From contig AP019755.1 in NCBI GenBank assembly GCA_006742785.1, positions 744,001 through 808,000 on the forward strand: a DNA stretch of 64,000 nucleotides, in the 5' to 3' direction. A model generated the notes under the pieces. The model saw only the letters and a list, made by a program, of their open reading frames with translations. It made no database searches and was not told the DNA's origin. Positions 1 through 64,000 of this stretch are shown here, one piece after another. The position numbers and the translations under genes are program-made. The number at the start of each line of letters is the position of its first letter. The stretch's first letter is position 1. The DNA comes from Nitrosomonas stercoris (GTDB lineage Bacteria > Pseudomonadota > Gammaproteobacteria > Burkholderiales > Nitrosomonadaceae).

Positions 1-732
1 GTTATTGATGTAAACAATTTAAGGCGCAATTTCGGACAACATATTGCCGTCCATGATGTCAATCTCAAATTGGTTCGTGGTGATATTCTCGGATTTCTAG
101 GACCAAACGGTGCTGGCAAAAGTACAACCATGCGGATGCTGACAGGTAATCTTGCGCCCAGCAGCGGCAACATCAAGATCTGCGGTATCAATTTACTGCA
201 AAATCCACTTGAAGCCAAACGCTACATTGGCTATTTACCTGAAATACCCCCCCTCTATAAAGAACTAACTGTGGATGAGTATTTGCAGTTTGCTGCACGA
301 TTACATGGCCTCTCTACTGTGGCAACAAAAAACGCGCTGGATGAAGTGAAGCAACAATGCGAATTAAATGATGTTGGGAAGCGATTGATTGGCATCTTGT
401 CAAAAGGCTATCAACAACGCGTAGCAATTGCTCAGGCGATTATTTATCGTCCGCAGCTGATTATATTGGATGAGCCAACTGTCGGACTGGATCCGAACCA
501 AATACAAAAAATACGGGTACTGATTCGCGAACTTGGCAAGACTTGTGCCATCATCCTTTCCTCACACATTTTGTCAGAAGTGGAGAGCGTGTGTAATCGC
601 GTACAAATTATGCATCAAGGCAAATTGGTGTTTAATAGCAGCATCAGCGATTTGCAACAACAAAATATTAACTTGGCAAATCTATTTACCCAGCTGACAA
701 CAGACAATTTACCTATCCAGGAATTAGCATGA
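1..732 (+). CDS. ABC transporter ATP-binding protein, GldA-like (5' end cut by window)
   Basis: ATPase subunit that should power the two membrane partners encoded just downstream. The frame is open from base 1, so the true start lies before the window; the TTG at 70 is only an internal codon. Visible motifs are Walker A (GPNGAGKST), a signature-like segment (LSKGYQQRV), Walker B (LIILDEPTVGLDP) and the H-loop (SSHIL). The stop overlaps the start of the next gene by 4 bases (ATGA), so the two are translationally coupled. The neighbours (ABC-2 permease, then GldG-like auxiliary protein) point to the GldA/GldF/GldG-like exporter group. The substrate is unknown, and gliding is not implied in a proteobacterium. 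Confidence 0.9.
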   Translation, partial: VIDVNNLRRNFGQHIAVHDVNLKLVRGDILGFLGPNGAGKSTTMRMLTGNLAPSSGNIKICGINLLQNPLEAKRYIGYLPEIPPLYKELTVDEYLQFAARLHGLSTVATKNALDEVKQQCELNDVGKRLIGILSKGYQQRVAIAQAIIYRPQLIILDEPTVGLDPNQIQKIRVLIRELGKTCAIILSSHILSEVESVCNRVQIMHQGKLVFNSSISDLQQQNINLANLFTQLTTDNLPIQELA

Positions 733-1478
733 GGACTATCCTGACTATCGTAAACAAAGAGCTCAAATTGTTGTTTGTCTCCTCGCTGGTATGGGTTTTT
801 CTGGCAATCATGCAACTCGTGCTAGCTTGGATCTTTCTCGGCAGATTAAATACTTTTTTAGAAATACAGCCGCAATTAATTCAGCTGGCTAATCCACCTG
901 GCATTACGGAGATTATCGTAACACCGGTATTTTCTATCGCTGCGATAGCGCTTCTAGCAATTACGCCAGTGTTAAGCATGCGTGTTTTTGCGGAAGAACG
1001 CCGCAATCAAACCTTAGTTATGCTGATTTCTGCACCAGTTCCTTTATCCGCTATTGTGCTCGGTAAATTTTTGGCGCTTATGATGCTCTTCAGCGTCATC
1101 CCTCTACTCATTCTTTTGTTGTCGCTATCTTTATCAGTAGGTGGCACATTAGATTTTGGATTACTGGCCTGTAACCTCATCGGACTAACATTGTTAGCTG
1201 GTTGCTTTGCTTCATTAGGAATGTATATCTCCAGCTTAACAGCCCACCCTACTATTGCAGCATTAGGCAGCTTAGGCGCATTACTGTGTTTGTGGGTGAT
1301 GGATATCATCTCCATCGACGCAGATAGTGCCATCCGCTACTTTTCTGTGTTTGGTCATATCGAAAACTTCAGTATTGGCTTGATTGATACCTTCAGCCTA
1401 TCTTTTCTTCTGCTATTCATTGCAACCTTTTTGATACTGACCATACGACACCTAGAAGAAGAACGATTAAGCGGCTAA
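729..1478 (+). CDS. ABC-2 type transporter permease, GldF-like
   Basis: Inner-membrane subunit of the ABC system. The 249 residues contain about six hydrophobic segments, at roughly 15-40, 65-85, 105-135, 140-165, 170-195 and 220-240. Between the second and third lies a cytoplasmic stretch (FAEERRNQTLVMLISAPV) typical of ABC-2 permeases, where the coupling helix meets the ATPase. It starts inside the stop of the ATPase gene and ends 19 bases before the auxiliary protein. Family placement rests on this context plus hydropathy. The cargo cannot be read from sequence. Confidence 0.85.
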   Translation: MRTILTIVNKELKLLFVSSLVWVFLAIMQLVLAWIFLGRLNTFLEIQPQLIQLANPPGITEIIVTPVFSIAAIALLAITPVLSMRVFAEERRNQTLVMLISAPVPLSAIVLGKFLALMMLFSVIPLLILLLSLSLSVGGTLDFGLLACNLIGLTLLAGCFASLGMYISSLTAHPTIAALGSLGALLCLWVMDIISIDADSAIRYFSVFGHIENFSIGLIDTFSLSFLLLFIATFLILTIRHLEEERLSG

Positions 1479-1497
1479 GTGTTTATTTGACCAATTT

Positions 1498-2856
1498 ATG
1501 ACAACACCTACTCACCAATCAAAACTGCATCGCCGCTGGCGATATGGGCTATTTATCCTCCTGCTTTTCACCCTAGTAGGAACACTGGGCTATCTATCAC
1601 TAGAATTTCGTACTCAATGGGATCTCAGCCAGAATAGCCGTAATAGCCTGAGCCAAACCAGTATTGATTTGCTTAACCAACTTGATGGTCCGTTATTTGT
1701 CACAGTCTATGCCACTCAACAAGATCTACAATTAGGGGATATTCGCGGCATCATCAACACCTTTATCAGTACATATCAGCGCTTCAAATCTGATCTGATA
1801 CTGGATTTTATTGATCCAATAGAACAACCACAGCAAGCAGAGAAAGCTGGCGTTAAACTCAATGGCGAAATCATTCTGCGCTTTGAAGATCGCACAGAAC
1901 GACTTACAACAATTAATGAACAATCTTTTGCCAATGCACTAATGCGACTAGCACGCACCAGCAAAAAACAACTGTTGGCGTTAACCAATCATGGCGAGCG
2001 AAAAATAAATGGTGTCACGCAACGTGACCTAGGAAATTTCAATCACAAACTGTTAGAAGTTGGTTTTGAAAGCAAAGCATTGAGTTTTATTGATCAAACA
2101 ACGCCCCTCAATACTGACATATTGGTTATTGCCTCTCCACAAACGGCATTACTGGAAGGAGAAGTAGCGCAAATATTGGACTATCTTACTAGGGGAGGAA
2201 ATTTATTATGGCTGGTTGATACAGGATCCTTACATGGATTACAGCCATTAGCCGAGAAACTTGGCATAGTCTTTACGCCTGGCGCTGTTATTGACCCACA
2301 AGCTGAGCAACTCAATTTACCCCTCACATTCGCATTAGGAACGCATTACAGCGCACACGCAGTCACTGCTAATTTTGATTACATCACGGTATTTCCTTTT
2401 GCTCGCCAATTAATTGTTGAAGAAGATGGCTGGCACAGCACCATCTTGACAGAGGTAGCTGCCCAAGGATGGGTAAAAACCAACCTATCAACCGAACAAC
2501 AAAATGAAGTTAATTTTGATGAAGAAAATGATGTGGCCGGTCCAATCAGCATTGCTGTTGCATTAACGCGGATAATAGGGGATCGTGAGCAACGCGTTAT
2601 CGTTGTTGGTAACGGACATTTCTTGGCGAATAGCTATCTTGGCAATGGCGGCAATTTGGATCTAGGGATCAACATGATTAATTGGCTGGCTGGTGATGAA
2701 GCATTTATCTCGATTCAACCACGCTCCACCATCGATAGCCAACTAACATTGAGTGAACAGCAACTTACCCTAATTGCTGCGAGCACTTTTATTGTTTTGC
2801 CTCTTATATTTTTAATTTGCGGATTTTTCATCAGCTGGTACCGCAAGCGTCGATGA
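1498..2856 (+). CDS. GldG-like ABC transporter auxiliary protein
   Basis: A 452-residue protein with one N-terminal membrane segment (about residues 16-36), a long periplasmic domain and a C-terminal membrane segment (about 425-446) followed by a basic tail (WYRKRR). This is the layout of the GldG / ABC_transp_aux family, found beside GldA and GldF. The periplasmic part has the family's alternating beta/alpha pattern, such as LDFIDPIEQPQQAEKAGVK. It is third in the transporter operon. In many proteobacteria a DUF4340 protein follows; here mutM follows instead, so the fourth member is absent or elsewhere. The function in this lineage is not established. Confidence 0.8.
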   Translation: MTTPTHQSKLHRRWRYGLFILLLFTLVGTLGYLSLEFRTQWDLSQNSRNSLSQTSIDLLNQLDGPLFVTVYATQQDLQLGDIRGIINTFISTYQRFKSDLILDFIDPIEQPQQAEKAGVKLNGEIILRFEDRTERLTTINEQSFANALMRLARTSKKQLLALTNHGERKINGVTQRDLGNFNHKLLEVGFESKALSFIDQTTPLNTDILVIASPQTALLEGEVAQILDYLTRGGNLLWLVDTGSLHGLQPLAEKLGIVFTPGAVIDPQAEQLNLPLTFALGTHYSAHAVTANFDYITVFPFARQLIVEEDGWHSTILTEVAAQGWVKTNLSTEQQNEVNFDEENDVAGPISIAVALTRIIGDREQRVIVVGNGHFLANSYLGNGGNLDLGINMINWLAGDEAFISIQPRSTIDSQLTLSEQQLTLIAASTFIVLPLIFLICGFFISWYRKRR

Positions 2857-2909
2857 TGCATGATTTAATGATTACCACTACCTGCTTGTTACAAACCTTT
2901 ATCTAAATC

Positions 2910-3725
2910 ATGCCAGAACTACCCGAAGTTGAAGTAACCTGCCGTGGCATCAGCGCTTATCTCACTAACCGCCATATTACACAGGTTATTATTCGTAACG
3001 CCTCGCTACGCTGGCCAATTCCATCAACACTCACCACACTGTTGCCAGACCAGTGCATCACTACTGTCACTCGGCGGGCAAAATATCTGCTGCTACATTG
3101 TGATCAAGGCACACTCATCATACATTTAGGCATGTCAGGTAGTTTGCGAATTTTGCCCACGACCACACCCTCCCTGCTTCATGATCACTTCGAACTTTGG
3201 CTGGATAGTGGAAAAATGCTGCGCTATCGTGATCCACGCCGATTTGGCGCTATTTTATGGTGGGATGGTGCTATTCAGCAGCATCCTCTTTTTCAAAGGC
3301 TAGGTCCTGAACCACTCTCTGATGCATTCAACACTCGCTATCTACACACAAAAATCCACGATCGCCGTGTGAGCATCAAAGAAGCGCTGATGAATCAGCA
3401 TATTGTGGTAGGAATAGGCAATATCTATGCCAATGAAGCATTGTTTCATGCTGGTATTAGCCCTTTGAGCGCTGCCAACAGCCTTAGCCAAACGCGTTGT
3501 GCAGCATTGGTTAAAGCTGTCAAAACAACCTTGCAACAGGCAATTGAAGCGGGTGGAAGTAGTCTACGTGATTTTACTGACTGCAATGGCAGAGCTGGCT
3601 GCTTTCAGCAACAATACTGGGTGTACGGTCGTCATGATCAGCCATGCCGCCAATGCGGCGCGCTGATCAACAAAATCCGCCAAGGACAACGTTCCACCTT
3701 CTATTGTCTACAATGCCAACAATAA
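2910..3725 (+). CDS. mutM: Formamidopyrimidine-DNA glycosylase
   Basis: Bifunctional base-excision repair enzyme that removes 8-oxoguanine and formamidopyrimidines and cleaves at the abasic site. The mature N-terminus begins P-E-L-P-E-V-E after Met, with Pro2 as catalytic nucleophile and Glu3 as acid. The helix-two-turn-helix region is near residues 150-175 (IVVGIGNIYANEALF). The C-terminus has a zinc finger of form CX2C-X16-CX2C. Length 271 is normal. The start is fixed by the need for Pro2. It lies 53 bases after the transporter genes and may be read with them. Confidence 0.97.
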   Translation: MPELPEVEVTCRGISAYLTNRHITQVIIRNASLRWPIPSTLTTLLPDQCITTVTRRAKYLLLHCDQGTLIIHLGMSGSLRILPTTTPSLLHDHFELWLDSGKMLRYRDPRRFGAILWWDGAIQQHPLFQRLGPEPLSDAFNTRYLHTKIHDRRVSIKEALMNQHIVVGIGNIYANEALFHAGISPLSAANSLSQTRCAALVKAVKTTLQQAIEAGGSSLRDFTDCNGRAGCFQQQYWVYGRHDQPCRQCGALINKIRQGQRSTFYCLQCQQ

Positions 3726-3835
3726 ACTTTGAGTTACCAGTCAAGGATTTCTGAAAAATCAGCAGGCAGCTAATCCAAGAAAATTGAACTGAAAAAAGCA
3801 GCATCGGCAGTTTTCACCCCCCCCCTATTACCTTA

Positions 3836-4828
3836 TTATTGACCAATTGCATCAATCAAAAAAGTCTCACCGCAAGTTGATTGGCTCGATAAAGGTGCAC
3901 CGGAAATTAGCTTCTCCAAATCGTCACCATAGATCAAATCATGTGACAAGTTCAATCTCACTTCCACTAGCATATCTTGCTCACAAATAAGGCTGATACG
4001 CTCTTTGGTAGCTGTTCCTAATACCGCACCGACGCGATCAATAAAATCCTGGGCACGTACTTGTTGGCCAATTTTTCGATTCATAAAATAAGCCATCCCA
4101 GCATCATTAAACTGGCGCGTAAGATCCGCAGATAAGTCAAAATAATCATCGATCAATCTGTTGGCACAAGTACCATGTTTGTACCATTCATGCCGCTCCA
4201 AACAAGAACCTGCACTGACACTTGGCATGACCTCAGCTAGGGAGATTTCGGAATCCGTTGCCAGAGTAATTGCTGGGTAGTCACAAAAATCGGTTTTCTG
4301 CGTTTTAACCTCACCACAAAAACCATAATTTTTGCCACAACTGTTCTTATTTGGCCATAAGCCATGCAGCGTAAAGTGCCGCGCTTGATAAGCCTTAGGA
4401 TCACTTATGGCACATTCTGCTTTATCGGGCTTGGTTTCACAAAAAGCAGGCTGCCATGATAATGCCAGCACGTAACTATCGGCCTGTCCGTCAATATCAC
4501 AACGTGCACTACCAGAATTATCTGGCGAGCTGATCAATTGCGCTTCCCCACAATCAGCACTAACCCAACGTTGTTTTGGATTGGCATGCGGAACAATGAT
4601 TCGATACCAAGACGCATTGGTGGATAAAACTTCGATAATGTCATACTCATAGCCCGGCAGCACGTACACCTTGTCTGGATTAGTTGCTTTATTCTTGGAT
4701 ACATATGCTGGACAAGTTTGTTTAGCTGTAAATTCTCCGGATGCTTTTTCAGCCCATGCTAGCTGAAAGCAGCTTGTCGCCAAAACAATCAGCAACAGAC
4801 GAAACATTATATTTTTTACGAAAATCAT
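3836..4828 (-). CDS. RNase T2 family ribonuclease with N-terminal SH3-like domain
   Basis: Secreted or periplasmic endoribonuclease of the T2 family (RNase I type). Both catalytic boxes are visible: CAS I (FTLHGLWPN) and CAS II (HEWYKHGTC), with His in each and the Glu and Lys of CAS II. Many cysteines suggest disulfides. After a signal peptide (hydrophobic stretch FRLLLIVLATSCFQLAWA) comes a region of about 60 residues resembling a bacterial SH3 domain, which may bind the wall. Start: the frame is open back to 4861, but Met at 4828 or 4807 gives a better signal peptide. A run of nine C lies just past the stop (3817-3825). Confidence 0.88.
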   Translation of the reverse strand: MIFVKNIMFRLLLIVLATSCFQLAWAEKASGEFTAKQTCPAYVSKNKATNPDKVYVLPGYEYDIIEVLSTNASWYRIIVPHANPKQRWVSADCGEAQLISSPDNSGSARCDIDGQADSYVLALSWQPAFCETKPDKAECAISDPKAYQARHFTLHGLWPNKNSCGKNYGFCGEVKTQKTDFCDYPAITLATDSEISLAEVMPSVSAGSCLERHEWYKHGTCANRLIDDYFDLSADLTRQFNDAGMAYFMNRKIGQQVRAQDFIDRVGAVLGTATKERISLICEQDMLVEVRLNLSHDLIYGDDLEKLISGAPLSSQSTCGETFLIDAIGQ

Positions 4829-5054
4829 TACCTGCCCACTCTTTGAACAACAATAAATCATGACAATCTGATTATTTTAGATGAAATTAAGAAGTTTCTA
4901 CACATGCACTTGGCACCATCATGCATAGTTGAACCAAGTAAATCGCACTCAAACACAAAACATTTGCTACGTTGCGTTATATCTCTCCACTTCATAAAAT
5001 CACAGATACAAGATACAGTAACAACTACATTTATTTTTATCATCAGGATTTTTT

Positions 5055-5321
5055 ATGACTCAACACATTGCTTGTGAATTACACGATTACATCGAAGTGG
5101 CTTGTATGTATCGTTACCAGGTGCGATTGATTTTAAAGGATCAATCTACCATCGAAGGCAAAGCTAAAGATATCGTGACCGATGCTGAAAAACGTGAATT
5201 TTTGCTACTAGAAACAAGTTCCGGATCCCAGCAAATTGAACTAATCACACTCAACAAACTGGAAGTATTAACACCAGGCGCGCGCTTTAGTGAAGTAAAA
5301 TTTTCAGATGCCGTCTGTTAA
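5055..5321 (+). CDS. rof: Rho-binding antiterminator (Rof family)
   Basis: Small 88-residue protein of the Rof/YaeO family, which binds the RNA-loading face of Rho and inhibits termination. The diagnostic segment near residues 5-25 reads ELHDYIEVACMYRYQVRL, matching the family pattern D-Y-x-E-x-A-C. It is followed by a small Sm-like beta barrel with a KREFLLLE strand. A purine-rich CAGGA lies about 10 bases before the ATG. It is divergent from the RNase gene and convergent with the glycosyltransferase, so it is probably monocistronic. Assignment is by family resemblance; target binding is not tested here. Confidence 0.82.
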   Translation: MTQHIACELHDYIEVACMYRYQVRLILKDQSTIEGKAKDIVTDAEKREFLLLETSSGSQQIELITLNKLEVLTPGARFSEVKFSDAVC

Positions 5322-5344
5322 TAGCAAACTGTACAACCAATCAA

Positions 5345-6115
5345 TTAGCGTTTGCCGTCATACCACATTGGCAATTTTTTCTTGTTGCGCAAAGCACCTA
5401 GTGGCGACAGGATAAGATAGAGAAACTGCTTGAAGATTTCCCTGCTACTATAAAGTTGAGTTTTTCTGGCAGAGGTTTCTAGTGGATGAGCACTTAAAAT
5501 CGTAAATTTCAGTTTATGCTGGCGTCCATATTTCTTAAGCTTTTGGCTCAGCTCAATCTCTTCCGCTGCGTACAACGTTAAATTAAACCCGCCTACCGCT
5601 TTAAATGCTTCCGCATTACACACAATTAATGCGCCTGCTGCCCATTTCAGCCATACTGATAACAACGTCCATATTCGTAATAGCAGCTCTGCCCACCAAG
5701 GTTGATTCGGCATATACACTGTGCTGCCCGCCCCAACATGTTTGCCTTGCTTAATCAACTCAAAGATGTCTGTGATCAAGCCAGCATTCATTCGGCAATC
5801 TGCATCCACGAATATCAACCAATCTCCCTGAGCAGCATGTGCTCCTGCTGTTCTGGCGCGCGCAATATGATTAATTGGCTCAAATACAACTTTAGCACCC
5901 GCCTGCTCGGCCAACTGCGCAGTCATATCAGTTGAATTATTATTCACTACTATAATTTCATACGCGTAGCCATAAGTTTGGTTGATAGCCACAGCATCAA
6001 TAATAGAGCGCACACATTGCTCTATTAATAACTCTTCATTGAATGCCGGAACAATAAAAGATATTTGTATATCATCTATTCGTTTATAAAATTTAGTATA
6101 TATTTTGCGAAACAT
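5345..6115 (-). CDS. Family 2 glycosyltransferase
   Basis: A 256-residue GT-A fold transferase. Near residue 20 it has ISFIVPAFNEE, the usual GT2 nucleotide-binding start, and near residue 100 a DxD-type metal/nucleotide motif (IFVDADCRMN). A hydrophobic stretch around residues 145-170 (LLRIWTLLSVWLKWAAGALIV) suggests membrane association. GT2 enzymes of this size add sugars to lipids or glycans, but neither acceptor nor donor can be assigned. There are no sugar-pathway neighbours; it is convergent with rof, 23 bases away, and divergent from the Nudix gene. Confidence 0.85.
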   Translation of the reverse strand: MFRKIYTKFYKRIDDIQISFIVPAFNEELLIEQCVRSIIDAVAINQTYGYAYEIIVVNNNSTDMTAQLAEQAGAKVVFEPINHIARARTAGAHAAQGDWLIFVDADCRMNAGLITDIFELIKQGKHVGAGSTVYMPNQPWWAELLLRIWTLLSVWLKWAAGALIVCNAEAFKAVGGFNLTLYAAEEIELSQKLKKYGRQHKLKFTILSAHPLETSARKTQLYSSREIFKQFLYLILSPLGALRNKKKLPMWYDGKR

Positions 6116-6236
6116 AATGCCATAATTAGTTAATTACAATTCGAAAAGCCACTAAAGAAACTATTTGAACCGCTTTTCACTGATCTTCAAACATTTCCTT
6201 GCGCCAAACAAACAACTTTTTAATTATCTTGTATAT

Positions 6237-6686
6237 ATGACCTGGAAGCCAAATGTGACTGTTGCTGCTGTAATCGAACAACAGGGAAAATATCTGTTAA
6301 TAGAAGAAACTCCTAGAGGCGATACACTCAAACTCAATCAACCAGCTGGCCATTTGGAAGCAAAAGAATCTATCATTCAAGCATGCCAACGAGAAGTATT
6401 AGAAGAAACGGGTTATTCTTTTCAACCCGAAGTATTAACAGGTATTTATCATTGGACTTGCACTGAAAATGGCATTACGTATGTACGGTTTACTTTTGCT
6501 GGCCAAATCATCGATTTTGATCCCACCAGAGAACTCGACACAGGTATCGTCCGAGCAAGCTGGTTTGATATCGATGAAATTCGCGCAAGACAAACAAGCC
6601 ACCGCACACCACTCGTCATGCGATGTATAGAAGATTATCTAACAGGAAAACACTATCCACTGGATATTTTTAAATATTACAGTTAA
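6237..6686 (+). CDS. Nudix hydrolase (NudJ-like)
   Basis: Pyrophosphohydrolase with a complete Nudix box (GHLEAKESIIQACQREVLEETGY, given by its key residues G, E, REVLEE, G). I start it at the ATG at 6237 (M-T-W-K-P-N), giving 149 residues, close to E. coli NudJ (153). The frame is open back to a TTG at 6165, but that adds a non-homologous extension. NudJ acts on HMP-PP and nucleoside triphosphates; the substrate here is inferred only. In many proteobacteria this gene precedes mnmA, which is not the case here. Confidence 0.85.
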   Translation: MTWKPNVTVAAVIEQQGKYLLIEETPRGDTLKLNQPAGHLEAKESIIQACQREVLEETGYSFQPEVLTGIYHWTCTENGITYVRFTFAGQIIDFDPTRELDTGIVRASWFDIDEIRARQTSHRTPLVMRCIEDYLTGKHYPLDIFKYYS

Positions 6687-6708
6687 ATCGATCAAACAAG
6701 TACAATGA

Positions 6709-6900
6709 CCTGATAAAAAAGTAATAAAGCTCTTACGTATTTATCGCCATAGAAGTTGCCATCAATATATCAAAAGCGATGTAATCTACTCATCCATAAA
6801 AATCGCAATGCAGCAAGGCTGGTTTTTTGTTATACAATCTTGCAGTGGTTTGTATTTCACACCAGAAATTTATGCCCAATTTAAAGCCGGATTACAATAA
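6709..6900 (+). pseudogene. Orphan open frame, possible decayed gene
   Basis: In the 282-base gap between the Nudix gene and the next gene, one frame stays open for 64 codons from just after a TGA to a TAA at 6898. It has no ATG, GTG or TTG until a Met at 6808, leaving only 30 residues (starts M-Q-Q-G-W-F-F). Composition looks protein-like but I recognise no family. It may be the tail of a decayed gene or chance. Confidence 0.25.
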
Positions 6901-6968
6901 AACCGACTCCGTCAAACGGAAATGGGTCGAAATAACACCAAAAGTCTAAACTACACAGTGGAGAAAAC

Positions 6969-7580
6969 ATGGACAAGATTTTTTGTAATAAGTTTCTTGC
7001 AGGGTTATGTCTTACATTATCAACCCTTCTGATATCCCTACCTGCATCAGCTGTATTAATGCTCGCGCACGAAGGGCACCATGATGAAGCTGGGTGCCAA
7101 ATTGAGGATGGTGATTTTCCTATTTCAATCAGTGTTTACGAAGTTCCAGAGGGTGGTATGCCTCCTATGCATTCATACTGCCAGCATGTTCCCAATACCG
7201 GCACCATTAACGTGACCGTCGAATTTGCAGACGCAAAAACACGTGAAATCCCTATCGCCGTTCGGGTATTGATGGAAGGACACGAGGGCAGTGAACACGG
7301 ATCTCATGAGGTACTGTATACGCCTGCAGAAAAATATACATCTGGCATTATTACTGTTGCAGCAAAGCTGGAACATAAAGGGCAATATAATATTCAGCTG
7401 GAAACAGATGACGGTGCTGGCAATGTTAAAACAGCCGTCAATATTCCACTACACATCGGGGAAGGCGGTGGCCACGATCACGGTGGCAGTTTTGGCACCA
7501 TAGAAATCATCTTACTAATTGGCGTAGCGATAGCGGGTGCTTATATTTTTACGCGCAAAAAAGAGTCCAAAGAAGCTTAA
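6969..7580 (+). CDS. Exported His-rich membrane-anchored protein, unknown function
   Basis: A 203-residue protein I do not recognise. It has an N-terminal signal sequence (about residues 8-30, ending near SLPASA) and a His/Glu cluster right after it (HEGHHDE). The middle domain, about 35-160, looks beta-rich, with two cysteines (C at about 38 and 63) and more His clusters (EGHEGSEHGSHE; GGGHDHGG). It ends in a C-terminal membrane helix (about 176-195) and a basic tail (RKKESKE). This is a type I topology with the domain in the periplasm. His clusters at both ends suggest metal binding, perhaps copper, but that is inference. A good ribosome site (GGAG) lies 8 bases before the ATG. It appears monocistronic. 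Confidence 0.7.
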   Translation: MDKIFCNKFLAGLCLTLSTLLISLPASAVLMLAHEGHHDEAGCQIEDGDFPISISVYEVPEGGMPPMHSYCQHVPNTGTINVTVEFADAKTREIPIAVRVLMEGHEGSEHGSHEVLYTPAEKYTSGIITVAAKLEHKGQYNIQLETDDGAGNVKTAVNIPLHIGEGGGHDHGGSFGTIEIILLIGVAIAGAYIFTRKKESKEA

Positions 7581-7677
7581 ACTATCGTCAATCGTGAGGA
7601 CATCTCTAAAAAAACCGGGTTTCAATTTGAATGAAGTGCAAGATGTAAAACAACAGCTATTTTTTAAACTTGTTTAA

Positions 7678-7845
7678 TATCTCACTGAGGTACATTACAG
7701 CACTAAAACGGAACGCAACATACTCATACGTTTCGAAAACATGCTTCGCTTTCCTAGTCAATTTTATCTAGCACTGCTACCCTTCATTGGAACTTCGGAC
7801 AGGTTTTTAGAAATGTTCTCACCCAAACATAGTAAAAAGAACTAA
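7678..7845 (+). pseudogene. Decayed coding remnant (C-terminal tail) in gap 7581-7960
   Basis: The 380-base gap before the PEBP gene holds no intact gene. One frame is open from 7678 to a TAA at 7843 and ends with an ALLPFIGTSDRFLE segment. A similar segment (YYPLIGTPNSFLK) is encoded on the opposite strand at 9094-9234, beyond apt. The two DNA stretches align over about 40 bases with substitutions that mostly keep the peptide. Family not recognised. Confidence 0.4.
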
Positions 7846-7960
7846 CTACGCTAGTACTCTACAGCTCGTGCTGTAAAAATATCTAGTAGACTCCTAACCA
7901 AACAGCTATCCAGCAGATAAAAAAGGATATGCTTAACCTGTTTTTTGCTTACTCAGTGAT

Positions 7961-8443
7961 ATGAAATTTAGTCTGACATCCCCTTCATTTTCCCACCAAG
8001 GACTCATTCCAGCACAGTACACTTGTGATGGCGAAGATTCTTCTCCAGAATTGATATGGAGTGGTATCCCAGGCCACACCAAAAGTTTGGTACTGATTGT
8101 AGATGATCCAGATGCACCTGATCCACAAGCACCTAAAATGACATGGGTACATTGGATACTTTACAATCTTCCACCCAATGTAAATAAATTACCGGCAAAA
8201 ATTACCGTAGATCAATTGCCTGCCGGCACACTGGAAGGCACCAACGATTGGAAGCGAACGGGTTATGGTGGTCCCTGCCCCCCTATTGGCACACATCGCT
8301 ATTTTCATAAATTGTACGCATTGGATACGATATTGCCCGATTTAAACCAGCCAGTTAAAACCACGCTGGAACAAGCCATGCAAGGTCACATTATTGCCCA
8401 AACCGAGTTAATTGGTTTGTATCAGCGTCCGGATAAGACTTAG
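7961..8443 (+). CDS. PEBP-family protein, YbhB/YbcL type
   Basis: A 160-residue member of the phosphatidylethanolamine-binding protein family. The ligand-pocket motifs are present: DDPDAPDPQAPKMTWVHWIL (the DPDxP and HW box) and, later, GPCPPIGTHRYFHKLYAL (the GxCPPxGxHRYxF box). Length matches bacterial YbhB. No signal peptide, so cytosolic. The biochemical role of bacterial PEBPs is not settled. It precedes apt by 74 bases on the same strand. The ribosome site is weak. Confidence 0.92.
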   Translation: MKFSLTSPSFSHQGLIPAQYTCDGEDSSPELIWSGIPGHTKSLVLIVDDPDAPDPQAPKMTWVHWILYNLPPNVNKLPAKITVDQLPAGTLEGTNDWKRTGYGGPCPPIGTHRYFHKLYALDTILPDLNQPVKTTLEQAMQGHIIAQTELIGLYQRPDKT

Positions 8444-8517
8444 TTCCGATTCTTGCTTTGCTCGGATCATTCTGATAATTCTGCCAGCTCATCCTGATTT
8501 TTGCCACTATCTTCGAT

Positions 8518-9042
8518 ATGTCTATCAAATCGTGTATCCGCACTATCCCACACTATCCGCGCCAGGGAATCATGTTCCGAGATATCACCACCTTGCTGAA
8601 AGATCCGATTGGATTACGCACAACAATTGATACCATTACTGAACGTTATCGACCACAAAAAATTGACAAAGTGATTGGCATTGAATCACGCGGTTTTATC
8701 TTTGCTGCACCAGTGGCTTACACACTGGGAGCCGGTTTTGTTCCTATTCGAAAGCAAGGAAAATTGCCCGCCGAAACCATCAGTTGCGATTATCAGCTGG
8801 AATATGGTTGTGACAAAATTGAAATTCACGCCGATGCAATAAATCAGGGCGACCGTGTACTCATGATTGACGATCTGATTGCAACAGGCGGCACTATGGA
8901 GGCTGCCATTAAATTAGTACAAGAAATGGGTGCTGACATTATCGAGTGCTGTTTCGTTATTGACTTGCCCAATGTCGGTGGCAGTCAACGCCTACGCCAA
9001 CAAGGCCATCAACTACATTCGCTCTGTAGCTTTAACGATTAA
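8518..9042 (+). CDS. apt: Adenine phosphoribosyltransferase
   Basis: Purine salvage enzyme that converts adenine plus PRPP to AMP. Family landmarks are FRDITTLLKDP near residues 20-31, IESRGFIFAAPVAY near 55-68, RKQGKLPAETIS near 80-92, and the PRPP loop VLMIDDLIATGGTMEA near 117-132. Length 174 is normal. It sits between two related decayed segments in opposite orientation (7678-7845 and 9094-9234), but apt itself looks intact. Confidence 0.95.
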   Translation: MSIKSCIRTIPHYPRQGIMFRDITTLLKDPIGLRTTIDTITERYRPQKIDKVIGIESRGFIFAAPVAYTLGAGFVPIRKQGKLPAETISCDYQLEYGCDKIEIHADAINQGDRVLMIDDLIATGGTMEAAIKLVQEMGADIIECCFVIDLPNVGGSQRLRQQGHQLHSLCSFND

Positions 9043-9093
9043 TCACTCCTGACTGCTGCTAGATTCACTGCGGAAACCATTGAAGAACATCAA

Positions 9094-9234
9094 CTAAACA
9101 GATGCTTTTAAAAAACTGTTCGGAGTTCCAATTAAAGGGTAGTACAAGATACAACTGAACAAGCAGGTAGTGCACATATTTGAACTATGTGTGGACACGT
9201 TAAGCTCAGCTTTAATGCCGTAACGCCGCATCAT
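9094..9234 (-). pseudogene. Decayed coding remnant, inverted relative of 7678-7845
   Basis: The 447-base gap between apt and serS has no intact gene. On the minus strand, 46 codons from ATG at 9234 to TAG at 9094 encode a peptide ending YYPLIGTPNSFLKASV. That tail matches LLPFIGTSDRFLEMFS encoded at 7741-7845 on the other strand. The match holds in frame, so a shared coding origin is likely. The rest of the gap (9235-9489) shows nothing I can support. Confidence 0.4.
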
Positions 9235-9438
9235 TCAATGGAATATTGAAACAAGCTCAGATATTATTTGGATTAAACGAATATACCAACAGTTAATCCT
9301 CGCTCAAACCCAAACATCATAGTGTTAACATCGATAGCAAATCAGCTGTCGTTCCATGATTTATCATTCAAGCCTCTCGAATATTCTTATCAATTCGAAT
9401 GTATATGAAAATGATGGCAAATGAATTTTATAGATTAG

Positions 9439-10809
<1,371 letters not shown>

Positions 10810-10851
10810 TAATACTAATTTCACATGTATTAACATATTGAGGAGATACTG

Positions 10852-11541
10852 ATGCAAACTGACCATACTGCTCATACCAACAAAGATGTGGCTCAACTTG
10901 CTACGGAGGTCAAAAAGGCAATTGAACAGGAAGGGGATATAGAAAAAGCCGTTAGAAACCTTACCCTGAAAGCGATACATTCCAACGGGTTCGATATTGA
11001 TTCACTAAAACAAATCGCGACCGCAGTCATGGAAGGCATACAAACTGGCGCACAGCAAAAAATGACACGCGCCGAAGGACAATCACAGGCTGCGCGCGCG
11101 CAAATTACCCATGCAGTACACGGATTAGATAGCGCCTTTGCTCAATTAGCAGGTGCTTCCAAACTAGCCTTAGAAGAAGCAACTAGCAAGGCGAAACGAT
11201 TTTCAGATAATGAACTGACTCAAACACGAGAAGATCTGGAAAGCTTGGAAGGCATTTTCATGGACACGCTAAAACGAACTGCCACAGCTGCCCAAGGTTT
11301 ATTTTCCGAGACATTACAGGACATGCTAACTCATGCGCAACATAATGGCACCGCAGTAGGCAGTCAAATCAAAGACACAATAGCAGTGCTTGCGCATCAA
11401 ATGACTTCTGCCAGTAAAGCACAATTGGATGCAGGGATAAAACTCACCCAAATGACAGCTGATTTACTATACAAAATATCCACAGGTGTTATCACTGGAA
11501 TTACACACCAGAACGACAAGGATAAAAACAACAATCAATAA
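10852..11541 (+). CDS. Ala-rich helical protein, DUF6781-like, function unknown
   Basis: A 229-residue, almost entirely helical protein rich in Ala, Gln, Lys and Thr, with heptad-like spacing. There is no signal peptide or membrane helix. It resembles the DUF6781 group of proteobacterial proteins and, in composition, phasin-like or apolipoprotein-like amphipathic helices. It has a strong ribosome site (GAGGAGA) 7 bases before the ATG. It follows serS by 42 bases on the same strand but may have its own promoter. A polymer- or membrane-surface role is a guess from composition only. Confidence 0.7.
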   Translation: MQTDHTAHTNKDVAQLATEVKKAIEQEGDIEKAVRNLTLKAIHSNGFDIDSLKQIATAVMEGIQTGAQQKMTRAEGQSQAARAQITHAVHGLDSAFAQLAGASKLALEEATSKAKRFSDNELTQTREDLESLEGIFMDTLKRTATAAQGLFSETLQDMLTHAQHNGTAVGSQIKDTIAVLAHQMTSASKAQLDAGIKLTQMTADLLYKISTGVITGITHQNDKDKNNNQ

Positions 11542-11601
11542 TCGCCGTATCTTCTTCTATTCAATGTAAGTTGTAGTAAAGTAATTCGATCTACAGTGTT
11601 T

Positions 11602-12312
11602 TTACTGTCCCACATAATAGCGATTAACTGGAACAAGTGTTTCATCCAATTCATAACAAATTGGTTGGCCAGTTGTAACAGATAAACGCATTACCTGCGC
11701 ACCTGTTAACCCTTCCAATTGCATCATCAGCACCCTTAAAATTCCTTTATGTGCCACGATTAACAAACGTTTTCCCTGCTTGGCTTCGGGAAGAATCGTA
11801 TTGTGCAAAAAGGGCCGCACGCGCTTTGATACCTGGCGCATACTCTCTGCCAGTGGTAGTTGGGATGGGTCAACCGAAGCATAACGTTGTTGATTAGCTG
11901 GTGCACGTGGATCATCCGCTGCCAACAATGGTGGACTGGCATCAAAATAAAATTGCGTTTTTAGTACTGGCCAGATACCAAACTTACGCATAGCTGGCCA
12001 AGGGCGTAGTCCTTCCAATGCACCATAATGGCGTTCATTCAAACGCCAACTTCGATGCGTCGGCAGGTGTTCCAATACCATTTCAGATTGTATTGTTGCC
12101 AATGTATCACGCGCACGTTTTAATTCTGAAGAAAAACATATATCAAAATCAAAATTTGCTTGTTTAAGTAGCTGACCCGCGCGGCGAGCTTCCTCTTCCC
12201 CTTGAGCACTCAGTGCAACATTGCTCCAACCGGTAAAGTGCCTGTTTTGGTTCCATACACTTTGCCCATGGCGCAGCAACACCAGGCGAATTAATTTCTT
12301 CGTTCCACTCAC
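11602..12312 (-). CDS. gpmA: 2,3-bisphosphoglycerate-dependent phosphoglycerate mutase
   Basis: Interconverts 3- and 2-phosphoglycerate in glycolysis/gluconeogenesis. It has the phosphohistidine box LVLLRHGQSVWN near residue 10-21, the FTGW segment, NERHYGALEG near 90-100, and a second catalytic His in LLIVAHKGILRVL. The C-terminus (YELDETLVPVNRYYVG) is typical. The second-His box reads AHKG rather than the usual AHGN, a modest departure. Length 236 fits. It is transcribed in the same direction as the desaturase, 46 bases downstream of it. Confidence 0.9.
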   Translation of the reverse strand: MSGTKKLIRLVLLRHGQSVWNQNRHFTGWSNVALSAQGEEEARRAGQLLKQANFDFDICFSSELKRARDTLATIQSEMVLEHLPTHRSWRLNERHYGALEGLRPWPAMRKFGIWPVLKTQFYFDASPPLLAADDPRAPANQQRYASVDPSQLPLAESMRQVSKRVRPFLHNTILPEAKQGKRLLIVAHKGILRVLMMQLEGLTGAQVMRLSVTTGQPICYELDETLVPVNRYYVGQ

Positions 12313-12358
12313 AAGTAGTTACAAATAATAGACAGGAATAGTTAATAGATCGACAAAA

Positions 12359-13429
12359 TTAATGCTGAATATTCTTTCTCTTTCCGGATGCAGTTGCAGC
12401 TTCTTGCCAGATTTGCCTCAATGCAGACCACAATCCACTGCGATTTGTTTGCAGTACTAATTCGTTAGCTCCTAATTGCTGCGCAATCCTTCGTTGCGCA
12501 CGGCCAAGATTGTGATAAGGCATGCTCATGAACAAATGATGCGTTGCATGATAGCGTAGTCCGACAGGCGCCCATAAGCCAGTAAAAAAATTACCAGGTA
12601 CATTCACAGAATCAAGATATTGTTCCACTAATGTCAGCTTATGCTCTCCTACATGGCGATATGCATGCGCAGCCAATGTACGTAATGAATTCAGGATAAA
12701 AATCGCTACGGCAATTGCATACCAGAGTGCCAATACTTGCCAGGGCAATATTTCCAGCAGCACACCAGTAATGATGCTTGCTGCAAATAAAAAAGTAGCA
12801 AATTCCTGTACACGCCAGGCATGATCATTACGTACCGCATCTTTCTGACGAATGTAGGCAGGATTAATAGTCAACGAGGAGGTTCGCGCCCAAACTATTT
12901 TACGCAAGGGCGGAATTAGATACGAAATAGGTGTAAGTAGTAAAAATCGCGCTACCAGCAACAGCGGCAAAACAAGTGAAAGCAAAACATACCCCACCAA
13001 ATTTGCTGGATGTTGTGTGGCAAAAGGAAGATATTCGCCATCTTGCGATGTACCGTATACCGCTGGTTTATGATGATCATAATGCACACCATCATAAGTA
13101 AACGATGGAATCATAAATGGAATACCACATGTTAGATTCCACACCAACCGAAATAATCTAAATGTTCCGCGCTTCAAATGCACGAGTTCATGAATAAAGA
13201 TAGCAGCACGATAAAAAGTAAATACTGCCACCCAATACGCCACTATTTGCCCAACAGACAGCCACGGTGTATCCAACACTGTAACAAATGCTCCCCAGCC
13301 TAATACGATGTGGAATAAAAAATCTGCCCAATAAATCACTGGGTTAGGCATCATTAGATCACGCACCAATGCGCGTGCCTCGTACAAAGGGAAATGAGTT
13401 TGTGTGGTCGTATCGTTATCAGCGGCCAT
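12359..13429 (-). CDS. Fatty acid desaturase family membrane protein
   Basis: Integral-membrane di-iron enzyme family. The three histidine boxes are present in order: HELVH (about residue 80), HYDHH (about 118) and HATHH (about 295). Hydrophobic segments lie around 35-60, 60-80, 150-175 and 215-255, the expected four-helix layout. 356 residues. It likely introduces a double bond or hydroxyl into a lipid chain; the exact substrate is not readable. The HIT protein, nucleotidyltransferase and mutase genes are packed around it on the same strand. Confidence 0.88.
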   Translation of the reverse strand: MAADNDTTTQTHFPLYEARALVRDLMMPNPVIYWADFLFHIVLGWGAFVTVLDTPWLSVGQIVAYWVAVFTFYRAAIFIHELVHLKRGTFRLFRLVWNLTCGIPFMIPSFTYDGVHYDHHKPAVYGTSQDGEYLPFATQHPANLVGYVLLSLVLPLLLVARFLLLTPISYLIPPLRKIVWARTSSLTINPAYIRQKDAVRNDHAWRVQEFATFLFAASIITGVLLEILPWQVLALWYAIAVAIFILNSLRTLAAHAYRHVGEHKLTLVEQYLDSVNVPGNFFTGLWAPVGLRYHATHHLFMSMPYHNLGRAQRRIAQQLGANELVLQTNRSGLWSALRQIWQEAATASGKRKNIQH

Positions 13430-13464
13430 ATAGAAATGGAGAATGAGGAAAAAATCGCCAAAAT

Positions 13465-13908
13465 TTATTTCCAGTTGGAAATCAGATGTTCAATTATCTG
13501 TTGATTAACATTCACATCGGTTGCATTGATTTTTTTGAAATCAGGCACACTTGGCCAACCAGCATCATGAAAAGATTGGCCAGCAAATTCCTTGCTCTGA
13601 GCATAACGAGGAATTACATGAAAATGTACATCTGGATCCACCATCATCAGCATCATATAATTTAGCTTGTCATAGTGAAATGACTTTTTTAAGGCAGAAT
13701 CCAGCTGATTAGTGGCGAGCTGTAACTCCGCAAAACTGGCACTACTTAACTCTGAAAAACTTTGTACTGGATCATGTGCCACCAATACCAAAGCACCCAG
13801 CGTTAATTGAGCCGGGCGAAGCAACACGCTCCAATGCTGAAATTGATGAATAACCGTGGCAGGCGCACCAAATTTTTGCATGGTGCTGTTGAATATTTTT
13901 ACAGTCAC
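13465..13908 (-). CDS. HIT family protein
   Basis: Histidine-triad nucleotide hydrolase/transferase fold. The active-site strand reads DPDVHFHVIPRY. Compared with the canonical HxHxH triad, the first position is Asp, a form I believe recurs in proteobacterial relatives. I start at GTG at 13908 (gives M-T-V-K-I-F) because GGAGA lies 9 bases upstream; the frame is open to 13929. About 147 residues. It sits 48 bases after the nucleotidyltransferase and 35 before the desaturase, so it probably belongs to the same transcription unit. Confidence 0.82.
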   Translation of the reverse strand: MTVKIFNSTMQKFGAPATVIHQFQHWSVLLRPAQLTLGALVLVAHDPVQSFSELSSASFAELQLATNQLDSALKKSFHYDKLNYMMLMMVDPDVHFHVIPRYAQSKEFAGQSFHDAGWPSVPDFKKINATDVNVNQQIIEHLISNWK

Positions 13909-13956
13909 TAGATTTTTTCTCCAAAACACCCAAGTTTCACATACAAGCGTTTAGGC

Positions 13957-14736
13957 TTACGGCTCGGTCACGGTATCTGCTGCTTCAGCAACAAAATAGC
14001 TCTCCGCCTTTTTTAAATCTTGAATAAAATCAATCTCACACCAGCGGTTACCGGCAACCGAATGACTTGTTACCATGCCTTGTTGTGCCAGGTTGCTAAT
14101 AATAGCCAGATACCACGATTGCAGTTTTTCTGGATAACGCAACGTTTGCTCTATCGTGCGGCGGAAAAGGTGAGCTCCCTGTTCACTAAAACGAATCAAA
14201 CCAATTGATTCTGCATCTGTTTCTTCAGCAGACAATCGCTTGCTGACTTGTTTGACCGCTCCCTGTAAACTCAGTTGTACTTTCATGTCATCATCATCAA
14301 ATGCCGTCTTGAAATCAATACAGAGCGTAATCAGTGCATCCGGAACATGCAACACACCTGGCAACAAATTATCTCCAAGCAGCGTATCACCATTTAACAA
14401 CAGAAAGCCGGCATCCATTTCTTCACGTACTATCCAGCAACTGGCTAGATTATCCGCCACTTCATAAAAAGGATTAAAAACAACTCGAATAGCTGCATGT
14501 TCTGGGTAACGTTCAGCCAGTACCCGCTCAACTTTATCAACCTGAAAACCAGCAACAATTACAATTTCCTGAATACCATTCGCTAGTAAAGCATCGATTT
14601 GCCAAGCAATAATTGGTTTACCTGCAACGGATAGCAGGCACTTAGGAGTTTCTTCAGTTAACGGCAATAAACGCCTACCTTGTCCGGCACTTAAAATAAT
14701 AGCTTTAGTAGGAAAATTGCTCATCTTTCCAGTCAT
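13957..14736 (-). CDS. Sugar/choline-phosphate nucleotidyltransferase family protein
   Basis: A 259-residue NTP-transferase fold. The N-terminal loop KAIILSAGQGRRLLPLTEE followed by PKCLLSVAGKPII is the nucleotide-binding signature, and LLLNGDTLLGD carries the metal-binding Asp. The size and a C-terminal C-E-I-D box (NRWCEIDFIQDL) resemble the phosphocholine cytidylyltransferase group more than RmlA. It likely makes an activated head group or sugar. No CDP-alcohol transferase is adjacent, so the product's use is open. Start at 14736 or at the second Met (14724). Confidence 0.82.
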   Translation of the reverse strand: MTGKMSNFPTKAIILSAGQGRRLLPLTEETPKCLLSVAGKPIIAWQIDALLANGIQEIVIVAGFQVDKVERVLAERYPEHAAIRVVFNPFYEVADNLASCWIVREEMDAGFLLLNGDTLLGDNLLPGVLHVPDALITLCIDFKTAFDDDDMKVQLSLQGAVKQVSKRLSAEETDAESIGLIRFSEQGAHLFRRTIEQTLRYPEKLQSWYLAIISNLAQQGMVTSHSVAGNRWCEIDFIQDLKKAESYFVAEAADTVTEP

Positions 14737-14774
14737 TTGTTATTTCTCTTAATGGAAGATGATTCCTAATATTC

Positions 14775-15944
14775 TCATACATTCAATAACATACTCATAC
14801 TTCTTAATTCATCAACAATACGTTTAGTGGCAGCCAAAAAATCATCTACTTCTTCAGCACTATTATCCGGTCCTAAACTCACTCTCACTGCACAACGTGC
14901 CAAAATAGGCGGCACATTCATGGCTTCCAGCACATGGCTTTTACCCGGCGTCGCACTGGAGCAAGCTGCGCCACTAGCAACGGCAAAACCTTGTTTATCC
15001 AAACGAACAACCAGGGTATCTCCTTCGATATCCGGCAAAGCAAAATAACAAGTATTAGGTAAACGCGAAGCGCCTGATCCAAATATCGTAGCGCCCAACG
15101 CTAACAGCCCCTGCTCGAGCGTATCACGCAGCTGCGTCGTATGTGCCATGGATGCAGCTAATCGGGATACAGCAAGCTCACATGCCACACCAAATCCAAC
15201 AATAGTAGCGACGTTCTCAGTGCCAGAGCGCAATCCATCTTCATGTCCGCCACCATAAATGAGCGGTTTAATTGGTAGACGTGGATCGATAATCAATGCA
15301 GCTGCGCCCTTAGGCCCATAGATTTTGTGAGCAGAGATTGTCATAGCATGCACACCAAGCTCAGCAAAATTAACTGGTATTTTACCAAATGCCTGAATTG
15401 CATCGGTATGGATCCAGGTTGTTTGCTCTTTCTCTCGCACCGCCTTAGTAACTGCCGCAACTTCCTGAATGACACCCGTTTCATTATTGGCCAACATGAC
15501 GGACGCTAACGCCGGTTTCTCCGCCGTCAATATTTTAACTGCTTCATCAACCTCTATTTGTCCAGCAGCATCTACAGCTAGATAATGCAATTGCCAATTT
15601 TCGCCATTTTTTCTTCGTGTTAGCGCTTGTGCCGTGCGGAGCACGCAGGGATGTTCAACAGCGCTGACCGCCAATGCTGAAATTGGCAAACTATCTGTCA
15701 CACCACGAATAAATAGGTTGTTTGCTTCGGAACCACCACTAGTAAAAATAACTTGCGCTGGCTGAACACCAACCGCCTGTGCCACTTGCTCACGCGCTCG
15801 ATCAATCGCCTTGCGGGCAGCTAATCCAACAGAATGGCCACTGGAAGCGTTGCCATAATTTTCACGAAAATAAGGCAACATTGCTTCCAACACTGCTTCA
15901 TCCACTTGAGTGGTAGCATTATGATCAAAATAAACTTGAGACAT
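14775..15944 (-). CDS. Cysteine desulfurase, IscS/NifS family
   Basis: PLP enzyme that takes sulfur from cysteine to a persulfide for Fe-S clusters or tRNA thiolation. Residues near the N-terminus (YFDHNATTQVDEAVLEAM) are typical. The PLP lysine is in SAHKIYGPKG (near 205) and the catalytic cysteine in VASGAACSSATPGKSH (near 325). 389 residues with a short group I style loop. No iscU, iscA or iscR is adjacent, so it stands alone rather than in an isc operon; whether it is the main IscS or a second copy cannot be decided here. Confidence 0.9.
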   Translation of the reverse strand: MSQVYFDHNATTQVDEAVLEAMLPYFRENYGNASSGHSVGLAARKAIDRAREQVAQAVGVQPAQVIFTSGGSEANNLFIRGVTDSLPISALAVSAVEHPCVLRTAQALTRRKNGENWQLHYLAVDAAGQIEVDEAVKILTAEKPALASVMLANNETGVIQEVAAVTKAVREKEQTTWIHTDAIQAFGKIPVNFAELGVHAMTISAHKIYGPKGAAALIIDPRLPIKPLIYGGGHEDGLRSGTENVATIVGFGVACELAVSRLAASMAHTTQLRDTLEQGLLALGATIFGSGASRLPNTCYFALPDIEGDTLVVRLDKQGFAVASGAACSSATPGKSHVLEAMNVPPILARCAVRVSLGPDNSAEEVDDFLAATKRIVDELRSMSMLLNV

Positions 15945-16226
15945 GATTCAGAAGAATTAGGTGTGCGCTGGATAATATCCAGATAAACCTAATGCTTGAA
16001 ATAAGAGTAATAAAGGAAGAGTATAGTCAAATTTGCTGAATATAGATATGGTCTACCGCACTATAGCATTCGAATAACCCTATCACTTATCCAAGTGAGA
16101 AATGTTGATACGCTAGCGAACCAGCCCAAGCAAAAATTGACAAAATGAAATTTATACACAGTGCATGGACATTAAATACTATTTCCTGACGCACTCGTTA
16201 GTGAGGTTAAGATATTAGACAGATTC
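15945..16226. other. Intergenic stretch, no feature seen
   Basis: 282 bases between the desulfurase start and the end of the uronic-acid gene cluster. AT-rich; I see no convincing gene, hairpin with T-run, or repeat. The desulfurase promoter should lie here. Confidence 0.5.
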
Positions 16227-17501
16227 TTATAAACGTAAATCTGATTCTTGCGGATCCAACACATATTTAAGATCATACAAAACTGCATTGGGTTTTCCCA
16301 GGGCGCGGATAGCGGCGGCGCCCATCTCTTTGAATTGCTGATGCGCAACTGCCAGAATAATTGCATCATAATTGCCTGGTTTGGGTGCACTAATCGGAGT
16401 CACTTCATATTCATGCTGTGCCTCTGCCGCATCTACCCACGGATCATATACATCCACTTCACAATTATAATCTTTCAACTCAGCCACAATATCTACCACT
16501 CGAGTATTGCGTAAATCAGGACAATTTTCCTTAAAGGTCAACCCCATCACCAACACTTTGGCACCTTCTACCTGCAAGCGCTTCTTGGTCATTGCCTTAA
16601 CCAACTGCGCGACCACATAGACGCCCATACTGTCGTTTAATCGCCGCCCAGCCAGAATAATTTCCGGATGATGTCCAATGGCCTGCGCTTTATGAGTGAG
16701 ATAATAAGGATCCACTCCGATACAGTGACCTCCTACCAATCCAGGACGAAAAGGCAAAAAATTCCATTTGCTACCCGCAGCCTTCAGCACAGCTTCTGTA
16801 TCGATCTCCATTTTGTTGAAAATGAGCGCTAACTCATTGATCAGCGCAATATTCACGTCTCGCTGTGTATTCTCAATTACTTTGGCCGCTTCAGCCACCT
16901 TGATACTTTCTGCTTTATGGGTACCAACTATAATAATTTCGTTGTAAAGATCATCTATCAACTCCGCAACCTCTGGGGTAGAACCCGAAGTCACTTTCTT
17001 GATATTGGTGACACGATGTTTTTTATCACCAGGATTAATACGCTCAGGGCTATAACCACAATAAAAATCTTGATTAAATTTTAAACCGGAAACACGCTCC
17101 AATACCGGCACACAATCTTCTTCCGTGCAACCGGGGTACACCGTTGATTCGTAAATAACGATATCGCCTTTTGTCAGTACTTCGCCTACTGTCTCAGAAG
17201 CTCGAATAAGAGGAGTAAGATTAGGGCGCTTATAATCATCAATCGGTGTTGGCACAGTGATAATGTAACAATTTCTGGCACGCAAATCATCCACATTAGT
17301 AGTAAATGCCAACTGTTGTGCGGCAGCCAATTCTTCCCGGGAAGTTTCCAGCGTAACATCGTTCCCTTTTTTGAGTTCTTCAATTCGCTGTTCGTTGATA
17401 TCAAACCCTACGACAGAACGCTTACGGCCAAATTCAACAGCCAATGGCAGGCCAACATATCCCAGTCCAATCACGGCTAATCTAATATCCTGGAGCTGCA
17501 T
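16227..17501 (-). CDS. tviB: Nucleotide sugar dehydrogenase, TviB/WbpA-like
   Basis: NAD-dependent four-electron oxidation of a UDP-N-acetylhexosamine (or similar) to the uronic acid. The Rossmann start is [19 protein letters not shown], and the catalytic Cys sits in [19 protein letters not shown] start at ATG 17501, preceded by AGGAGA, giving 424 residues; the frame is open to 17537. It overlaps the epimerase stop region by only a few bases' distance, so the two are coupled. With ugd and the epimerase it makes a three-gene nucleotide-uronate cluster, presumably for a capsule or O-chain assembled elsewhere. Confidence 0.88.
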
Positions 17502-17509
17502 ATTTTCTC

Positions 17510-18517
17510 CTACAAATTGAAGTAACTGCGATACCATGCCACAAAATTGGCTATGCCCTGTTCAACTGGGGTGGCAGGCTTATAATCAAACTGTTCAACC
17601 AGATCAGAAACATCTGCATAAGTATCTGGCACATCACCTGGCTGCAAAGGTAACATTTCCATATCAGCTTTTTTATCTAACGCTTTTTCCAGCGCCGCAA
17701 TATAATCCATCAATTCAACCGGGCTATTATTGCCGATGTTATACACACGCCAAGGCGCCAAACTTGTTCCAGCATCCGGTTGCGCTCCACTCCAGCTGGC
17801 ATCAGGCTGCGCAGGCCGATCCAACACACGAATCACGCCCTCCACAATATCATCGACATAAGTAAAATCCCGCCGATGATGTCCATAATTGAATACTGGT
17901 ATTTTTTCTCCTGCCAGAATCGCCTTGGTGAATTTGAACAAAGCCATATCTGGCCGTCCCCAAGGACCATAAACGGTAAAAAAACGTAAACCTGTCGTTG
18001 GAAGGCGATACAAATGGCTATAGGTATGCGCCATTAGTTCATTAGATTTTTTACTGGCAGCGTAAAGGCTCAGTGGGTGATCCACATTATGGTGGACGGA
18101 AAATGGCATAGTCGTGTTGGCGCCATAGACACTGGAACTACTGGCATATACTAAATGCTCTACGCCGTTATGACGACAGCCTTCAAGAATATGGGCAAAC
18201 CCAACAATGTTGCTATCAATATAAGCCAGTGGATTTTCGATGGAATAACGCACTCCAGCTTGGGCAGCCAAATTTACGACTCGTTGCGGTTGATGCATTT
18301 CAAAGCAAGCATAGATGCCTTCGCGATTTGCCAGATCAAGACGTATATGTGTATAAGCAGGATGCTTCGCAAAACGCGCCAGGCGATCTTCTTTGATCTG
18401 TGGATCGTAATAATCATTGTGATTATCAATACCGATGATGGTATCGCCACGTTCAAGCAAGCGCAGCGTCAATGCAGAACCAATAAAACCAGCTGAACCT
18501 GTAATTAGTACCTTCAA
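17510..18517 (-). CDS. NAD-dependent epimerase, UDP-glucuronate 4-epimerase type
   Basis: Extended SDR enzyme, 335 residues. NAD-binding [10 protein letters not shown] at the N-terminus, the SSSSVYG strand near 125, and the catalytic YAASK (YxxxK) near 150. Overall it resembles the capsule UDP-glucuronate 4-epimerases that convert UDP-GlcA to UDP-GalA. It starts with TTG at 18517 directly after the TAA stop of ugd, with GGGAG about 8 bases upstream; no ATG fits, because the Rossmann strand MKVLITG begins at this codon. Substrate assignment leans on the ugd neighbour. Confidence 0.88.
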
Positions 18518-19684
18518 TTAATTACTCCCAAATAAATCACGCGTATAAATTTTATCCGCAACGTCTGCCAATGCTTCCGTTTTTCGATTCGCGATGATAA
18601 CGTCCGCCTCTCGTTTGAATGCGGATAAATCATTAACTACGCGCGAGTTATAAAACTCAGCTTGATTCAGCACCGGCTCATAAACGATCACTTCGATTCC
18701 TTTGGCCTTAATACGCTTCATAATGCCTTGAATACTAGACGAGCGAAAATTATCTGAACCAGCTTTCATAATTAACCGATACACTCCGACAACCTTAGGC
18801 TGGCACCGAATAATTTCATCAGCGATAAAATCCTTGCGGGTCGTATTAGCCTCAACAATGGCACGAATCAGATTTTGCGGCACAGCGCGATAATTGGCCA
18901 ATAACTGTTTCGTATCTTTGGGTAAACAGTAACCACCATAGCCAAAACTTGGATTGTTGTAATAATCGCCAATACGTGGATCCAAACAAACGCCATCAAT
19001 TATTTGGCGCGTATCCAAATCAAGTATTGCGGCATAGGTATCTAGCTCATTAAAATAAGCCACGCGCATGGCAAGAAAAGTGTTGGCGAATAATTTGATC
19101 GCCTCTGCTTCAGTGCTATTAGTAAATAACACTGGCACATTTTGCTTGATGGCCCCTTGTTTGAGTAATCCGGCAAATACTTCTGCTCGATGGGAACACT
19201 CCCCCACCACAATGCGCGAAGGATGCAAATTATCATAAAGCGCTTTGCCTTCACGCAAAAACTCTGGAGAAAAAACGAGATTGTCTGTTCCTAATGCTGC
19301 ACGTGTCTTGGCTGTATAACCAACTGGAACGGTAGATTTTATTACCATTACCGCGTCCGGGTTGATCGCCATCACATCATGGATAACCTTCTCAATGGAA
19401 CTAGTATTGAAATAGTTAGTTTCAGGATCGTAATCTGTCGGGGTGGCAATAATGACAAACTCAGCCTCTTGATATGCTTCATATTTATCCGTCGTTGCCC
19501 GAAAATTCAATGGCTTATTCTTTAAAAAATCCTCTATCTCTGCATCTTCAACTGTTGCTTCTTTGCGTTCAAGTTGTGCCACTTTCTCAGGAACGATATC
19601 AAGCGCTATAACTTCATTATGTTGTGCCAACAATATCGCATTGGACAATCCAACATAACCTACCCCAACAACCGCAATCTTCAT
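18518..19684 (-). CDS. ugd: UDP-glucose 6-dehydrogenase
   Basis: Oxidises UDP-glucose to UDP-glucuronate. The N-terminus [20 protein letters not shown] is the Rossmann loop. The catalytic Cys is in [14 protein letters not shown], and the substrate helix in [14 protein letters not shown] is typical. 388 residues, the short Ugd form seen with capsule loci. First gene of the minus-strand cluster ugd-epimerase-tviB, so UDP-GlcA made here can pass directly to the 4-epimerase. Confidence 0.93.
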
Positions 19685-20120
19685 AGCTTTAAATATTAAT
19701 GATCAATCTGTTTTTATAATTGATATATGCCATTTTTCCGATCTGTCATATTGATGACCAAATTAGCATCCTCAAGACTATCACCCAAATCAGCTTAATC
19801 AAGTAAAAAACTGAACCCGGAAACAAGATCTATCTAAAAATTTGATATGTTTTTTTGCACCAGCCAAATTGATCCAACAATGCAATTAACATAATTGACT
19901 GATTATACTGTGCTGCATCAACAGATAATAAATTTATAGCAACTGCCGAGCTGTATCCACAAAATTGCAATGCAATAATGTTCCGAAGAAAAAAGAGAAA
20001 TCACTACAACAGCAGTGATATTAAGAAATTTTAAAATAGGGCATTTGCTGGGCAAATACGATACGAGTTAATTTTACAATTGCACTATCAGTGCAGAGAA
20101 ATAACCGTAGACAATGGACA
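19685..20120. other. Intergenic stretch, no gene seen
   Basis: The 512-base gap between ugd and the cytochrome gene is AT-rich. Apart from the hairpin at 20126-20160, I see no open frame of useful length. It should hold the ugd-cluster promoter. Confidence 0.5.
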
Positions 20121-20160
20121 ATGAAAAACAGGAGGTTAACCTAGATGGCCCCTCCTGTTT
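20121..20160 (-). terminator. Rho-independent terminator of the cytochrome c4 gene
   Basis: A perfect 10-bp stem (AAACAGGAGG with CCTCCTGTTT, arms 20126-20135 and 20151-20160) around a 15-base loop. On the minus strand it is followed by a T-rich run (TTTTTCATT). It lies 37 bases past the cytochrome stop. Confidence 0.8.
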
Positions 20161-20196
20161 GGATATTTTTCTTGGCTACTAATAATCGATTACAAA

Positions 20197-20832
20197 TTAT
20201 CTGAGCGTTGCAATATATTCAGAGACCGCTTTCATCTCATGTTCACTCATGCGAGAAACAATCATTTGCATGGCATCATTGGTATCGTTTTTACGTGTTC
20301 CTTGACGGAAAGCGTGTAGCTGAGAGAAGGTATAACCAGGATGCTGACCATCAATTCGTGGATAGTGTGGGGGAATACCTTGTCCATTAGGAGAATGACA
20401 ACTAGAACATGCCGGAATATCATCTTCTAGATTACCTCCTTGATAAAGCCTTTTTCCTTCTTCGAGCAAAGATTCATCACTTGCCACACCCGCCTTTGGT
20501 GTTTGCTGCGCGTAATAAGCAGCAACATTGGTCATATCGTCTGCACTTAACATTGCTACCATAGGTGCCATAATTTCACTACTACGCTTGGTCTCCTCTC
20601 CATCTACCACCTTAAAATCATTCAGTTGCTTGGCTGTATATCCTGCTTCCTGACCAGCAAGAATAGGATAAATGGGAATAGCACTATTACCATCAACATT
20701 GTGGCAGCCTGCACACACGCCACTTGCTATTTCCTTGCCTTTCTCAATATCACCCGTGGCCGGAGATTCAGCAAACGCAAGGCCGGAAAATGTGAGTGCG
20801 ATTGCTGCTACAGTAGTTCCAATGAATTTCAT
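20197..20832 (-). CDS. Cytochrome c4 (di-heme)
   Basis: Periplasmic electron carrier of 211 residues with a signal peptide (AIALTFSGLAFA). It has two CxxCH haem sites, CAGCH near residue 40 and CSSCH near 142, in two homologous halves. Each half has a later Met-containing segment as likely sixth ligand (SEIMAPMVAMLS; DAMQMIVSRMSE). Such proteins pass electrons from the quinol-oxidising side to terminal oxidases. It is monocistronic, divergent from the next gene, with its own terminator. Confidence 0.92.
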   Translation of the reverse strand: MKFIGTTVAAIALTFSGLAFAESPATGDIEKGKEIASGVCAGCHNVDGNSAIPIYPILAGQEAGYTAKQLNDFKVVDGEETKRSSEIMAPMVAMLSADDMTNVAAYYAQQTPKAGVASDESLLEEGKRLYQGGNLEDDIPACSSCHSPNGQGIPPHYPRIDGQHPGYTFSQLHAFRQGTRKNDTNDAMQMIVSRMSEHEMKAVSEYIATLR

Positions 20833-20950
20833 GATTGTATAGGCTATAAAGGTTACATTTTAATAAAAGACACAAATTTATGCGTATTCTAGCAAGATTT
20901 GCCGGTTACAGTAAACGCTCCCATTTTATCCATCTCTATCCAACTGTGTG

Positions 20951-21553
20951 ATGAAAAAACTTGCTCTTTTTTTGCTGTTGATAAATATCGGCGCCATCTT
21001 TTATTTCTATGATAAAACTGAGAATAATATTACGGTGCCGCCCTCCCAGTTTCATCCTGAAGAAATAGTACTTTTACCCATTAAAATTACCTGCCTCAAA
21101 TGGGATAAACTAGTGGAACCAATTGCCAGATTAGCGAGAATGGAAATTTCTCAGTGGGGCACCGAAAAAAATCGCATCACTGAAATTCCTCAAAAAAAAA
21201 TAACTATTCATTGGGTACATATCCCCCCCATACGCAGCACCTATGAAACCGCTCGACGCATGACACAACTAGAGAATTTAGACATCATTCATCAGCATAT
21301 TCAGGAAAACCAGGATAACCCGTGGCATAATGCAATTTCCTTAGCCATTCTAACAGAAGGTACTGAAGCTGCTGCGCTTGTAGAAGAGTTGACAGACAAA
21401 GGAATAAAACATGTGGTAAGCAGCGAGCAAACACTTGCACAATCCAGTTTTATTATTCGTAACCCAACCGAACAAATGACTAAAAGCATTCAGCAGCTCG
21501 CTCAGCAATTTCCGAGCACACGGCTTAAAACAACCGAATGTAGCCGTTTATAA
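20951..21553 (+). CDS. Membrane-anchored protein, SPOR-like C-terminal region
   Basis: A 200-residue protein with a single N-terminal membrane anchor (KKLALFLLLINIGAIFYFY). The rest is periplasmic and contains a conserved-looking ITCLKWDKL segment around residue 50 and a C-terminal part with the alternation of a SPOR-like ferredoxin fold (ISLAILTEGTEAAALVEELTDKG). The track also allows GTG at 20948, three bases upstream; ATG 20951 gives the same protein minus one residue. I do not recognise a named family with certainty. If SPOR, it would bind septal glycan. Confidence 0.55.
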   Translation: MKKLALFLLLINIGAIFYFYDKTENNITVPPSQFHPEEIVLLPIKITCLKWDKLVEPIARLARMEISQWGTEKNRITEIPQKKITIHWVHIPPIRSTYETARRMTQLENLDIIHQHIQENQDNPWHNAISLAILTEGTEAAALVEELTDKGIKHVVSSEQTLAQSSFIIRNPTEQMTKSIQQLAQQFPSTRLKTTECSRL

Positions 21554-21720
21554 AGACGAGCCGAATCGGTTTTAATCGCACAAACAAAACCAAGAAATCA
21601 CCTAAATAACCAGCAAAGTAAGTGATTTTCAGAAAATGTCTCACTAAAAAGTTGCAGCTTGCTGCTTTTATAAATTAGTTAAAATACTTATCATGATGAT
21701 TCAAGTAAGTTGGAGTAAGC

Positions 21721-22527
21721 GTGGTTGTTCATATTAAAACAGCGCAGGAAATAGAAACCATGCGCATTGCAGGAAAATTAGCATCTGAGGTACTGGATTA
21801 TATCGAGCCGCATGTTATACCAGGTGTTACCACAGGCGAATTGGATGAGCTATGTCATCACTATATGGTGGATGTACAAAATACAATTCCTGCCCCCTTG
21901 AATTATGCACCACCAGGCCACCGCCCCTATCCCAAATCTATCTGTACTTCTGTCAATCATCAAGTCTGCCACGGCATCCCAGGCGAAAAGAAACTAAAAA
22001 ATGGAGATATCGTCAATCTTGATATCACAGTTATTTATAAGGGTTATCACGGTGATACCAGTCGTATGTACTATGCGGGTGAGCCTTCCATTCAAGCTAA
22101 GCGATTGTGCGAATTTACTTACGAAGCAATGTGGCGCGGTATAGAAACAGTAGGACCGGGCAAACACCTAGGCGACATTGGTTATGCCATCCAACGACTG
22201 GCCGAGAAAAATGGTTACGGTGTTGTTAAAGAATTCTGTGGGCATGGCATTGGCGCAAAATTTCATGAAGATCCACAAGTACTGCACTATGGACGCGCTG
22301 GTACTGGTATTGAACTTAAACCAGGCATGATCTTCACTATTGAACCCATGATTAACGCAGGAAAAGCAGCGATCAAACCACTCCCAGATGGATGGACAAT
22401 TGTTACCAAAGATCGCAGTTTATCCGCCCAATGGGAACATACCATACTGGTTACTGATACCGGTTACGAAGTATTAACGGTATCGGCAGGTACGCCAGCC
22501 AAACCAGACTACCAGTTCTCAACCTAA
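21721..22527 (+). CDS. map: Methionine aminopeptidase, type I
   Basis: Removes the initiator Met from nascent proteins. The two-metal ligands are visible: D in NLDITVIYKGYHGDTSR (two Asp), H in GHGIGAKFHEDP, E in FTIEPMINAG and E in QWEHTILV. Starts with GTG at 21721; GGAG lies 8 bases upstream. 268 residues, normal for type I. First of map-rph-rdgB-hemW on the plus strand. Confidence 0.96.
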   Translation: MVVHIKTAQEIETMRIAGKLASEVLDYIEPHVIPGVTTGELDELCHHYMVDVQNTIPAPLNYAPPGHRPYPKSICTSVNHQVCHGIPGEKKLKNGDIVNLDITVIYKGYHGDTSRMYYAGEPSIQAKRLCEFTYEAMWRGIETVGPGKHLGDIGYAIQRLAEKNGYGVVKEFCGHGIGAKFHEDPQVLHYGRAGTGIELKPGMIFTIEPMINAGKAAIKPLPDGWTIVTKDRSLSAQWEHTILVTDTGYEVLTVSAGTPAKPDYQFST

Positions 22528-22553
22528 CACCTTAAATACCTATTTATCTACTT

Positions 22554-23282
22554 ATGTCACGCCATAATCATCGCGCCCCGACGCAAATGCGCCCGATCAA
22601 CATAACTCGCCATTACACACGTCACGCAGAAGGCTCTGTGCTAATTGAATATGGTGAAACTAAAGTTATCTGTACTGCCAGCGTAATAGAAAAAATCCCG
22701 CCATTTCTCAAAGGAGCAGGACAAGGCTGGCTAACTGCAGAATACGGCATGCTGCCGCGTTCCACCGGTGAGCGCATGCAGCGTGAAGCAGCCAGAGGCA
22801 AACAATCTGGGCGCACCATGGAAATCCAGCGCCTCATTGGTCGAGCATTACGCTCCATTTTGGACCTGAAACAAATAGGGGAGCGTACTATCCAGATTGA
22901 TTGCGATGTCATTCAAGCAGATGGAGGAACCCGCACCGCCAGCATTACCGGTGCATTTGTTGCATTACACGATGCCATTGAATACTTGCGCACCCAGCAA
23001 ACGATTATAACCAATCCCATTCAGGATCAAGTGGCTGCTGTTTCGGTTGGTTTATTGCAAGGTCAGCCGCTATTAGATCTGGATTATATGGAAGACTCCA
23101 ATTGCGACACAGATCTCAATATTGTCATGACCGGTAATCTTGGCTTGGTGGAAGTACAAGGTACAGCAGAAAAGGTTGCTTTCAGCCGTCAAGAACTCAA
23201 TACAATGCTGGACATGGCACAACAAGGCCTACAGGAATTATTTGCATTGCAACGCAAAGTGCTTGCGGCAGTAGCTTCTTAA
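22554..23282 (+). CDS. rph: Ribonuclease PH
   Basis: Phosphorolytic 3'-exoribonuclease that trims tRNA precursors. The N-terminus ([22 protein letters not shown]) is characteristic. Further boxes are [16 protein letters not shown], the RNA-binding [16 protein letters not shown] and the phosphate/metal region [17 protein letters not shown]. 242 residues, full length, unlike the truncated K-12 allele. 26 bases after map. Confidence 0.96.
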
Positions 23283-23292
23283 GCAAAGAATA

Positions 23293-23898
23293 ATGACAGA
23301 TTCTCTGAAAAAAATTGTCATCGCCAGCAGCAATCCAGGTAAGCTTGTCGAAATTAGAAAGTTATTAGCTCCATTAGAAATTGAAGTAGTCACTCAAGCA
23401 TCGCTCGGCGTCACCGAAGCAGAGGAACCTTTTTCAACCTTTGTAGAAAATGCACTGGCTAAAGCACGTCATGCTAGTGCAGCAACTGGGCTACCAGCCC
23501 TAGCAGATGATTCAGGAATATGTGTTTATGCTTTGCAAGGTGCACCTGGTGTGTTGTCTGCTCGCTACGCAGGTGAACCGCGTTCTGATGAACGCAACAA
23601 CTACAAATTAATCACCACATTACAACAGCAGTCCGATCGCCGTGCTTATTACTACTGTGTCATTGTTCTGCTACGGCATGCACAAGATCCTCAGCCTGTA
23701 ATTGTTGACGCCACCTGGCAAGGAGAAATCATCCTTGAACCAAGAGGGCAAGGCGGATTTGGCTATGATCCCCATTTTCTTCTGCCACAGCTAGGTAAAA
23801 CTGCAGCCGAACTGCCCATGGAAGAAAAAAACAGCATCAGTCATCGCGGTAAGGCACTTGCCAAATTAGTACAGCAACTGATCAAATATAAGAACTAG
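23293..23898 (+). CDS. rdgB: XTP/dITP diphosphatase (non-canonical purine NTP pyrophosphatase)
   Basis: House-cleaning enzyme hydrolysing ITP, dITP and XTP. Signature parts are IVIASSNPGKLVEIRKLL at the N-terminus, TFVENALAKARHA, ADDSGICVYALQGAPG and, near the end, GGFGYDPHFLLP and SHRGKAL. 201 residues. Ten bases after rph. Confidence 0.95.
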   Translation: MTDSLKKIVIASSNPGKLVEIRKLLAPLEIEVVTQASLGVTEAEEPFSTFVENALAKARHASAATGLPALADDSGICVYALQGAPGVLSARYAGEPRSDERNNYKLITTLQQQSDRRAYYYCVIVLLRHAQDPQPVIVDATWQGEIILEPRGQGGFGYDPHFLLPQLGKTAAELPMEEKNSISHRGKALAKLVQQLIKYKN

Positions 23899-23932
23899 TT
23901 ATTATTTGATTGATCACAACTCATTTGTCCGC

Positions 23933-25189
23933 ATGAAAAAAGCAACGCCAGTGTTATCTCTATCTACTTCTGCCTCAACATCACCCCGCTTGACAGAGCT
24001 TCCTCCCTTAAGTCTTTATATCCATCTACCTTGGTGCGTTAAAAAATGTCCGTATTGCGACTTCAATTCGCATGCTATCAATGCTGACAAGACCTTTCCT
24101 GAAGCTGAGTATATTGTAGCCCTCAAGCGTGATTTGGAATTATCTCTTCCTCTAATCTGGAGACGCCCTATTACCAGCGTATTTTTTGGAGGAGGCACAC
24201 CCAGTTTGTTTAGTGGCGCTGCCATTGAAGAAATACTCTCCTATGCGCGTATGTTGCTATCTTTCGCACTCGACATTGAAATTACACTGGAAGCCAATCC
24301 AGGCACGCTGGAAGCGCAAAAATTTGTAGATTTTCGATCAGCAGGCATTAATCGACTATCCATCGGCATTCAAAGTTTCAACCCCAAGCACTTGCAAGCC
24401 TTAGGACGCATTCATAACGAAACAGAAGCAAAGCGCGCCATAGAACAGGCACAGCCACATTTTGACAACATCAACCTGGATCTGATGTACGCCCTGCCCG
24501 AGCAAGCACTAGAGGAAGCACAGCAGGATATCAACACAGCCTGCAGCTGGGGCGTTGCACATCTTTCTGCTTACCATTTAACTCTCGAACCCAATACATG
24601 GTTTTATCGCCATCCTCCTAAGTTGCCCGATGAGGATATTGCTGCGGATATGCAAATAATGATCGAGCACACACTAGCCGAAAAAGGCTACCAACACTAC
24701 GAAACTTCTGCATTTGCGCAACCAAGAAAAAGATGTATGCACAACCTGAATTATTGGCAATATGGCGACTACCTAGGAATTGGAGCAGGTGCGCATAGCA
24801 AGATTAGCTTTCGCGATAAAATTATCCGACAAATGCGCCATAAACATCCTCGCCATTACATGGAGCAAGTAATGGCACAAGATGCACATCTTGACGACTT
24901 AATCGCCACCGAACACACCGTCACTTCGCAAGATCGTAGCTTTGAATTCATGATGAATGCTCTGCGCTTAACAGATGGCTTTGACCCAAGATTGTTTCAC
25001 GCACACACCGGCTTAACAATTTCTTCCATCCAACAACAACTCACCACTGCTGAAGAAAGAGGATTCGTCGACTGGCAACATGATTGCATCCGACCAACAA
25101 CCAACGGACGAAAATTTCTAAATGATCTGCTCGAAATTTTTCTACCAGAACAAAAACAAAGCAACCATTCACACAGAACGCAACCATAA
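23933..25189 (+). CDS. hemW: HemW-like radical SAM protein (haem chaperone)
   Basis: Radical SAM protein of the HemN/HemW family. The cluster motif is CVKKCPYCDF (CX3CX2C) near residue 42, and GGGTPS and LDLMYALPEQ follow. The HemW-type C-terminal region (HNLNYWQYGDYLGIGAGAHS) and the lack of HemN's long N-terminal part favour HemW, a haem-trafficking factor, over an oxygen-independent coproporphyrinogen oxidase. I start at ATG 23933 (418 residues); the TTG at 23906 is in frame but less likely. Last gene of the map-rph-rdgB-hemW run. Confidence 0.9.
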   Translation: MKKATPVLSLSTSASTSPRLTELPPLSLYIHLPWCVKKCPYCDFNSHAINADKTFPEAEYIVALKRDLELSLPLIWRRPITSVFFGGGTPSLFSGAAIEEILSYARMLLSFALDIEITLEANPGTLEAQKFVDFRSAGINRLSIGIQSFNPKHLQALGRIHNETEAKRAIEQAQPHFDNINLDLMYALPEQALEEAQQDINTACSWGVAHLSAYHLTLEPNTWFYRHPPKLPDEDIAADMQIMIEHTLAEKGYQHYETSAFAQPRKRCMHNLNYWQYGDYLGIGAGAHSKISFRDKIIRQMRHKHPRHYMEQVMAQDAHLDDLIATEHTVTSQDRSFEFMMNALRLTDGFDPRLFHAHTGLTISSIQQQLTTAEERGFVDWQHDCIRPTTNGRKFLNDLLEIFLPEQKQSNHSHRTQP

Positions 25190-25298
25190 AGTGTTAGTGA
25201 ATACTTTCTATATAAATCCTACTGATTTTGTTACTGTTCCACTAACTCCACAAATAATAGCTTTCCTATGATCAACTTCAATTATTCAGTTTATTTAA

Positions 25299-26780
25299 TC
25301 AGGGCAACCTATTCATCAGCTCTTTAAAACTACTCAACCCAGCTTCCAGGTGCTCAACGATTTTTTCAGCAAGTTCGTCCGGCTCAGACAAGTTATCTAA
25401 ATCCGTTAGGCTTTTATCGCGTAGCCAAAAAATATCCAAACTGGTTTTATCACGCGCAATGAGTTCTTCGTAACTGTATTTACGCCAACGGCCATCGGGG
25501 TTGTTTTCTTCATGCCAAGTTTCAGTGCGCGCATGAATATTTTCAGGGTTATAACACGCAATAAAATCGGTTAAATCTTCATAGCGCATCGGCGAACGCT
25601 TGAGCGTGTGGTGAATATTGGTGCGGTAATCGTAGAACCAAACCTCTTTTGTCCAAGGCTCTGGGCTGGCGGGTTGGTTATCAAAAAACAACACGTTGGC
25701 TTTTACACCTTGCGCATAAAAAATACCTGTTGGCAGGCGCAAAACAGTGTGCAGGTTGGTATTTTCTAATAGCTTTTTGCGGATAGTTTCGCCCGCACCG
25801 CCTTCAAACAACACGTTATCTGGCACCACCACAGCAGCTTTGCCTGTGGTTTTTAGCATACTGCGAATATGTTGCACAAAATTAAGCTGCTTGTTCGAGG
25901 TCGTCGCCCAAAAATCTTGACGGTTATAAGTGAGATCTTCGGTTTCTTGCTCGCCTTCTTCATTGGTAAAACTCATCGAGCTTTTCTTACCAAACGGCGG
26001 ATTAGCCAGCACATAATCCACGCTGATCGGGCTAGGCGCTATCAACGCATCGTTAGGGGAAACCAAGCTTTCACCGTCAATTTCGCCGATGTTATGCAAA
26101 AACATATTCATCAAACACAGGCGGCGCGTGTTGGCGACAATTTCATTGCCATGAAATGTCTGGTGCTTTAAAAAATGCTTTTGTTCTTTATCGAGCTGAT
26201 AATTTTTTGCATCACTTAAAAAATCATACGCCGCTAAAAAGAAACCACCGGTACCGCAAGCAGGGTCGGCGATGGTTTTATTTGGCTCTGGGCGCACACA
26301 TTCCACCATGGCGCGAATTAAAGAGCGTGGCGTAAAATATTGCCCCGCACCCGATTTTGTATCTTCGGCATTGCGCTCTAAAATGCCTTCATAAATATCG
26401 CCCTTAACATCAGCGCCCATCACCAGCCAACTGGTGCTGTTAATCATGTCGATTAAGCGAAACAGCTTGGCGGGATCTTGAATCTTATTTTGTGCTTTGG
26501 TGAATATTTGCCCCAACATGCCTTGGCGTTTGCCTAGCTCGCGCAAAATTTCCACATACAGCACTTCCAGCTCGGCGCCTTTTTTGCTGGTTAGCGCTTG
26601 CCAGTTATAACGCGCAGGTATGCCCACATCGCGGTTATAAGGCGGCTTGCTATATTCATCCGCCATTTTCAAAAAAATAAGGTAAGTGAGTTGCTCTAAA
26701 TAATCGCCATAGCCCACGCCGTCATCACGCAAGGTGGTACAAAAACTCCAAACACGGGAAACGATGGAAGCGGTATTCAT
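25299..26780 (-). CDS. hsdM: Type I restriction-modification system, N6-adenine methyltransferase subunit
   Basis: Methylates adenine within the HsdS-defined site and forms the core of the restriction complex. It has an N-terminal HsdM helical domain (RVWSFCTTLRDDGVGYGDYLE), the SAM-contact region GQYFTPRSLIRAM, motif I (ADPACGTGGFFLAAYD) and motif IV (VLANPPFGKK, the NPPF catalytic box). 493 residues, intact. It is last in the minus-strand cluster, separated from hsdS by three other genes and an insertion element, so its transcription may be reduced. Confidence 0.95.
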   Translation of the reverse strand: MNTASIVSRVWSFCTTLRDDGVGYGDYLEQLTYLIFLKMADEYSKPPYNRDVGIPARYNWQALTSKKGAELEVLYVEILRELGKRQGMLGQIFTKAQNKIQDPAKLFRLIDMINSTSWLVMGADVKGDIYEGILERNAEDTKSGAGQYFTPRSLIRAMVECVRPEPNKTIADPACGTGGFFLAAYDFLSDAKNYQLDKEQKHFLKHQTFHGNEIVANTRRLCLMNMFLHNIGEIDGESLVSPNDALIAPSPISVDYVLANPPFGKKSSMSFTNEEGEQETEDLTYNRQDFWATTSNKQLNFVQHIRSMLKTTGKAAVVVPDNVLFEGGAGETIRKKLLENTNLHTVLRLPTGIFYAQGVKANVLFFDNQPASPEPWTKEVWFYDYRTNIHHTLKRSPMRYEDLTDFIACYNPENIHARTETWHEENNPDGRWRKYSYEELIARDKTSLDIFWLRDKSLTDLDNLSEPDELAEKIVEHLEAGLSSFKELMNRLP

Positions 26781-26803
26781 GTCAAAATCTCTTGGTTAGT
26801 TCT

Positions 26804-28024
26804 CTACAAATAGGTTAAAGGCAAAGCGACTAAATTTTCTGCCAACCAAAGCTTTTGCGGATATTGGTTAATTAATGTTCCATGAGCAATAGTTAACTCG
26901 TCGGCGGGTAGGTGATTGCGCAATACATCAAACGCTTTAGCCATTTTTTTAGTTGGGTTGGCAGTAATTTTTATTTCAATAGGGTACAAGATACGCCCAT
27001 CTTCAATAATTAAATCAATTTCTTTCTGATCGTTATCGCGATAAAAGTAAAGCGGGGGTTCTTTTCCTTGATGGTAAAAAGACTTGATAATCTCGCTTAC
27101 CACAAAGGTTTCAAAAAACTGCCCGCTTTTTGCCCCCTGCTGTATTGTTTCAGGCGTTAACCATTTCGTCAGCCACGCCATTAAACCGGTATCCAGCATA
27201 TAAACCTTGGGCGTTTTAATGGCGCGTTTAAGGTGATTATTGGCATAAGGCTGCAACAAATAAATAATGCCCGACGTTTGTAAAATATTGACCCAGCGCT
27301 TGATGGTATCCACCGATACGCCGACATCCTGCGCTACTTTATTGTAATTAAGCAGCTCGCCACTGCGTGCGGCAATGGCCACCATAAAGCGGGTGAAATC
27401 TAAACTGCTGCTAACATTGGCTATGTGCCTCACATCACGCTCAATGTAAGTGGCAACGTAAGACGCATAGTAAGTGTGCCAATCAGTTTCTTGCTGATAC
27501 AGCCTTGGCATATAACCTTGATGAATGGTTTGCCACAGCGCATGGGCTTTAAGCGGGCATTGCTCGCGTTGCTGCAAATACGCGGCACTAGGAATAAAAG
27601 GCAAAGCAAAATCGTTTTGTTCTATTTCCCGTAAAGATAAACCCGACAACTTTAAAATGGCCACACGCCCCGCCAAGGTTTCACTCATATTTTGCATTAG
27701 CTCAAACGCTTGCGAACCCGACAGCAAAAACAGGCCATTTCGCTGTTGCTTATCTATGGCTAATTTTAAGAGCGAGAACAGTTCTGGGGCGTATTGCACC
27801 TCATCCAAAATGACGTTCTCGGGATAGTTTAATAAAAATAACTGCGGCTCTTGCTTAGCTTGAGCAAGCAACAAAGGGTCATCAAAACTGACATACACAT
27901 AATCTTGAGCGACATGCTGCAACAAGGTCGACTTGCCCACTTGCCTAGGGCCAGTCACCAAAACCGCAGGGAATTGCTGCATCAAAGTACGAAGCCTGTT
28001 GTGCAAATGACGAGGAATATACAT
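26804..28024 (-). CDS. AAA+ ATPase with DUF4143 domain
   Basis: A 406-residue protein of the large AAA_14/DUF4143 group. Walker A is GPRQVGKSTL near residue 26 and Walker B NVILDEVQYAPELF near 70; GLFLLSGSQAFEL is the sensor strand. The C-terminal half has a winged-helix piece (YNKVAQDVGVSVDTIKRWVNIL) and a nuclease-like beta strand set (KEIDLIIEDGRILYPIEIKI: D, then E-x-K spacing). Members are common accessory genes in defence islands; the role is unproven. 23 bases upstream of hsdM, same direction. Confidence 0.85.
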   Translation of the reverse strand: MYIPRHLHNRLRTLMQQFPAVLVTGPRQVGKSTLLQHVAQDYVYVSFDDPLLLAQAKQEPQLFLLNYPENVILDEVQYAPELFSLLKLAIDKQQRNGLFLLSGSQAFELMQNMSETLAGRVAILKLSGLSLREIEQNDFALPFIPSAAYLQQREQCPLKAHALWQTIHQGYMPRLYQQETDWHTYYASYVATYIERDVRHIANVSSSLDFTRFMVAIAARSGELLNYNKVAQDVGVSVDTIKRWVNILQTSGIIYLLQPYANNHLKRAIKTPKVYMLDTGLMAWLTKWLTPETIQQGAKSGQFFETFVVSEIIKSFYHQGKEPPLYFYRDNDQKEIDLIIEDGRILYPIEIKITANPTKKMAKAFDVLRNHLPADELTIAHGTLINQYPQKLWLAENLVALPLTYL

Positions 28025-28054
28025 AATAAATTGCGTGTGATTTACGATTGCATC

Positions 28055-28327
28055 TTAATATAAACGAAGTATGAGTGGCGCGTCTAGTGAAAGACTGAAT
28101 TTATACACCAAGTGACGAAAAGCGTAACTTAATGTGCAATTTAGCGCTTGGCAGCGTAAGCGTATTAAAAAATAAGTGCGGTCTTCGTCGGTTTCAAAGA
28201 TAGGTTTAGGCGAGCCGTTGCGTGCCATTTTTTCAAATATTTTCGGTAAACCAGTGGAGCGGCCTTCGGTTAAATCCAGCTCTTTTAAAAACTCGCCAAT
28301 GCGGCGATTACGATAACGACGGCTCAC
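28055..28327 (-). pseudogene. C-terminal remnant of an AlbA_2/RecG-like ATP-binding regulator
   Basis: About 60 codons retain the conserved tail of the AlbA_2-domain 'putative DNA-binding/ATP-binding' family: RRYRNRRIGEFLKELDLTEG, RSTGLPKIF, NGSPKPIFETDEDRTYFLIRL. The upstream catalytic portion is missing, because mrr ends at 28332 and the reading frame just before is out of phase. The last 30 codons to 28055 do not resemble the family. The frame formally opens with TTG at 28354. Such genes are frequent neighbours of type I systems, so this is most likely a deletion remnant. Confidence 0.65.
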
Positions 28328-28331
28328 TGAA

Positions 28332-29234
28332 TTATTCAAAATAATCTGAATCAAGCGAGGGTACTTTTAAGGTGCGTGATGTTACACCCACTTCGGTGTC
28401 CATCATCAAGTTCACTAAACGCTCACCATCAATTAACACAATACCTTCAACAGATTTTGCAAAATCTAGCGCCTGCGCAGTAAAAGCAGAGGTGGTAATA
28501 AACACTCCTCGCTTGGCTTTTTGACCCGCTAACGCACCATAAAAAGCTTGCAGCTCTGGACGACCGACCGTGCCTTGCCAGCGTTTTGCCTGTACATAAA
28601 CTTTTTCTAAACCCAGCTTATCTAAAGAAATAACGCCATCAATACCTGCATCACCACTACCGCCAACGCGCTGTAAATCTTGTCGGCTAATGCCGTAGCC
28701 CAAACCATGCAACACATCTAAAACAATGACTTCAAAACGACTGGGTGTGACGGCTAGCAATACCTCTAATAACTCGCCTGCGGTGGCTTGTCGCAATGCT
28801 TGCAAAGCTTGCTCTAATTGATCATCGGGGCTGGCTTGCCCACTTAACGGCTCATCAAAAACGGCCGCTTTATTATCTTCTGCTGCTGAAAGGCCGTCGT
28901 AGTAGCTATTGGCAATACGCTGTATTTCATCTTCTACAATAGCTCCAGAGTTTTGCTTGATATAAACAACCCCCTCTTTGCTTAACTGCCATAAACCACG
29001 GCGAGGACTAAAAGATAAGCCTACGCGCTTTAGTCGATCATGTGCCCAGCCGCAACGATTTTTGTAAACGGCTTGCCCACTGCTTAATAACTCTGAGCGC
29101 TGCTCTTGCGTTAATTGCAAATAATCTGCAGCCGCATCATGCACTTCAGCAGCGCGTAACCCTTCAGGATACTGCTGCAAAATCCGTAAGATAGGTTCAA
29201 TAAACTGGTCATAAGTAGGAAGTGAGATATTCAT
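28332..29234 (-). CDS. mrr: Mrr-type restriction endonuclease
   Basis: A 300-residue protein with an N-terminal winged-helix Mrr_N domain (about 1-95) and a C-terminal PD-(D/E)xK nuclease domain (about 160-285). The active-site string is visible as GSGDAGIDGVIS, then VYVQAKRWQG (D and Q-x-K). Mrr enzymes cut methylated DNA, or act as IV-type partners. Its place between hsdS and hsdM on the same strand is like other composite defence loci. Intact. Confidence 0.88.
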   Translation of the reverse strand: MNISLPTYDQFIEPILRILQQYPEGLRAAEVHDAAADYLQLTQEQRSELLSSGQAVYKNRCGWAHDRLKRVGLSFSPRRGLWQLSKEGVVYIKQNSGAIVEDEIQRIANSYYDGLSAAEDNKAAVFDEPLSGQASPDDQLEQALQALRQATAGELLEVLLAVTPSRFEVIVLDVLHGLGYGISRQDLQRVGGSGDAGIDGVISLDKLGLEKVYVQAKRWQGTVGRPELQAFYGALAGQKAKRGVFITTSAFTAQALDFAKSVEGIVLIDGERLVNLMMDTEVGVTSRTLKVPSLDSDYFE

Positions 29235-29591
29235 AAAAACCTAAACTATTTGTTTTGTTCGCTACAAGAGTTTGCGTACCCAATATAATTAAACAGCAGT
29301 GCTGCACAACATCTGACCGTTTTCCTCTGCCACACCAAATCTAAGATTATCGAAGGTGAATGACATTTAGCTCTCTCTTGTTAAAGTTAACTTTCCCGAA
29401 AATGCTTTTTTAAGTATCGATTGTCGTAGTAGTTCTGCTTTGGCTAAAGCGCTTTCGATTTCTTTTTCGTTTTGTTCGATGATGGAGAGTTTTTCTTCGA
29501 GTATTATTACCAATTTATCGGCTTCCTTTTGTGTTATTACGGGCACTAAGAGCCCGTTTACGATCTCATCATTATTCCTTACGATACGTGG

Positions 29592-29957
29592 ATGAAGAGA
29601 ACAAAATATGCCAGTGATATTAGCAAAGAGAAGTTTGCCGAGATAGAGCCGCTATTGCGTAGCGTGAGGCGCAGCACCAAACCCACGACAATAGATTTGT
29701 ATGAAGTATTTTGTGCTGTGCTGTATCTGCTGCGTACTGGTTGCCAGTGGAGATTTTTGCCCGGAGAGTTTCCCAAATGGCAGAGTGTATATGCCTATTG
29801 GCGCAAATGGAATGAGCCTGACCAGCACGGCGTGAGCGTGCTGGAGCAGGCATTAAAAAAATCAGGTTGGCGCGGCCCGAGAGAAACTGGGGCGCAACGC
29901 TTGCAGCACGTTCTTGATTGTGGACGCGCAAAGCGTGAAGAATACAGACACGGCTGA
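29592..29957 (+). CDS. IS5-family transposase, first frame (copy A)
   Basis: 121 residues, beginning M-K-R-T-K-Y-A-S-D-I, containing the N-terminal region of the DUF4096-type transposase (DLYEVFCAVLYLLRTGCQWR then FPKWQSVYAYWRKW). The catalytic domain lies in the next frame. The two overlap by 44 bases. A run of seven A (in codons for L-K-K) lies just upstream of the overlap and could be a slippage point; to join the frames the ribosome must move +1 (or -2). Confidence 0.85.
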   Translation: MKRTKYASDISKEKFAEIEPLLRSVRRSTKPTTIDLYEVFCAVLYLLRTGCQWRFLPGEFPKWQSVYAYWRKWNEPDQHGVSVLEQALKKSGWRGPRETGAQRLQHVLDCGRAKREEYRHG

Positions 29958-30390
29958 CCAGAAAGGCTATGACGCCGGCAAGAAGGTGTCGGGCATCAAG
30001 CGCCATATCGCTGTTGATACCTTGGGGTTGCCGCACGCCATTGCAGTGACGACAGCGGAAGTGACTGACCGTAACGGTGCATTGCAGGCCTTGAAGCGTT
30101 GCAGATCGAGTTTGGGACAAGTGCAAGGTTTGCTGTGTGACGGTGGCTATACTGGAGCACCATTTGCCGAAAGTGTGCAAGAAATTCTGGGCAAACCTGT
30201 CACCGTGCAGATCGCCAAACGCAGCAAACTGCATACCTTCAAGGTTATGCCCAGGCGCTGGATAGTGGAACGTAGTTTCGCCTGGCTGGAAAAGTGCCGA
30301 AGATTATGGAAAAACTGCGAACGTAAACTTGATACCAGCTTGCAGCTCATTCATTTGGCTTTCTTGGCACTATTACTCAGAAGATCGTAA
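29914..30390 (+). CDS. IS5-family transposase, second frame (copy A)
   Basis: 158 residues forming the DDE catalytic domain. The three acidic residues can be placed: D in IVDAQSVKN, D in LLCDGGYTG, E in IVERSFAWLEK. Further family strings are KGYDAGKKVSGIKRHIAVD and AVTTAEVTDR. About 84% identical by eye to the second frame of copy B (25 differences in 158). No good start codon of its own (TTG at 29914), consistent with expression by frameshift from the first frame. Confidence 0.87.
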   Translation: MIVDAQSVKNTDTADQKGYDAGKKVSGIKRHIAVDTLGLPHAIAVTTAEVTDRNGALQALKRCRSSLGQVQGLLCDGGYTGAPFAESVQEILGKPVTVQIAKRSKLHTFKVMPRRWIVERSFAWLEKCRRLWKNCERKLDTSLQLIHLAFLALLLRRS

Positions 30391-31705
30391 ACAGGCTCTA
30401 AGATGTTTGATACCTTAGTTAAGCTCAATGTGTGCAAACCAGAGGTTGAGCTGGCCTCATTAACAATAAAATCGCGTCCAACAGGTGAAAGCAAAAAGTA
30501 TAAAATTAACTTTGCATAAGAAGCATTGTGGAGCCTTGCTCTGATTAGGTGGTTTTGATGGCCACATTCTTGAATAGCACCATTCCACAGTGCTACTCTT
30601 CCAATTTGCTCAATGCTTCCATTGCCTTCCACAACCAAAAGATCGTTTTTCTCTAAGAAAATTGTTTCCCTTTCTTGTACTGTCACGCCAATTGTTTTGA
30701 CCTCATCTAATCGCAGCTCGTTAGCATAAACATTGGCAACTCGTAGGTAAGGAATTTGTATACCGTATGAGTTTCGCTTTTGATTCTTCGTGAGCCCACC
30801 CGTTACATTTGATATTCCGCCAAGATTCACGGCTAGCCAACCTTCATTAAAAACATGATCACTGAGCTCAATTTCTTTAAATTCCCTCGGTTTGCTCGGC
30901 TTTTTGCCTTCTTTACCTTTTGCTTCCCAGTCTTTAACGGCTTGCTTCCATTCTTCTAATTGTTGCTGGTAGCGGGTTTCGCGTTCGGTTTGGATGCGAG
31001 CGAGGAGTTGTTCTGGGGTTTCTAGTTTATCGGCGTTGTCTTTGCGCCATTGTTCGGTGAGCTTACCTTCAAAGGCATGTTTGAGTAGGGCTTGGCGGTA
31101 GATTTTTAGTTGTTCGCGGGCGGTTTTTAGGGAGGCAATGCCGCTGTCGAGCTCTGAAAAGAGTTCTTCGATTTTGGCAACGATGCGCTTTTGTTCAGAA
31201 AGTGGCGCCAATGGAACCATTAATTCAGAAAAGCGACCATGCGTAAGGTTCAAGCCGCTATCACTAATCCCTGTTTTCATAGAATCAATGGCGCGCTGCG
31301 CTTGATGAGACCGAATGAATCCCTCCAGATATTTTGAATCTAAAAGCGTACTGTTTGGTCTGAAACGGTACATTTTTCCTGACATCAGAAGTTTGGAACG
31401 TGTTTTTTTTACGAAGCACACGACGCCACAGCGATTTCTCGGCCCTGCACACGTCATCAATATGTCGCCTTTAACTACTTCTAGGTGAGGTCTTGGCTCA
31501 ATTGACTCTGGAAGCTCCTTATTTTCATGGCCCCAGAACTCACCATCTTGAATGGCAGTGGTTTTTAATACCCCCCAACAATTTTCTGAAGCTGGATGAT
31601 TATGGCACTGAGGGCTCCACCCTTGTTGGAAAGGTTTTCCATTTGAATTTTTGTCTAGTAATTCGACAATTGATACCCAAGACCATGATTTAGGAAGTTG
31701 ATTCA

Positions 31706-34513
31706 TCACGCTACCAACTCCCGATTCATCACTTCAATAACCCAATCCATCTTATCTCCAAATAATTGATACATGCGCCCTAGGCCGCCTTGGGCATCAA
31801 AGGGTGTATTGTCGAGGTCTTCACGTTCAAAGTGCGTGGAGTCGGTAATGTGGTCGCGTATTAAACGCAGCCATGCCATTTGTTGTTCATTAAACTTTTC
31901 TCTATCGCCTGCGTGGTATTGCATGATCCAGCTTTGAAAGTTTTTGCGCACGGTGGCATCAAACGGCGTAATGCTGCTATCAATGCCACATACGCGGCGA
32001 ATTAAGGCAACTAAAGCAGTTAGCTCGGCAACGGGCGTGGTGCCTTTATAGCTATCGAGGTGTGCGTAGGCTTGCCACACGCGCAACGGCGCAAGTTTGG
32101 GGCGCTCTTGTTTAATCACATCCAACAAGGTTTTGATTTGTAAATAAGTGACTTCGCTACGCCGTGCGGGGGTATGAAAATAAATAGTTAACGCATCAAT
32201 GTTATCCGCTTGCTCAGTTAAATAGTCGGCAAACTCTTGGGTGAGTGCTTGGGCGTTTTCCTCGGTATCGCCTGCCCATTCGGCCTTTACCAGCTTGTCT
32301 AAATCGTCATGCACTACGGTTTGTTCTTTATCGCGGCGAATGCTGTCAATCAGCTCTATCAGTTCGCCGTTAAATACTTTGGCCACTTCGCCCACCAGTT
32401 CAGCTTGAGCTTTGTCGCGGTTAGCATCTCCAGGATCGGCACCTTCGGGCAAGCCTGCAATGTCTAGGGCTTTGCGCTCTACGTTATCGCCGTCGATGGC
32501 GTTAAATAGCTCGCCAACAATGGTTAATAAAGGCACGCCGCCTGCTTTTTCGGCTATTCGGGCGCGTTCTTTATCATCCAGTTGTTTATCAAGGCGCGCT
32601 AAGCGCCCCGCTAAAGACGACACGGTATCGCTGTCGCTGGCGCCCATCATCACGCCCATGGCTAAATCTTTCAGCGCGACAGTCGGTTTGGTAATTAACG
32701 GGCGGCTGGCGGTTTTGATGGATTTGGTTACGCCGATGGCATCGACAATCACATAGTGGGTTTTAGCACTTTGTGCGGAGGGCGTGACTTTTTGCAGGTT
32801 ATCTTTATCCAGCGTACGGGTGCCACGGCCCTTCATTTGTTCAAAATAGTTTCTGCTTTTTACATCGCGCATAAACAGCAAGCATTCCAGCGCTTTAACA
32901 TCGGTGCCGGTGGCAATCATATCGACGGTCACGGCTATGCGCGGGTAATAGTCGTTGCGTAGCTGCGCCAGAATGGTGGCAGGGTCTTCACCTTTTTCTA
33001 ATACCTTGCCTTCGGTATCGAGTTTGTCGTTGGCTACGCGGTAGGTGACTTTTTTACAGAATTGGTTACTGCCGCCAAACTCTTCACGAATAATTTGGAT
33101 GATGTCATCGGCGTGGCTGTCGGTTTTGGCAAACACTAAGGTTTTGGGCACTTCTGCTCGGCCAGGAAACATTATCGGTAGCGAATTTTTAAAGGTGCGG
33201 ATGACCGTGCGAATTTGGTCGGGGTTAACAATGTCGCGGTCGAGTTGTTTAGCGCTGTAGGCTTGCTCTTCGTCTTGCATCTCCCAGCGCTTGCGCCGTG
33301 TGGTGCGTTCGCGCTTTTCAACCTGCTGCTTGGCGGTAATGGTGCCGCCTTGTAGTGTTTTTTCTGTTTCGATAATGAACACTTCGTTACCTACGTTGAC
33401 GCCATCGGCGACGGCTTTTTCATGGCTGTATTCACTGACGACATTCTTACGGAAAAAACCAAACGTACGCGCATCAGGGGTAGCGGTTAAGCCAACGAGA
33501 TACGCATCAAAATACTCAATCACCTGCCGCCAGAGGTTGTAAATAGAGCGATGGCATTCGTCGATAATAATGACGTCAAAAAATTCGGGGGGAATTTTGG
33601 CGTTATACACCACGGGTAAAGGCTCTTTCGGCTTGGTGAGTTGTTCAGCGGGGTTTTGCTCTTCCAGTGATTCATCTAATGGCTCATCTTTGAGCATGGA
33701 ATACATGCGCTGAATGGTGCTGATATACACTTGGGAGTCGGTGCTGATGTGTGCGCTTTTTAGGCGCTGCACACTGTATAGCTCGGTGAATTTACGGTTG
33801 TCGTCGTTAGGCACAAAGGTCATAAATTCTTGTTCGGCCTGCTCGCCTAAGTTTTTGGTATCCACCAAAAACAAAATGCGTTTAGCGCTCACGGGCTCTT
33901 TGAGTAAACGATAGCTGGCCGTTATAGCAGTAAAGGTTTTACCTGCGCCCGTGGCCATTTGAATTAACGCGCGTGGCCTGTCGTCTTTAAGTGATTGTTC
34001 CAGATTGCTGATGGCGTTTATTTGGCAATCGCGCAGCCCTTCGGTGGGCAAAGGTGGCATGTCTTGCAAGCGAGCACGAAAGCTTTTGGTTTCGCGTAAC
34101 CAGCTTGCTAAGGATTCTGGGCGGTGGAAATTAAATACTTCGCGTGAGCGTGGGTTGGGATCGGCGCCATCGGTAAAGCGCGTGATAACGCCCGTGCTTT
34201 CGTAAACAAAGCGCAATGGTTCTTTATTGTGTACCCACTTTAAGCTGGCGTTGGCATAGCCTTGGGATTGCTCTTCTACTGTGGTGATTTTTTCGCCCCA
34301 GGATTCAGGCTTGGCTTCAATCACGCCTACGGCTTTTTTGTCCACAAACAGTACGTAATCAGCGGGGCCTACATCGGTTTGGTATTCGCGTACGGCAATG
34401 CCTTGGCCCATGGCAAAGTTTATTTTATTTTTGTTTTGAACTACCCAGCCAGCTTCAGTCAGTATTTGGTCAACATTATCGCGGGCAAGTTGTTCTGAAG
34501 TTTTATTAGCCAT
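31706..34513 (-). CDS. hsdR: Type I restriction endonuclease, R subunit
   Basis: DNA-translocating nuclease subunit, 935 residues, intact. The N-terminal nuclease domain shows D-V-G-P-A-D-Y and VIEAKPE (PD-(D/E)xK). Helicase motifs follow: IQMATGAGKTFTAI (I), IDECHRS (II, DECH), VGLTATPD (III), and SYFEQMKGRGTRTL region (VI). The C-terminal third is the EcoEI-type HsdR_C domain, suggesting a type IB-like enzyme. First gene of the cluster; the hsdS start overlaps its stop by 4 bases. With hsdS broken, target-directed cutting is unlikely unless another HsdS is supplied. Confidence 0.95.
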   Translation of the reverse strand: MANKTSEQLARDNVDQILTEAGWVVQNKNKINFAMGQGIAVREYQTDVGPADYVLFVDKKAVGVIEAKPESWGEKITTVEEQSQGYANASLKWVHNKEPLRFVYESTGVITRFTDGADPNPRSREVFNFHRPESLASWLRETKSFRARLQDMPPLPTEGLRDCQINAISNLEQSLKDDRPRALIQMATGAGKTFTAITASYRLLKEPVSAKRILFLVDTKNLGEQAEQEFMTFVPNDDNRKFTELYSVQRLKSAHISTDSQVYISTIQRMYSMLKDEPLDESLEEQNPAEQLTKPKEPLPVVYNAKIPPEFFDVIIIDECHRSIYNLWRQVIEYFDAYLVGLTATPDARTFGFFRKNVVSEYSHEKAVADGVNVGNEVFIIETEKTLQGGTITAKQQVEKRERTTRRKRWEMQDEEQAYSAKQLDRDIVNPDQIRTVIRTFKNSLPIMFPGRAEVPKTLVFAKTDSHADDIIQIIREEFGGSNQFCKKVTYRVANDKLDTEGKVLEKGEDPATILAQLRNDYYPRIAVTVDMIATGTDVKALECLLFMRDVKSRNYFEQMKGRGTRTLDKDNLQKVTPSAQSAKTHYVIVDAIGVTKSIKTASRPLITKPTVALKDLAMGVMMGASDSDTVSSLAGRLARLDKQLDDKERARIAEKAGGVPLLTIVGELFNAIDGDNVERKALDIAGLPEGADPGDANRDKAQAELVGEVAKVFNGELIELIDSIRRDKEQTVVHDDLDKLVKAEWAGDTEENAQALTQEFADYLTEQADNIDALTIYFHTPARRSEVTYLQIKTLLDVIKQERPKLAPLRVWQAYAHLDSYKGTTPVAELTALVALIRRVCGIDSSITPFDATVRKNFQSWIMQYHAGDREKFNEQQMAWLRLIRDHITDSTHFEREDLDNTPFDAQGGLGRMYQLFGDKMDWVIEVMNRELVA

Positions 34514-34894
34514 GCGTTAATTCTTTCAAGTGTTATAGGAATTTTCCAATTATTTGTATGATCGAGTAAAGCCTACATTCTGGACAAACTATTGACTCAA
34601 ACTGAGCTTCTTGGAGCAAAACCACTGAACTATCCTAACTATTTTTATATAAATCATATTGTCGATAAACTTCCATATTTTTAAAGATTATCAATATTGT
34701 TTTAGCATAAAAAAATATGTCCAGATAGCCATACGTAAGAATAATGATGGAATTACTCTAGCTATCAAGATTATTTGCATCACGTGTTAAACAAGTTTTG
34801 GCAAAAGCACCTATTTCTTGTGGCAACTAGCAAAACTTGTGCTACAGGAATTTATGAGTAGCCGCAATATTCGATTTACTTTGAATGGTTTCCT
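34514..34894. other. AT-rich upstream region of hsdR, no gene seen
   Basis: 381 bases between the hsdR start and the hexamer array. AT-rich; it should contain the hsdR promoter. Short inverted bits such as AGCAC ... GTGCT (34807-34852) occur but form no strong hairpin. Confidence 0.5.
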
Positions 34895-35047
34895 CACAAT
34901 CACAGTCACAGTCACAATCACAGTCACAGTCACAGTCACAGTCACAGTCACAGTCACAGTCACAGTCACAGTCACAGTCACAGTCACAGTCACAGTCACA
35001 GTCACAGTCACAGTCACAGTCACAGTCACAGTCACAGTCACAGTCAC
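34895..35047. repeat. Hexanucleotide tandem repeat (CACAGT)n, about 25 copies
   Basis: 153 bases built almost entirely of CACAGT. The first and fourth units read CACAAT and the remainder are perfect, so variants are confined to the left edge. Five of six frames are open through it: Thr-Val, Ser-Gln and His-Ser repeats on the plus strand, Thr-Val and Cys-Asp on the minus. It sits 382 bases upstream of hsdR and about 420 bases past the tRNA 3' end. The unit is two codons long, so copy-number change would not shift a frame. Confidence 0.97.
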
Positions 35048-35465
35048 TAATAAGCTTATTACGCGCGAAATTGGTCAAAAACCAAAGTGAAGAATGCTGC
35101 TATTTTCTGGTACTAATAAACGAAAGGTGGAGATGGGCAGATAACATCTGCAGCAGATGGAGCGTTCAGGGGTGAGATTTCGACAAAGGCCGCAATGTAA
35201 ACACAAAGCTGTTTGAATCGTGATACGCTCAGAGCATTGCAAATGCTGCACTCTATAAGCACTTCATCCTATTTATTTGTGGATATGCAACAACTCGATT
35301 TCGATGCTATGTTTCATGTAGGCAGTGCAGCCATAGCAGTTAGTTATTATCCCGTTGCTGCTGATAATTGTCTGTCAGATGATATTAGAAGAATTCGACG
35401 TAGCTATGAGCCCAACAGGGCTCATGTACTGTGCTGCTATCATCAAAAATCTAACCAAGAGGAAA
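35048..35465. other. Region between hexamer array and tRNA, no gene seen
   Basis: 418 bases without a convincing gene. A perfect 8-bp hairpin (arms ATGAGCCC 35406-35413 and GGGCTCAT 35418-35425, loop AACA) lies about 41 bases past the tRNA 3' end. It lacks a T-run, so it could be a processing or weak termination signal. Confidence 0.45.
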
Positions 35466-35542
<77 letters not shown>

Positions 35543-35569
35543 TGAAGCTAGAGTTACTGTGAGCGCCTA

Positions 35570-35575
35570 ATTATA
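35570..35575 (-). promoter_or_regulatory. Possible -10 box for the tRNA gene
   Basis: TATAAT on the minus strand, 28 bases before the tRNA 5' end and just after the rpoD stop. No clear -35 hexamer at the right spacing, so the tRNA may instead be read through from rpoD. Confidence 0.3.
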
Positions 35576-35596
35576 ATTGAATTTTCAAATATATTA

Positions 35597-37804
35597 TTAG
35601 GAACTTTCGCTATCCAGGAAACTGCGCAGCCGATCAGATCGTGCCGGGTGTCTTAATTTTCTTAGTGCTTTTGCTTCGATTTGACGAATGCGTTCACGTG
35701 TCACATCGAATTGCCTGCCCACTTCTTCCAAGGTATGGTCGGTATTCATTTCAATACCAAAGCGCATACGCAATACTTTCGCTTCTCGAGGAGTCAATGA
35801 ATCCAGAATATCTTTGGTCACCGTACGCAATCCAGCATAGATGGCAGCATCTGCTGGCTCCATGGTTGCGACATCCTCAATAAAATCACCCAGATGAGAA
35901 TCTTCATCATCACCAATGGGCGTTTCCATTGAGATCGGTTCTTTTGCTATTTTAAGAATTTTCCGGATTTTATCTTCGGTCATTTCCATTTTTTCAGCCA
36001 GTACTGCTGGTTCTGGCTCTTGTCCGGTTTCCTGCAAAATTTGACGAGAAATGCGATTCATTTTGTTGATCGTCTCAATCATATGCACCGGAATACGGAT
36101 AGTGCGTGCCTGATCCGCAATTGAACGCGTAATTGCTTGGCGGATCCACCAAGTTGCATAGGTTGAAAACTTATAACCACGTCGATATTCAAATTTATCC
36201 ACAGCTTTCATCAATCCGATGTTGCCTTCCTGGATCAGATCCAAAAACTGCAATCCGCGATTGGTATATTTTTTAGCAATCGAGATAACCAAACGCAGGT
36301 TGGCTTCAATCATTTCACGCTTGGCGCGACGTGCTTTAGCTTCGCCCGTCATCATGCGGCGATTGATTTCTTTCAATTCTTTAATGGGAATACCAGCCTG
36401 TTCCTGCAGCTCCAGCATTTTCTTCTGCTGTTCCATAATCACTGGACGAAAATGCTCCAACGCCTGGCTATATGCATGACCAGCATTGACTTCTGTATCA
36501 ATCCAATCAATATTGGTTTCGTTCCCTGGAAAAGTCTTGATAAAATAGCTACGCGGCATTTTTGCTCGCACAACACACAGATTCGCTATTTTTCGCTCAC
36601 AACCACGAATATCACTCACAATATCACGCTGCGTATCACATAGTTTTTCAACCATCTTGGCAGAAAAACGCATCATCATCAGCTCAGCAGAGATTTTTTC
36701 CTGTAGTTGCTTATACGCTGCGTCTCGACGCCCATCTTTGTTTTTATCGATGATCTTCTTCATATCATCGTAGGTCTGTCGAATAACAGTGAAGCGCTCC
36801 AATACTTCCTGCTTCATTTTCAGCATAGCTGCATTGGCTGATGCAATTCGTTCTTCCTCGGTTTCCTCAAGATCAGAATCTTGATCTGATTTAGCCGCTT
36901 TTTTGCCTATCAGGTCATCTGCTTCATCATCCAGAAAACCATCAACCAGCTCATCTGCTCGTAATTTCTCGTTTTCTACATCTGCAGCGAGCTCAAGTAT
37001 ATTTTCTATAATAGTCGGGCAAGCAGAAATGGCACGAATCATATGCCGTAACCCAGCTTCGATCCGCTTGGCAATTTCTATTTCACTTTCACGTGTCAGT
37101 AGCTCTACCGTCCCCATTTCACGCATATACATACGGACTGGATCTGTAGTGCGCCCAAATTCTGAATCCACACTGGAAAGAGCAGCTTCCGTTTCTTCAG
37201 CAACATCTTCATCAGCAACCGCGGTGGCCGTGTCTGACATCAGCAAATCTTCTGCATCGGGCGCTTCATCGTGCACTGAAATACCCATGCTATTGATTAT
37301 GCCTATGACACTTTCCATTTGATCTGTATCCAGCATATCGTCTGGCAGATGATCATTAATTTCGGCATAGGTTAAATAACCACGTTCTTTGCCGAGTATA
37401 ATCAGCTTCTTCAAGCGCATTTTGCGGGATTCAACATCACTGCCGGCAGGGGATGAAGCAGCACTTTTAGCTGATTCGGTAGCCTGTTTCTCTGCTGAGG
37501 AATTTTTGCCTTTTTTACCTACTTTATCTGTTTCTGAAAGATTGACAGATTCAGCTTCTTTCAACTCCGACGAAACTTTGTCCTGCTTAGCAATAGGATC
37601 CGTCTTTTTGACTGTTTTTTTCTTGGTAGCCGTCTTTTTCTTAACTACAACTGTTTCTGGTTTAGTCATCAAATCCTCGTCGACAGCAACGCCAGCCTTT
37701 TTACTGCTAACACTGCTAGTCGTGCGTGTTTTTTTATTTTTTACTTCTGCCGATTTCTTTGATGTAGCTGTTTTAGTTGACCCCGAAACCTTTGCTTTTG
37801 TCAT
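35597..37804 (-). CDS. rpoD: RNA polymerase primary sigma factor (sigma-70)
   Basis: Housekeeping sigma factor. A long Lys/Ala/Thr/Ser-rich N-terminal extension (about residues 1-120) precedes region 1.1. Then [19 protein letters not shown] (1.2), a large non-conserved region, region 2 ([19 protein letters not shown] then [14 protein letters not shown]), region 3, and region 4 ([20 protein letters not shown]). I start at ATG 37804 with AGGTGGG upstream, giving 735 residues; a GTG at 37813 is in frame. It ends the macromolecular-synthesis order rpsU-yqeY-dnaG-rpoD. Confidence 0.97.
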
Positions 37805-37977
37805 GCAGAGCACCCACCTATTAAAACTAAAGATAAAACGAACCGAAAGCTTGCTAGTATATCAAATTTTTCGCATATTTATAACAAAGACCATAAAACC
37901 ATTGTTTATTACCTGATTACTATGCTGCAATTCATGCTATTTTAAACCTCCAAATTTTGCTAACTCGTTACCACTAT

Positions 37978-39789
37978 TCAAGAAAGCATTAATTGCCGCA
38001 ACTCTTTTTTCTCTTCCAGGGTAAGTGAGGCAAGTGGTCGGTTATGAAGTTCCGTTATTCTTGATTTACGCCTGATTTCACGTAAACATGCAACAGCTCC
38101 TGTAAATTCGGCATCTATATCCCAACTGTTATTCTGGATATGGCTATCTTGAGAGAGCTGCTCCAGCAAAGTGCGCTGCGTGGCTTGATCAAACTGCAAC
38201 ATAATCGTCCCCACATTCAGCTCATCCATTACAGAGCGAGGTAATGTTGCAAGAAAATCTATTAACGACATCAACAATGATTTTTCTTCACTTTGCTCTT
38301 CATTTGATTTCAAAAGCGCCATATCCAGCTCATTCACATACGTTGGCACACACAACAAGATTTGTATCAACCTTCGATAGGGTGTAACTGACAAAGAGCG
38401 CGACATATTTTTTACACGAGCACCAGATAAGGGAAGCTGATTCCTCTGATCCGTTTTCAATAGCGCAATCAATTGTTGTGGATCTATCCTTGCTAATTCG
38501 GCGATACGCTTAACCAACATCAATCCAAATATAGGTGCGTTGATCTGGGCTAATAATGGCTTTGCCTGCTGAATCAATTGGGCGCGCCCCTCGCTGATAT
38601 TAAGATTGACTCGATTAGACAATTCTTCGCACAAAAATACAGACAATGGCTGTGCCTTTTGCAGTAACGCATCAAAACGATCTGTACCATATTTGCGTAC
38701 ATAACTATCTGGATCTTCCCGCTCCGGCAAAAAAAGAAACTTGATAACTTTTTCGTCTTTGAGTTTAGGTAAACTGGTTTCCAGCGCCCGCCAGGCAGCT
38801 TTGACACCTGCTGCATCGCCATCAAAGCAAAAAACAACTTCATCTGCATAGCGAAAAAGCTTTTGGATGTGAGTTGGCGTAGTTGCGGTACCCAAAGTTG
38901 CCACAACATTTTCTACACCATGTTGCGTCAGCATCACCACATCCATATAGCCTTCAACGACAACGACTCGATTGACTTTCCGGATAGCAAAACCAGCTGC
39001 AGCCAGATTGTAAAGCTCTCGTCCTTTGATAAACAAAGGTGTTTCCGGAGAATTAAGATATTTCGGCTCTTGGTTATCCAATGACCGCCCGCCGAACCCT
39101 ACTATCTTATTTTTATAATTACGAATCGGAAATATGATGCGATGGCGAAAGCGATCATAATTTTTTTTGCCATCATGCGCGACAATTAAACCCGTTTGGA
39201 TCAACACATGCTCAGCATTACGCGCAGGATAATCTGTAAACACTGCTGCTAAATTCTGCCAGCCAGCAGGCGCATAACCAATTTCAAAACGCAACGCTGT
39301 TTGCCCTGATACGCCACGCTTTTTCAAATAGGCAATTGCCTGTTCTGAATGCTTAAGTTGCGCACGATAGAATCTTGCCGCTTGTTCCATGCGCTCATAC
39401 AAATCAGATAATGCGCGCTTTTTTTCATCAATCACCTTCGATGTCGTTTTATTGATTGAGTCGTTGTTGACGTTACTAGCTGCAGAAACGGTATTTTCCT
39501 GAGCAGGCATTTGCATACCAGCGCGCGCTGCCAACGTTTCTACCGCTTCAACAAAATTAGCACCCGTATGTTCCATTAAGAAATTAATGGCATTACCGTG
39601 TCGCCCACAACCAAAACAATGATAAAACTGCTTGGCCGAGTTGACGGTAAAAGAAGGAGTTTTCTCGCTATGAAAAGGACAACACGCTGTGAAATTAGCA
39701 CCCGCCTTTTTAAGCTGAAGATGTTGCGTGACAATATCGACAATATCGATACGATCCAACAATTCTTGGATAAACGATTGCGCAATCAT
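37978..39789 (-). CDS. dnaG: DNA primase
   Basis: Makes RNA primers for replication. The CHC2 zinc finger is at the N-terminus (CPFHSEKTPSF then FYHCFGCGRHGN). The catalytic TOPRIM core includes VVVVEGYMDVVML and VVFCFDGDAAGVKA. The C-terminal part is the helicase-binding domain, less conserved. 603 residues, normal. 173 bases upstream of rpoD. Confidence 0.96.
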   Translation of the reverse strand: MIAQSFIQELLDRIDIVDIVTQHLQLKKAGANFTACCPFHSEKTPSFTVNSAKQFYHCFGCGRHGNAINFLMEHTGANFVEAVETLAARAGMQMPAQENTVSAASNVNNDSINKTTSKVIDEKKRALSDLYERMEQAARFYRAQLKHSEQAIAYLKKRGVSGQTALRFEIGYAPAGWQNLAAVFTDYPARNAEHVLIQTGLIVAHDGKKNYDRFRHRIIFPIRNYKNKIVGFGGRSLDNQEPKYLNSPETPLFIKGRELYNLAAAGFAIRKVNRVVVVEGYMDVVMLTQHGVENVVATLGTATTPTHIQKLFRYADEVVFCFDGDAAGVKAAWRALETSLPKLKDEKVIKFLFLPEREDPDSYVRKYGTDRFDALLQKAQPLSVFLCEELSNRVNLNISEGRAQLIQQAKPLLAQINAPIFGLMLVKRIAELARIDPQQLIALLKTDQRNQLPLSGARVKNMSRSLSVTPYRRLIQILLCVPTYVNELDMALLKSNEEQSEEKSLLMSLIDFLATLPRSVMDELNVGTIMLQFDQATQRTLLEQLSQDSHIQNNSWDIDAEFTGAVACLREIRRKSRITELHNRPLASLTLEEKKELRQLMLS

Positions 39790-40007
39790 TTACAGATAAT
39801 GATTTTCAATAAAGATTGCTGATGAGTATATGCTTTTCTAAGTTGAGTTGGCCAAATTGCCTCTGATTTTAAAAAATATCAGCAACAAAATTAATTTAAA
39901 TAGAAATTGATGAGCAATAAGGTTTGAATTAATCAAACAAACGGTTGTGAGCCGATTTTTCAGAGGCGCTCATGCAGATGAAAACGCACCACACTGTTCT
40001 GCTTCAC

Positions 40008-40457
40008 TTAATTAGCAGCTATTTTTTCTTTTACTAATTGAGCAACCTTGCTCATATCGGCTTGACCAGCCAGCTTGGGTTTCAACACAGCTATCACTTG
40101 GCCAATTTTGGGTGGAGCTTCTTTTGAAAAAGAGGCAATTACCTCATTGATAACATGATCTAAATCTGCATCACTCAACATTTCAGGCATGTAGGTCTGC
40201 AGCACTGACACCTCAAATTTCTCGATCTCTGCCAAATCTTGACGCTGTGCTGCTTCATATTGTGCAATGGAATCACGGCGCTGTTTTAGCATCTTTTCAA
40301 TAATGGAAATAACATCAGCATCATTCAGATCAATACGTTCATCAACTTCCTTTTGCTTCAAAGCTGCCTGCAGCAGCCGCAAGGCATCTCGGCGCTTGAC
40401 CTCACCCGCACGCATGGCTGCTTTGACATCTTCAGTTATTTTTTGCCTTAAATTCAC
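40008..40457 (-). CDS. yqeY: GatB/YqeY domain protein
   Basis: A 149-residue helical protein with the same fold as the tRNA-binding tail of GatB. It begins LRQKITEDVKAAMRAGEVKR and has the family IEKFEVSVLQTYMPEMLS and GQVIAVLKPKLAGQADMS segments. Often found between rpsU and dnaG; a link to tRNA amidotransferase is suggested by homology only. 15 bases after rpsU. Confidence 0.93.
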   Translation of the reverse strand: MNLRQKITEDVKAAMRAGEVKRRDALRLLQAALKQKEVDERIDLNDADVISIIEKMLKQRRDSIAQYEAAQRQDLAEIEKFEVSVLQTYMPEMLSDADLDHVINEVIASFSKEAPPKIGQVIAVLKPKLAGQADMSKVAQLVKEKIAAN

Positions 40458-40472
40458 GAAATGAGCTGCAAA

Positions 40473-40685
40473 TTAATATAATTTAGGTGGCAACATCTGG
40501 CTACGTAGTCGTTTGTAGGTGCGCTTAACTGCCGCTGCACGTTTGCGCTTACGCTCTGCTGTTGGTTTTTCGTAGAATTCGCGCGCACGTAGCTCGGTCA
40601 GCAAGCCTGTTTTTTCAATCGCGCGTTTAAAACGGCGCATAGCAATTTCAAATGGTTCATTTTCCTTGACTTTAACAGTAGTCAT
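40473..40685 (-). CDS. rpsU: 30S ribosomal protein S21
   Basis: 70-residue basic protein of the small subunit near the Shine-Dalgarno interaction site. Recognisable by [20 protein letters not shown] at the start and a basic C-terminus rich in Arg and Lys ([17 protein letters not shown]). First gene of rpsU-yqeY-dnaG-rpoD. AAGGAA lies before the ATG. Confidence 0.97.
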
Positions 40686-40955
40686 AAAACAATAATTCCT
40701 TTCGGTCTCCTTTAATTATTTTCATACAAACTAACATAACTAGTTTGCCCCACAACAAAACCAGGCTATAAACTAGCAACCGATTCTTGTTGGTAAGAGA
40801 TAAGCTATAACGCTCGTCTCAAATACTTATAATCTTATTTTTCAAAACTAAATGCTGTTTCAGCTATTTTTGAAAAAGTTTGCTATTTTAACACCAATCA
40901 TTTCTTTTCAAAAGAAGGTTTGGTACCCATCATTATTTCTATTTCAAAAATATAT

Positions 40956-41972
40956 ATGCTGGTATTAGGTATTGAAACGTCATGTGATGAAACAGGTGTC
41001 GCACTTTATGACACACAGCAAGGATTGCTTGGTCACACCCTGCATTCTCAAATCAATATGCACCGTGATTATGGTGGTGTTGTACCAGAACTTGCCTCAC
41101 GTGACCATATCCGACAAGTGCTACCGCTCATTGCACAGCTATTTGAACAAACAAAAACCTCGCTGCATGCAATTGATGCCATTGCTTATACGCAAGGACC
41201 CGGATTGGCTGGTGCGTTGCTAACTGGCGCCAGTATCGGTAATGCACTAGCTTTTGCACACAATATTCCTGCGTTACCCATTCATCACCTGGAAGGCCAT
41301 TTACTTTCTCCCCTCTTGTCTGATCCGGCTCCCACCTTTCCATTTGCCGCATTATTGGTATCAGGTGGTCATACACAGTTAATGCGCGTGACAGACATTG
41401 GACAATACGAATTATTGGGTGAAACAGTAGATGATGCCGCCGGAGAAGCATTTGACAAAACCGCTAAATTATTAGGATTGGATTATCCTGGTGGAAGTTT
41501 GCTGGCGGAACTAGCCACTCAAGGACAACCTAAAAGATTCAAACTGCCACGCCCCATGCTGCATAGCCATGATCTCAACTTCAGCTTCAGTGGCTTAAAA
41601 ACAGCCGCGGCGTTACTCATCAACAAACAAGAAATGGATGCTCAAACACGAGCAGATGTCGCGCTTGCCTTTGAGGAAGCCATTACTGATGTGCTAGTCA
41701 AGAAATCAGTTACTGCACTAAAAACCACTGGTTTGCAACAACTTGTGGTTGCGGGGGGTGTCGGTGCAAACAGCCGTTTGCGCCAAAAATTACAACACCA
41801 ATTGGTTGATACAGCAGTGACCGTTTTTTTTCCTGAATTGGAGTTTTGTACTGATAATGGCGCCATGATTGCATTGGCTGGTGCGCTACGGCTACAACAA
41901 CTTAATACTCTACCGCCGCCAGCAAACGGTAGCTTCACCGTTAAAGCGCGTTGGAATCTGGCTGATTTATAA
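40956..41972 (+). CDS. tsaD: tRNA N6-threonylcarbamoyladenosine synthase, TsaD subunit
   Basis: Transfers the threonylcarbamoyl group to A37 of ANN-decoding tRNAs with TsaB/TsaE. The N-terminus [19 protein letters not shown] and the metal box [13 protein letters not shown] are diagnostic; SGGHTQLM and [13 protein letters not shown] are nucleotide-binding parts. I start at ATG 40956 (338 residues); a TTG at 40920 in frame adds a non-conserved extension. It is divergent from rpsU, with a 270-base shared control region (40686-40955) in which I see no clear motif. Confidence 0.96.
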
Positions 41973-41987
41973 ATCCATAACGCAAAT

Positions 41988-42596
41988 TCAAGATGAACTG
42001 CTTTTACCTATTTTGGTTTCTTTGCCAGCCAGTAAATTTGCTATGTTTGAATGATGTTTGATAATCAGCAAGGCGGATAACAGCAGCACAGTCAGCACAA
42101 ATATTTCCTGCTCTAGTAAGAAATAGGCATACACGGGAGCAAGTAATGCTGCCAATAAGGCAGATAAGGAAGAAATACGAGAAACCAACGCCACCACTAA
42201 CCAAGTTAGAATAGTCAGCAGCCCTAACCAAGGATTTAATCCGAGCAATACACCCGCTGAAGTAGCCACCCCTTTCCCCCCCTTGAATCTAAGAAAAATC
42301 GGAAATAAATGGCCTAAAAATACTGCCAATGCCATGCCGGCAATTACTTCATTGCCCAATCCCTCGGTATTGCTCCAATACCTGGCTATCACCACAGCCA
42401 ACCAGCCTTTTCCGGCATCGCCTAGCAGGGTAATAATGGCCGCTGCTTTTTTGCCTGTACGTAATACATTGGTAGCACCCGGATTGCCAGAACCATAACT
42501 ACGTGGATCAGGTAATTTGAACAGCCAGCTAGCAACAACAGCAAAGGAAACCGAGCCCAGCAGATAGGCAGCAATAATTAAAATAATTGTAACCAT
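41988..42596 (-). CDS. plsY: Glycerol-3-phosphate acyltransferase (acyl-phosphate dependent)
   Basis: First step of phospholipid synthesis, using acyl-phosphate. 202 residues with about five membrane helices. The three family motifs are [37 protein letters not shown] and a later loop. The unusual feature is only the long C-terminal tail after the last helix. Convergent with tsaD, 15 bases away. Confidence 0.95.
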
Positions 42597-42821
42597 CTAA
42601 ATTTTCATATTCCAAAGGAGTTTTTGGCAGGTTATCTTAGTTGTGTAACTTAACCTATCTATTACGCACAAATTCTATTTTTCATTGATCTTGCTTTGGG
42701 CTGATAGCTTCACCAATGTTTCTCAAAGATTCTCTAATCCATTACACTTGTACGATTTTGTACACAGCTAACACACAACAAACAGATTTTTCTGTCTCTT
42801 CACTTTAAGCAAGTTCAACGT

Positions 42822-43181
42822 ATGGATATTATCTTTCTCAAGGAATTTAGAGTAAAAACTTTAATTGGTATTTATCCATGGGAAAAGAAAATTCCACAAA
42901 CAATTGAATTAAATATTGAAATCGCCTTACCTTCCCAGCAAGCTAGCCAAACCGATCACATTGAAGATGCGTTAGATTACTCAAAAGTTGTCGACAAAAT
43001 CAATTCAATGCTTGCGCAACAGCATTTTTCTTTGCTTGAAACGCTAACAGAACATATCGCACAAATGATACTGAATGAATTTGGCTCTCCCTGGGTAAAA
43101 ATTAGCGCGGCCAAACTGAATGTCATTCCAGGCGTGAAACAACTGGGTATTTGTATCGAGCGCAGCCAATCACATCATTAG
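42822..43181 (+). CDS. folB: Dihydroneopterin aldolase
   Basis: Folate pathway enzyme (7,8-dihydroneopterin to 6-hydroxymethyl-dihydropterin). 119 residues. Family features are FRVKTLIGIYPWEKKIPQTI at the start, ALDYSKVVDKI, and FSLLETLTEHIAQMIL containing the pterin-binding Glu. Lies opposite plsY; the 225-base gap before it holds no other feature I can name. Convergent with queC. Confidence 0.94.
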   Translation: MDIIFLKEFRVKTLIGIYPWEKKIPQTIELNIEIALPSQQASQTDHIEDALDYSKVVDKINSMLAQQHFSLLETLTEHIAQMILNEFGSPWVKISAAKLNVIPGVKQLGICIERSQSHH

Positions 43182-43190
43182 TTTGCTGAT

Positions 43191-43874
43191 TTAACTGTTC
43201 TGTTGATAGCGCGTTGGATCAGCCATATTAGCCGCTGTAAATCCATTTTTACGAATACGGCAAGCATCACATTTTCCGCAAGCTCGTCCAACATCATCTG
43301 CTTGATAACATGAAACAGTCATACTGTAATCTATTCCCAACGCCGTGCCACGACGAATAATTTCATGCTTGGGTAAATCAATTAGAGGCGTATGAATGGT
43401 CAGTGTTTTTCCTTCTCTGCCCGCCTTGGTAGCTAAATTGGCCATGGTTGCAAATGCAGCAATATAATCCGGACGGCAATCAGGATAACCTGAATAATCC
43501 ACTGCGGTCACACCAACAAAAATATCCTGGCTTTCCAGCACTTCCGCCCAAGCTAACGCCAGTGACAACATAATAGTGTTGCGAGCTGGTACATATGTCA
43601 CGGGGATTCCTTGATCATTGTTGTTTGTCGGTACAGCAATGGCAGAATTAGTTAATGCGGAAGTTGTTAAAACAGATAGATCCAACTCGAATATTTGATG
43701 TTCATGAACTTGAAGTGCTTGACTAATCTGCTTGGCTGCTACTAATTCTGCTGCATGGCGCTGACCATAATGAACACTCAAGGCATAACAGGCAAAACCG
43801 CTTTGCTTGGCAATGGCCAGCACTGTCGCGGAATCAAGTCCGCCGGATAAGAGTACAACTGCTTTTTTCATTAA
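43191..43874 (-). CDS. queC: 7-cyano-7-deazaguanine synthase
   Basis: Makes preQ0 from CDG for queuosine. The ATP-binding PP-loop is [19 protein letters not shown], and the zinc ligands are the C-terminal [20 protein letters not shown] set. I start at ATG 43874 (227 residues); the open frame to 43919 overlaps the end of queE. Last in the long minus-strand run. QueD and QueF are not in the window. Confidence 0.95.
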
Positions 43875-43891
43875 TCGAGTCTGTTGGCAAT

Positions 43892-44530
43892 TTAGCGCCC
43901 AGCACACTCTTCTCCCCAAAGTAATTTATGCAACTGCAGTTGCAAACGTACCGGCAAGCGATCCTGTAATATCCAATCAGCTAATTTTGCGGAATCAAGT
44001 TGGTTAAAAACAGGGGAAAACAACACCGGACAAAGGCTATCGAGTTTAAGTGTTCGCAATTTTTCTACCGCCCAATCGTAATCAGCACGATCACACAGCA
44101 CGAATTTTATTTCGTCTTGCGCTGTTAAATAATCAATGTTGCGCCAATGGTTCTTTGCTACTTCACCAGAACCCGGTGTTTTAATATCCAAAATTCTGGA
44201 TACGCGCGTATCTACGTGTGAAATATCCAATGCGCCACTTGTTTCAAGCGACACCGCATAGCCTTGATCACATAACGCCGTTAATAGCGCCAAGCTATTG
44301 GTTTGCGCTAGCGGTTCGCCCCCAGTCAGTGTCACATAGTGCGGTGCAAACAAAGCGACTTCATGCATAATTTCATCGAGATGCATACGCTTCCCGCCAG
44401 AAAACGCGTAACTAGTATCGCAATAGCCACAACGTAACGGACAGCCTGTTAATCGGATAAACACCGTTGGCAGCCCGACACGGCTGGTTTCTCCTTGCAG
44501 AGAATAGAAAATTTCTGTTACCCGTAACAT
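43892..44530 (-). CDS. queE: 7-carboxy-7-deazaguanine synthase
   Basis: Radical SAM enzyme that forms the 7-deazapurine ring from CPH4. The N-terminus is [24 protein letters not shown]. The cluster site [14 protein letters not shown] has CX3CX2C spacing; [11 protein letters not shown] binds SAM. 212 residues. Between cpoB and queC on the same strand. Confidence 0.95.
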
Positions 44531-44603
44531 CTATCTTGAATAAAACCGAACGGGCTGCGCCGTTCCTCAGAAAAAAGCAGTGAGCGCAATGTCAGCAGAC
44601 AAC

Positions 44604-45449
44604 TTACTTTAAAGATCCAAAGCGACGCCTAGCCTTTTCTGCTGCCTCAGTAGTAGGATAATTAGCGATGAGTTCTTCCAGCGTCTTTTTGGCTGCCGCT
44701 TTTTGACCAACTTCAACTTGGCTGCTGGCCATATTAAGCAGCCCATCTGGTGTTTTGGAGCTATTTGGATACACATCAAGCAAACGCTGCTGTGCTGCAA
44801 TTGCCTTGTCAAAATCTCGCATTGCGTAGTGTGCATTGCCTATCCAATAAGCAGCTGCAGGTGCTAGAGCAGATTGTGGGTGTTGTGTCAAAAAACGTTC
44901 AAATCCAGTGATAGCGCTACTATAATCGCCATCCTTGAATAAGGCATAGACAGCATCATATTGATTGCGCTGTTCCGTATTAGGCAATTGCAGCACAACC
45001 GGTGCTGCCTTGGATGCAGAAGCAGATGGCGAAGCAGTATTGTCTTGATTAATCTTCTCTTCCTGTACAGCAAGCGAAGTTTCAGAAGGAGGTAATGCAG
45101 GAGCGGAAGTTGCTGAATCTGGTTCAAGCTGGCGCAAACGATTGTCCAGATCCAGATAAAAATCCTTTTGCTGCTTGCGCAATGAACGATTTTCATCCTC
45201 TAACACTTCAATTTTTCCACGCAATTTACCGAGTTCTTCTTTCAGAGTTTCCGCCTGAGAATGTAACTCAATCAGCGATTGACCCATGAACACCTCCTCA
45301 GTGCGCTGCATGCGCGCCTCCATTTCTGATACTTTTGCACGCAACGCATCCATCTGCTCACGTGTCTCAGAATCACCAAACAAGGCAGCTTGTGCCATAC
45401 TGCTGCCAAGTAACAAAAATACAGGCAGGAGTGCGCGCAGCATCATCAA
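44604..45449 (-). CDS. cpoB: Cell division coordinator CpoB (YbgF)
   Basis: Periplasmic Tol-Pal partner that ties outer-membrane constriction to septal wall synthesis. Signal peptide at 1-21 (LLPVFLLLGSSMAQA). A coiled coil at about 30-95 drives trimerisation, then comes a low-complexity Pro/Ser/Ala linker (about 100-145) and TPR repeats (about 155-280: YDAVYALFKDGDYSSAITGF and onwards). 281 residues. Overlaps the pal stop by 4 bases. Confidence 0.94.
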   Translation of the reverse strand: MMMLRALLPVFLLLGSSMAQAALFGDSETREQMDALRAKVSEMEARMQRTEEVFMGQSLIELHSQAETLKEELGKLRGKIEVLEDENRSLRKQQKDFYLDLDNRLRQLEPDSATSAPALPPSETSLAVQEEKINQDNTASPSASASKAAPVVLQLPNTEQRNQYDAVYALFKDGDYSSAITGFERFLTQHPQSALAPAAAYWIGNAHYAMRDFDKAIAAQQRLLDVYPNSSKTPDGLLNMASSQVEVGQKAAAKKTLEELIANYPTTEAAEKARRRFGSLK

Positions 45450-45961
45450 TATTCCCCTTGATACAAGATATCAGTACGCCGATTTTCAGCCCAGGATGAT
45501 TCATCATCACCCAGTGCACGCGGTTTTTCCTCACCCAAGCTAACTGCTTCAACTTGCTGATCACGCGCACCGGATAATAACAAAATATCCCTTACGCTAT
45601 TTGCACGCCGTTGTCCGAGCGCGAGATTATATTCTCGACTGCCACGCTCGTCAGTATTCCCTTGCAGCAACACCTGAGCGTTGGCGTTATCACGTAAATA
45701 AGCAGCATGTGCCAATACCAGATTACGATAGTCACTTTTCACCATATAACTGTCGAAATCAAAATAAATACTACGCTGGGACAGGATGTTACTAGGATCT
45801 TGCAACGGATTCATACCGAATCCATCTGACCCTACACCGCCTCGCATACTTTCACTCCCCGTGTTGTATGAATGATCCTCAACATCAGAAGAATGCTGTA
45901 TATTATCGCTAGCGCAAGCTGACAGCAGGCCAATTACCAAAACAATCAATATTTTTTTCAT
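45446..45961 (-). CDS. pal: Peptidoglycan-associated lipoprotein
   Basis: Outer-membrane lipoprotein that binds peptidoglycan and TolB. Lipobox LLSAC near residue 15 gives the acylated Cys. The OmpA-like domain runs about 60-170 with the diaminopimelate-binding strings YFDFDSYMVKSDYR, GNTDERGSREYNLALGQRRA and ENRRTDILY. 171 residues. Confidence 0.96.
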   Translation of the reverse strand: MKKILIVLVIGLLSACASDNIQHSSDVEDHSYNTGSESMRGGVGSDGFGMNPLQDPSNILSQRSIYFDFDSYMVKSDYRNLVLAHAAYLRDNANAQVLLQGNTDERGSREYNLALGQRRANSVRDILLLSGARDQQVEAVSLGEEKPRALGDDESSWAENRRTDILYQGEY

Positions 45962-46022
45962 TTTTCACCAACTATAAATAAATAATCAACTCACACTCGA
46001 GACAGGAATTTTCCCCTCGCAA

Positions 46023-47327
46023 CTATTGTTTCAACAGCGGCCCCCAAACTGCTTCCCGAATATCACCTGCTTCTTGTGAAAAACGGCTTTTTACCTGACC
46101 ATCACTGGAAACGATGGATAATATACCACGCCCACTTATTTCTGTTGTATAGAGAATCATACGATTATTAGGCGAAAAACTGGGAGATTCATCAAAGCTG
46201 GAATCAGTTAATACCTGCATATGGCGAGTTGCCAAATCCTGCACAGCAACATTCAATCGCCCTGCATTTCTATGGATATAAACGAACCATTTGCCATCCG
46301 GACTATAGTGTGGACTTACATTGTAATCTCCTTCAAAAGTCAAGCGTTCGGCAGCTCCTCCTGTGACTGGCATGCGATATATCTGCGGGCTCCCTCCTCT
46401 GTCAGAAGTAAACAGCAGCCATTTGCCATCGGGAGAAAAACTGGGCTCCGTATCAATTCCTTGGCTATTTGAAATTCTCTGCAAACCACTACCATCTTCA
46501 TTAATCAAATAGAGTTGTGAGCCGCCATGCAAGGTCAGCACCACCGCCAGCTTGCTACCATCTGGCGACCAAACCGGTGCACTGTTGCTACCTTTGAAAT
46601 TTGCGACAGCTTTGCGCTCACTGGTAGCTAGCGCCTGTACATAAATTACCGGTTTCTTGTTTTCAAAAGAAGTGTAAGCAATCTTGCTGCCATTCGGTGA
46701 CCAGGCTGGGGAGATAATTGGCTCGGTATATTCAATCAGCGAATGCGCATTTGCCCCATCATAATCCGCCACTTGCAGCGCATATTTTCCTGCTTGCTTT
46801 TTAACAAAAGCGATTCTTGTGCTGAACACACCAGGTTCATTTGTTAAGGTTTCATACACAATATCAGCAATACGATGGGCAAAAGCGCGCAATTGCTCAG
46901 GCGTAACCGTTCCACCAAATCCAGTCAATTGAGTTTGTTTGACTACATCCAGCAAACGAAACTGAATCTCTACTCGTCCATCTGGCAATGTTTCTGTGTT
47001 ACCTACTACCACTGTATTGGCACCTCGTCCCAGCCAATCAACATAACTCACCGGCTCATGTGAAGTTAAGCCTAATGGATCAATCAGTTTAAACAAGCCA
47101 CTGCGTTTTAGATCAGCCGCCACGATGGTAGAAATATCTTGCGGTAAGCTTCTTTCACCCGTAAATGGCGCAACAGCAATTGGCATCTTGTTAGCCCCTC
47201 CACCGAATATTTCAATATCCAGTGCGGCCTGCGATGGCATATTAATTAACCACAGCAATAAGCCAACAAAAAAAACGGATAACCGTATCGAGTAAAAAGA
47301 AGCAACAGATGAATCAGAACTTTTCAT
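46023..47327 (-). CDS. tolB: Tol-Pal system protein TolB
   Basis: Periplasmic beta-propeller linking TolA and Pal. N-terminal signal (SVFFVGLLLWLINMPSQA), an alpha/beta domain to about residue 165, then repeated propeller blades with S-P-A-W-S-P-N-G-S-K-I-A-Y-like motifs, five or six of them (APVWSPDGSKLAVVL, EPSFSPDGKWLLFTSDRGG). 434 residues. Starts 14 bases inside the end of tolA. Confidence 0.96.
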   Translation of the reverse strand: MKSSDSSVASFYSIRLSVFFVGLLLWLINMPSQAALDIEIFGGGANKMPIAVAPFTGERSLPQDISTIVAADLKRSGLFKLIDPLGLTSHEPVSYVDWLGRGANTVVVGNTETLPDGRVEIQFRLLDVVKQTQLTGFGGTVTPEQLRAFAHRIADIVYETLTNEPGVFSTRIAFVKKQAGKYALQVADYDGANAHSLIEYTEPIISPAWSPNGSKIAYTSFENKKPVIYVQALATSERKAVANFKGSNSAPVWSPDGSKLAVVLTLHGGSQLYLINEDGSGLQRISNSQGIDTEPSFSPDGKWLLFTSDRGGSPQIYRMPVTGGAAERLTFEGDYNVSPHYSPDGKWFVYIHRNAGRLNVAVQDLATRHMQVLTDSSFDESPSFSPNNRMILYTTEISGRGILSIVSSDGQVKSRFSQEAGDIREAVWGPLLKQ

Positions 47328-48204
47328 GATAGTAAACAGTAAGGTTCAAATTACGAAAGGCGTTAAACAATCCTGCATCGGGTGGTAAAGGCAATGGTTT
47401 AGCCAAATAGATAGCTCTTTCCACCGCTTCATCAAACACGGGATAGCCGCTTGATTGGCGCAATGTTACCGCTAGAACATCTCCACCTGGTAACAAAGTA
47501 ACCATAAATTCAGCCGCAGGATCACCTGGAAGATCAGGTGGCATGATAATTCGATTGCGGATTTTGGCTTGAATCATGGCCTTATATTTCTCAATTTCAC
47601 CAGCAGCTCTAGCTTGGGCAGCCGCAGCGGCACTATCTTGTTTATACTGCGTTGGCTGCTGTTTTATTTCCGCTGGTTGCTGAGCCATCTCTTTTTGTTC
47701 CGCCTTCGGCTCAATTTTTTTAACCGGATCAGGCTGCTTAACTTCCTCTTTAACTTTAGCGACAGGCCGCACAGGTTTGTGTGCGGGTTTCTTAACAAGT
47801 TTTTCTAGCCGCGCTTCTTTTTTGATTGGTTCCGATTTTTTAGCTTCTTTCTTGGGCGCTGATTTTTCCTTATCATCTTTCAGTTCGATATCAGGTTTGC
47901 GCGTGGCAGACGGCGTGGGCGTTTGCGGCACAGGCTGCGGCTGTGGTTCTGGTTCTGGTTCTGGTTGAACGACTTTTTCTGTTTTGGATGGTGGGCTCGT
48001 TTTTTTTGTCACCGCAGGTACTGGTGTAGATGGCGCGGAAGCAGGTAGCTCTGCCCATAGATCGACGGATATTGCTTCCGACACCTCGTTCTTCCAATTT
48101 ACCCCAAACACCAAAATAACCAGTAATACCACGTGAACCAGCACAGCAAGTACAGCCGCCCGTACTTTGCCCGGTTCACTGTTATGTTGTGGTAGCTGAA
48201 CCAT
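47314..48204 (-). CDS. tolA: Tol-Pal system protein TolA
   Basis: Inner-membrane protein spanning the periplasm. Single membrane helix at about 15-35 (VLAVLVHVVLLVILVFGV). The domain between about 60 and 205 is rich in Lys, Glu and Pro (long helical or extended spacer), and the C-terminal domain (about 210-296) shows MVTLLPGGDVLAVTLRQSSG and FDEAVERAIYLAKPLPLP, the TonB-like fold. 296 residues, a short TolA. Overlaps tolB. Confidence 0.94.
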   Translation of the reverse strand: MVQLPQHNSEPGKVRAAVLAVLVHVVLLVILVFGVNWKNEVSEAISVDLWAELPASAPSTPVPAVTKKTSPPSKTEKVVQPEPEPEPQPQPVPQTPTPSATRKPDIELKDDKEKSAPKKEAKKSEPIKKEARLEKLVKKPAHKPVRPVAKVKEEVKQPDPVKKIEPKAEQKEMAQQPAEIKQQPTQYKQDSAAAAAQARAAGEIEKYKAMIQAKIRNRIIMPPDLPGDPAAEFMVTLLPGGDVLAVTLRQSSGYPVFDEAVERAIYLAKPLPLPPDAGLFNAFRNLNLTVYYHEKF

Positions 48205-48225
48205 TGTTCACATAACCTGTTTCAT

Positions 48226-48642
48226 TTACTTCGATTGCGTCAACAGTCCAATTTTATGAATGCGATGCTGTTGCAACAAATCCATAATACGAATAACTTC
48301 TTCATAACGCACATTTTTATCCGCTGCAATGACAACTGGCTGATTGATTCGTTGTGCCTGCTTGGCTTGCACTAACTCTATTAACTGCTCGTGCTCAACC
48401 GGTTGTTCTTCACTTGTTTCAGCACGATCACGCAATGCCAGCTTGCCATTGGCAGCAATGATGATCTCCAAAGGTTCTACAGGTGGAGCAGAAGATTGAC
48501 CAATTTCTGGTAATTCGATCTGGCTGGGTTGTATAAGTGGTGCGGTAATCATAAAGATAATCAACAGCACCAGCATCACATCAATATAAGGTACAACGTT
48601 GATTTCATTCATAAATCGACGTTTGTTACGACGCTGATTCAT
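48226..48642 (-). CDS. tolR: Tol-Pal system protein TolR (ExbD family)
   Basis: 138-residue proton-channel partner of TolQ. Membrane helix around residues 18-38 (NVVPYIDVMLVLLIIFMITA) carries the functional Asp (Y-I-D). The periplasmic part is PLEIIIAANGKLALRD and onwards. Its ATG shares one base with the tolQ stop (TGATG). Confidence 0.95.
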   Translation of the reverse strand: MNQRRNKRRFMNEINVVPYIDVMLVLLIIFMITAPLIQPSQIELPEIGQSSAPPVEPLEIIIAANGKLALRDRAETSEEQPVEHEQLIELVQAKQAQRINQPVVIAADKNVRYEEVIRIMDLLQQHRIHKIGLLTQSK

Positions 48643-49343
48643 CAGAAATTTTTCCCATCACGGGTTTTCGCCGCTCGCCGTTGCAACACATTGGAAACTT
48701 CCTCGATAAAGCTTTCATAGCGAGTTGCGAGCTGCGCTGTATCATTGGCATAGCGATTGTAGGCAACTACCGCCGGAATAGCGGCAAATAACCCCATTGC
48801 AGTTGCAATCAACGCTTCAGCAATGCCAGGCGCAACATGTGCAATAGTTGCCTGCCCCACGTTGGACAATTCACGAAAAGCATTCATGATTCCCCATACT
48901 GTTCCAAACAATCCAACATAAGGACTGACTGACCCTACCGTTGCCAAAAATGACAAATGAGATTCTAACCGATCCATTTCCCGTTGATAAACAGCCCGCA
49001 TGGCTCCACGTGTACTCTCCATCAACGGCCCAATATCAATGCCCACCTGATATTTGGTGAATTCACGAAAACCGGCTTCAAAAATTCGTTCCATACTACC
49101 AATTGCATGGCGTGCACTGGCAGCACGTTGATAGAGTATATTCAAATCTGAGCCGCGCCAAAATACACTTTCAAATTCATTCGTTTGCTTGATTTCTTGA
49201 CGAAGCGCAAACAGTTTCCTGAAAATAAACCACCAGGAAACTAACGAAGCCACCAATAACAGCAACATCACTAGTTGCACCGGTAAGCTGGCATTGCCAA
49301 CCAAGGTCAAAAGCGACAAATCTTGAGTGATCGTATTATTCAT
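48642..49343 (-). CDS. tolQ: Tol-Pal system protein TolQ
   Basis: Three-helix inner-membrane subunit of the proton-driven motor. Helices at about 20-40 (VQLVMLLLLVASLVSWWFIF), 135-155 and 170-190, with conserved GLFGTVWGIMNAF and APGIAEALIATAMGLFAAIPA. I start at ATG 49343 (M-N-N-T-I-T; 233 residues), 8 bases inside ybgC; the frame is open to 49421 but the extension is not TolQ-like. Confidence 0.95.
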   Translation of the reverse strand: MNNTITQDLSLLTLVGNASLPVQLVMLLLLVASLVSWWFIFRKLFALRQEIKQTNEFESVFWRGSDLNILYQRAASARHAIGSMERIFEAGFREFTKYQVGIDIGPLMESTRGAMRAVYQREMDRLESHLSFLATVGSVSPYVGLFGTVWGIMNAFRELSNVGQATIAHVAPGIAEALIATAMGLFAAIPAVVAYNRYANDTAQLATRYESFIEEVSNVLQRRAAKTRDGKNF

Positions 49344-49755
49344 GCTGATTTTTGCTCTCTGCAATCTGCTGACGAAGTGCAGCAGGTACACTAATTGGCC
49401 GCAGAGTCTCAGCGCCCACACAAACTGCGTGCACAGTAGCTTCAGCCAAAACCTTCTGCTCCCGTAAAATTTGCTGCTGAAGCGTAATTCGACTTCTGCC
49501 TATTTCCATCACTCCCACTGTTATATCCAGTAAATCATCCAGGTGTGCCGGTTTAAAGTATTCAATACTCAAGGAGCGAATCAGAAAAATCATTTTATGC
49601 GACTGGAGCATATTATCCACTGTGAATCCCAGGTCGCGTAACCACTCATAGCGCGCCCGCTCCATAAAATTGAAATACGATCCGTGATATACCACTCCAC
49701 CGGTATCCGTATCCTGATAATAAACCCGCACGGGATAAGCAAAAGTTGCTGCCAT
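49336..49755 (-). CDS. ybgC: Tol-Pal-associated acyl-CoA thioesterase YbgC
   Basis: Hot-dog fold thioesterase usually first in the tol operon. The active site is VYYQDTDTGGVVYHGSYFNFMERARYEW (key residues Asp in YQDTD, His in YHGSY, E-R-A-R). I favour Met at 49755 (M-A-A-T-F-A-Y); Met at 49767 is 4 codons upstream and also possible. 139 residues. Overlaps tolQ by 8 bases. Confidence 0.94.
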   Translation of the reverse strand: MAATFAYPVRVYYQDTDTGGVVYHGSYFNFMERARYEWLRDLGFTVDNMLQSHKMIFLIRSLSIEYFKPAHLDDLLDITVGVMEIGRSRITLQQQILREQKVLAEATVHAVCVGAETLRPISVPAALRQQIAESKNQHE

Positions 49756-49812
49756 TTGTATAAGCATCCTCTGGGAAAAATGGAAATTTATGATTTGTGA
49801 ATATTACCTGTT

Positions 49813-50853
49813 TTATTCGGAATCAAACAGATGGGGTGCAGCAGATTGGGAGGATGGAATAATATCGAAATGCTGATAGGTCATTGCCGTGGCTACCCGC
49901 CCACGGGGAGTGCGCTGCAAGAAACCTTGCTGGATCAGATAAGGTTCCAATACTTCTTCAATGGTGTCACGCTCTTCATTAATGGCAGCAGCAAGATTAT
50001 CTACACCAACCGGCCCACCAGCAAATTTTTCCAACACCGCTAACAACAATTTTCTGTCCAACATATCCAGACCTGTTGCATCCACATCCAGCATCTGTAA
50101 TGCGGCATCGGCCACCTGATGATCAATTTGTCCATTTGCTCGCACTTCAGCAAAATCGCGCACCCGGCGTAATAAGCGATTAGCTATACGCGGTGTACCA
50201 CGCGATCTGCTCGCAATCTCACGCGCGCCATCTGCGGTGATATCCACTTCAAGCAGACCAGCAGAACGCGTCACAATCTTGCCAAGCTCTTCTGCCGTGT
50301 AAAACTCCAGTCGCGAAACAATGCCAAAACGATCCCGCAGCGGGTTAGTCAACATCCCCGCACGTGTTGTTGCGCCCACCAGTGTAAAACTGGGCAAATC
50401 AATCTTGACTGATCTGGCGGCAACGCCTTCGCCAATCATGATATCCAGCTGATAATCTTCCATCGCCGGATAAAGAATTTCTTCTACAACCGGTGAAAGA
50501 CGATGGATTTCATCAATAAACAGCACATCATTGGCTTCCAGATTAGTCAGCAACGCAGCCAGATCACCTGCCCGCTCCAACACTGGGCCGGAAGTTTGCC
50601 GTAAATTTACGCCCATCTCCCGCGCAATAATATGGGCCAAGGTTGTTTTGCCCAAACCCGGCGGGCCAAACAACAGCACATGATCCAAAGCTTCTTGCCG
50701 CTGCCTGGCAGCTTCAATGAAAATCTGTAATTGTCCACGAATTTTTTCCTGCCCAATATAATCATCCAGCTGAACCGGACGCAACGCGCGCTCAATCGCT
50801 TCTTCCTGAGAAGAAGCGGGAGCAGCTGTAATGATGCGATCCGTTTCAATCAT
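49813..50853 (-). CDS. ruvB: Holliday junction helicase subunit RuvB
   Basis: AAA+ motor for branch migration. Walker A is [17 protein letters not shown], Walker [13 protein letters not shown], sensor [12 protein letters not shown]-terminal winged helix with [16 protein letters not shown]. 346 residues. 13 bases after ruvA. Confidence 0.97.
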
Positions 50854-50866
50854 GCTAAATACCAGG

Positions 50867-51457
50867 TTATTTCACTCGGGATAGCAATCGGAGCGATTGC
50901 ATAATGCCATCTGACACTGACACATCTTTTGCCAGCTGCACCAGCGCTTTATTGGCTTCCCGTTCATTATAGCCAAGCGCTAGCAAAGCATTGAGGATGT
51001 CTTTATTGGTATTCATGCCAACTGTTGCGGTTGTTTCTTCGGCTACAGTCGTAGAGAGCACGATTTTATCGCGTAGTTCAAGCAATAATCGTTCCGCTGT
51101 CTTTTTGCCGATGCCTGGAATTTTGGTTAAGCGCGCTACATCCTGCGACAACACAATTTGTTGCAAATCATTCACACTTAAACCGGATAAAATGGCCAGC
51201 CCGGTTTTGGCACCAATGCCAGAAATTTTTGTCAATTGGCGAAATAATGCGCGCTCTGATTCAGTCATAAAGCCAAATAATAATTGCGCATCTTCCCGTA
51301 TCCAGCAATGAGTACGCAGCGTTACTTTTTCACCAATCGCAGGTAATTTGCAAAAAGTACTCATGGGTACGTCTACTTCGTAGCCAATACCATTGACATC
51401 AATTAGCACCAGTGGTGGCTGTTTTTCCAGTAACAACCCGGTAATGCTGCCGATCAT
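50867..51457 (-). CDS. ruvA: Holliday junction complex subunit RuvA
   Basis: Tetrameric junction-binding protein, 196 residues. OB-fold N-terminus [20 protein letters not shown], helix-hairpin-helix pairs ([40 protein letters not shown]), flexible linker with T/V/A, and RuvB-binding domain III ([20 protein letters not shown]). Overlaps ruvC by 4 bases. Confidence 0.97.
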
Positions 51458-51975
51458 CTACTTACTCGCCGTCTACGACGAGTTCCACGCCGCGTATTAA
51501 ATGCCATCAAACCCGTGCCACCATGAGCATGACAAATAGCACAAGCCAGCGCATCGGCTGCATCCGGGCGAGGACGTTCTCCTAGGTTCAGCAAGCGCAT
51601 TACCATTTCCTGCACTTGCTCTTTATGAGCATGCCCATTACCTACCACCGCCTGCTTGATTTGCAAAGCAGTATATTCATATACAGCCAGATCGCACAAA
51701 ACAGCTGCGCTAATGGCTGCACCACGTGCCTGGCCAAGTAACAAGGTAGATTTGGGATTAATATTGACAAACACTTGCTCGACTGCCACTTGCTGTGGTT
51801 GATGCTGTGCGATAATTTCGCTCAATCCGTTTAGAATTGTTTTCAGCCGACTTGGCAAATCTGCTTTTTCAGTTACCACGCAGCCACTACCCAGATAAGT
51901 CAAATAGCTGCCGTTTTTTTCAATCATGCCGAAACCGGTAATACGCAACCCCGGGTCTATGCCCAGTATTCGCAT
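51454..51975 (-). CDS. ruvC: Holliday junction resolvase RuvC
   Basis: Endonuclease that resolves junctions. Catalytic acids are placed as D in [17 protein letters not shown] in [16 protein letters not shown], and the paired D in [16 protein letters not shown]. 173 residues, with a basic C-terminus ([12 protein letters not shown]). 23 bases after yebC. Confidence 0.96.
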
Positions 51976-51998
51976 TCTGCTACTCGTTTCTGACGAGA

Positions 51999-52727
51999 TT
52001 AATCATCAATAATGGCATTTGTGTATACATCCTGCACATCATCAATTTCTTCCAGCGCATCCAGCAGCTTCTGCATTTTTACTGCGTCATCTCCTTCCAG
52101 CACAATTTCATTTTCCGGTCGCCAAGTGACTTCAGCCAATTCAGCGGTTAAACCAGCTTGTTCCAATGCTTCCTTGACAGCGACAAATGCCTCTGGGCTG
52201 GTAATCACTTCCAAACTATCATCATCGTCATTATCAATAATATCTTCCGCACCTGCATTGAGCGCCACTTCCATTAATTTCGCTTCATCAGTACCAGGCG
52301 CAAACATGAATTGTCCGCAATGCGCGAACAAGTAAGCAACTGAACCATCCGTACCCAAATTGCCACCATGCTTCGTGAAGGCATGGCGCACATCTGCAAC
52401 CGTGCGAGTGCGATTATCGGTCATGCAATCCACCATGACTGCTGCCCCGGAAACACCATAGCCTTCATAGCGTATCTCTTCGTAATTGACGCCTTCCAGC
52501 TCACCACAACCGCGCTTGATAGCGCGTTCAATATTATCCTTTGGCATATTGTGACCAAAGGCTTTATCCATCGCCAATCGCAAACGAGGATTACTGTTCG
52601 GATCACCGCCACCCAACCGAGCAGCAACTGTTATTTCCTTAATCAGACGGGTAAAAATCTTTCCACGTTTAGCATCTTGTGCGGCCTTTTTATGCTTGAT
52701 GTTGGCCCACTTACTATGACCAGCCAT
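51999..52727 (-). CDS. yebC: YebC/PmpR family protein
   Basis: 242-residue family member, beginning [20 protein letters not shown], its hallmark. Formerly called a transcriptional regulator; recent work links YebC proteins to translation of difficult sequences. Here it opens the minus-strand run that continues through ruvCAB, tol-pal and queEC. Confidence 0.95.
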
Positions 52728-52992
52728 TCCTTACCTCTAATGATCAAAAGGCTACCATGCTACCATTCCACCCGCATTGTATAAAGCTCACTACTACGAT
52801 ATCGTTTATTTATCGCTTATGTATTACCTACTTACGCCCTTTGTGGTTGGTTCGTTAAAATTAGAAAAGATGAATTGATGCATCATCTTGATAGCGAACA
52901 ATTTTTTGTTGCAAAACCTGGTTAAGATTTCAATCAAAGAAAAATAATGCTGTACAAAATTGCACAAGCGCTGAAAATCATTGCTGAAATAA
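52728..52992. other. Intergenic stretch upstream of yebC, no gene seen
   Basis: The 323-base gap between the porin end and yebC is AT-rich and should hold the yebC-run promoter. Only the terminator at 52993-53018 is clear. Confidence 0.5.
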
Positions 52993-53018
52993 AAAAGGGC
53001 AGAATTTTCTGCCCTTTT
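52993..53018 (-). terminator. Rho-independent terminator of the porin gene
   Basis: A perfect 26-base palindrome with 12-base arms (AAAAGGGCAGAA and TTCTGCCCTTTT), 33 bases past the porin stop. T-runs on either strand mean it could act in both directions, but only the porin reads into it. Confidence 0.85.
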
Positions 53019-53050
53019 AGTGTAGTGCCTGATTAACTAATCATTAACTA

Positions 53051-54391
53051 TTAGAAATCGTGGCGGATACCAACTGAGTAAACATTACGATCTGCATCAC
53101 CATCGATAGCTGTTCTATTTTTATCATTGACCCATACACGTTGATAACCACCAAACAGGCTGGAACGACGGCTCAGGTTATGAATCACACCAACAGTGAT
53201 ATTTTCAGCATTCTGTTTGTTAAAGATTGATATACCATCATCATTATTGGTTTTCTTAGCTCTTTTCATACCGCCTTGAGCAATCAGCATGGTGTTACCA
53301 ATGGTGTAGTCAGCACCTAACATCCACAGATAACCATTACCACCAGGGTTCATAGCAGAATTACACTGACCACGACCACCATCCATGGTGTAAGAGCCTA
53401 CTGCATCACCAAAGGCAGCAGCGCTGGTACAGCTGGCAGCACCACCAAATGGATTAGCATCGAACACATATTCATACTGGCCACGCAAACGGAAATCTTC
53501 CACGGTAACGGTAGCACCACCACGCCAGATTTGCTCATCTTTCAGATAATCATTGGCAGCAGCTGTCCACAATCTTCTTTCCCATTTGCTGGTGCGATCA
53601 CGTGAATAGGCACCGAAAATATCTACACCAACGTTATCAAACTGGCCACTGTATTTGGCACCAACCTGGAAGTCCCATTCACCATTTTGACCACCACTAT
53701 GTTTTTGTGAACCAGCCTGGCCTAAATTAGCAAGAGTGAGATTGTTACCGCCGCCCCATCTATTAGCGTTTAACGTATTCACCGCTGCATCGAAGTTGCC
53801 TCTGTCAGTAGAACCCAGTGAACCCAATGCAGGATCGTATTTATCAGCATCACCCGGCATCAACAAAGCAGCCACTGAGAAACCTTCCACTACTGGGGAA
53901 TCAAAACGGATTGCGCTGTTAACAAAGCCATCATCACCGGAACCATAACCATTGGCAGAAGAAACCATCAAGCCACCACTACCGGTTGCATGCAAGCTGG
54001 TATCAGCAAATGGATCAATGCTGTGGCCACCCGCAAAATCACGCAGAACAGACTGAACGCGACCAAATTTGAGTTCACCCCATTGATCACTACGCAATCC
54101 TACCCATTGTTCACGTGCGCCAGAACCCATACCGGTACCAGGATTGAGGTTGTACTCAATACGACCAATTGCTTGCAAACCCATGCCGAGATCTTCAGCA
54201 ATTTGTAATCCCCAACGGGATTGCAGCGCATCATCCGCAACAGCAGTTTGTGCATTAAAGCCATCTACGTCCACTGTTGCATATTCAGCCTGCAAACGGC
54301 CGAAAATGGTCACATGAGTACCGTCAGCAACAGCGGTCAGTGGAACTGCCATTACGCCAGCAATTGCCAATGCCATTAGTTTTTTATTCAT
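53051..54391 (-). CDS. Gram-negative porin
   Basis: Outer-membrane beta-barrel of 446 residues. Signal peptide KLMALAIAGVMAVPLTAVA is followed by DGTHVTIFGRLQAEYATV, the first strand of beta-type porins. The C-terminus ends in Phe (YSVGIRHDF), the outer-membrane sorting signal. A REQWVGL segment and PVVEGFSVAALLMPGD match trimeric porin strands. Two cysteines around 340-365 may form a loop disulfide. Strong ribosome site AAGGAGAG. High expression is likely, given the site and its own terminator. Confidence 0.93.
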   Translation of the reverse strand: MNKKLMALAIAGVMAVPLTAVADGTHVTIFGRLQAEYATVDVDGFNAQTAVADDALQSRWGLQIAEDLGMGLQAIGRIEYNLNPGTGMGSGAREQWVGLRSDQWGELKFGRVQSVLRDFAGGHSIDPFADTSLHATGSGGLMVSSANGYGSGDDGFVNSAIRFDSPVVEGFSVAALLMPGDADKYDPALGSLGSTDRGNFDAAVNTLNANRWGGGNNLTLANLGQAGSQKHSGGQNGEWDFQVGAKYSGQFDNVGVDIFGAYSRDRTSKWERRLWTAAANDYLKDEQIWRGGATVTVEDFRLRGQYEYVFDANPFGGAASCTSAAAFGDAVGSYTMDGGRGQCNSAMNPGGNGYLWMLGADYTIGNTMLIAQGGMKRAKKTNNDDGISIFNKQNAENITVGVIHNLSRRSSLFGGYQRVWVNDKNRTAIDGDADRNVYSVGIRHDF

Positions 54392-54660
54392 TTAAACTCT
54401 CCTTAAAGATAAATACCTGGATCAACTAAAACAGATCTTGTTTATGCATCTATATTTTTACTACTTCTGTTCCTGCCTAGCCGAAGATGATATTAATTAC
54501 ATCATTCTCCGATCAGAAGGGTTGGACGGATTGTGCACAAGCAGAATCCGTTGTGCAACACTAAAGCGGAATTTTATGCATTTTTCCTTAAATTATGTTG
54601 TGTTATTGCAACACATCCTTGTTTTTCAGCCAAAATACGCTTTTTAACTCGCTAGTAACC
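54392..54660. other. Porin upstream region, no gene seen
   Basis: Part of a 402-base gap. AT-rich with several T-runs; the porin promoter should lie here. I found no clear operator. Confidence 0.5.
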
Positions 54661-54683
54661 ACACAGCTCGACAAGCTCTCCAC

Positions 54684-54776
54684 TGTTATTACGAAGAGCA
54701 ACACGACGTGGTATCCAGAAGAATTGACAAAGTGGCACCGTCATCGCGAAGCCTGATAAGGCTGCGGCGATCCAGC
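54684..54776. repeat. Two adjacent REP-like palindromic repeats
   Basis: Two diverged copies of one pattern lie 20 bases apart. Both follow GT(t/c)AT...CGAAG, a short variable middle, then GG(t/cg)ATCCAG. First copy 54684-54718, second 54739-54776. The second can fold: ATCGC-AAGCC ... GGCT-GCGAT with small bulges. They resemble the widespread bacterial family of form GTCATTGCGA ... GCAATCCAG. They sit between the glycerate kinase end and the porin start. Confidence 0.55.
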
Positions 54777-54793
54777 AACAATCTTATCCAACA

Positions 54794-56065
54794 TTACATA
54801 ATAAGGATGGCTCGGTAATCATTGACATTTGTGCGTGTGGGTTGCGTAATCACCAAATCGTCCAGTTGATTGAAGAAAGTCCAGGCATCATTCGCATTTA
54901 GCAGCGCTGCTGGATTCACACCAATATGCTGCGCTCGATTCAGCGTGTCTGGCTTAATTATGGCACCAGCATTGGTTTCACTACCATCAATACCATCTGT
55001 ATCGCCTGCTAAGGCATACACTTCTTCCATGCCATTTAAAGCAATGGCTAGTGACAACAGAAACTCCGCATTGCGCCCACCACGCCCTTTGCCTTTAACT
55101 GTAACTGTAGTTTCACCGCCAGAAATCAGTGCCACCGGCGGTTTAAAAGGATGATGATAATGACGTATTTCTCGCGCAATTGCTGCATGCATTTTCGCGA
55201 TTTCCCGTGCTTCTCCTGTAATAGTATCACCCAGCATCAATGGCGTGATGTTCCGATCCCGGAAAAATTGTGCAGCTGCGGTCAGTGATTGACGTGCCGT
55301 AGCGATAATTTTGTTTTTGACATTTCTAAACACGGTATCGCCTGGTTTAGGTGTTTCATCATGGCCACTATTAGTCTTTTCTCGCAACATGGTTGCCAGG
55401 GATGGAGAAATTGTCAGCGCGTAATGTTCAATCAACGCCAATACCTCCTGCCAAGTGGAAGGATCTGGCGCACAAGGCCCGGAAGCAATGGAGGAAGGAT
55501 CATTATCAGTAACATCTGAAATCAGAAGACTATAAACCGGCGCGCGACTGGCCGCCGCCAATTTGCCACCAAGCACAACAGATAAATGCTTGCGTACAAT
55601 ATTGATTTCCTGAATGGACGCACCGCAGCGCAACAATTGACGGCTTATGGCCTGCAATTCTTCTAATGTAACGCTGGAAATTGGTGCAGATAATAAACTG
55701 GAACCGCCACCGCTGAATAATCCCAATAGCAAATCATCCGGGGTAAGCATATGCACTGATTCCAGCATGGCATGTGCTGTCATGGCTCCCTGCGTATCGG
55801 GTAGGGGATGATTGGCTTCAATCACCACAATACTCTGGGTGGCCAATCCATGCCCATACGGTGTCACCACCATGCCTTCCAATGGATGACCCGTTGGCCA
55901 ACTTTCTTCCACTGCGTGTGCCATCGCGGCAGCAGCTTTACCTGCACCAATTACTAAGGTATTGCCTTGCGGTGGATCGGGTAAGTGGTGTGGAACAATT
56001 TTTAACGGATTAGCAGCATCAATTGCAGTATAAAAGCTATCGAGCAGCAGTTCACAGGGATTCAT
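54794..56065 (-). CDS. Glycerate 2-kinase, MOFRL family
   Basis: Phosphorylates D-glycerate to 2-phosphoglycerate, as in the serine/glyoxylate or tartronate routes. N-terminal kinase part has GNTLVIGAGKAAAAMAHAVE and LLLGLFSGGGSSLLSAP; the C-terminal MOFRL domain shows ALISGGETTVTVKGKGRGGR and ALAGDTDGIDGSETNAGAI. I start at Met 56065 (423 residues); the frame is open to 56113. Follows uvrA by 66 bases, same strand. Confidence 0.92.
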   Translation of the reverse strand: MNPCELLLDSFYTAIDAANPLKIVPHHLPDPPQGNTLVIGAGKAAAAMAHAVEESWPTGHPLEGMVVTPYGHGLATQSIVVIEANHPLPDTQGAMTAHAMLESVHMLTPDDLLLGLFSGGGSSLLSAPISSVTLEELQAISRQLLRCGASIQEINIVRKHLSVVLGGKLAAASRAPVYSLLISDVTDNDPSSIASGPCAPDPSTWQEVLALIEHYALTISPSLATMLREKTNSGHDETPKPGDTVFRNVKNKIIATARQSLTAAAQFFRDRNITPLMLGDTITGEAREIAKMHAAIAREIRHYHHPFKPPVALISGGETTVTVKGKGRGGRNAEFLLSLAIALNGMEEVYALAGDTDGIDGSETNAGAIIKPDTLNRAQHIGVNPAALLNANDAWTFFNQLDDLVITQPTRTNVNDYRAILIM

Positions 56066-56131
56066 ATTGGCATTGGTGTATGGATAAACACGATGCTTGC
56101 AAGCAAACAACAATCAATAATTGGAAAAGGC

Positions 56132-58963
56132 TTATTTATTCTTGTTGGCTATTAGCAATGGTTGCAGAAACTGACCAGTAAAGCTGTCGGGCATAGCTGC
56201 GATCGTTTCCGGTGTCCCTTCGGCAATAATTTCGCCGCCTCCCGCACCTCCTTCCGGGCCCAGATCAATAATCCAGTCAGCTGTTTTAATCACATCCAGA
56301 TTATGCTCGATGATAACCACTGTATTGCCATTATCCCGCAGGCAATGCAGCACTTTCAGCAACAGATCAATATCCTGGAAGTGTAGCCCGGTGGTAGGTT
56401 CATCCAGAATATACAAAGTGCGGCCAGTATCACGTTTAGATAATTCCAGCGACAACTTCACTCGTTGCGCTTCCCCCCCTGAGAGGGTGGTAGCAGATTG
56501 TCCCAGCTTGATATAACCTAACCCCACATCCAGCAAAGTTTGCAATTTGCGAGCAATAACCGGCACCGCTTCAAAAAAGGCAAAGGCACTTTCCACCGTC
56601 ATTTGCAACACTTCATGGATATTTTTGCCTTTGTACTGTATTTCCAGCGTTTCGCGATTATAGCGTTGCCCACGACACACATCGCAAGCGACATAAATAT
56701 CCGGCAGAAAATGCATTTCAACCTTGATGACGCCATCTCCCCGACATGCTTCACAGCGTCCTCCCTTGACATTAAACGAGAAACGCCCAGGTTGATAACC
56801 ACGCTCCCGCGCTTGTTGTACACCGGCAAACAATTCACGTACCGGTGTAAACAAACCAGTATAGGTAGCAGGATTGGAGCGCGGTGTACGACCAATTGGA
56901 TTTTGGTTGATATCAATCACCTTATCGAAAAAACCCAAACCATCAATTGCTTGATAAGCAGCCGGATCCGTCAAACTGCCATACAAATGCCGGGCAACAG
57001 CACGATACAAAGTATCGTTAATCAATGTAGATTTTCCTGAGCCTGATACGCCTGTCACGCATACCAATAACCCGACTGGCAAATTCAGCTCAACTTGCTT
57101 GAGATTATTGCCAGCAGCACCCTGTATGGTCAGCATTCTTTCTGGATCAGGTGGCTTGCGCGTGGCTGGAATGGCAATGCAACGCTGGCCAGATAAATAT
57201 TGGCCGGTCAGTGAAGCAGGGTTAGCTTGAATATCAGCAGGCGAACCTTCTGCAACTATTTGTCCACCATGTTCTCCGGCATCCGGCCCCATATCCACCA
57301 CATAATCTGCCAATAAAATAGCCTCTTCATCATGCTCAACCACAATCACGCTGTTACCAATATCACGCAGGTGTTTGAGCGTTTCCAGCAGACGCTCATT
57401 ATCACGCTGATGCAAGCCAATAGAAGGTTCATCCAGTACATACATGACTCCGGTTAAACCAGAGCCGATCTGGCTGGCCAGTCGGATACGCTGTGCTTCT
57501 CCGCCAGAAAGAGTATCAGCCGATCGATTCAACGACAGATAATCCAGCCCGACATTATTAAGAAACTGCAAGCGACTGGATATTTCCTTAACAATACGTT
57601 CAGCAATGGCTTGTTTGTGGCCTTCCAGTTGCATCTCATCAAAAAACTGCTTGGTTTGTCGCAATGGCCAGGCACTCACAGCAAAAATGGTTTCACCATT
57701 GACCGTGACATGGCGCGCCTCACGACACAAACGTGTTCCTTCGCACTCCGGGCAGACACGCGCATTAATAAATTTGGCCAATTCTTCACGCACGGCTTGC
57801 GATTCTGTTTCCTGATAGCGCCGCTCAAAATTGGGAATCACCCCCTCGAACGTATGCGTTTGCTGGTGTGTTTTTCCTCGGGTGTTAAAATAAGTAAAGG
57901 TGATTTTTTCTTTGCCAGAACCATACAGCACCACTTGTCGCGCTGTTTCACTCAATTGCTCAAAGGGCATTTCCAGATCGAAATCATAATGTGCGGCAAC
58001 TGCTTGCAGCATCTGGAAATAAAATTGGTTACGCCGATCCCAACTTTTGATGGCGCCAGTTGCCAGCGACAAATAGGGAAACGCTACCACCCGCACTGGA
58101 TCAAAAAACGTAATTTGACCCAATCCATCACAACGATGACAAGCGCCAGCAGGATTATTGAAAGAAAACAAACGCGGTTCAAGTTCGGAAAGGGCATAAC
58201 TGCAAACTGGGCAACTGAATTTAGCAGAAAACAAATATTCTTTGTCTGTATCCATTTCCACAGCAATGGCTTTGCCTTCTGCATAATGCAAGGCTGTTTC
58301 AAAAGATTCCGCCAAACGCTGTTTCGCTTCAGGTGTGGTTTTAAGACGATCCACCACCACCTCGACGGTGTGTTTCTTGTTTTTGTGCAGTTTAGGTAAT
58401 TCATCCAGATCGTGAATCGCGCCATCCAGCCGGATGCGTACAAAACCTTGCGAGCGCAATTGTTCAAACAACTCCAGGTGTTCGCCTTTGCGTTCGGTGA
58501 TGACCGGTGCCAAAATCATCAAGCGAGTATTTTCTGGCAATGCCAATACTTGATCGACCATTTGCGACACACTTTGCGCTGCCAGCGCAATGCCATGCTC
58601 CGGGCAATGCGGCTCTCCCGTGCGTGCAAACAATAAGCGCAAATAATCATGTATTTCAGTAACTGTTCCAACGGTAGAGCGCGGATTATGCGATGTGGCT
58701 TTTTGCTCAATAGAGATGGCGGGAGATAAGCCCTCAATGGCATCCACATCTGGTTTCTCCATCAATTGCAAGAATTGGCGCGCATAGGCAGAAAGCGATT
58801 CCACATAACGCCGCTGCCCTTCTGCATACAATGTATCAAAGGCCAGCGAAGATTTGCCGGAGCCGGATAACCCCGTAATCACAATCAGGCGGTTACGCGG
58901 TAAATCGAGATCTACATTTTTAAGATTATGTGTCCGTGCACCACGGACCTTGATAAATTCCAT
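56132..58963 (-). CDS. uvrA: Excinuclease ABC subunit A
   Basis: Damage-recognition ATPase of nucleotide-excision repair. Two ABC modules: N-terminal Walker [20 protein letters not shown], signature [16 protein letters not shown], Walker [15 protein letters not shown]-terminal [44 protein letters not shown]. Zinc sites CPVCSYAL...CHRC and CEACRGDG...CDVCRG. 943 residues, full length. Confidence 0.98.
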
Positions 58964-59037
58964 CGGCTACCTAAGAAAGAGTCAACCTGATAATATACCC
59001 AACTTCCCGCTTTTATCACAATTCACGGTTACGTTTC

Positions 59038-60441
59038 ATGTCTGCAACTTCTGCATCAAACACCACAAACAAATCCTCCAGCAAAATGTCCCGTGCAGAA
59101 CTGCGCGCCTCGATCAGTCTGGCAGGCGTATACGCACTGCGCATGTTTGGTCTGTTTATTATCCTGCCGGTTTTTACCTTTTTCGCACAGGAATTGCCAG
59201 GCGGAGATAATTACACACTGATTGGTATGGCCTTGGGTGCCTACGGATTAACGCAAGCCATCCTGCAAATTCCATTTGGCTGGTTATCTGATCGTATCGG
59301 GCGCAAACCAGTGGTATACCTGGGGCTAGTCTTCTTCGCACTGGGCAGTTTTGTCGCCGCCATGGCCACAGATATTTATTGGGTTATATTTGGGCGCGTT
59401 ATTCAGGGCGCAGGCGCTATTTCCGCAGCCGTGATGGCATTAGCCGCTGACCTAACACGCGAAGAGCATCGCACCAAAGCCATGGCAATGATCGGTGTCA
59501 GTATTGGCGGCGTGTTTGCATTATCCCTGATTGCAGCTCCTGTGTTGGATCAATGGATTGGGGTACCTGGTATTTTTGCCATGACCGGTGTGTTGGCTAT
59601 TTTGGCGATGCTAGTCATGTACAAAATTGTGCCCAATCCTACGATCAGCCGCTTTCACTCGGATACCGAAGTCACCAGCAGCCGTTTCAGCAATGTCTTG
59701 CGCGATCCACAATTATTGCGTCTGAATTACGGTATTTTTGCGCTGCATGCAGTCTTAATGGCATTGTGGCTAGTTGTGCCGGTATCGCTTAAAGAAACTG
59801 GATTGGCTGCAGCGCATCACTGGCAAGTATATTTGCCTGTCATGATCGGTGCAGTTGTGCTGATGGTACCTGCTATTATTTATGCTGAGAAAAAAGCACA
59901 AATGAAACCGGTATTTATTGCGGCAGTTGCCTTATTGTTATTGGCACAAATTTTACTGGCACTGCTTAACACCTCCTTTTGGGGATTAGTCTTCGCACTC
60001 CTAGTTTTCTTCACGGCATTTAACTTGCTGGAGGCAACCTTACCTTCTCTTATTTCAAAAATTGCTCCGGTTGGCGCCAAGGGCACAGCCATGGGTGTTT
60101 ACAGCAGTACTCAATTTCTAGGAGCATTCGTCGGTTCTGGGTTGGGTGGTTATTTATTCCAGCATTTTGGCTTTTATACCATGGCGGCCATGTGCAGTGG
60201 TTTGCTGATTCTTTGGTTGATACTGGCCATCACCATGAAAGCGCCTGCTGCTGTTCGCTCCAGGATGTATCAAGTCAAAGAAATGAATGCCGAGCAGGCG
60301 AACGATTTATCACGTAAGCTAACTGCTTTACCTGGAGTATACGAAGCATTGGTGCTAGCTCATGAGCAAGTAGCTTATTTGAAAGTAGATAAAGAATTTG
60401 ACGAACAACAAGTCATTCAGTTACTGGAAGGAACAATATAA
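59038..60441 (+). CDS. yajR: MFS transporter with C-terminal YAM-like domain (YajR type)
   Basis: 467 residues with about twelve membrane helices (from about residue 30 to 400). Motif A is visible as GWLSDRIGRKPVVYLG. After the last helix is a cytoplasmic tail of about 65 residues with a ferredoxin-like pattern (LTALPGVYEALVLAHEQVAY then LKVD), matching the YAM domain of E. coli YajR and lacking the CxxC of heavy-metal domains. Substrate unknown. It ends immediately before the ssb ATG. Divergent from uvrA, 74 bases apart. Confidence 0.85.
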   Translation: MSATSASNTTNKSSSKMSRAELRASISLAGVYALRMFGLFIILPVFTFFAQELPGGDNYTLIGMALGAYGLTQAILQIPFGWLSDRIGRKPVVYLGLVFFALGSFVAAMATDIYWVIFGRVIQGAGAISAAVMALAADLTREEHRTKAMAMIGVSIGGVFALSLIAAPVLDQWIGVPGIFAMTGVLAILAMLVMYKIVPNPTISRFHSDTEVTSSRFSNVLRDPQLLRLNYGIFALHAVLMALWLVVPVSLKETGLAAAHHWQVYLPVMIGAVVLMVPAIIYAEKKAQMKPVFIAAVALLLLAQILLALLNTSFWGLVFALLVFFTAFNLLEATLPSLISKIAPVGAKGTAMGVYSSTQFLGAFVGSGLGGYLFQHFGFYTMAAMCSGLLILWLILAITMKAPAAVRSRMYQVKEMNAEQANDLSRKLTALPGVYEALVLAHEQVAYLKVDKEFDEQQVIQLLEGTI

Positions 60442-60909
60442 ATGGCTGCATTAAATAAAGTAATGTTAATTGGCAACCTGGGCCGTGATCCTGAAGTGCG
60501 TTATATGCCCAGTGGGGACGCGATCACCACAATCAACATCGCCACCACAGATACCTGGAAAGATAAAAGTGGCGAAAAACAAGAACGCACCGAATGGCAC
60601 CGCGTGGTTATGTTTAGCAAACTAGCTGAAATTGCGGGCGAATATCTGAAAAAAGGCTCACAAGTCTATATTGAAGGGCGCTTACAAACGCGCAAATGGA
60701 CCGATAAATCCAACATAGAACGCTACACCACTGAAATTGTCGCCGACCGCATGCAAATGCTAGGTGGTCGATCAGGCGGCACCACCTATGACCCTGACAT
60801 CAATCAGGACAACAACTACGCCAGCGGCAGCAGTACAACGGCAACATCAGCCAAACCTGCCGCCAGCAATACCAGCTTCGATGATATGGAAGACGATATA
60901 CCGTTTTAG
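60442..60909 (+). CDS. ssb: Single-stranded DNA-binding protein
   Basis: OB-fold protein protecting ssDNA. N-terminus [20 protein letters not shown], core with [15 protein letters not shown], Gly/Asn/Ser/Thr-rich linker (about 112-143), and the acidic DDIPF tail that recruits partner proteins. 155 residues. Directly abuts the transporter gene with no spacer, so they are probably co-transcribed. Confidence 0.97.
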
Positions 60910-60992
60910 CCCTGATAAATATTAATTTGTAATCTTTTAGGTTTGGTTTGTTTTAAAAAAGACATATAAATTAATAGGTTAAGTTAATAAAT

Positions 60993-61034
60993 AGCCCTCT
61001 TTTGTCTGTAAAGATACTAGAGGGCTTTTTATTG
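60993..61034 (+). terminator. Rho-independent terminator after ssb
   Basis: 8-bp stem AGCCCTCT (60993-61000) with AGAGGGCT (61019-61026), then TTTTTATT. It closes the chromosomal unit before the mobile region begins. Confidence 0.88.
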
Positions 61035-61396
61035 CCTGAAAAATGTGTGATTATTAGAATTCGCATATTATTATTTTTGTAAACTTGTAGGTTTTTAAGT
61101 TTTGTAATTGTAAAGATGTGGCTTGAATGAGAATCGTAACGGTAAGTCATAGATCAGGTGATTTGTTGCCAATACTTTTGGATGGTGATGGTTTGCCGAT
61201 TCCCTCTCCAAATGAATTTCTGTTGAGTCGAAGAAACTTAAGTACAAACACGCTAATCAGGAATCTTCGAGAGTTGTCTGTTTTGTATCGATGGCTGGAG
61301 GACAGACAAATCGATCTGAGAGCAAGGCTGAAAATTGGCACACTATTCACAGAGGCTGAATTCAGTGGTGGTCTGATAGAGTTTCTAAGAGCCTGT

Positions 61397-61873
61397 TCAA
61401 AATCTTTTAAGCAAAAGAGCCAGGAATGCCAGCTGAATGAATTGCAAGCTGGTATTGAGTTTACGCTCGCAGTTTTTCCACAACCGTCGATTCTTCTCCA
61501 GCCAGGCAAAGCTGCGCTCCACCACCCAACGCTTGGGGATAACGGCGAAGGTATGCAATTCACTGCGCTTGGCAATCTGCACCGTAACCAGTTTTCCTAG
61601 AATTTCTCGCACGCCTTCAGCAAATGGTTCTCCGGTATAGCCGCTATCGCACAGCAGACTTTGTACTTTTCCCAAGCTTGGTCTGCAGTGCTCCAGGGCT
61701 TGCAACGCCCCTTTGCGGTCAGTCACTTCTGCCGTCGTCACCGCAATGGCATGCGGCAAGCCCTGGGTATCAACTGCGATGTGACGCTTGATACCAGAGA
61801 TCTTCTTGCCAGCGTCATAACCCTTCTGGCCCGCCGTGTCCGTGTTTTTCACGCTCTGCGCGTCCACGATCAA
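61397..61873 (-). CDS. IS5-family transposase, second frame (copy B)
   Basis: 158-residue DDE domain, with D in IVDAQSVKN, D in LLCDSGYTG and E in VVERSFAWLEK. Same layout as copy A and about 84% identical. It lacks a natural start, so it should be made by frameshift from the first frame. Confidence 0.86.
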   Translation of the reverse strand: MIVDAQSVKNTDTAGQKGYDAGKKISGIKRHIAVDTQGLPHAIAVTTAEVTDRKGALQALEHCRPSLGKVQSLLCDSGYTGEPFAEGVREILGKLVTVQIAKRSELHTFAVIPKRWVVERSFAWLEKNRRLWKNCERKLNTSLQFIQLAFLALLLKRF

Positions 61874-62192
61874 GAACGTGCTGCAAGCGCTGCGCCCCTG
61901 TCTGGTACGAACCGCGCCAACGGATTTTTTTTAACGCCCGCTCCAGCAGGCTCACTCCCTCCGCATCTGGCTCACTCCAGATGGCCCAGTACGAGTGCAC
62001 TGTGCGCCACTTCGGAAAACTGTCCGGCAACAGACGCCACTGGCAGCCACTCTTGAGCAAATATAGCACCGCACAAAACACCTCGTACAGATCCACGGTG
62101 CGCGGACGTGTCTTCTTCCTCGCACCCTCCAACAACAGGCGAACCTGCTCAAATTGTTCTCGACTAATGTCGCTAGGATAGTATTTTCTCAT
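61815..62192 (-). CDS. IS5-family transposase, first frame (copy B)
   Basis: N-terminal part of the transposase, from Met at 62192 (M-R-K-Y-Y-P-S-D-I-S). Contains DLYEVFCAVLYLLKSGCQWR, as in copy A. A run of eight A precedes the overlap with the second frame; the join again needs +1 (or -2). Confidence 0.83.
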   Translation of the reverse strand: MRKYYPSDISREQFEQVRLLLEGARKKTRPRTVDLYEVFCAVLYLLKSGCQWRLLPDSFPKWRTVHSYWAIWSEPDAEGVSLLERALKKIRWRGSYQTGAQRLQHVLDRGRAEREKHGHGGPEGL

Positions 62193-63145
62193 CCAGAGAG
62201 TATCTACCAAAAAAAAGATTTTGAACAGGTTCTAAGAAAAGATATGGAATCTGAAGATAAGGTTGTCTCGCCTCATACATTCAATAATCGATTAGCAACG
62301 ATCCGACAGTACTTCGTATGGGAGCTCGATGTTTATATTTCATCTTTACCACTAAGTGATTCCCAATATGAGGTTCTTCAGGCTGCAAGGAAGCGCCTAA
62401 TGGGATGGATTGATCGAGCCTTTATAAATACTCCAAGGGCTGGAAGTATTTCGAGGAAGTCTCTAACCAATGACGAAGCCGAGTTCTTACTCCAGTGTCT
62501 GAATCCTGAAAGTCCAGATTCGTTTGCGCATTTCGAGCCTGTTAAATTTAGAAACTTCGCGGCGGTGTCTCTGATGCTTAATTGCGGACTTCGCCCTGGG
62601 GAATTGCTTAGTTTGCGTGTAGAGGATATTCAGATTGGCTCGATCTCGTCGGTGACTGTTAAAAGAAGATCCCCGGACCCGCTCGACAAGAGAAAGCCAA
62701 GGCCCAGTGTCAAGCGCAATGGCAGGGTATTGCCTTTAGAAGGACATCACTTTGTACGAATGCTTGATCGCTACATAGTTGAGTGGAGGGAGGTTTTGGA
62801 GCAGAAATCGAGTAAAGAAACCGACTATTTGATCTTAAGTGATGAAGGCGACCCTCTGTCTCATTCGTCCCTTACGCAACTTTTTTCTCGTCTGCGGAGT
62901 GAATATTCTGGTTCGCTTCCGGAAATTCTTACACCTAAATCCTTGAGGCATACATTTTCTAGCCGTATGGAGCAGGCGCTCAGGGCGGCAGGCTTGGAAG
63001 AGGAGAGAAGGAAACAGGCCTTAGCTATATTGCGGGGAGATTCAAGTTTGGAGTCCCAATCCGTGTACATTGCTCAAGAGGTTGAAGAGCAGGCTCGTCG
63101 GGCGCTATGTGACTATCAAAAGAAATTGATTGCAGGGTTGAATAA

Positions 63146-64000
63146 ATGAAATTGCTCTTGCATAAAGCGCCCCAGATTTCTGACTCTGCGCTAGAGTTAC
63201 CCTCTCAATTTTTTACTCGAGAGGGTGTAAAAGTTGAGATTACTGGTGATAGATGGACATTTCCTCTTCTGTATCGGCATAGCAGGCTTGATTTTTCTCG
63301 AGTTGAAAACGACACGCTTAAAACTTCGATTAAGCGCTGTATTATTGATCAGGCATCAAGGGTGTCAACTCATGCAGGGTGCCAGTACTGGAGTGATATA
63401 TCCGCTGCAATAGTCTCTTGCCAAAAAAAGCACTCTTTGTTGCCCGACATTTCCGCTGATGAATTTCAAGAACGTCTGATTGCTGTAATGGAAGAGGCAA
63501 TCAGTCAGGCGCGAAATAAGCACAGGCTGTGGGCGTTGTACCGGCCAATTCAGTGGTACATCTGGTGCTCTGAAAACTATTCGGAGCTCGGGTTCTCGAT
63601 AGCCTATGCACAAGAGCTCGATTCTCTAGAAGTTCCAGGCAACCCTAAGGGTGAGGCGGTTCGTCAGGAAGATCCAGAATGTGGGCCATTGCATAGGACG
63701 CTGGAGCTTCAGCCTATAATCAATGCGCTTAAGCAGGATCAAAGTAAAGTCTACGAGCATTTGCAGCAAAAAACAGCTGTGGCTCTATCTATAGCTTTTG
63801 GCCGAAACCCCGCGAATTTAACATTTTTAAAAGAAACTGATTTAGTTAACCTGACACCGGGTTCATCGCCACCGTGTTATGTCTTGAAAATGCCAAGAAT
63901 AAAGAAAAGGCAGTTGGCTCCAAGGGATGACATGATCGATGAGTATTTAGAGCCTGAGATCGCAAAGCACGTTTTGGAGCTTATAGATGCGTCCAAGCAT
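63146..64000 (+). CDS. Second recombinase-like protein of the mobile element (3' end cut by window)
   Basis: The ATG overlaps the stop of the recombinase gene (ATGA), so the two are translationally coupled. The frame is open for 285 codons to the window edge. The N-terminal 200 residues are not recognised. Around residues 200-260 a segment ALSIAFGRNPANLTFLKETD resembles the box I region of tyrosine recombinases, with Arg in G-R-N-P. Multi-gene recombinase modules with overlapping genes are known (for example RIT-type trios). This gene is probably a partner of the upstream integrase; type unproven. Confidence 0.6.
   Translation, partial: MKLLLHKAPQISDSALELPSQFFTREGVKVEITGDRWTFPLLYRHSRLDFSRVENDTLKTSIKRCIIDQASRVSTHAGCQYWSDISAAIVSCQKKHSLLPDISADEFQERLIAVMEEAISQARNKHRLWALYRPIQWYIWCSENYSELGFSIAYAQELDSLEVPGNPKGEAVRQEDPECGPLHRTLELQPIINALKQDQSKVYEHLQQKTAVALSIAFGRNPANLTFLKETDLVNLTPGSSPPCYVLKMPRIKKRQLAPRDDMIDEYLEPEIAKHVLELIDASKH

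Follow-up and report, generated by a model that had tools for sequence, protein, structure and literature searches.

The stretch of the Nitrosomonas stercoris genome analysed here (64,000 nucleotides, referred to as the window) carries a tandem array of a six-base unit between a type I restriction cluster and a tRNA gene. The features around the array, each with the program or comparison on which it is based, are as follows.

25299 to 26780, minus strand: hsdM, methyltransferase subunit (Pfam, PADLOC)
30351 to 31709, minus strand: hsdS, specificity subunit (Pfam, PADLOC)
31706 to 34513, minus strand: hsdR, type I restriction subunit with ResIII, EcoEI_R_C and HSDR_N (Pfam, PADLOC)
34514 to 34893: left flank, between hsdR and the array, 31.8% GC (base composition)
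34854 to 35090, plus strand: hypothetical small ORF through the array, (TV)n, within a TTG-started frame at 34818-35090 (ORF scan)
34894 to 35047, no strand assigned: hexanucleotide array (TCACAG)25.7 (Tandem Repeats Finder, unit list)
34894 to 34917: left edge of the array, units 1-4, with TCACAA as units 1 (34894-34899) and 4 (34912-34917) (unit list)
34918 to 35047, no strand assigned: perfect part of the array, 21.7 copies (perfect-run scan, unit list)
35048 to 35465: right flank, between the array and the tRNA (DNA search of relatives and plasmids)
35466 to 35542, minus strand: tRNA-Met(CAT), 3' end toward the array (Rfam)
35597 to 37813, minus strand: rpoD, the conserved neighbour of the tRNA (Pfam, matches in relatives)

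Moving away from the array on one side, the gene order is hsdR, hsdS, transposase frames, an Mrr-type nuclease gene, an AAA/DUF4143 gene and hsdM, and on the other side tRNA-Met(CAT) is followed by rpoD and dnaG. The position between a defence cluster and a tRNA, as described in an earlier reading made from the sequence alone, is therefore correct. The array lies on the upstream side of hsdR, 381 bp from its start. The transposase frames belong to the IS4/5 family and occupy 29592-30390, between hsdS and the mrr-like gene and about 4.5 kb from the array. Inside the hsdM, hsdS and hsdR region (25299-34513), Tandem Repeats Finder reported no tandem array above a score of 40.

Tandem Repeats Finder placed the array at 34894-35047 with a period of 6, 25.7 copies, 97% matches and a score of 294, and reading it unit by unit gave 25 full units plus a partial TCAC. 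The sequence-only reading had described about 25 copies of CACAGT at 34895-35047; the array and its right end are as it stated, and the start lies one base further left. Its observation that variants are confined to the left edge also held, as every unit other than 1 and 4 is TCACAG. From base composition alone, the expected number of such perfect runs in 64 kb has a log10 of about -69, so that these near-identical short units in tandem, far beyond chance, identify the array as a microsatellite. No other such array occurs in the window, again in agreement with that reading, the next hexanucleotide tract being TGGTTC at 3.8 copies (47944-47966, Tandem Repeats Finder). Searching for the unit elsewhere in the genome had been proposed as a check, and an exact 18-mer of three TCACAG copies gave 19 matches, all overlapping inside 34894-35047, which makes this the only array of its unit in the 2.38-Mb genome. 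The assembly consists of two contigs of 2,320,919 and 61,451 bases; for 12 kb of the second contig the best match was a Nitrosomonas eutropha C91 plasmid (82.5% over 56%).

Conservation was assessed in 60 relatives, with one genome per species. The exact 18-mer was found in none of them, a search in which arrays of two copies or fewer are not detectable, and this pattern is that of a lineage-specific expansion. The left flank, queried as 34400-34893, likewise had no DNA match in any of the 60. A query covering 35048-36200 matched all 61 genomes, our own included, through the tRNA and rpoD, and among the matches listed none in a relative begins before about position 35448. Neither flank had a DNA match in plasmids. 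Homologous hsdR genes were compared at seven loci (L386-L392, in G010, G020, G016, G008, G017, G038 and G018), where the main piece is 44-69% identical and the G008 and G018 loci are broken or split; with about 1.5 kb upstream scanned, none of the seven had a unit of 4-12 bases repeated beyond 3.0 copies. Because the flanks have no match in relatives among those listed and the seven hsdR loci carry no array, the array is, on these comparisons, no standing part of the restriction system.

The 3' neighbours of tRNA-Met(CAT) vary from species to species. In G017 and G012, the counterpart of window positions 20196-25151 adjoins the tRNA in the opposite orientation, so that this block, which holds hemN and what we take to be rph and rdgB, is inverted relative to the tRNA in our genome. 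Sequence matching 41998-43167 adjoins the tRNA in G021. In six of 20 relative loci (six of 15 when only those extending 5 kb or more beyond the tRNA are counted), a further copy of 41-50 bases from the tRNA 3' end lies at a distance of 5.5-11.3 kb. Such repeats are what elements integrating at a tRNA would leave, which makes this tRNA-Met(CAT) next to rpoD a possible hot spot of integration. Together with the rearranged tRNA neighbours, they make the site of the array look like a rearrangement-prone junction. No repeat of the tRNA 3' end was found in the 64-kb window itself, so that arrival of the restriction cluster through an attachment site at the tRNA is unsupported here.

Perfect period-6 runs of at least five copies were then counted in 864 kb of the same genome, a sample covering 36% of it, and there were three: the spacer array, CAGATA at 14.3 copies and GGGTTG at 9.2 copies. 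The (CAGATA)14.3 tract (L247:7212-7297, C1:307212-307297 of the genome) is in frame and encodes a (DT)n tail at the C-terminus of LptA; it stops a little short of an ABC-transporter gene, presumably lptB. The tract was missing in all 23 same-genus LptA loci; the 24th same-genus relative searched, G004, gave no LptA match. The GGGTTG tract (L206:4845-4903, C1:124845-124903), of about 9.2-9.8 copies, is in frame as (GL)n in a gene for a ParE-like toxin, which scored 22.8 bits, just below the Pfam cut-off of 23, and adjoins an addiction-module antitoxin gene (59.2 bits). Among the ParE-like alignments listed, 10 of 11 homologues have no extra GL units, and the alignment of the 11th (L342) begins past the tract. 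The scan that took in these ParE-like loci covered 758,185 bases of overlapping stretches, our own genome among them, so that the bases are not independent, and it ignored runs of N in G028. A nonanucleotide at 3.9 copies lies just after the stop of the toxin gene.

Relatives differ in their simple repeats. In 420 kb of G035 there are three tetranucleotide arrays (17.8, 7.2 and 7.0 copies) and a nonanucleotide at 9.1 copies; the 415 kb of G017 contain a single heptanucleotide array, at 9.9 copies, and period-6 runs there stay below three copies; and in the 416 kb of G020 no 4-12 base unit reached five copies. Long simple repeats of several unit lengths thus occur in these genomes, and in our own they are mainly hexanucleotides. 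Runs of the TCACAG unit were seen at 154 or more loci elsewhere (120 genome stretches and 34 viral), with the longest at 13.8 copies, a lower bound: L126, one of the two 13.8-copy runs, starts at the edge of its locus, and the runs in L042, L117 and L043 also touch locus ends. Against at least 13.8 copies among the loci listed, 25.7 copies is long for this unit. A match in Nitrosomonas mobilis (L037) was set aside as unrelated in position, being a short tract of His/Asp-rich type at a contig end.

These results make it probable that the array is a hexanucleotide microsatellite which sits in a non-conserved spacer next to a tRNA gene and has recently grown through slipped-strand mispairing. A replication-slippage hot spot had been among the options raised by the sequence-only reading, and it gained support from the lineage-specific expansion and from the two further hexanucleotide expansions in the sample. 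Slipped-strand mispairing would have lengthened the array in this lineage, with the perfect right part the younger and the variant left units an older edge. Repair through Escherichia coli MutS is reported to extend to loops of four nucleotides at most (PMC5427490), and six-base slippage loops would by extension escape it. Loss of mismatch repair was ruled out as the cause of expansion because the open frames of MutS1 (879 aa, 1078.8 bits) and MutL (613 aa, 590.3 bits) are full length and free of stops. DNA folding of the perfect part gave -18.5 kcal/mol (z -8.4) for its minus strand and no fold for its plus strand. The imperfect hairpin predicted for the minus (CTGTGA) strand may favour growth of the array, but it is weak evidence, as the centroid is unpaired. 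A hairpin-forming strand shared by all three tracts was ruled out as a general cause, since neither strand of the CAGATA and GGGTTG arrays folds.

The choice of a six-base unit is a separate matter. Within genes it would also spare the reading frame, which fits the lptA and ParE-like tracts well, and we accept the point made by the sequence-only reading that a unit of this length cannot shift a frame. The spacer has no frame constraint, so frame preservation does not explain the unit there, and the six-base unit of the spacer array may be a coincidence. Given the tetra- and nonanucleotides of G035 and the heptanucleotide of G017, unit length in the genus as a whole cannot be predicted from the MutS limit or from the frame; loops of four bases fall within the stated limit, which leaves the tetranucleotide arrays of G035 unexplained by it. 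An array formed in this way would behave as a variable-number locus, and most likely it has no specific function and little or no effect on hsdR.

A regulatory role for the array, as a cis-acting rheostat whose copy number alters hsdR transcription, is unlikely. It could work by moving upstream elements by about half a helical turn per unit or, if transcription continues from a co-directional rpoD-tRNA unit into hsdR, through a long hairpin that would form in the leader RNA. The setting is compatible with this to a degree: dnaG, rpoD, the tRNA and hsdR all lie on the minus strand, terminator-like sites numbered 0 in 34300-35700 compared to 1.1 in shuffled sequences, and as minus-strand RNA the array is predicted to adopt a strong hairpin (-50.2 kcal/mol, z -10.0). 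There are also parallels, in the (GCCA)17.8 array that ends 20 bp before the hsdM start in G035 and in the T-tract of Helicobacter pylori sabA, an intergenic, promoter-proximal simple repeat reported to act as a rheostat (PMC4081817). However, the sabA tract adjoins a -35 element, whereas our array is not beside a recognisable one: promoter-like sites in 34300-35700, all of them predictions, are at chance level (5 found compared to 3.6 expected), and the closest is about 125 bp away. With 381 bp between array and hsdR start, and none of the seven homologous hsdR loci carrying an array, the link to hsdR through promoter spacing that the sequence-only reading had put forward was not borne out, and an effect on hsdR is possible but unsupported. 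A further simple repeat near a type I system, the pentanucleotide tract of Haemophilus influenzae, is reported to lie inside the hsdM ORF (PMC2651432); the array here instead lies outside hsdR and has a unit that cannot shift a frame.

It is very unlikely that the array is a coding tract that gives a small expressed protein its low-complexity stretch, (TV)n or (SQ)n when read from the plus strand. The frame at 34854-35090 does start at an ATG with AGGA a few bases upstream, and the two other long hexanucleotide tracts found in the genome are genic. Yet open frames are expected through such a unit and both strands are open, no Pfam family reaches its curated cut-off for this ORF, and the flanks have no DNA match in plasmids, nor in relatives among the matches listed. 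Least credible of all is an assembly artefact with an inflated copy number. The array was read from the assembly alone, but this assembly has two contigs, units 1 and 4, being variants, define a genuine edge, and two different hexanucleotide arrays stand elsewhere in frame in open genes.

Several other identities were considered and rejected. The unit is 6 bp with no spacers and Rfam found only the tRNA in the window, which excludes a CRISPR, iteron or integron array. A mobile-element part was dismissed on the grounds that the flanks are unmatched in plasmids, the genome holds no second copy of the array and the transposase frames lie at a distance. Protein binding, another option raised by the sequence-only reading, gained no support: a pattern search for CRP-type sites found the array itself again and was uninformative on binding. 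The consensus of a CRP-type site is an inverted arrangement, and the unit offers TCACA half-sites in direct orientation only, so that a full inverted site is not readable in it.

As a kind, the array is a known one, a microsatellite, and what is new is this array as a further example. It resembles bacterial microsatellites or VNTRs with a hexanucleotide unit in its short perfect tandem units and degenerate edge. Among 10 hexanucleotide repeats reported from four H. influenzae genomes, 8 lie in ORFs, this class is without evidence of phase variation, and the non-coding example TTAAAA has two to three units (PMC2651432); the array here is longer than that example. A 6-bp repeat in mutL of Salmonella typhimurium and E. 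coli, described as a switch, gains and loses units in frame by slipped-strand mispairing (PMC2955026). The lptA and ParE-like tracts are comparable to it in having six-base units in frame. They differ in that the mutL repeat has three copies and a known phenotype, whereas the tracts here have 9 to 14 copies and are known from sequence alone; the spacer array differs further, the mutL repeat being coding and the array running through a hypothetical ORF. PMC4692102 describes reports on bacterial repeats with units of 6-9 nt as rare. Searching for Nitrosomonas together with repeats matched few papers, none naming repeats of the genus in its title or the opening of its abstract, by which we do not claim that none is published; the word Nitrosomonas does not occur in the main text of PMC12699852 or PMC4692102.

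By itself, the array is mostly a strain marker, and a caution that a repeat close to a defence gene need not be a regulator. More weight lies with the wider pattern: in a genome whose mutS and mutL frames are intact, a 36% sample holds three hexanucleotide expansions, two of them in frame in recognisable genes, and the set of in-frame tracts is a more interesting lead than the spacer array. It raises the testable question of whether six-base units expand by passing mismatch repair while sparing the frame. That the three tracts (the (DT)n tail of LptA, a (GL)n loop of the ParE-like toxin and the spacer before hsdR) are MutS-invisible, frame-preserving loci for quantitative tuning is quite unlikely; if they were, changes in length would adjust envelope transport, toxin activity and restriction without on/off loss in an ammonia oxidiser that is probably free-living.

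Individual repeats in relatives add some minor observations. The heptanucleotide of G017 is (GGTTGCG)9.9 at L425:10514-10582, and only short frames run through it. G001 has an 82-base run of C (L225:2344-2425) about 1.3 kb or less from a contig end, possibly an assembly artefact. G010 carries (TTGGAC)8.7 at L351:1520-1571, in frame in an ArsP-type permease gene, where it encodes an LG repeat close to the N-terminus. A short frame opening upstream, with its ATG at about 11068, spans the (GCCA)17.8 array of G035 (L270:11080-11150); read by eye, its stop overlaps the hsdM ATG in the present phase, an arrangement that could possibly provide phase-variable translational coupling.
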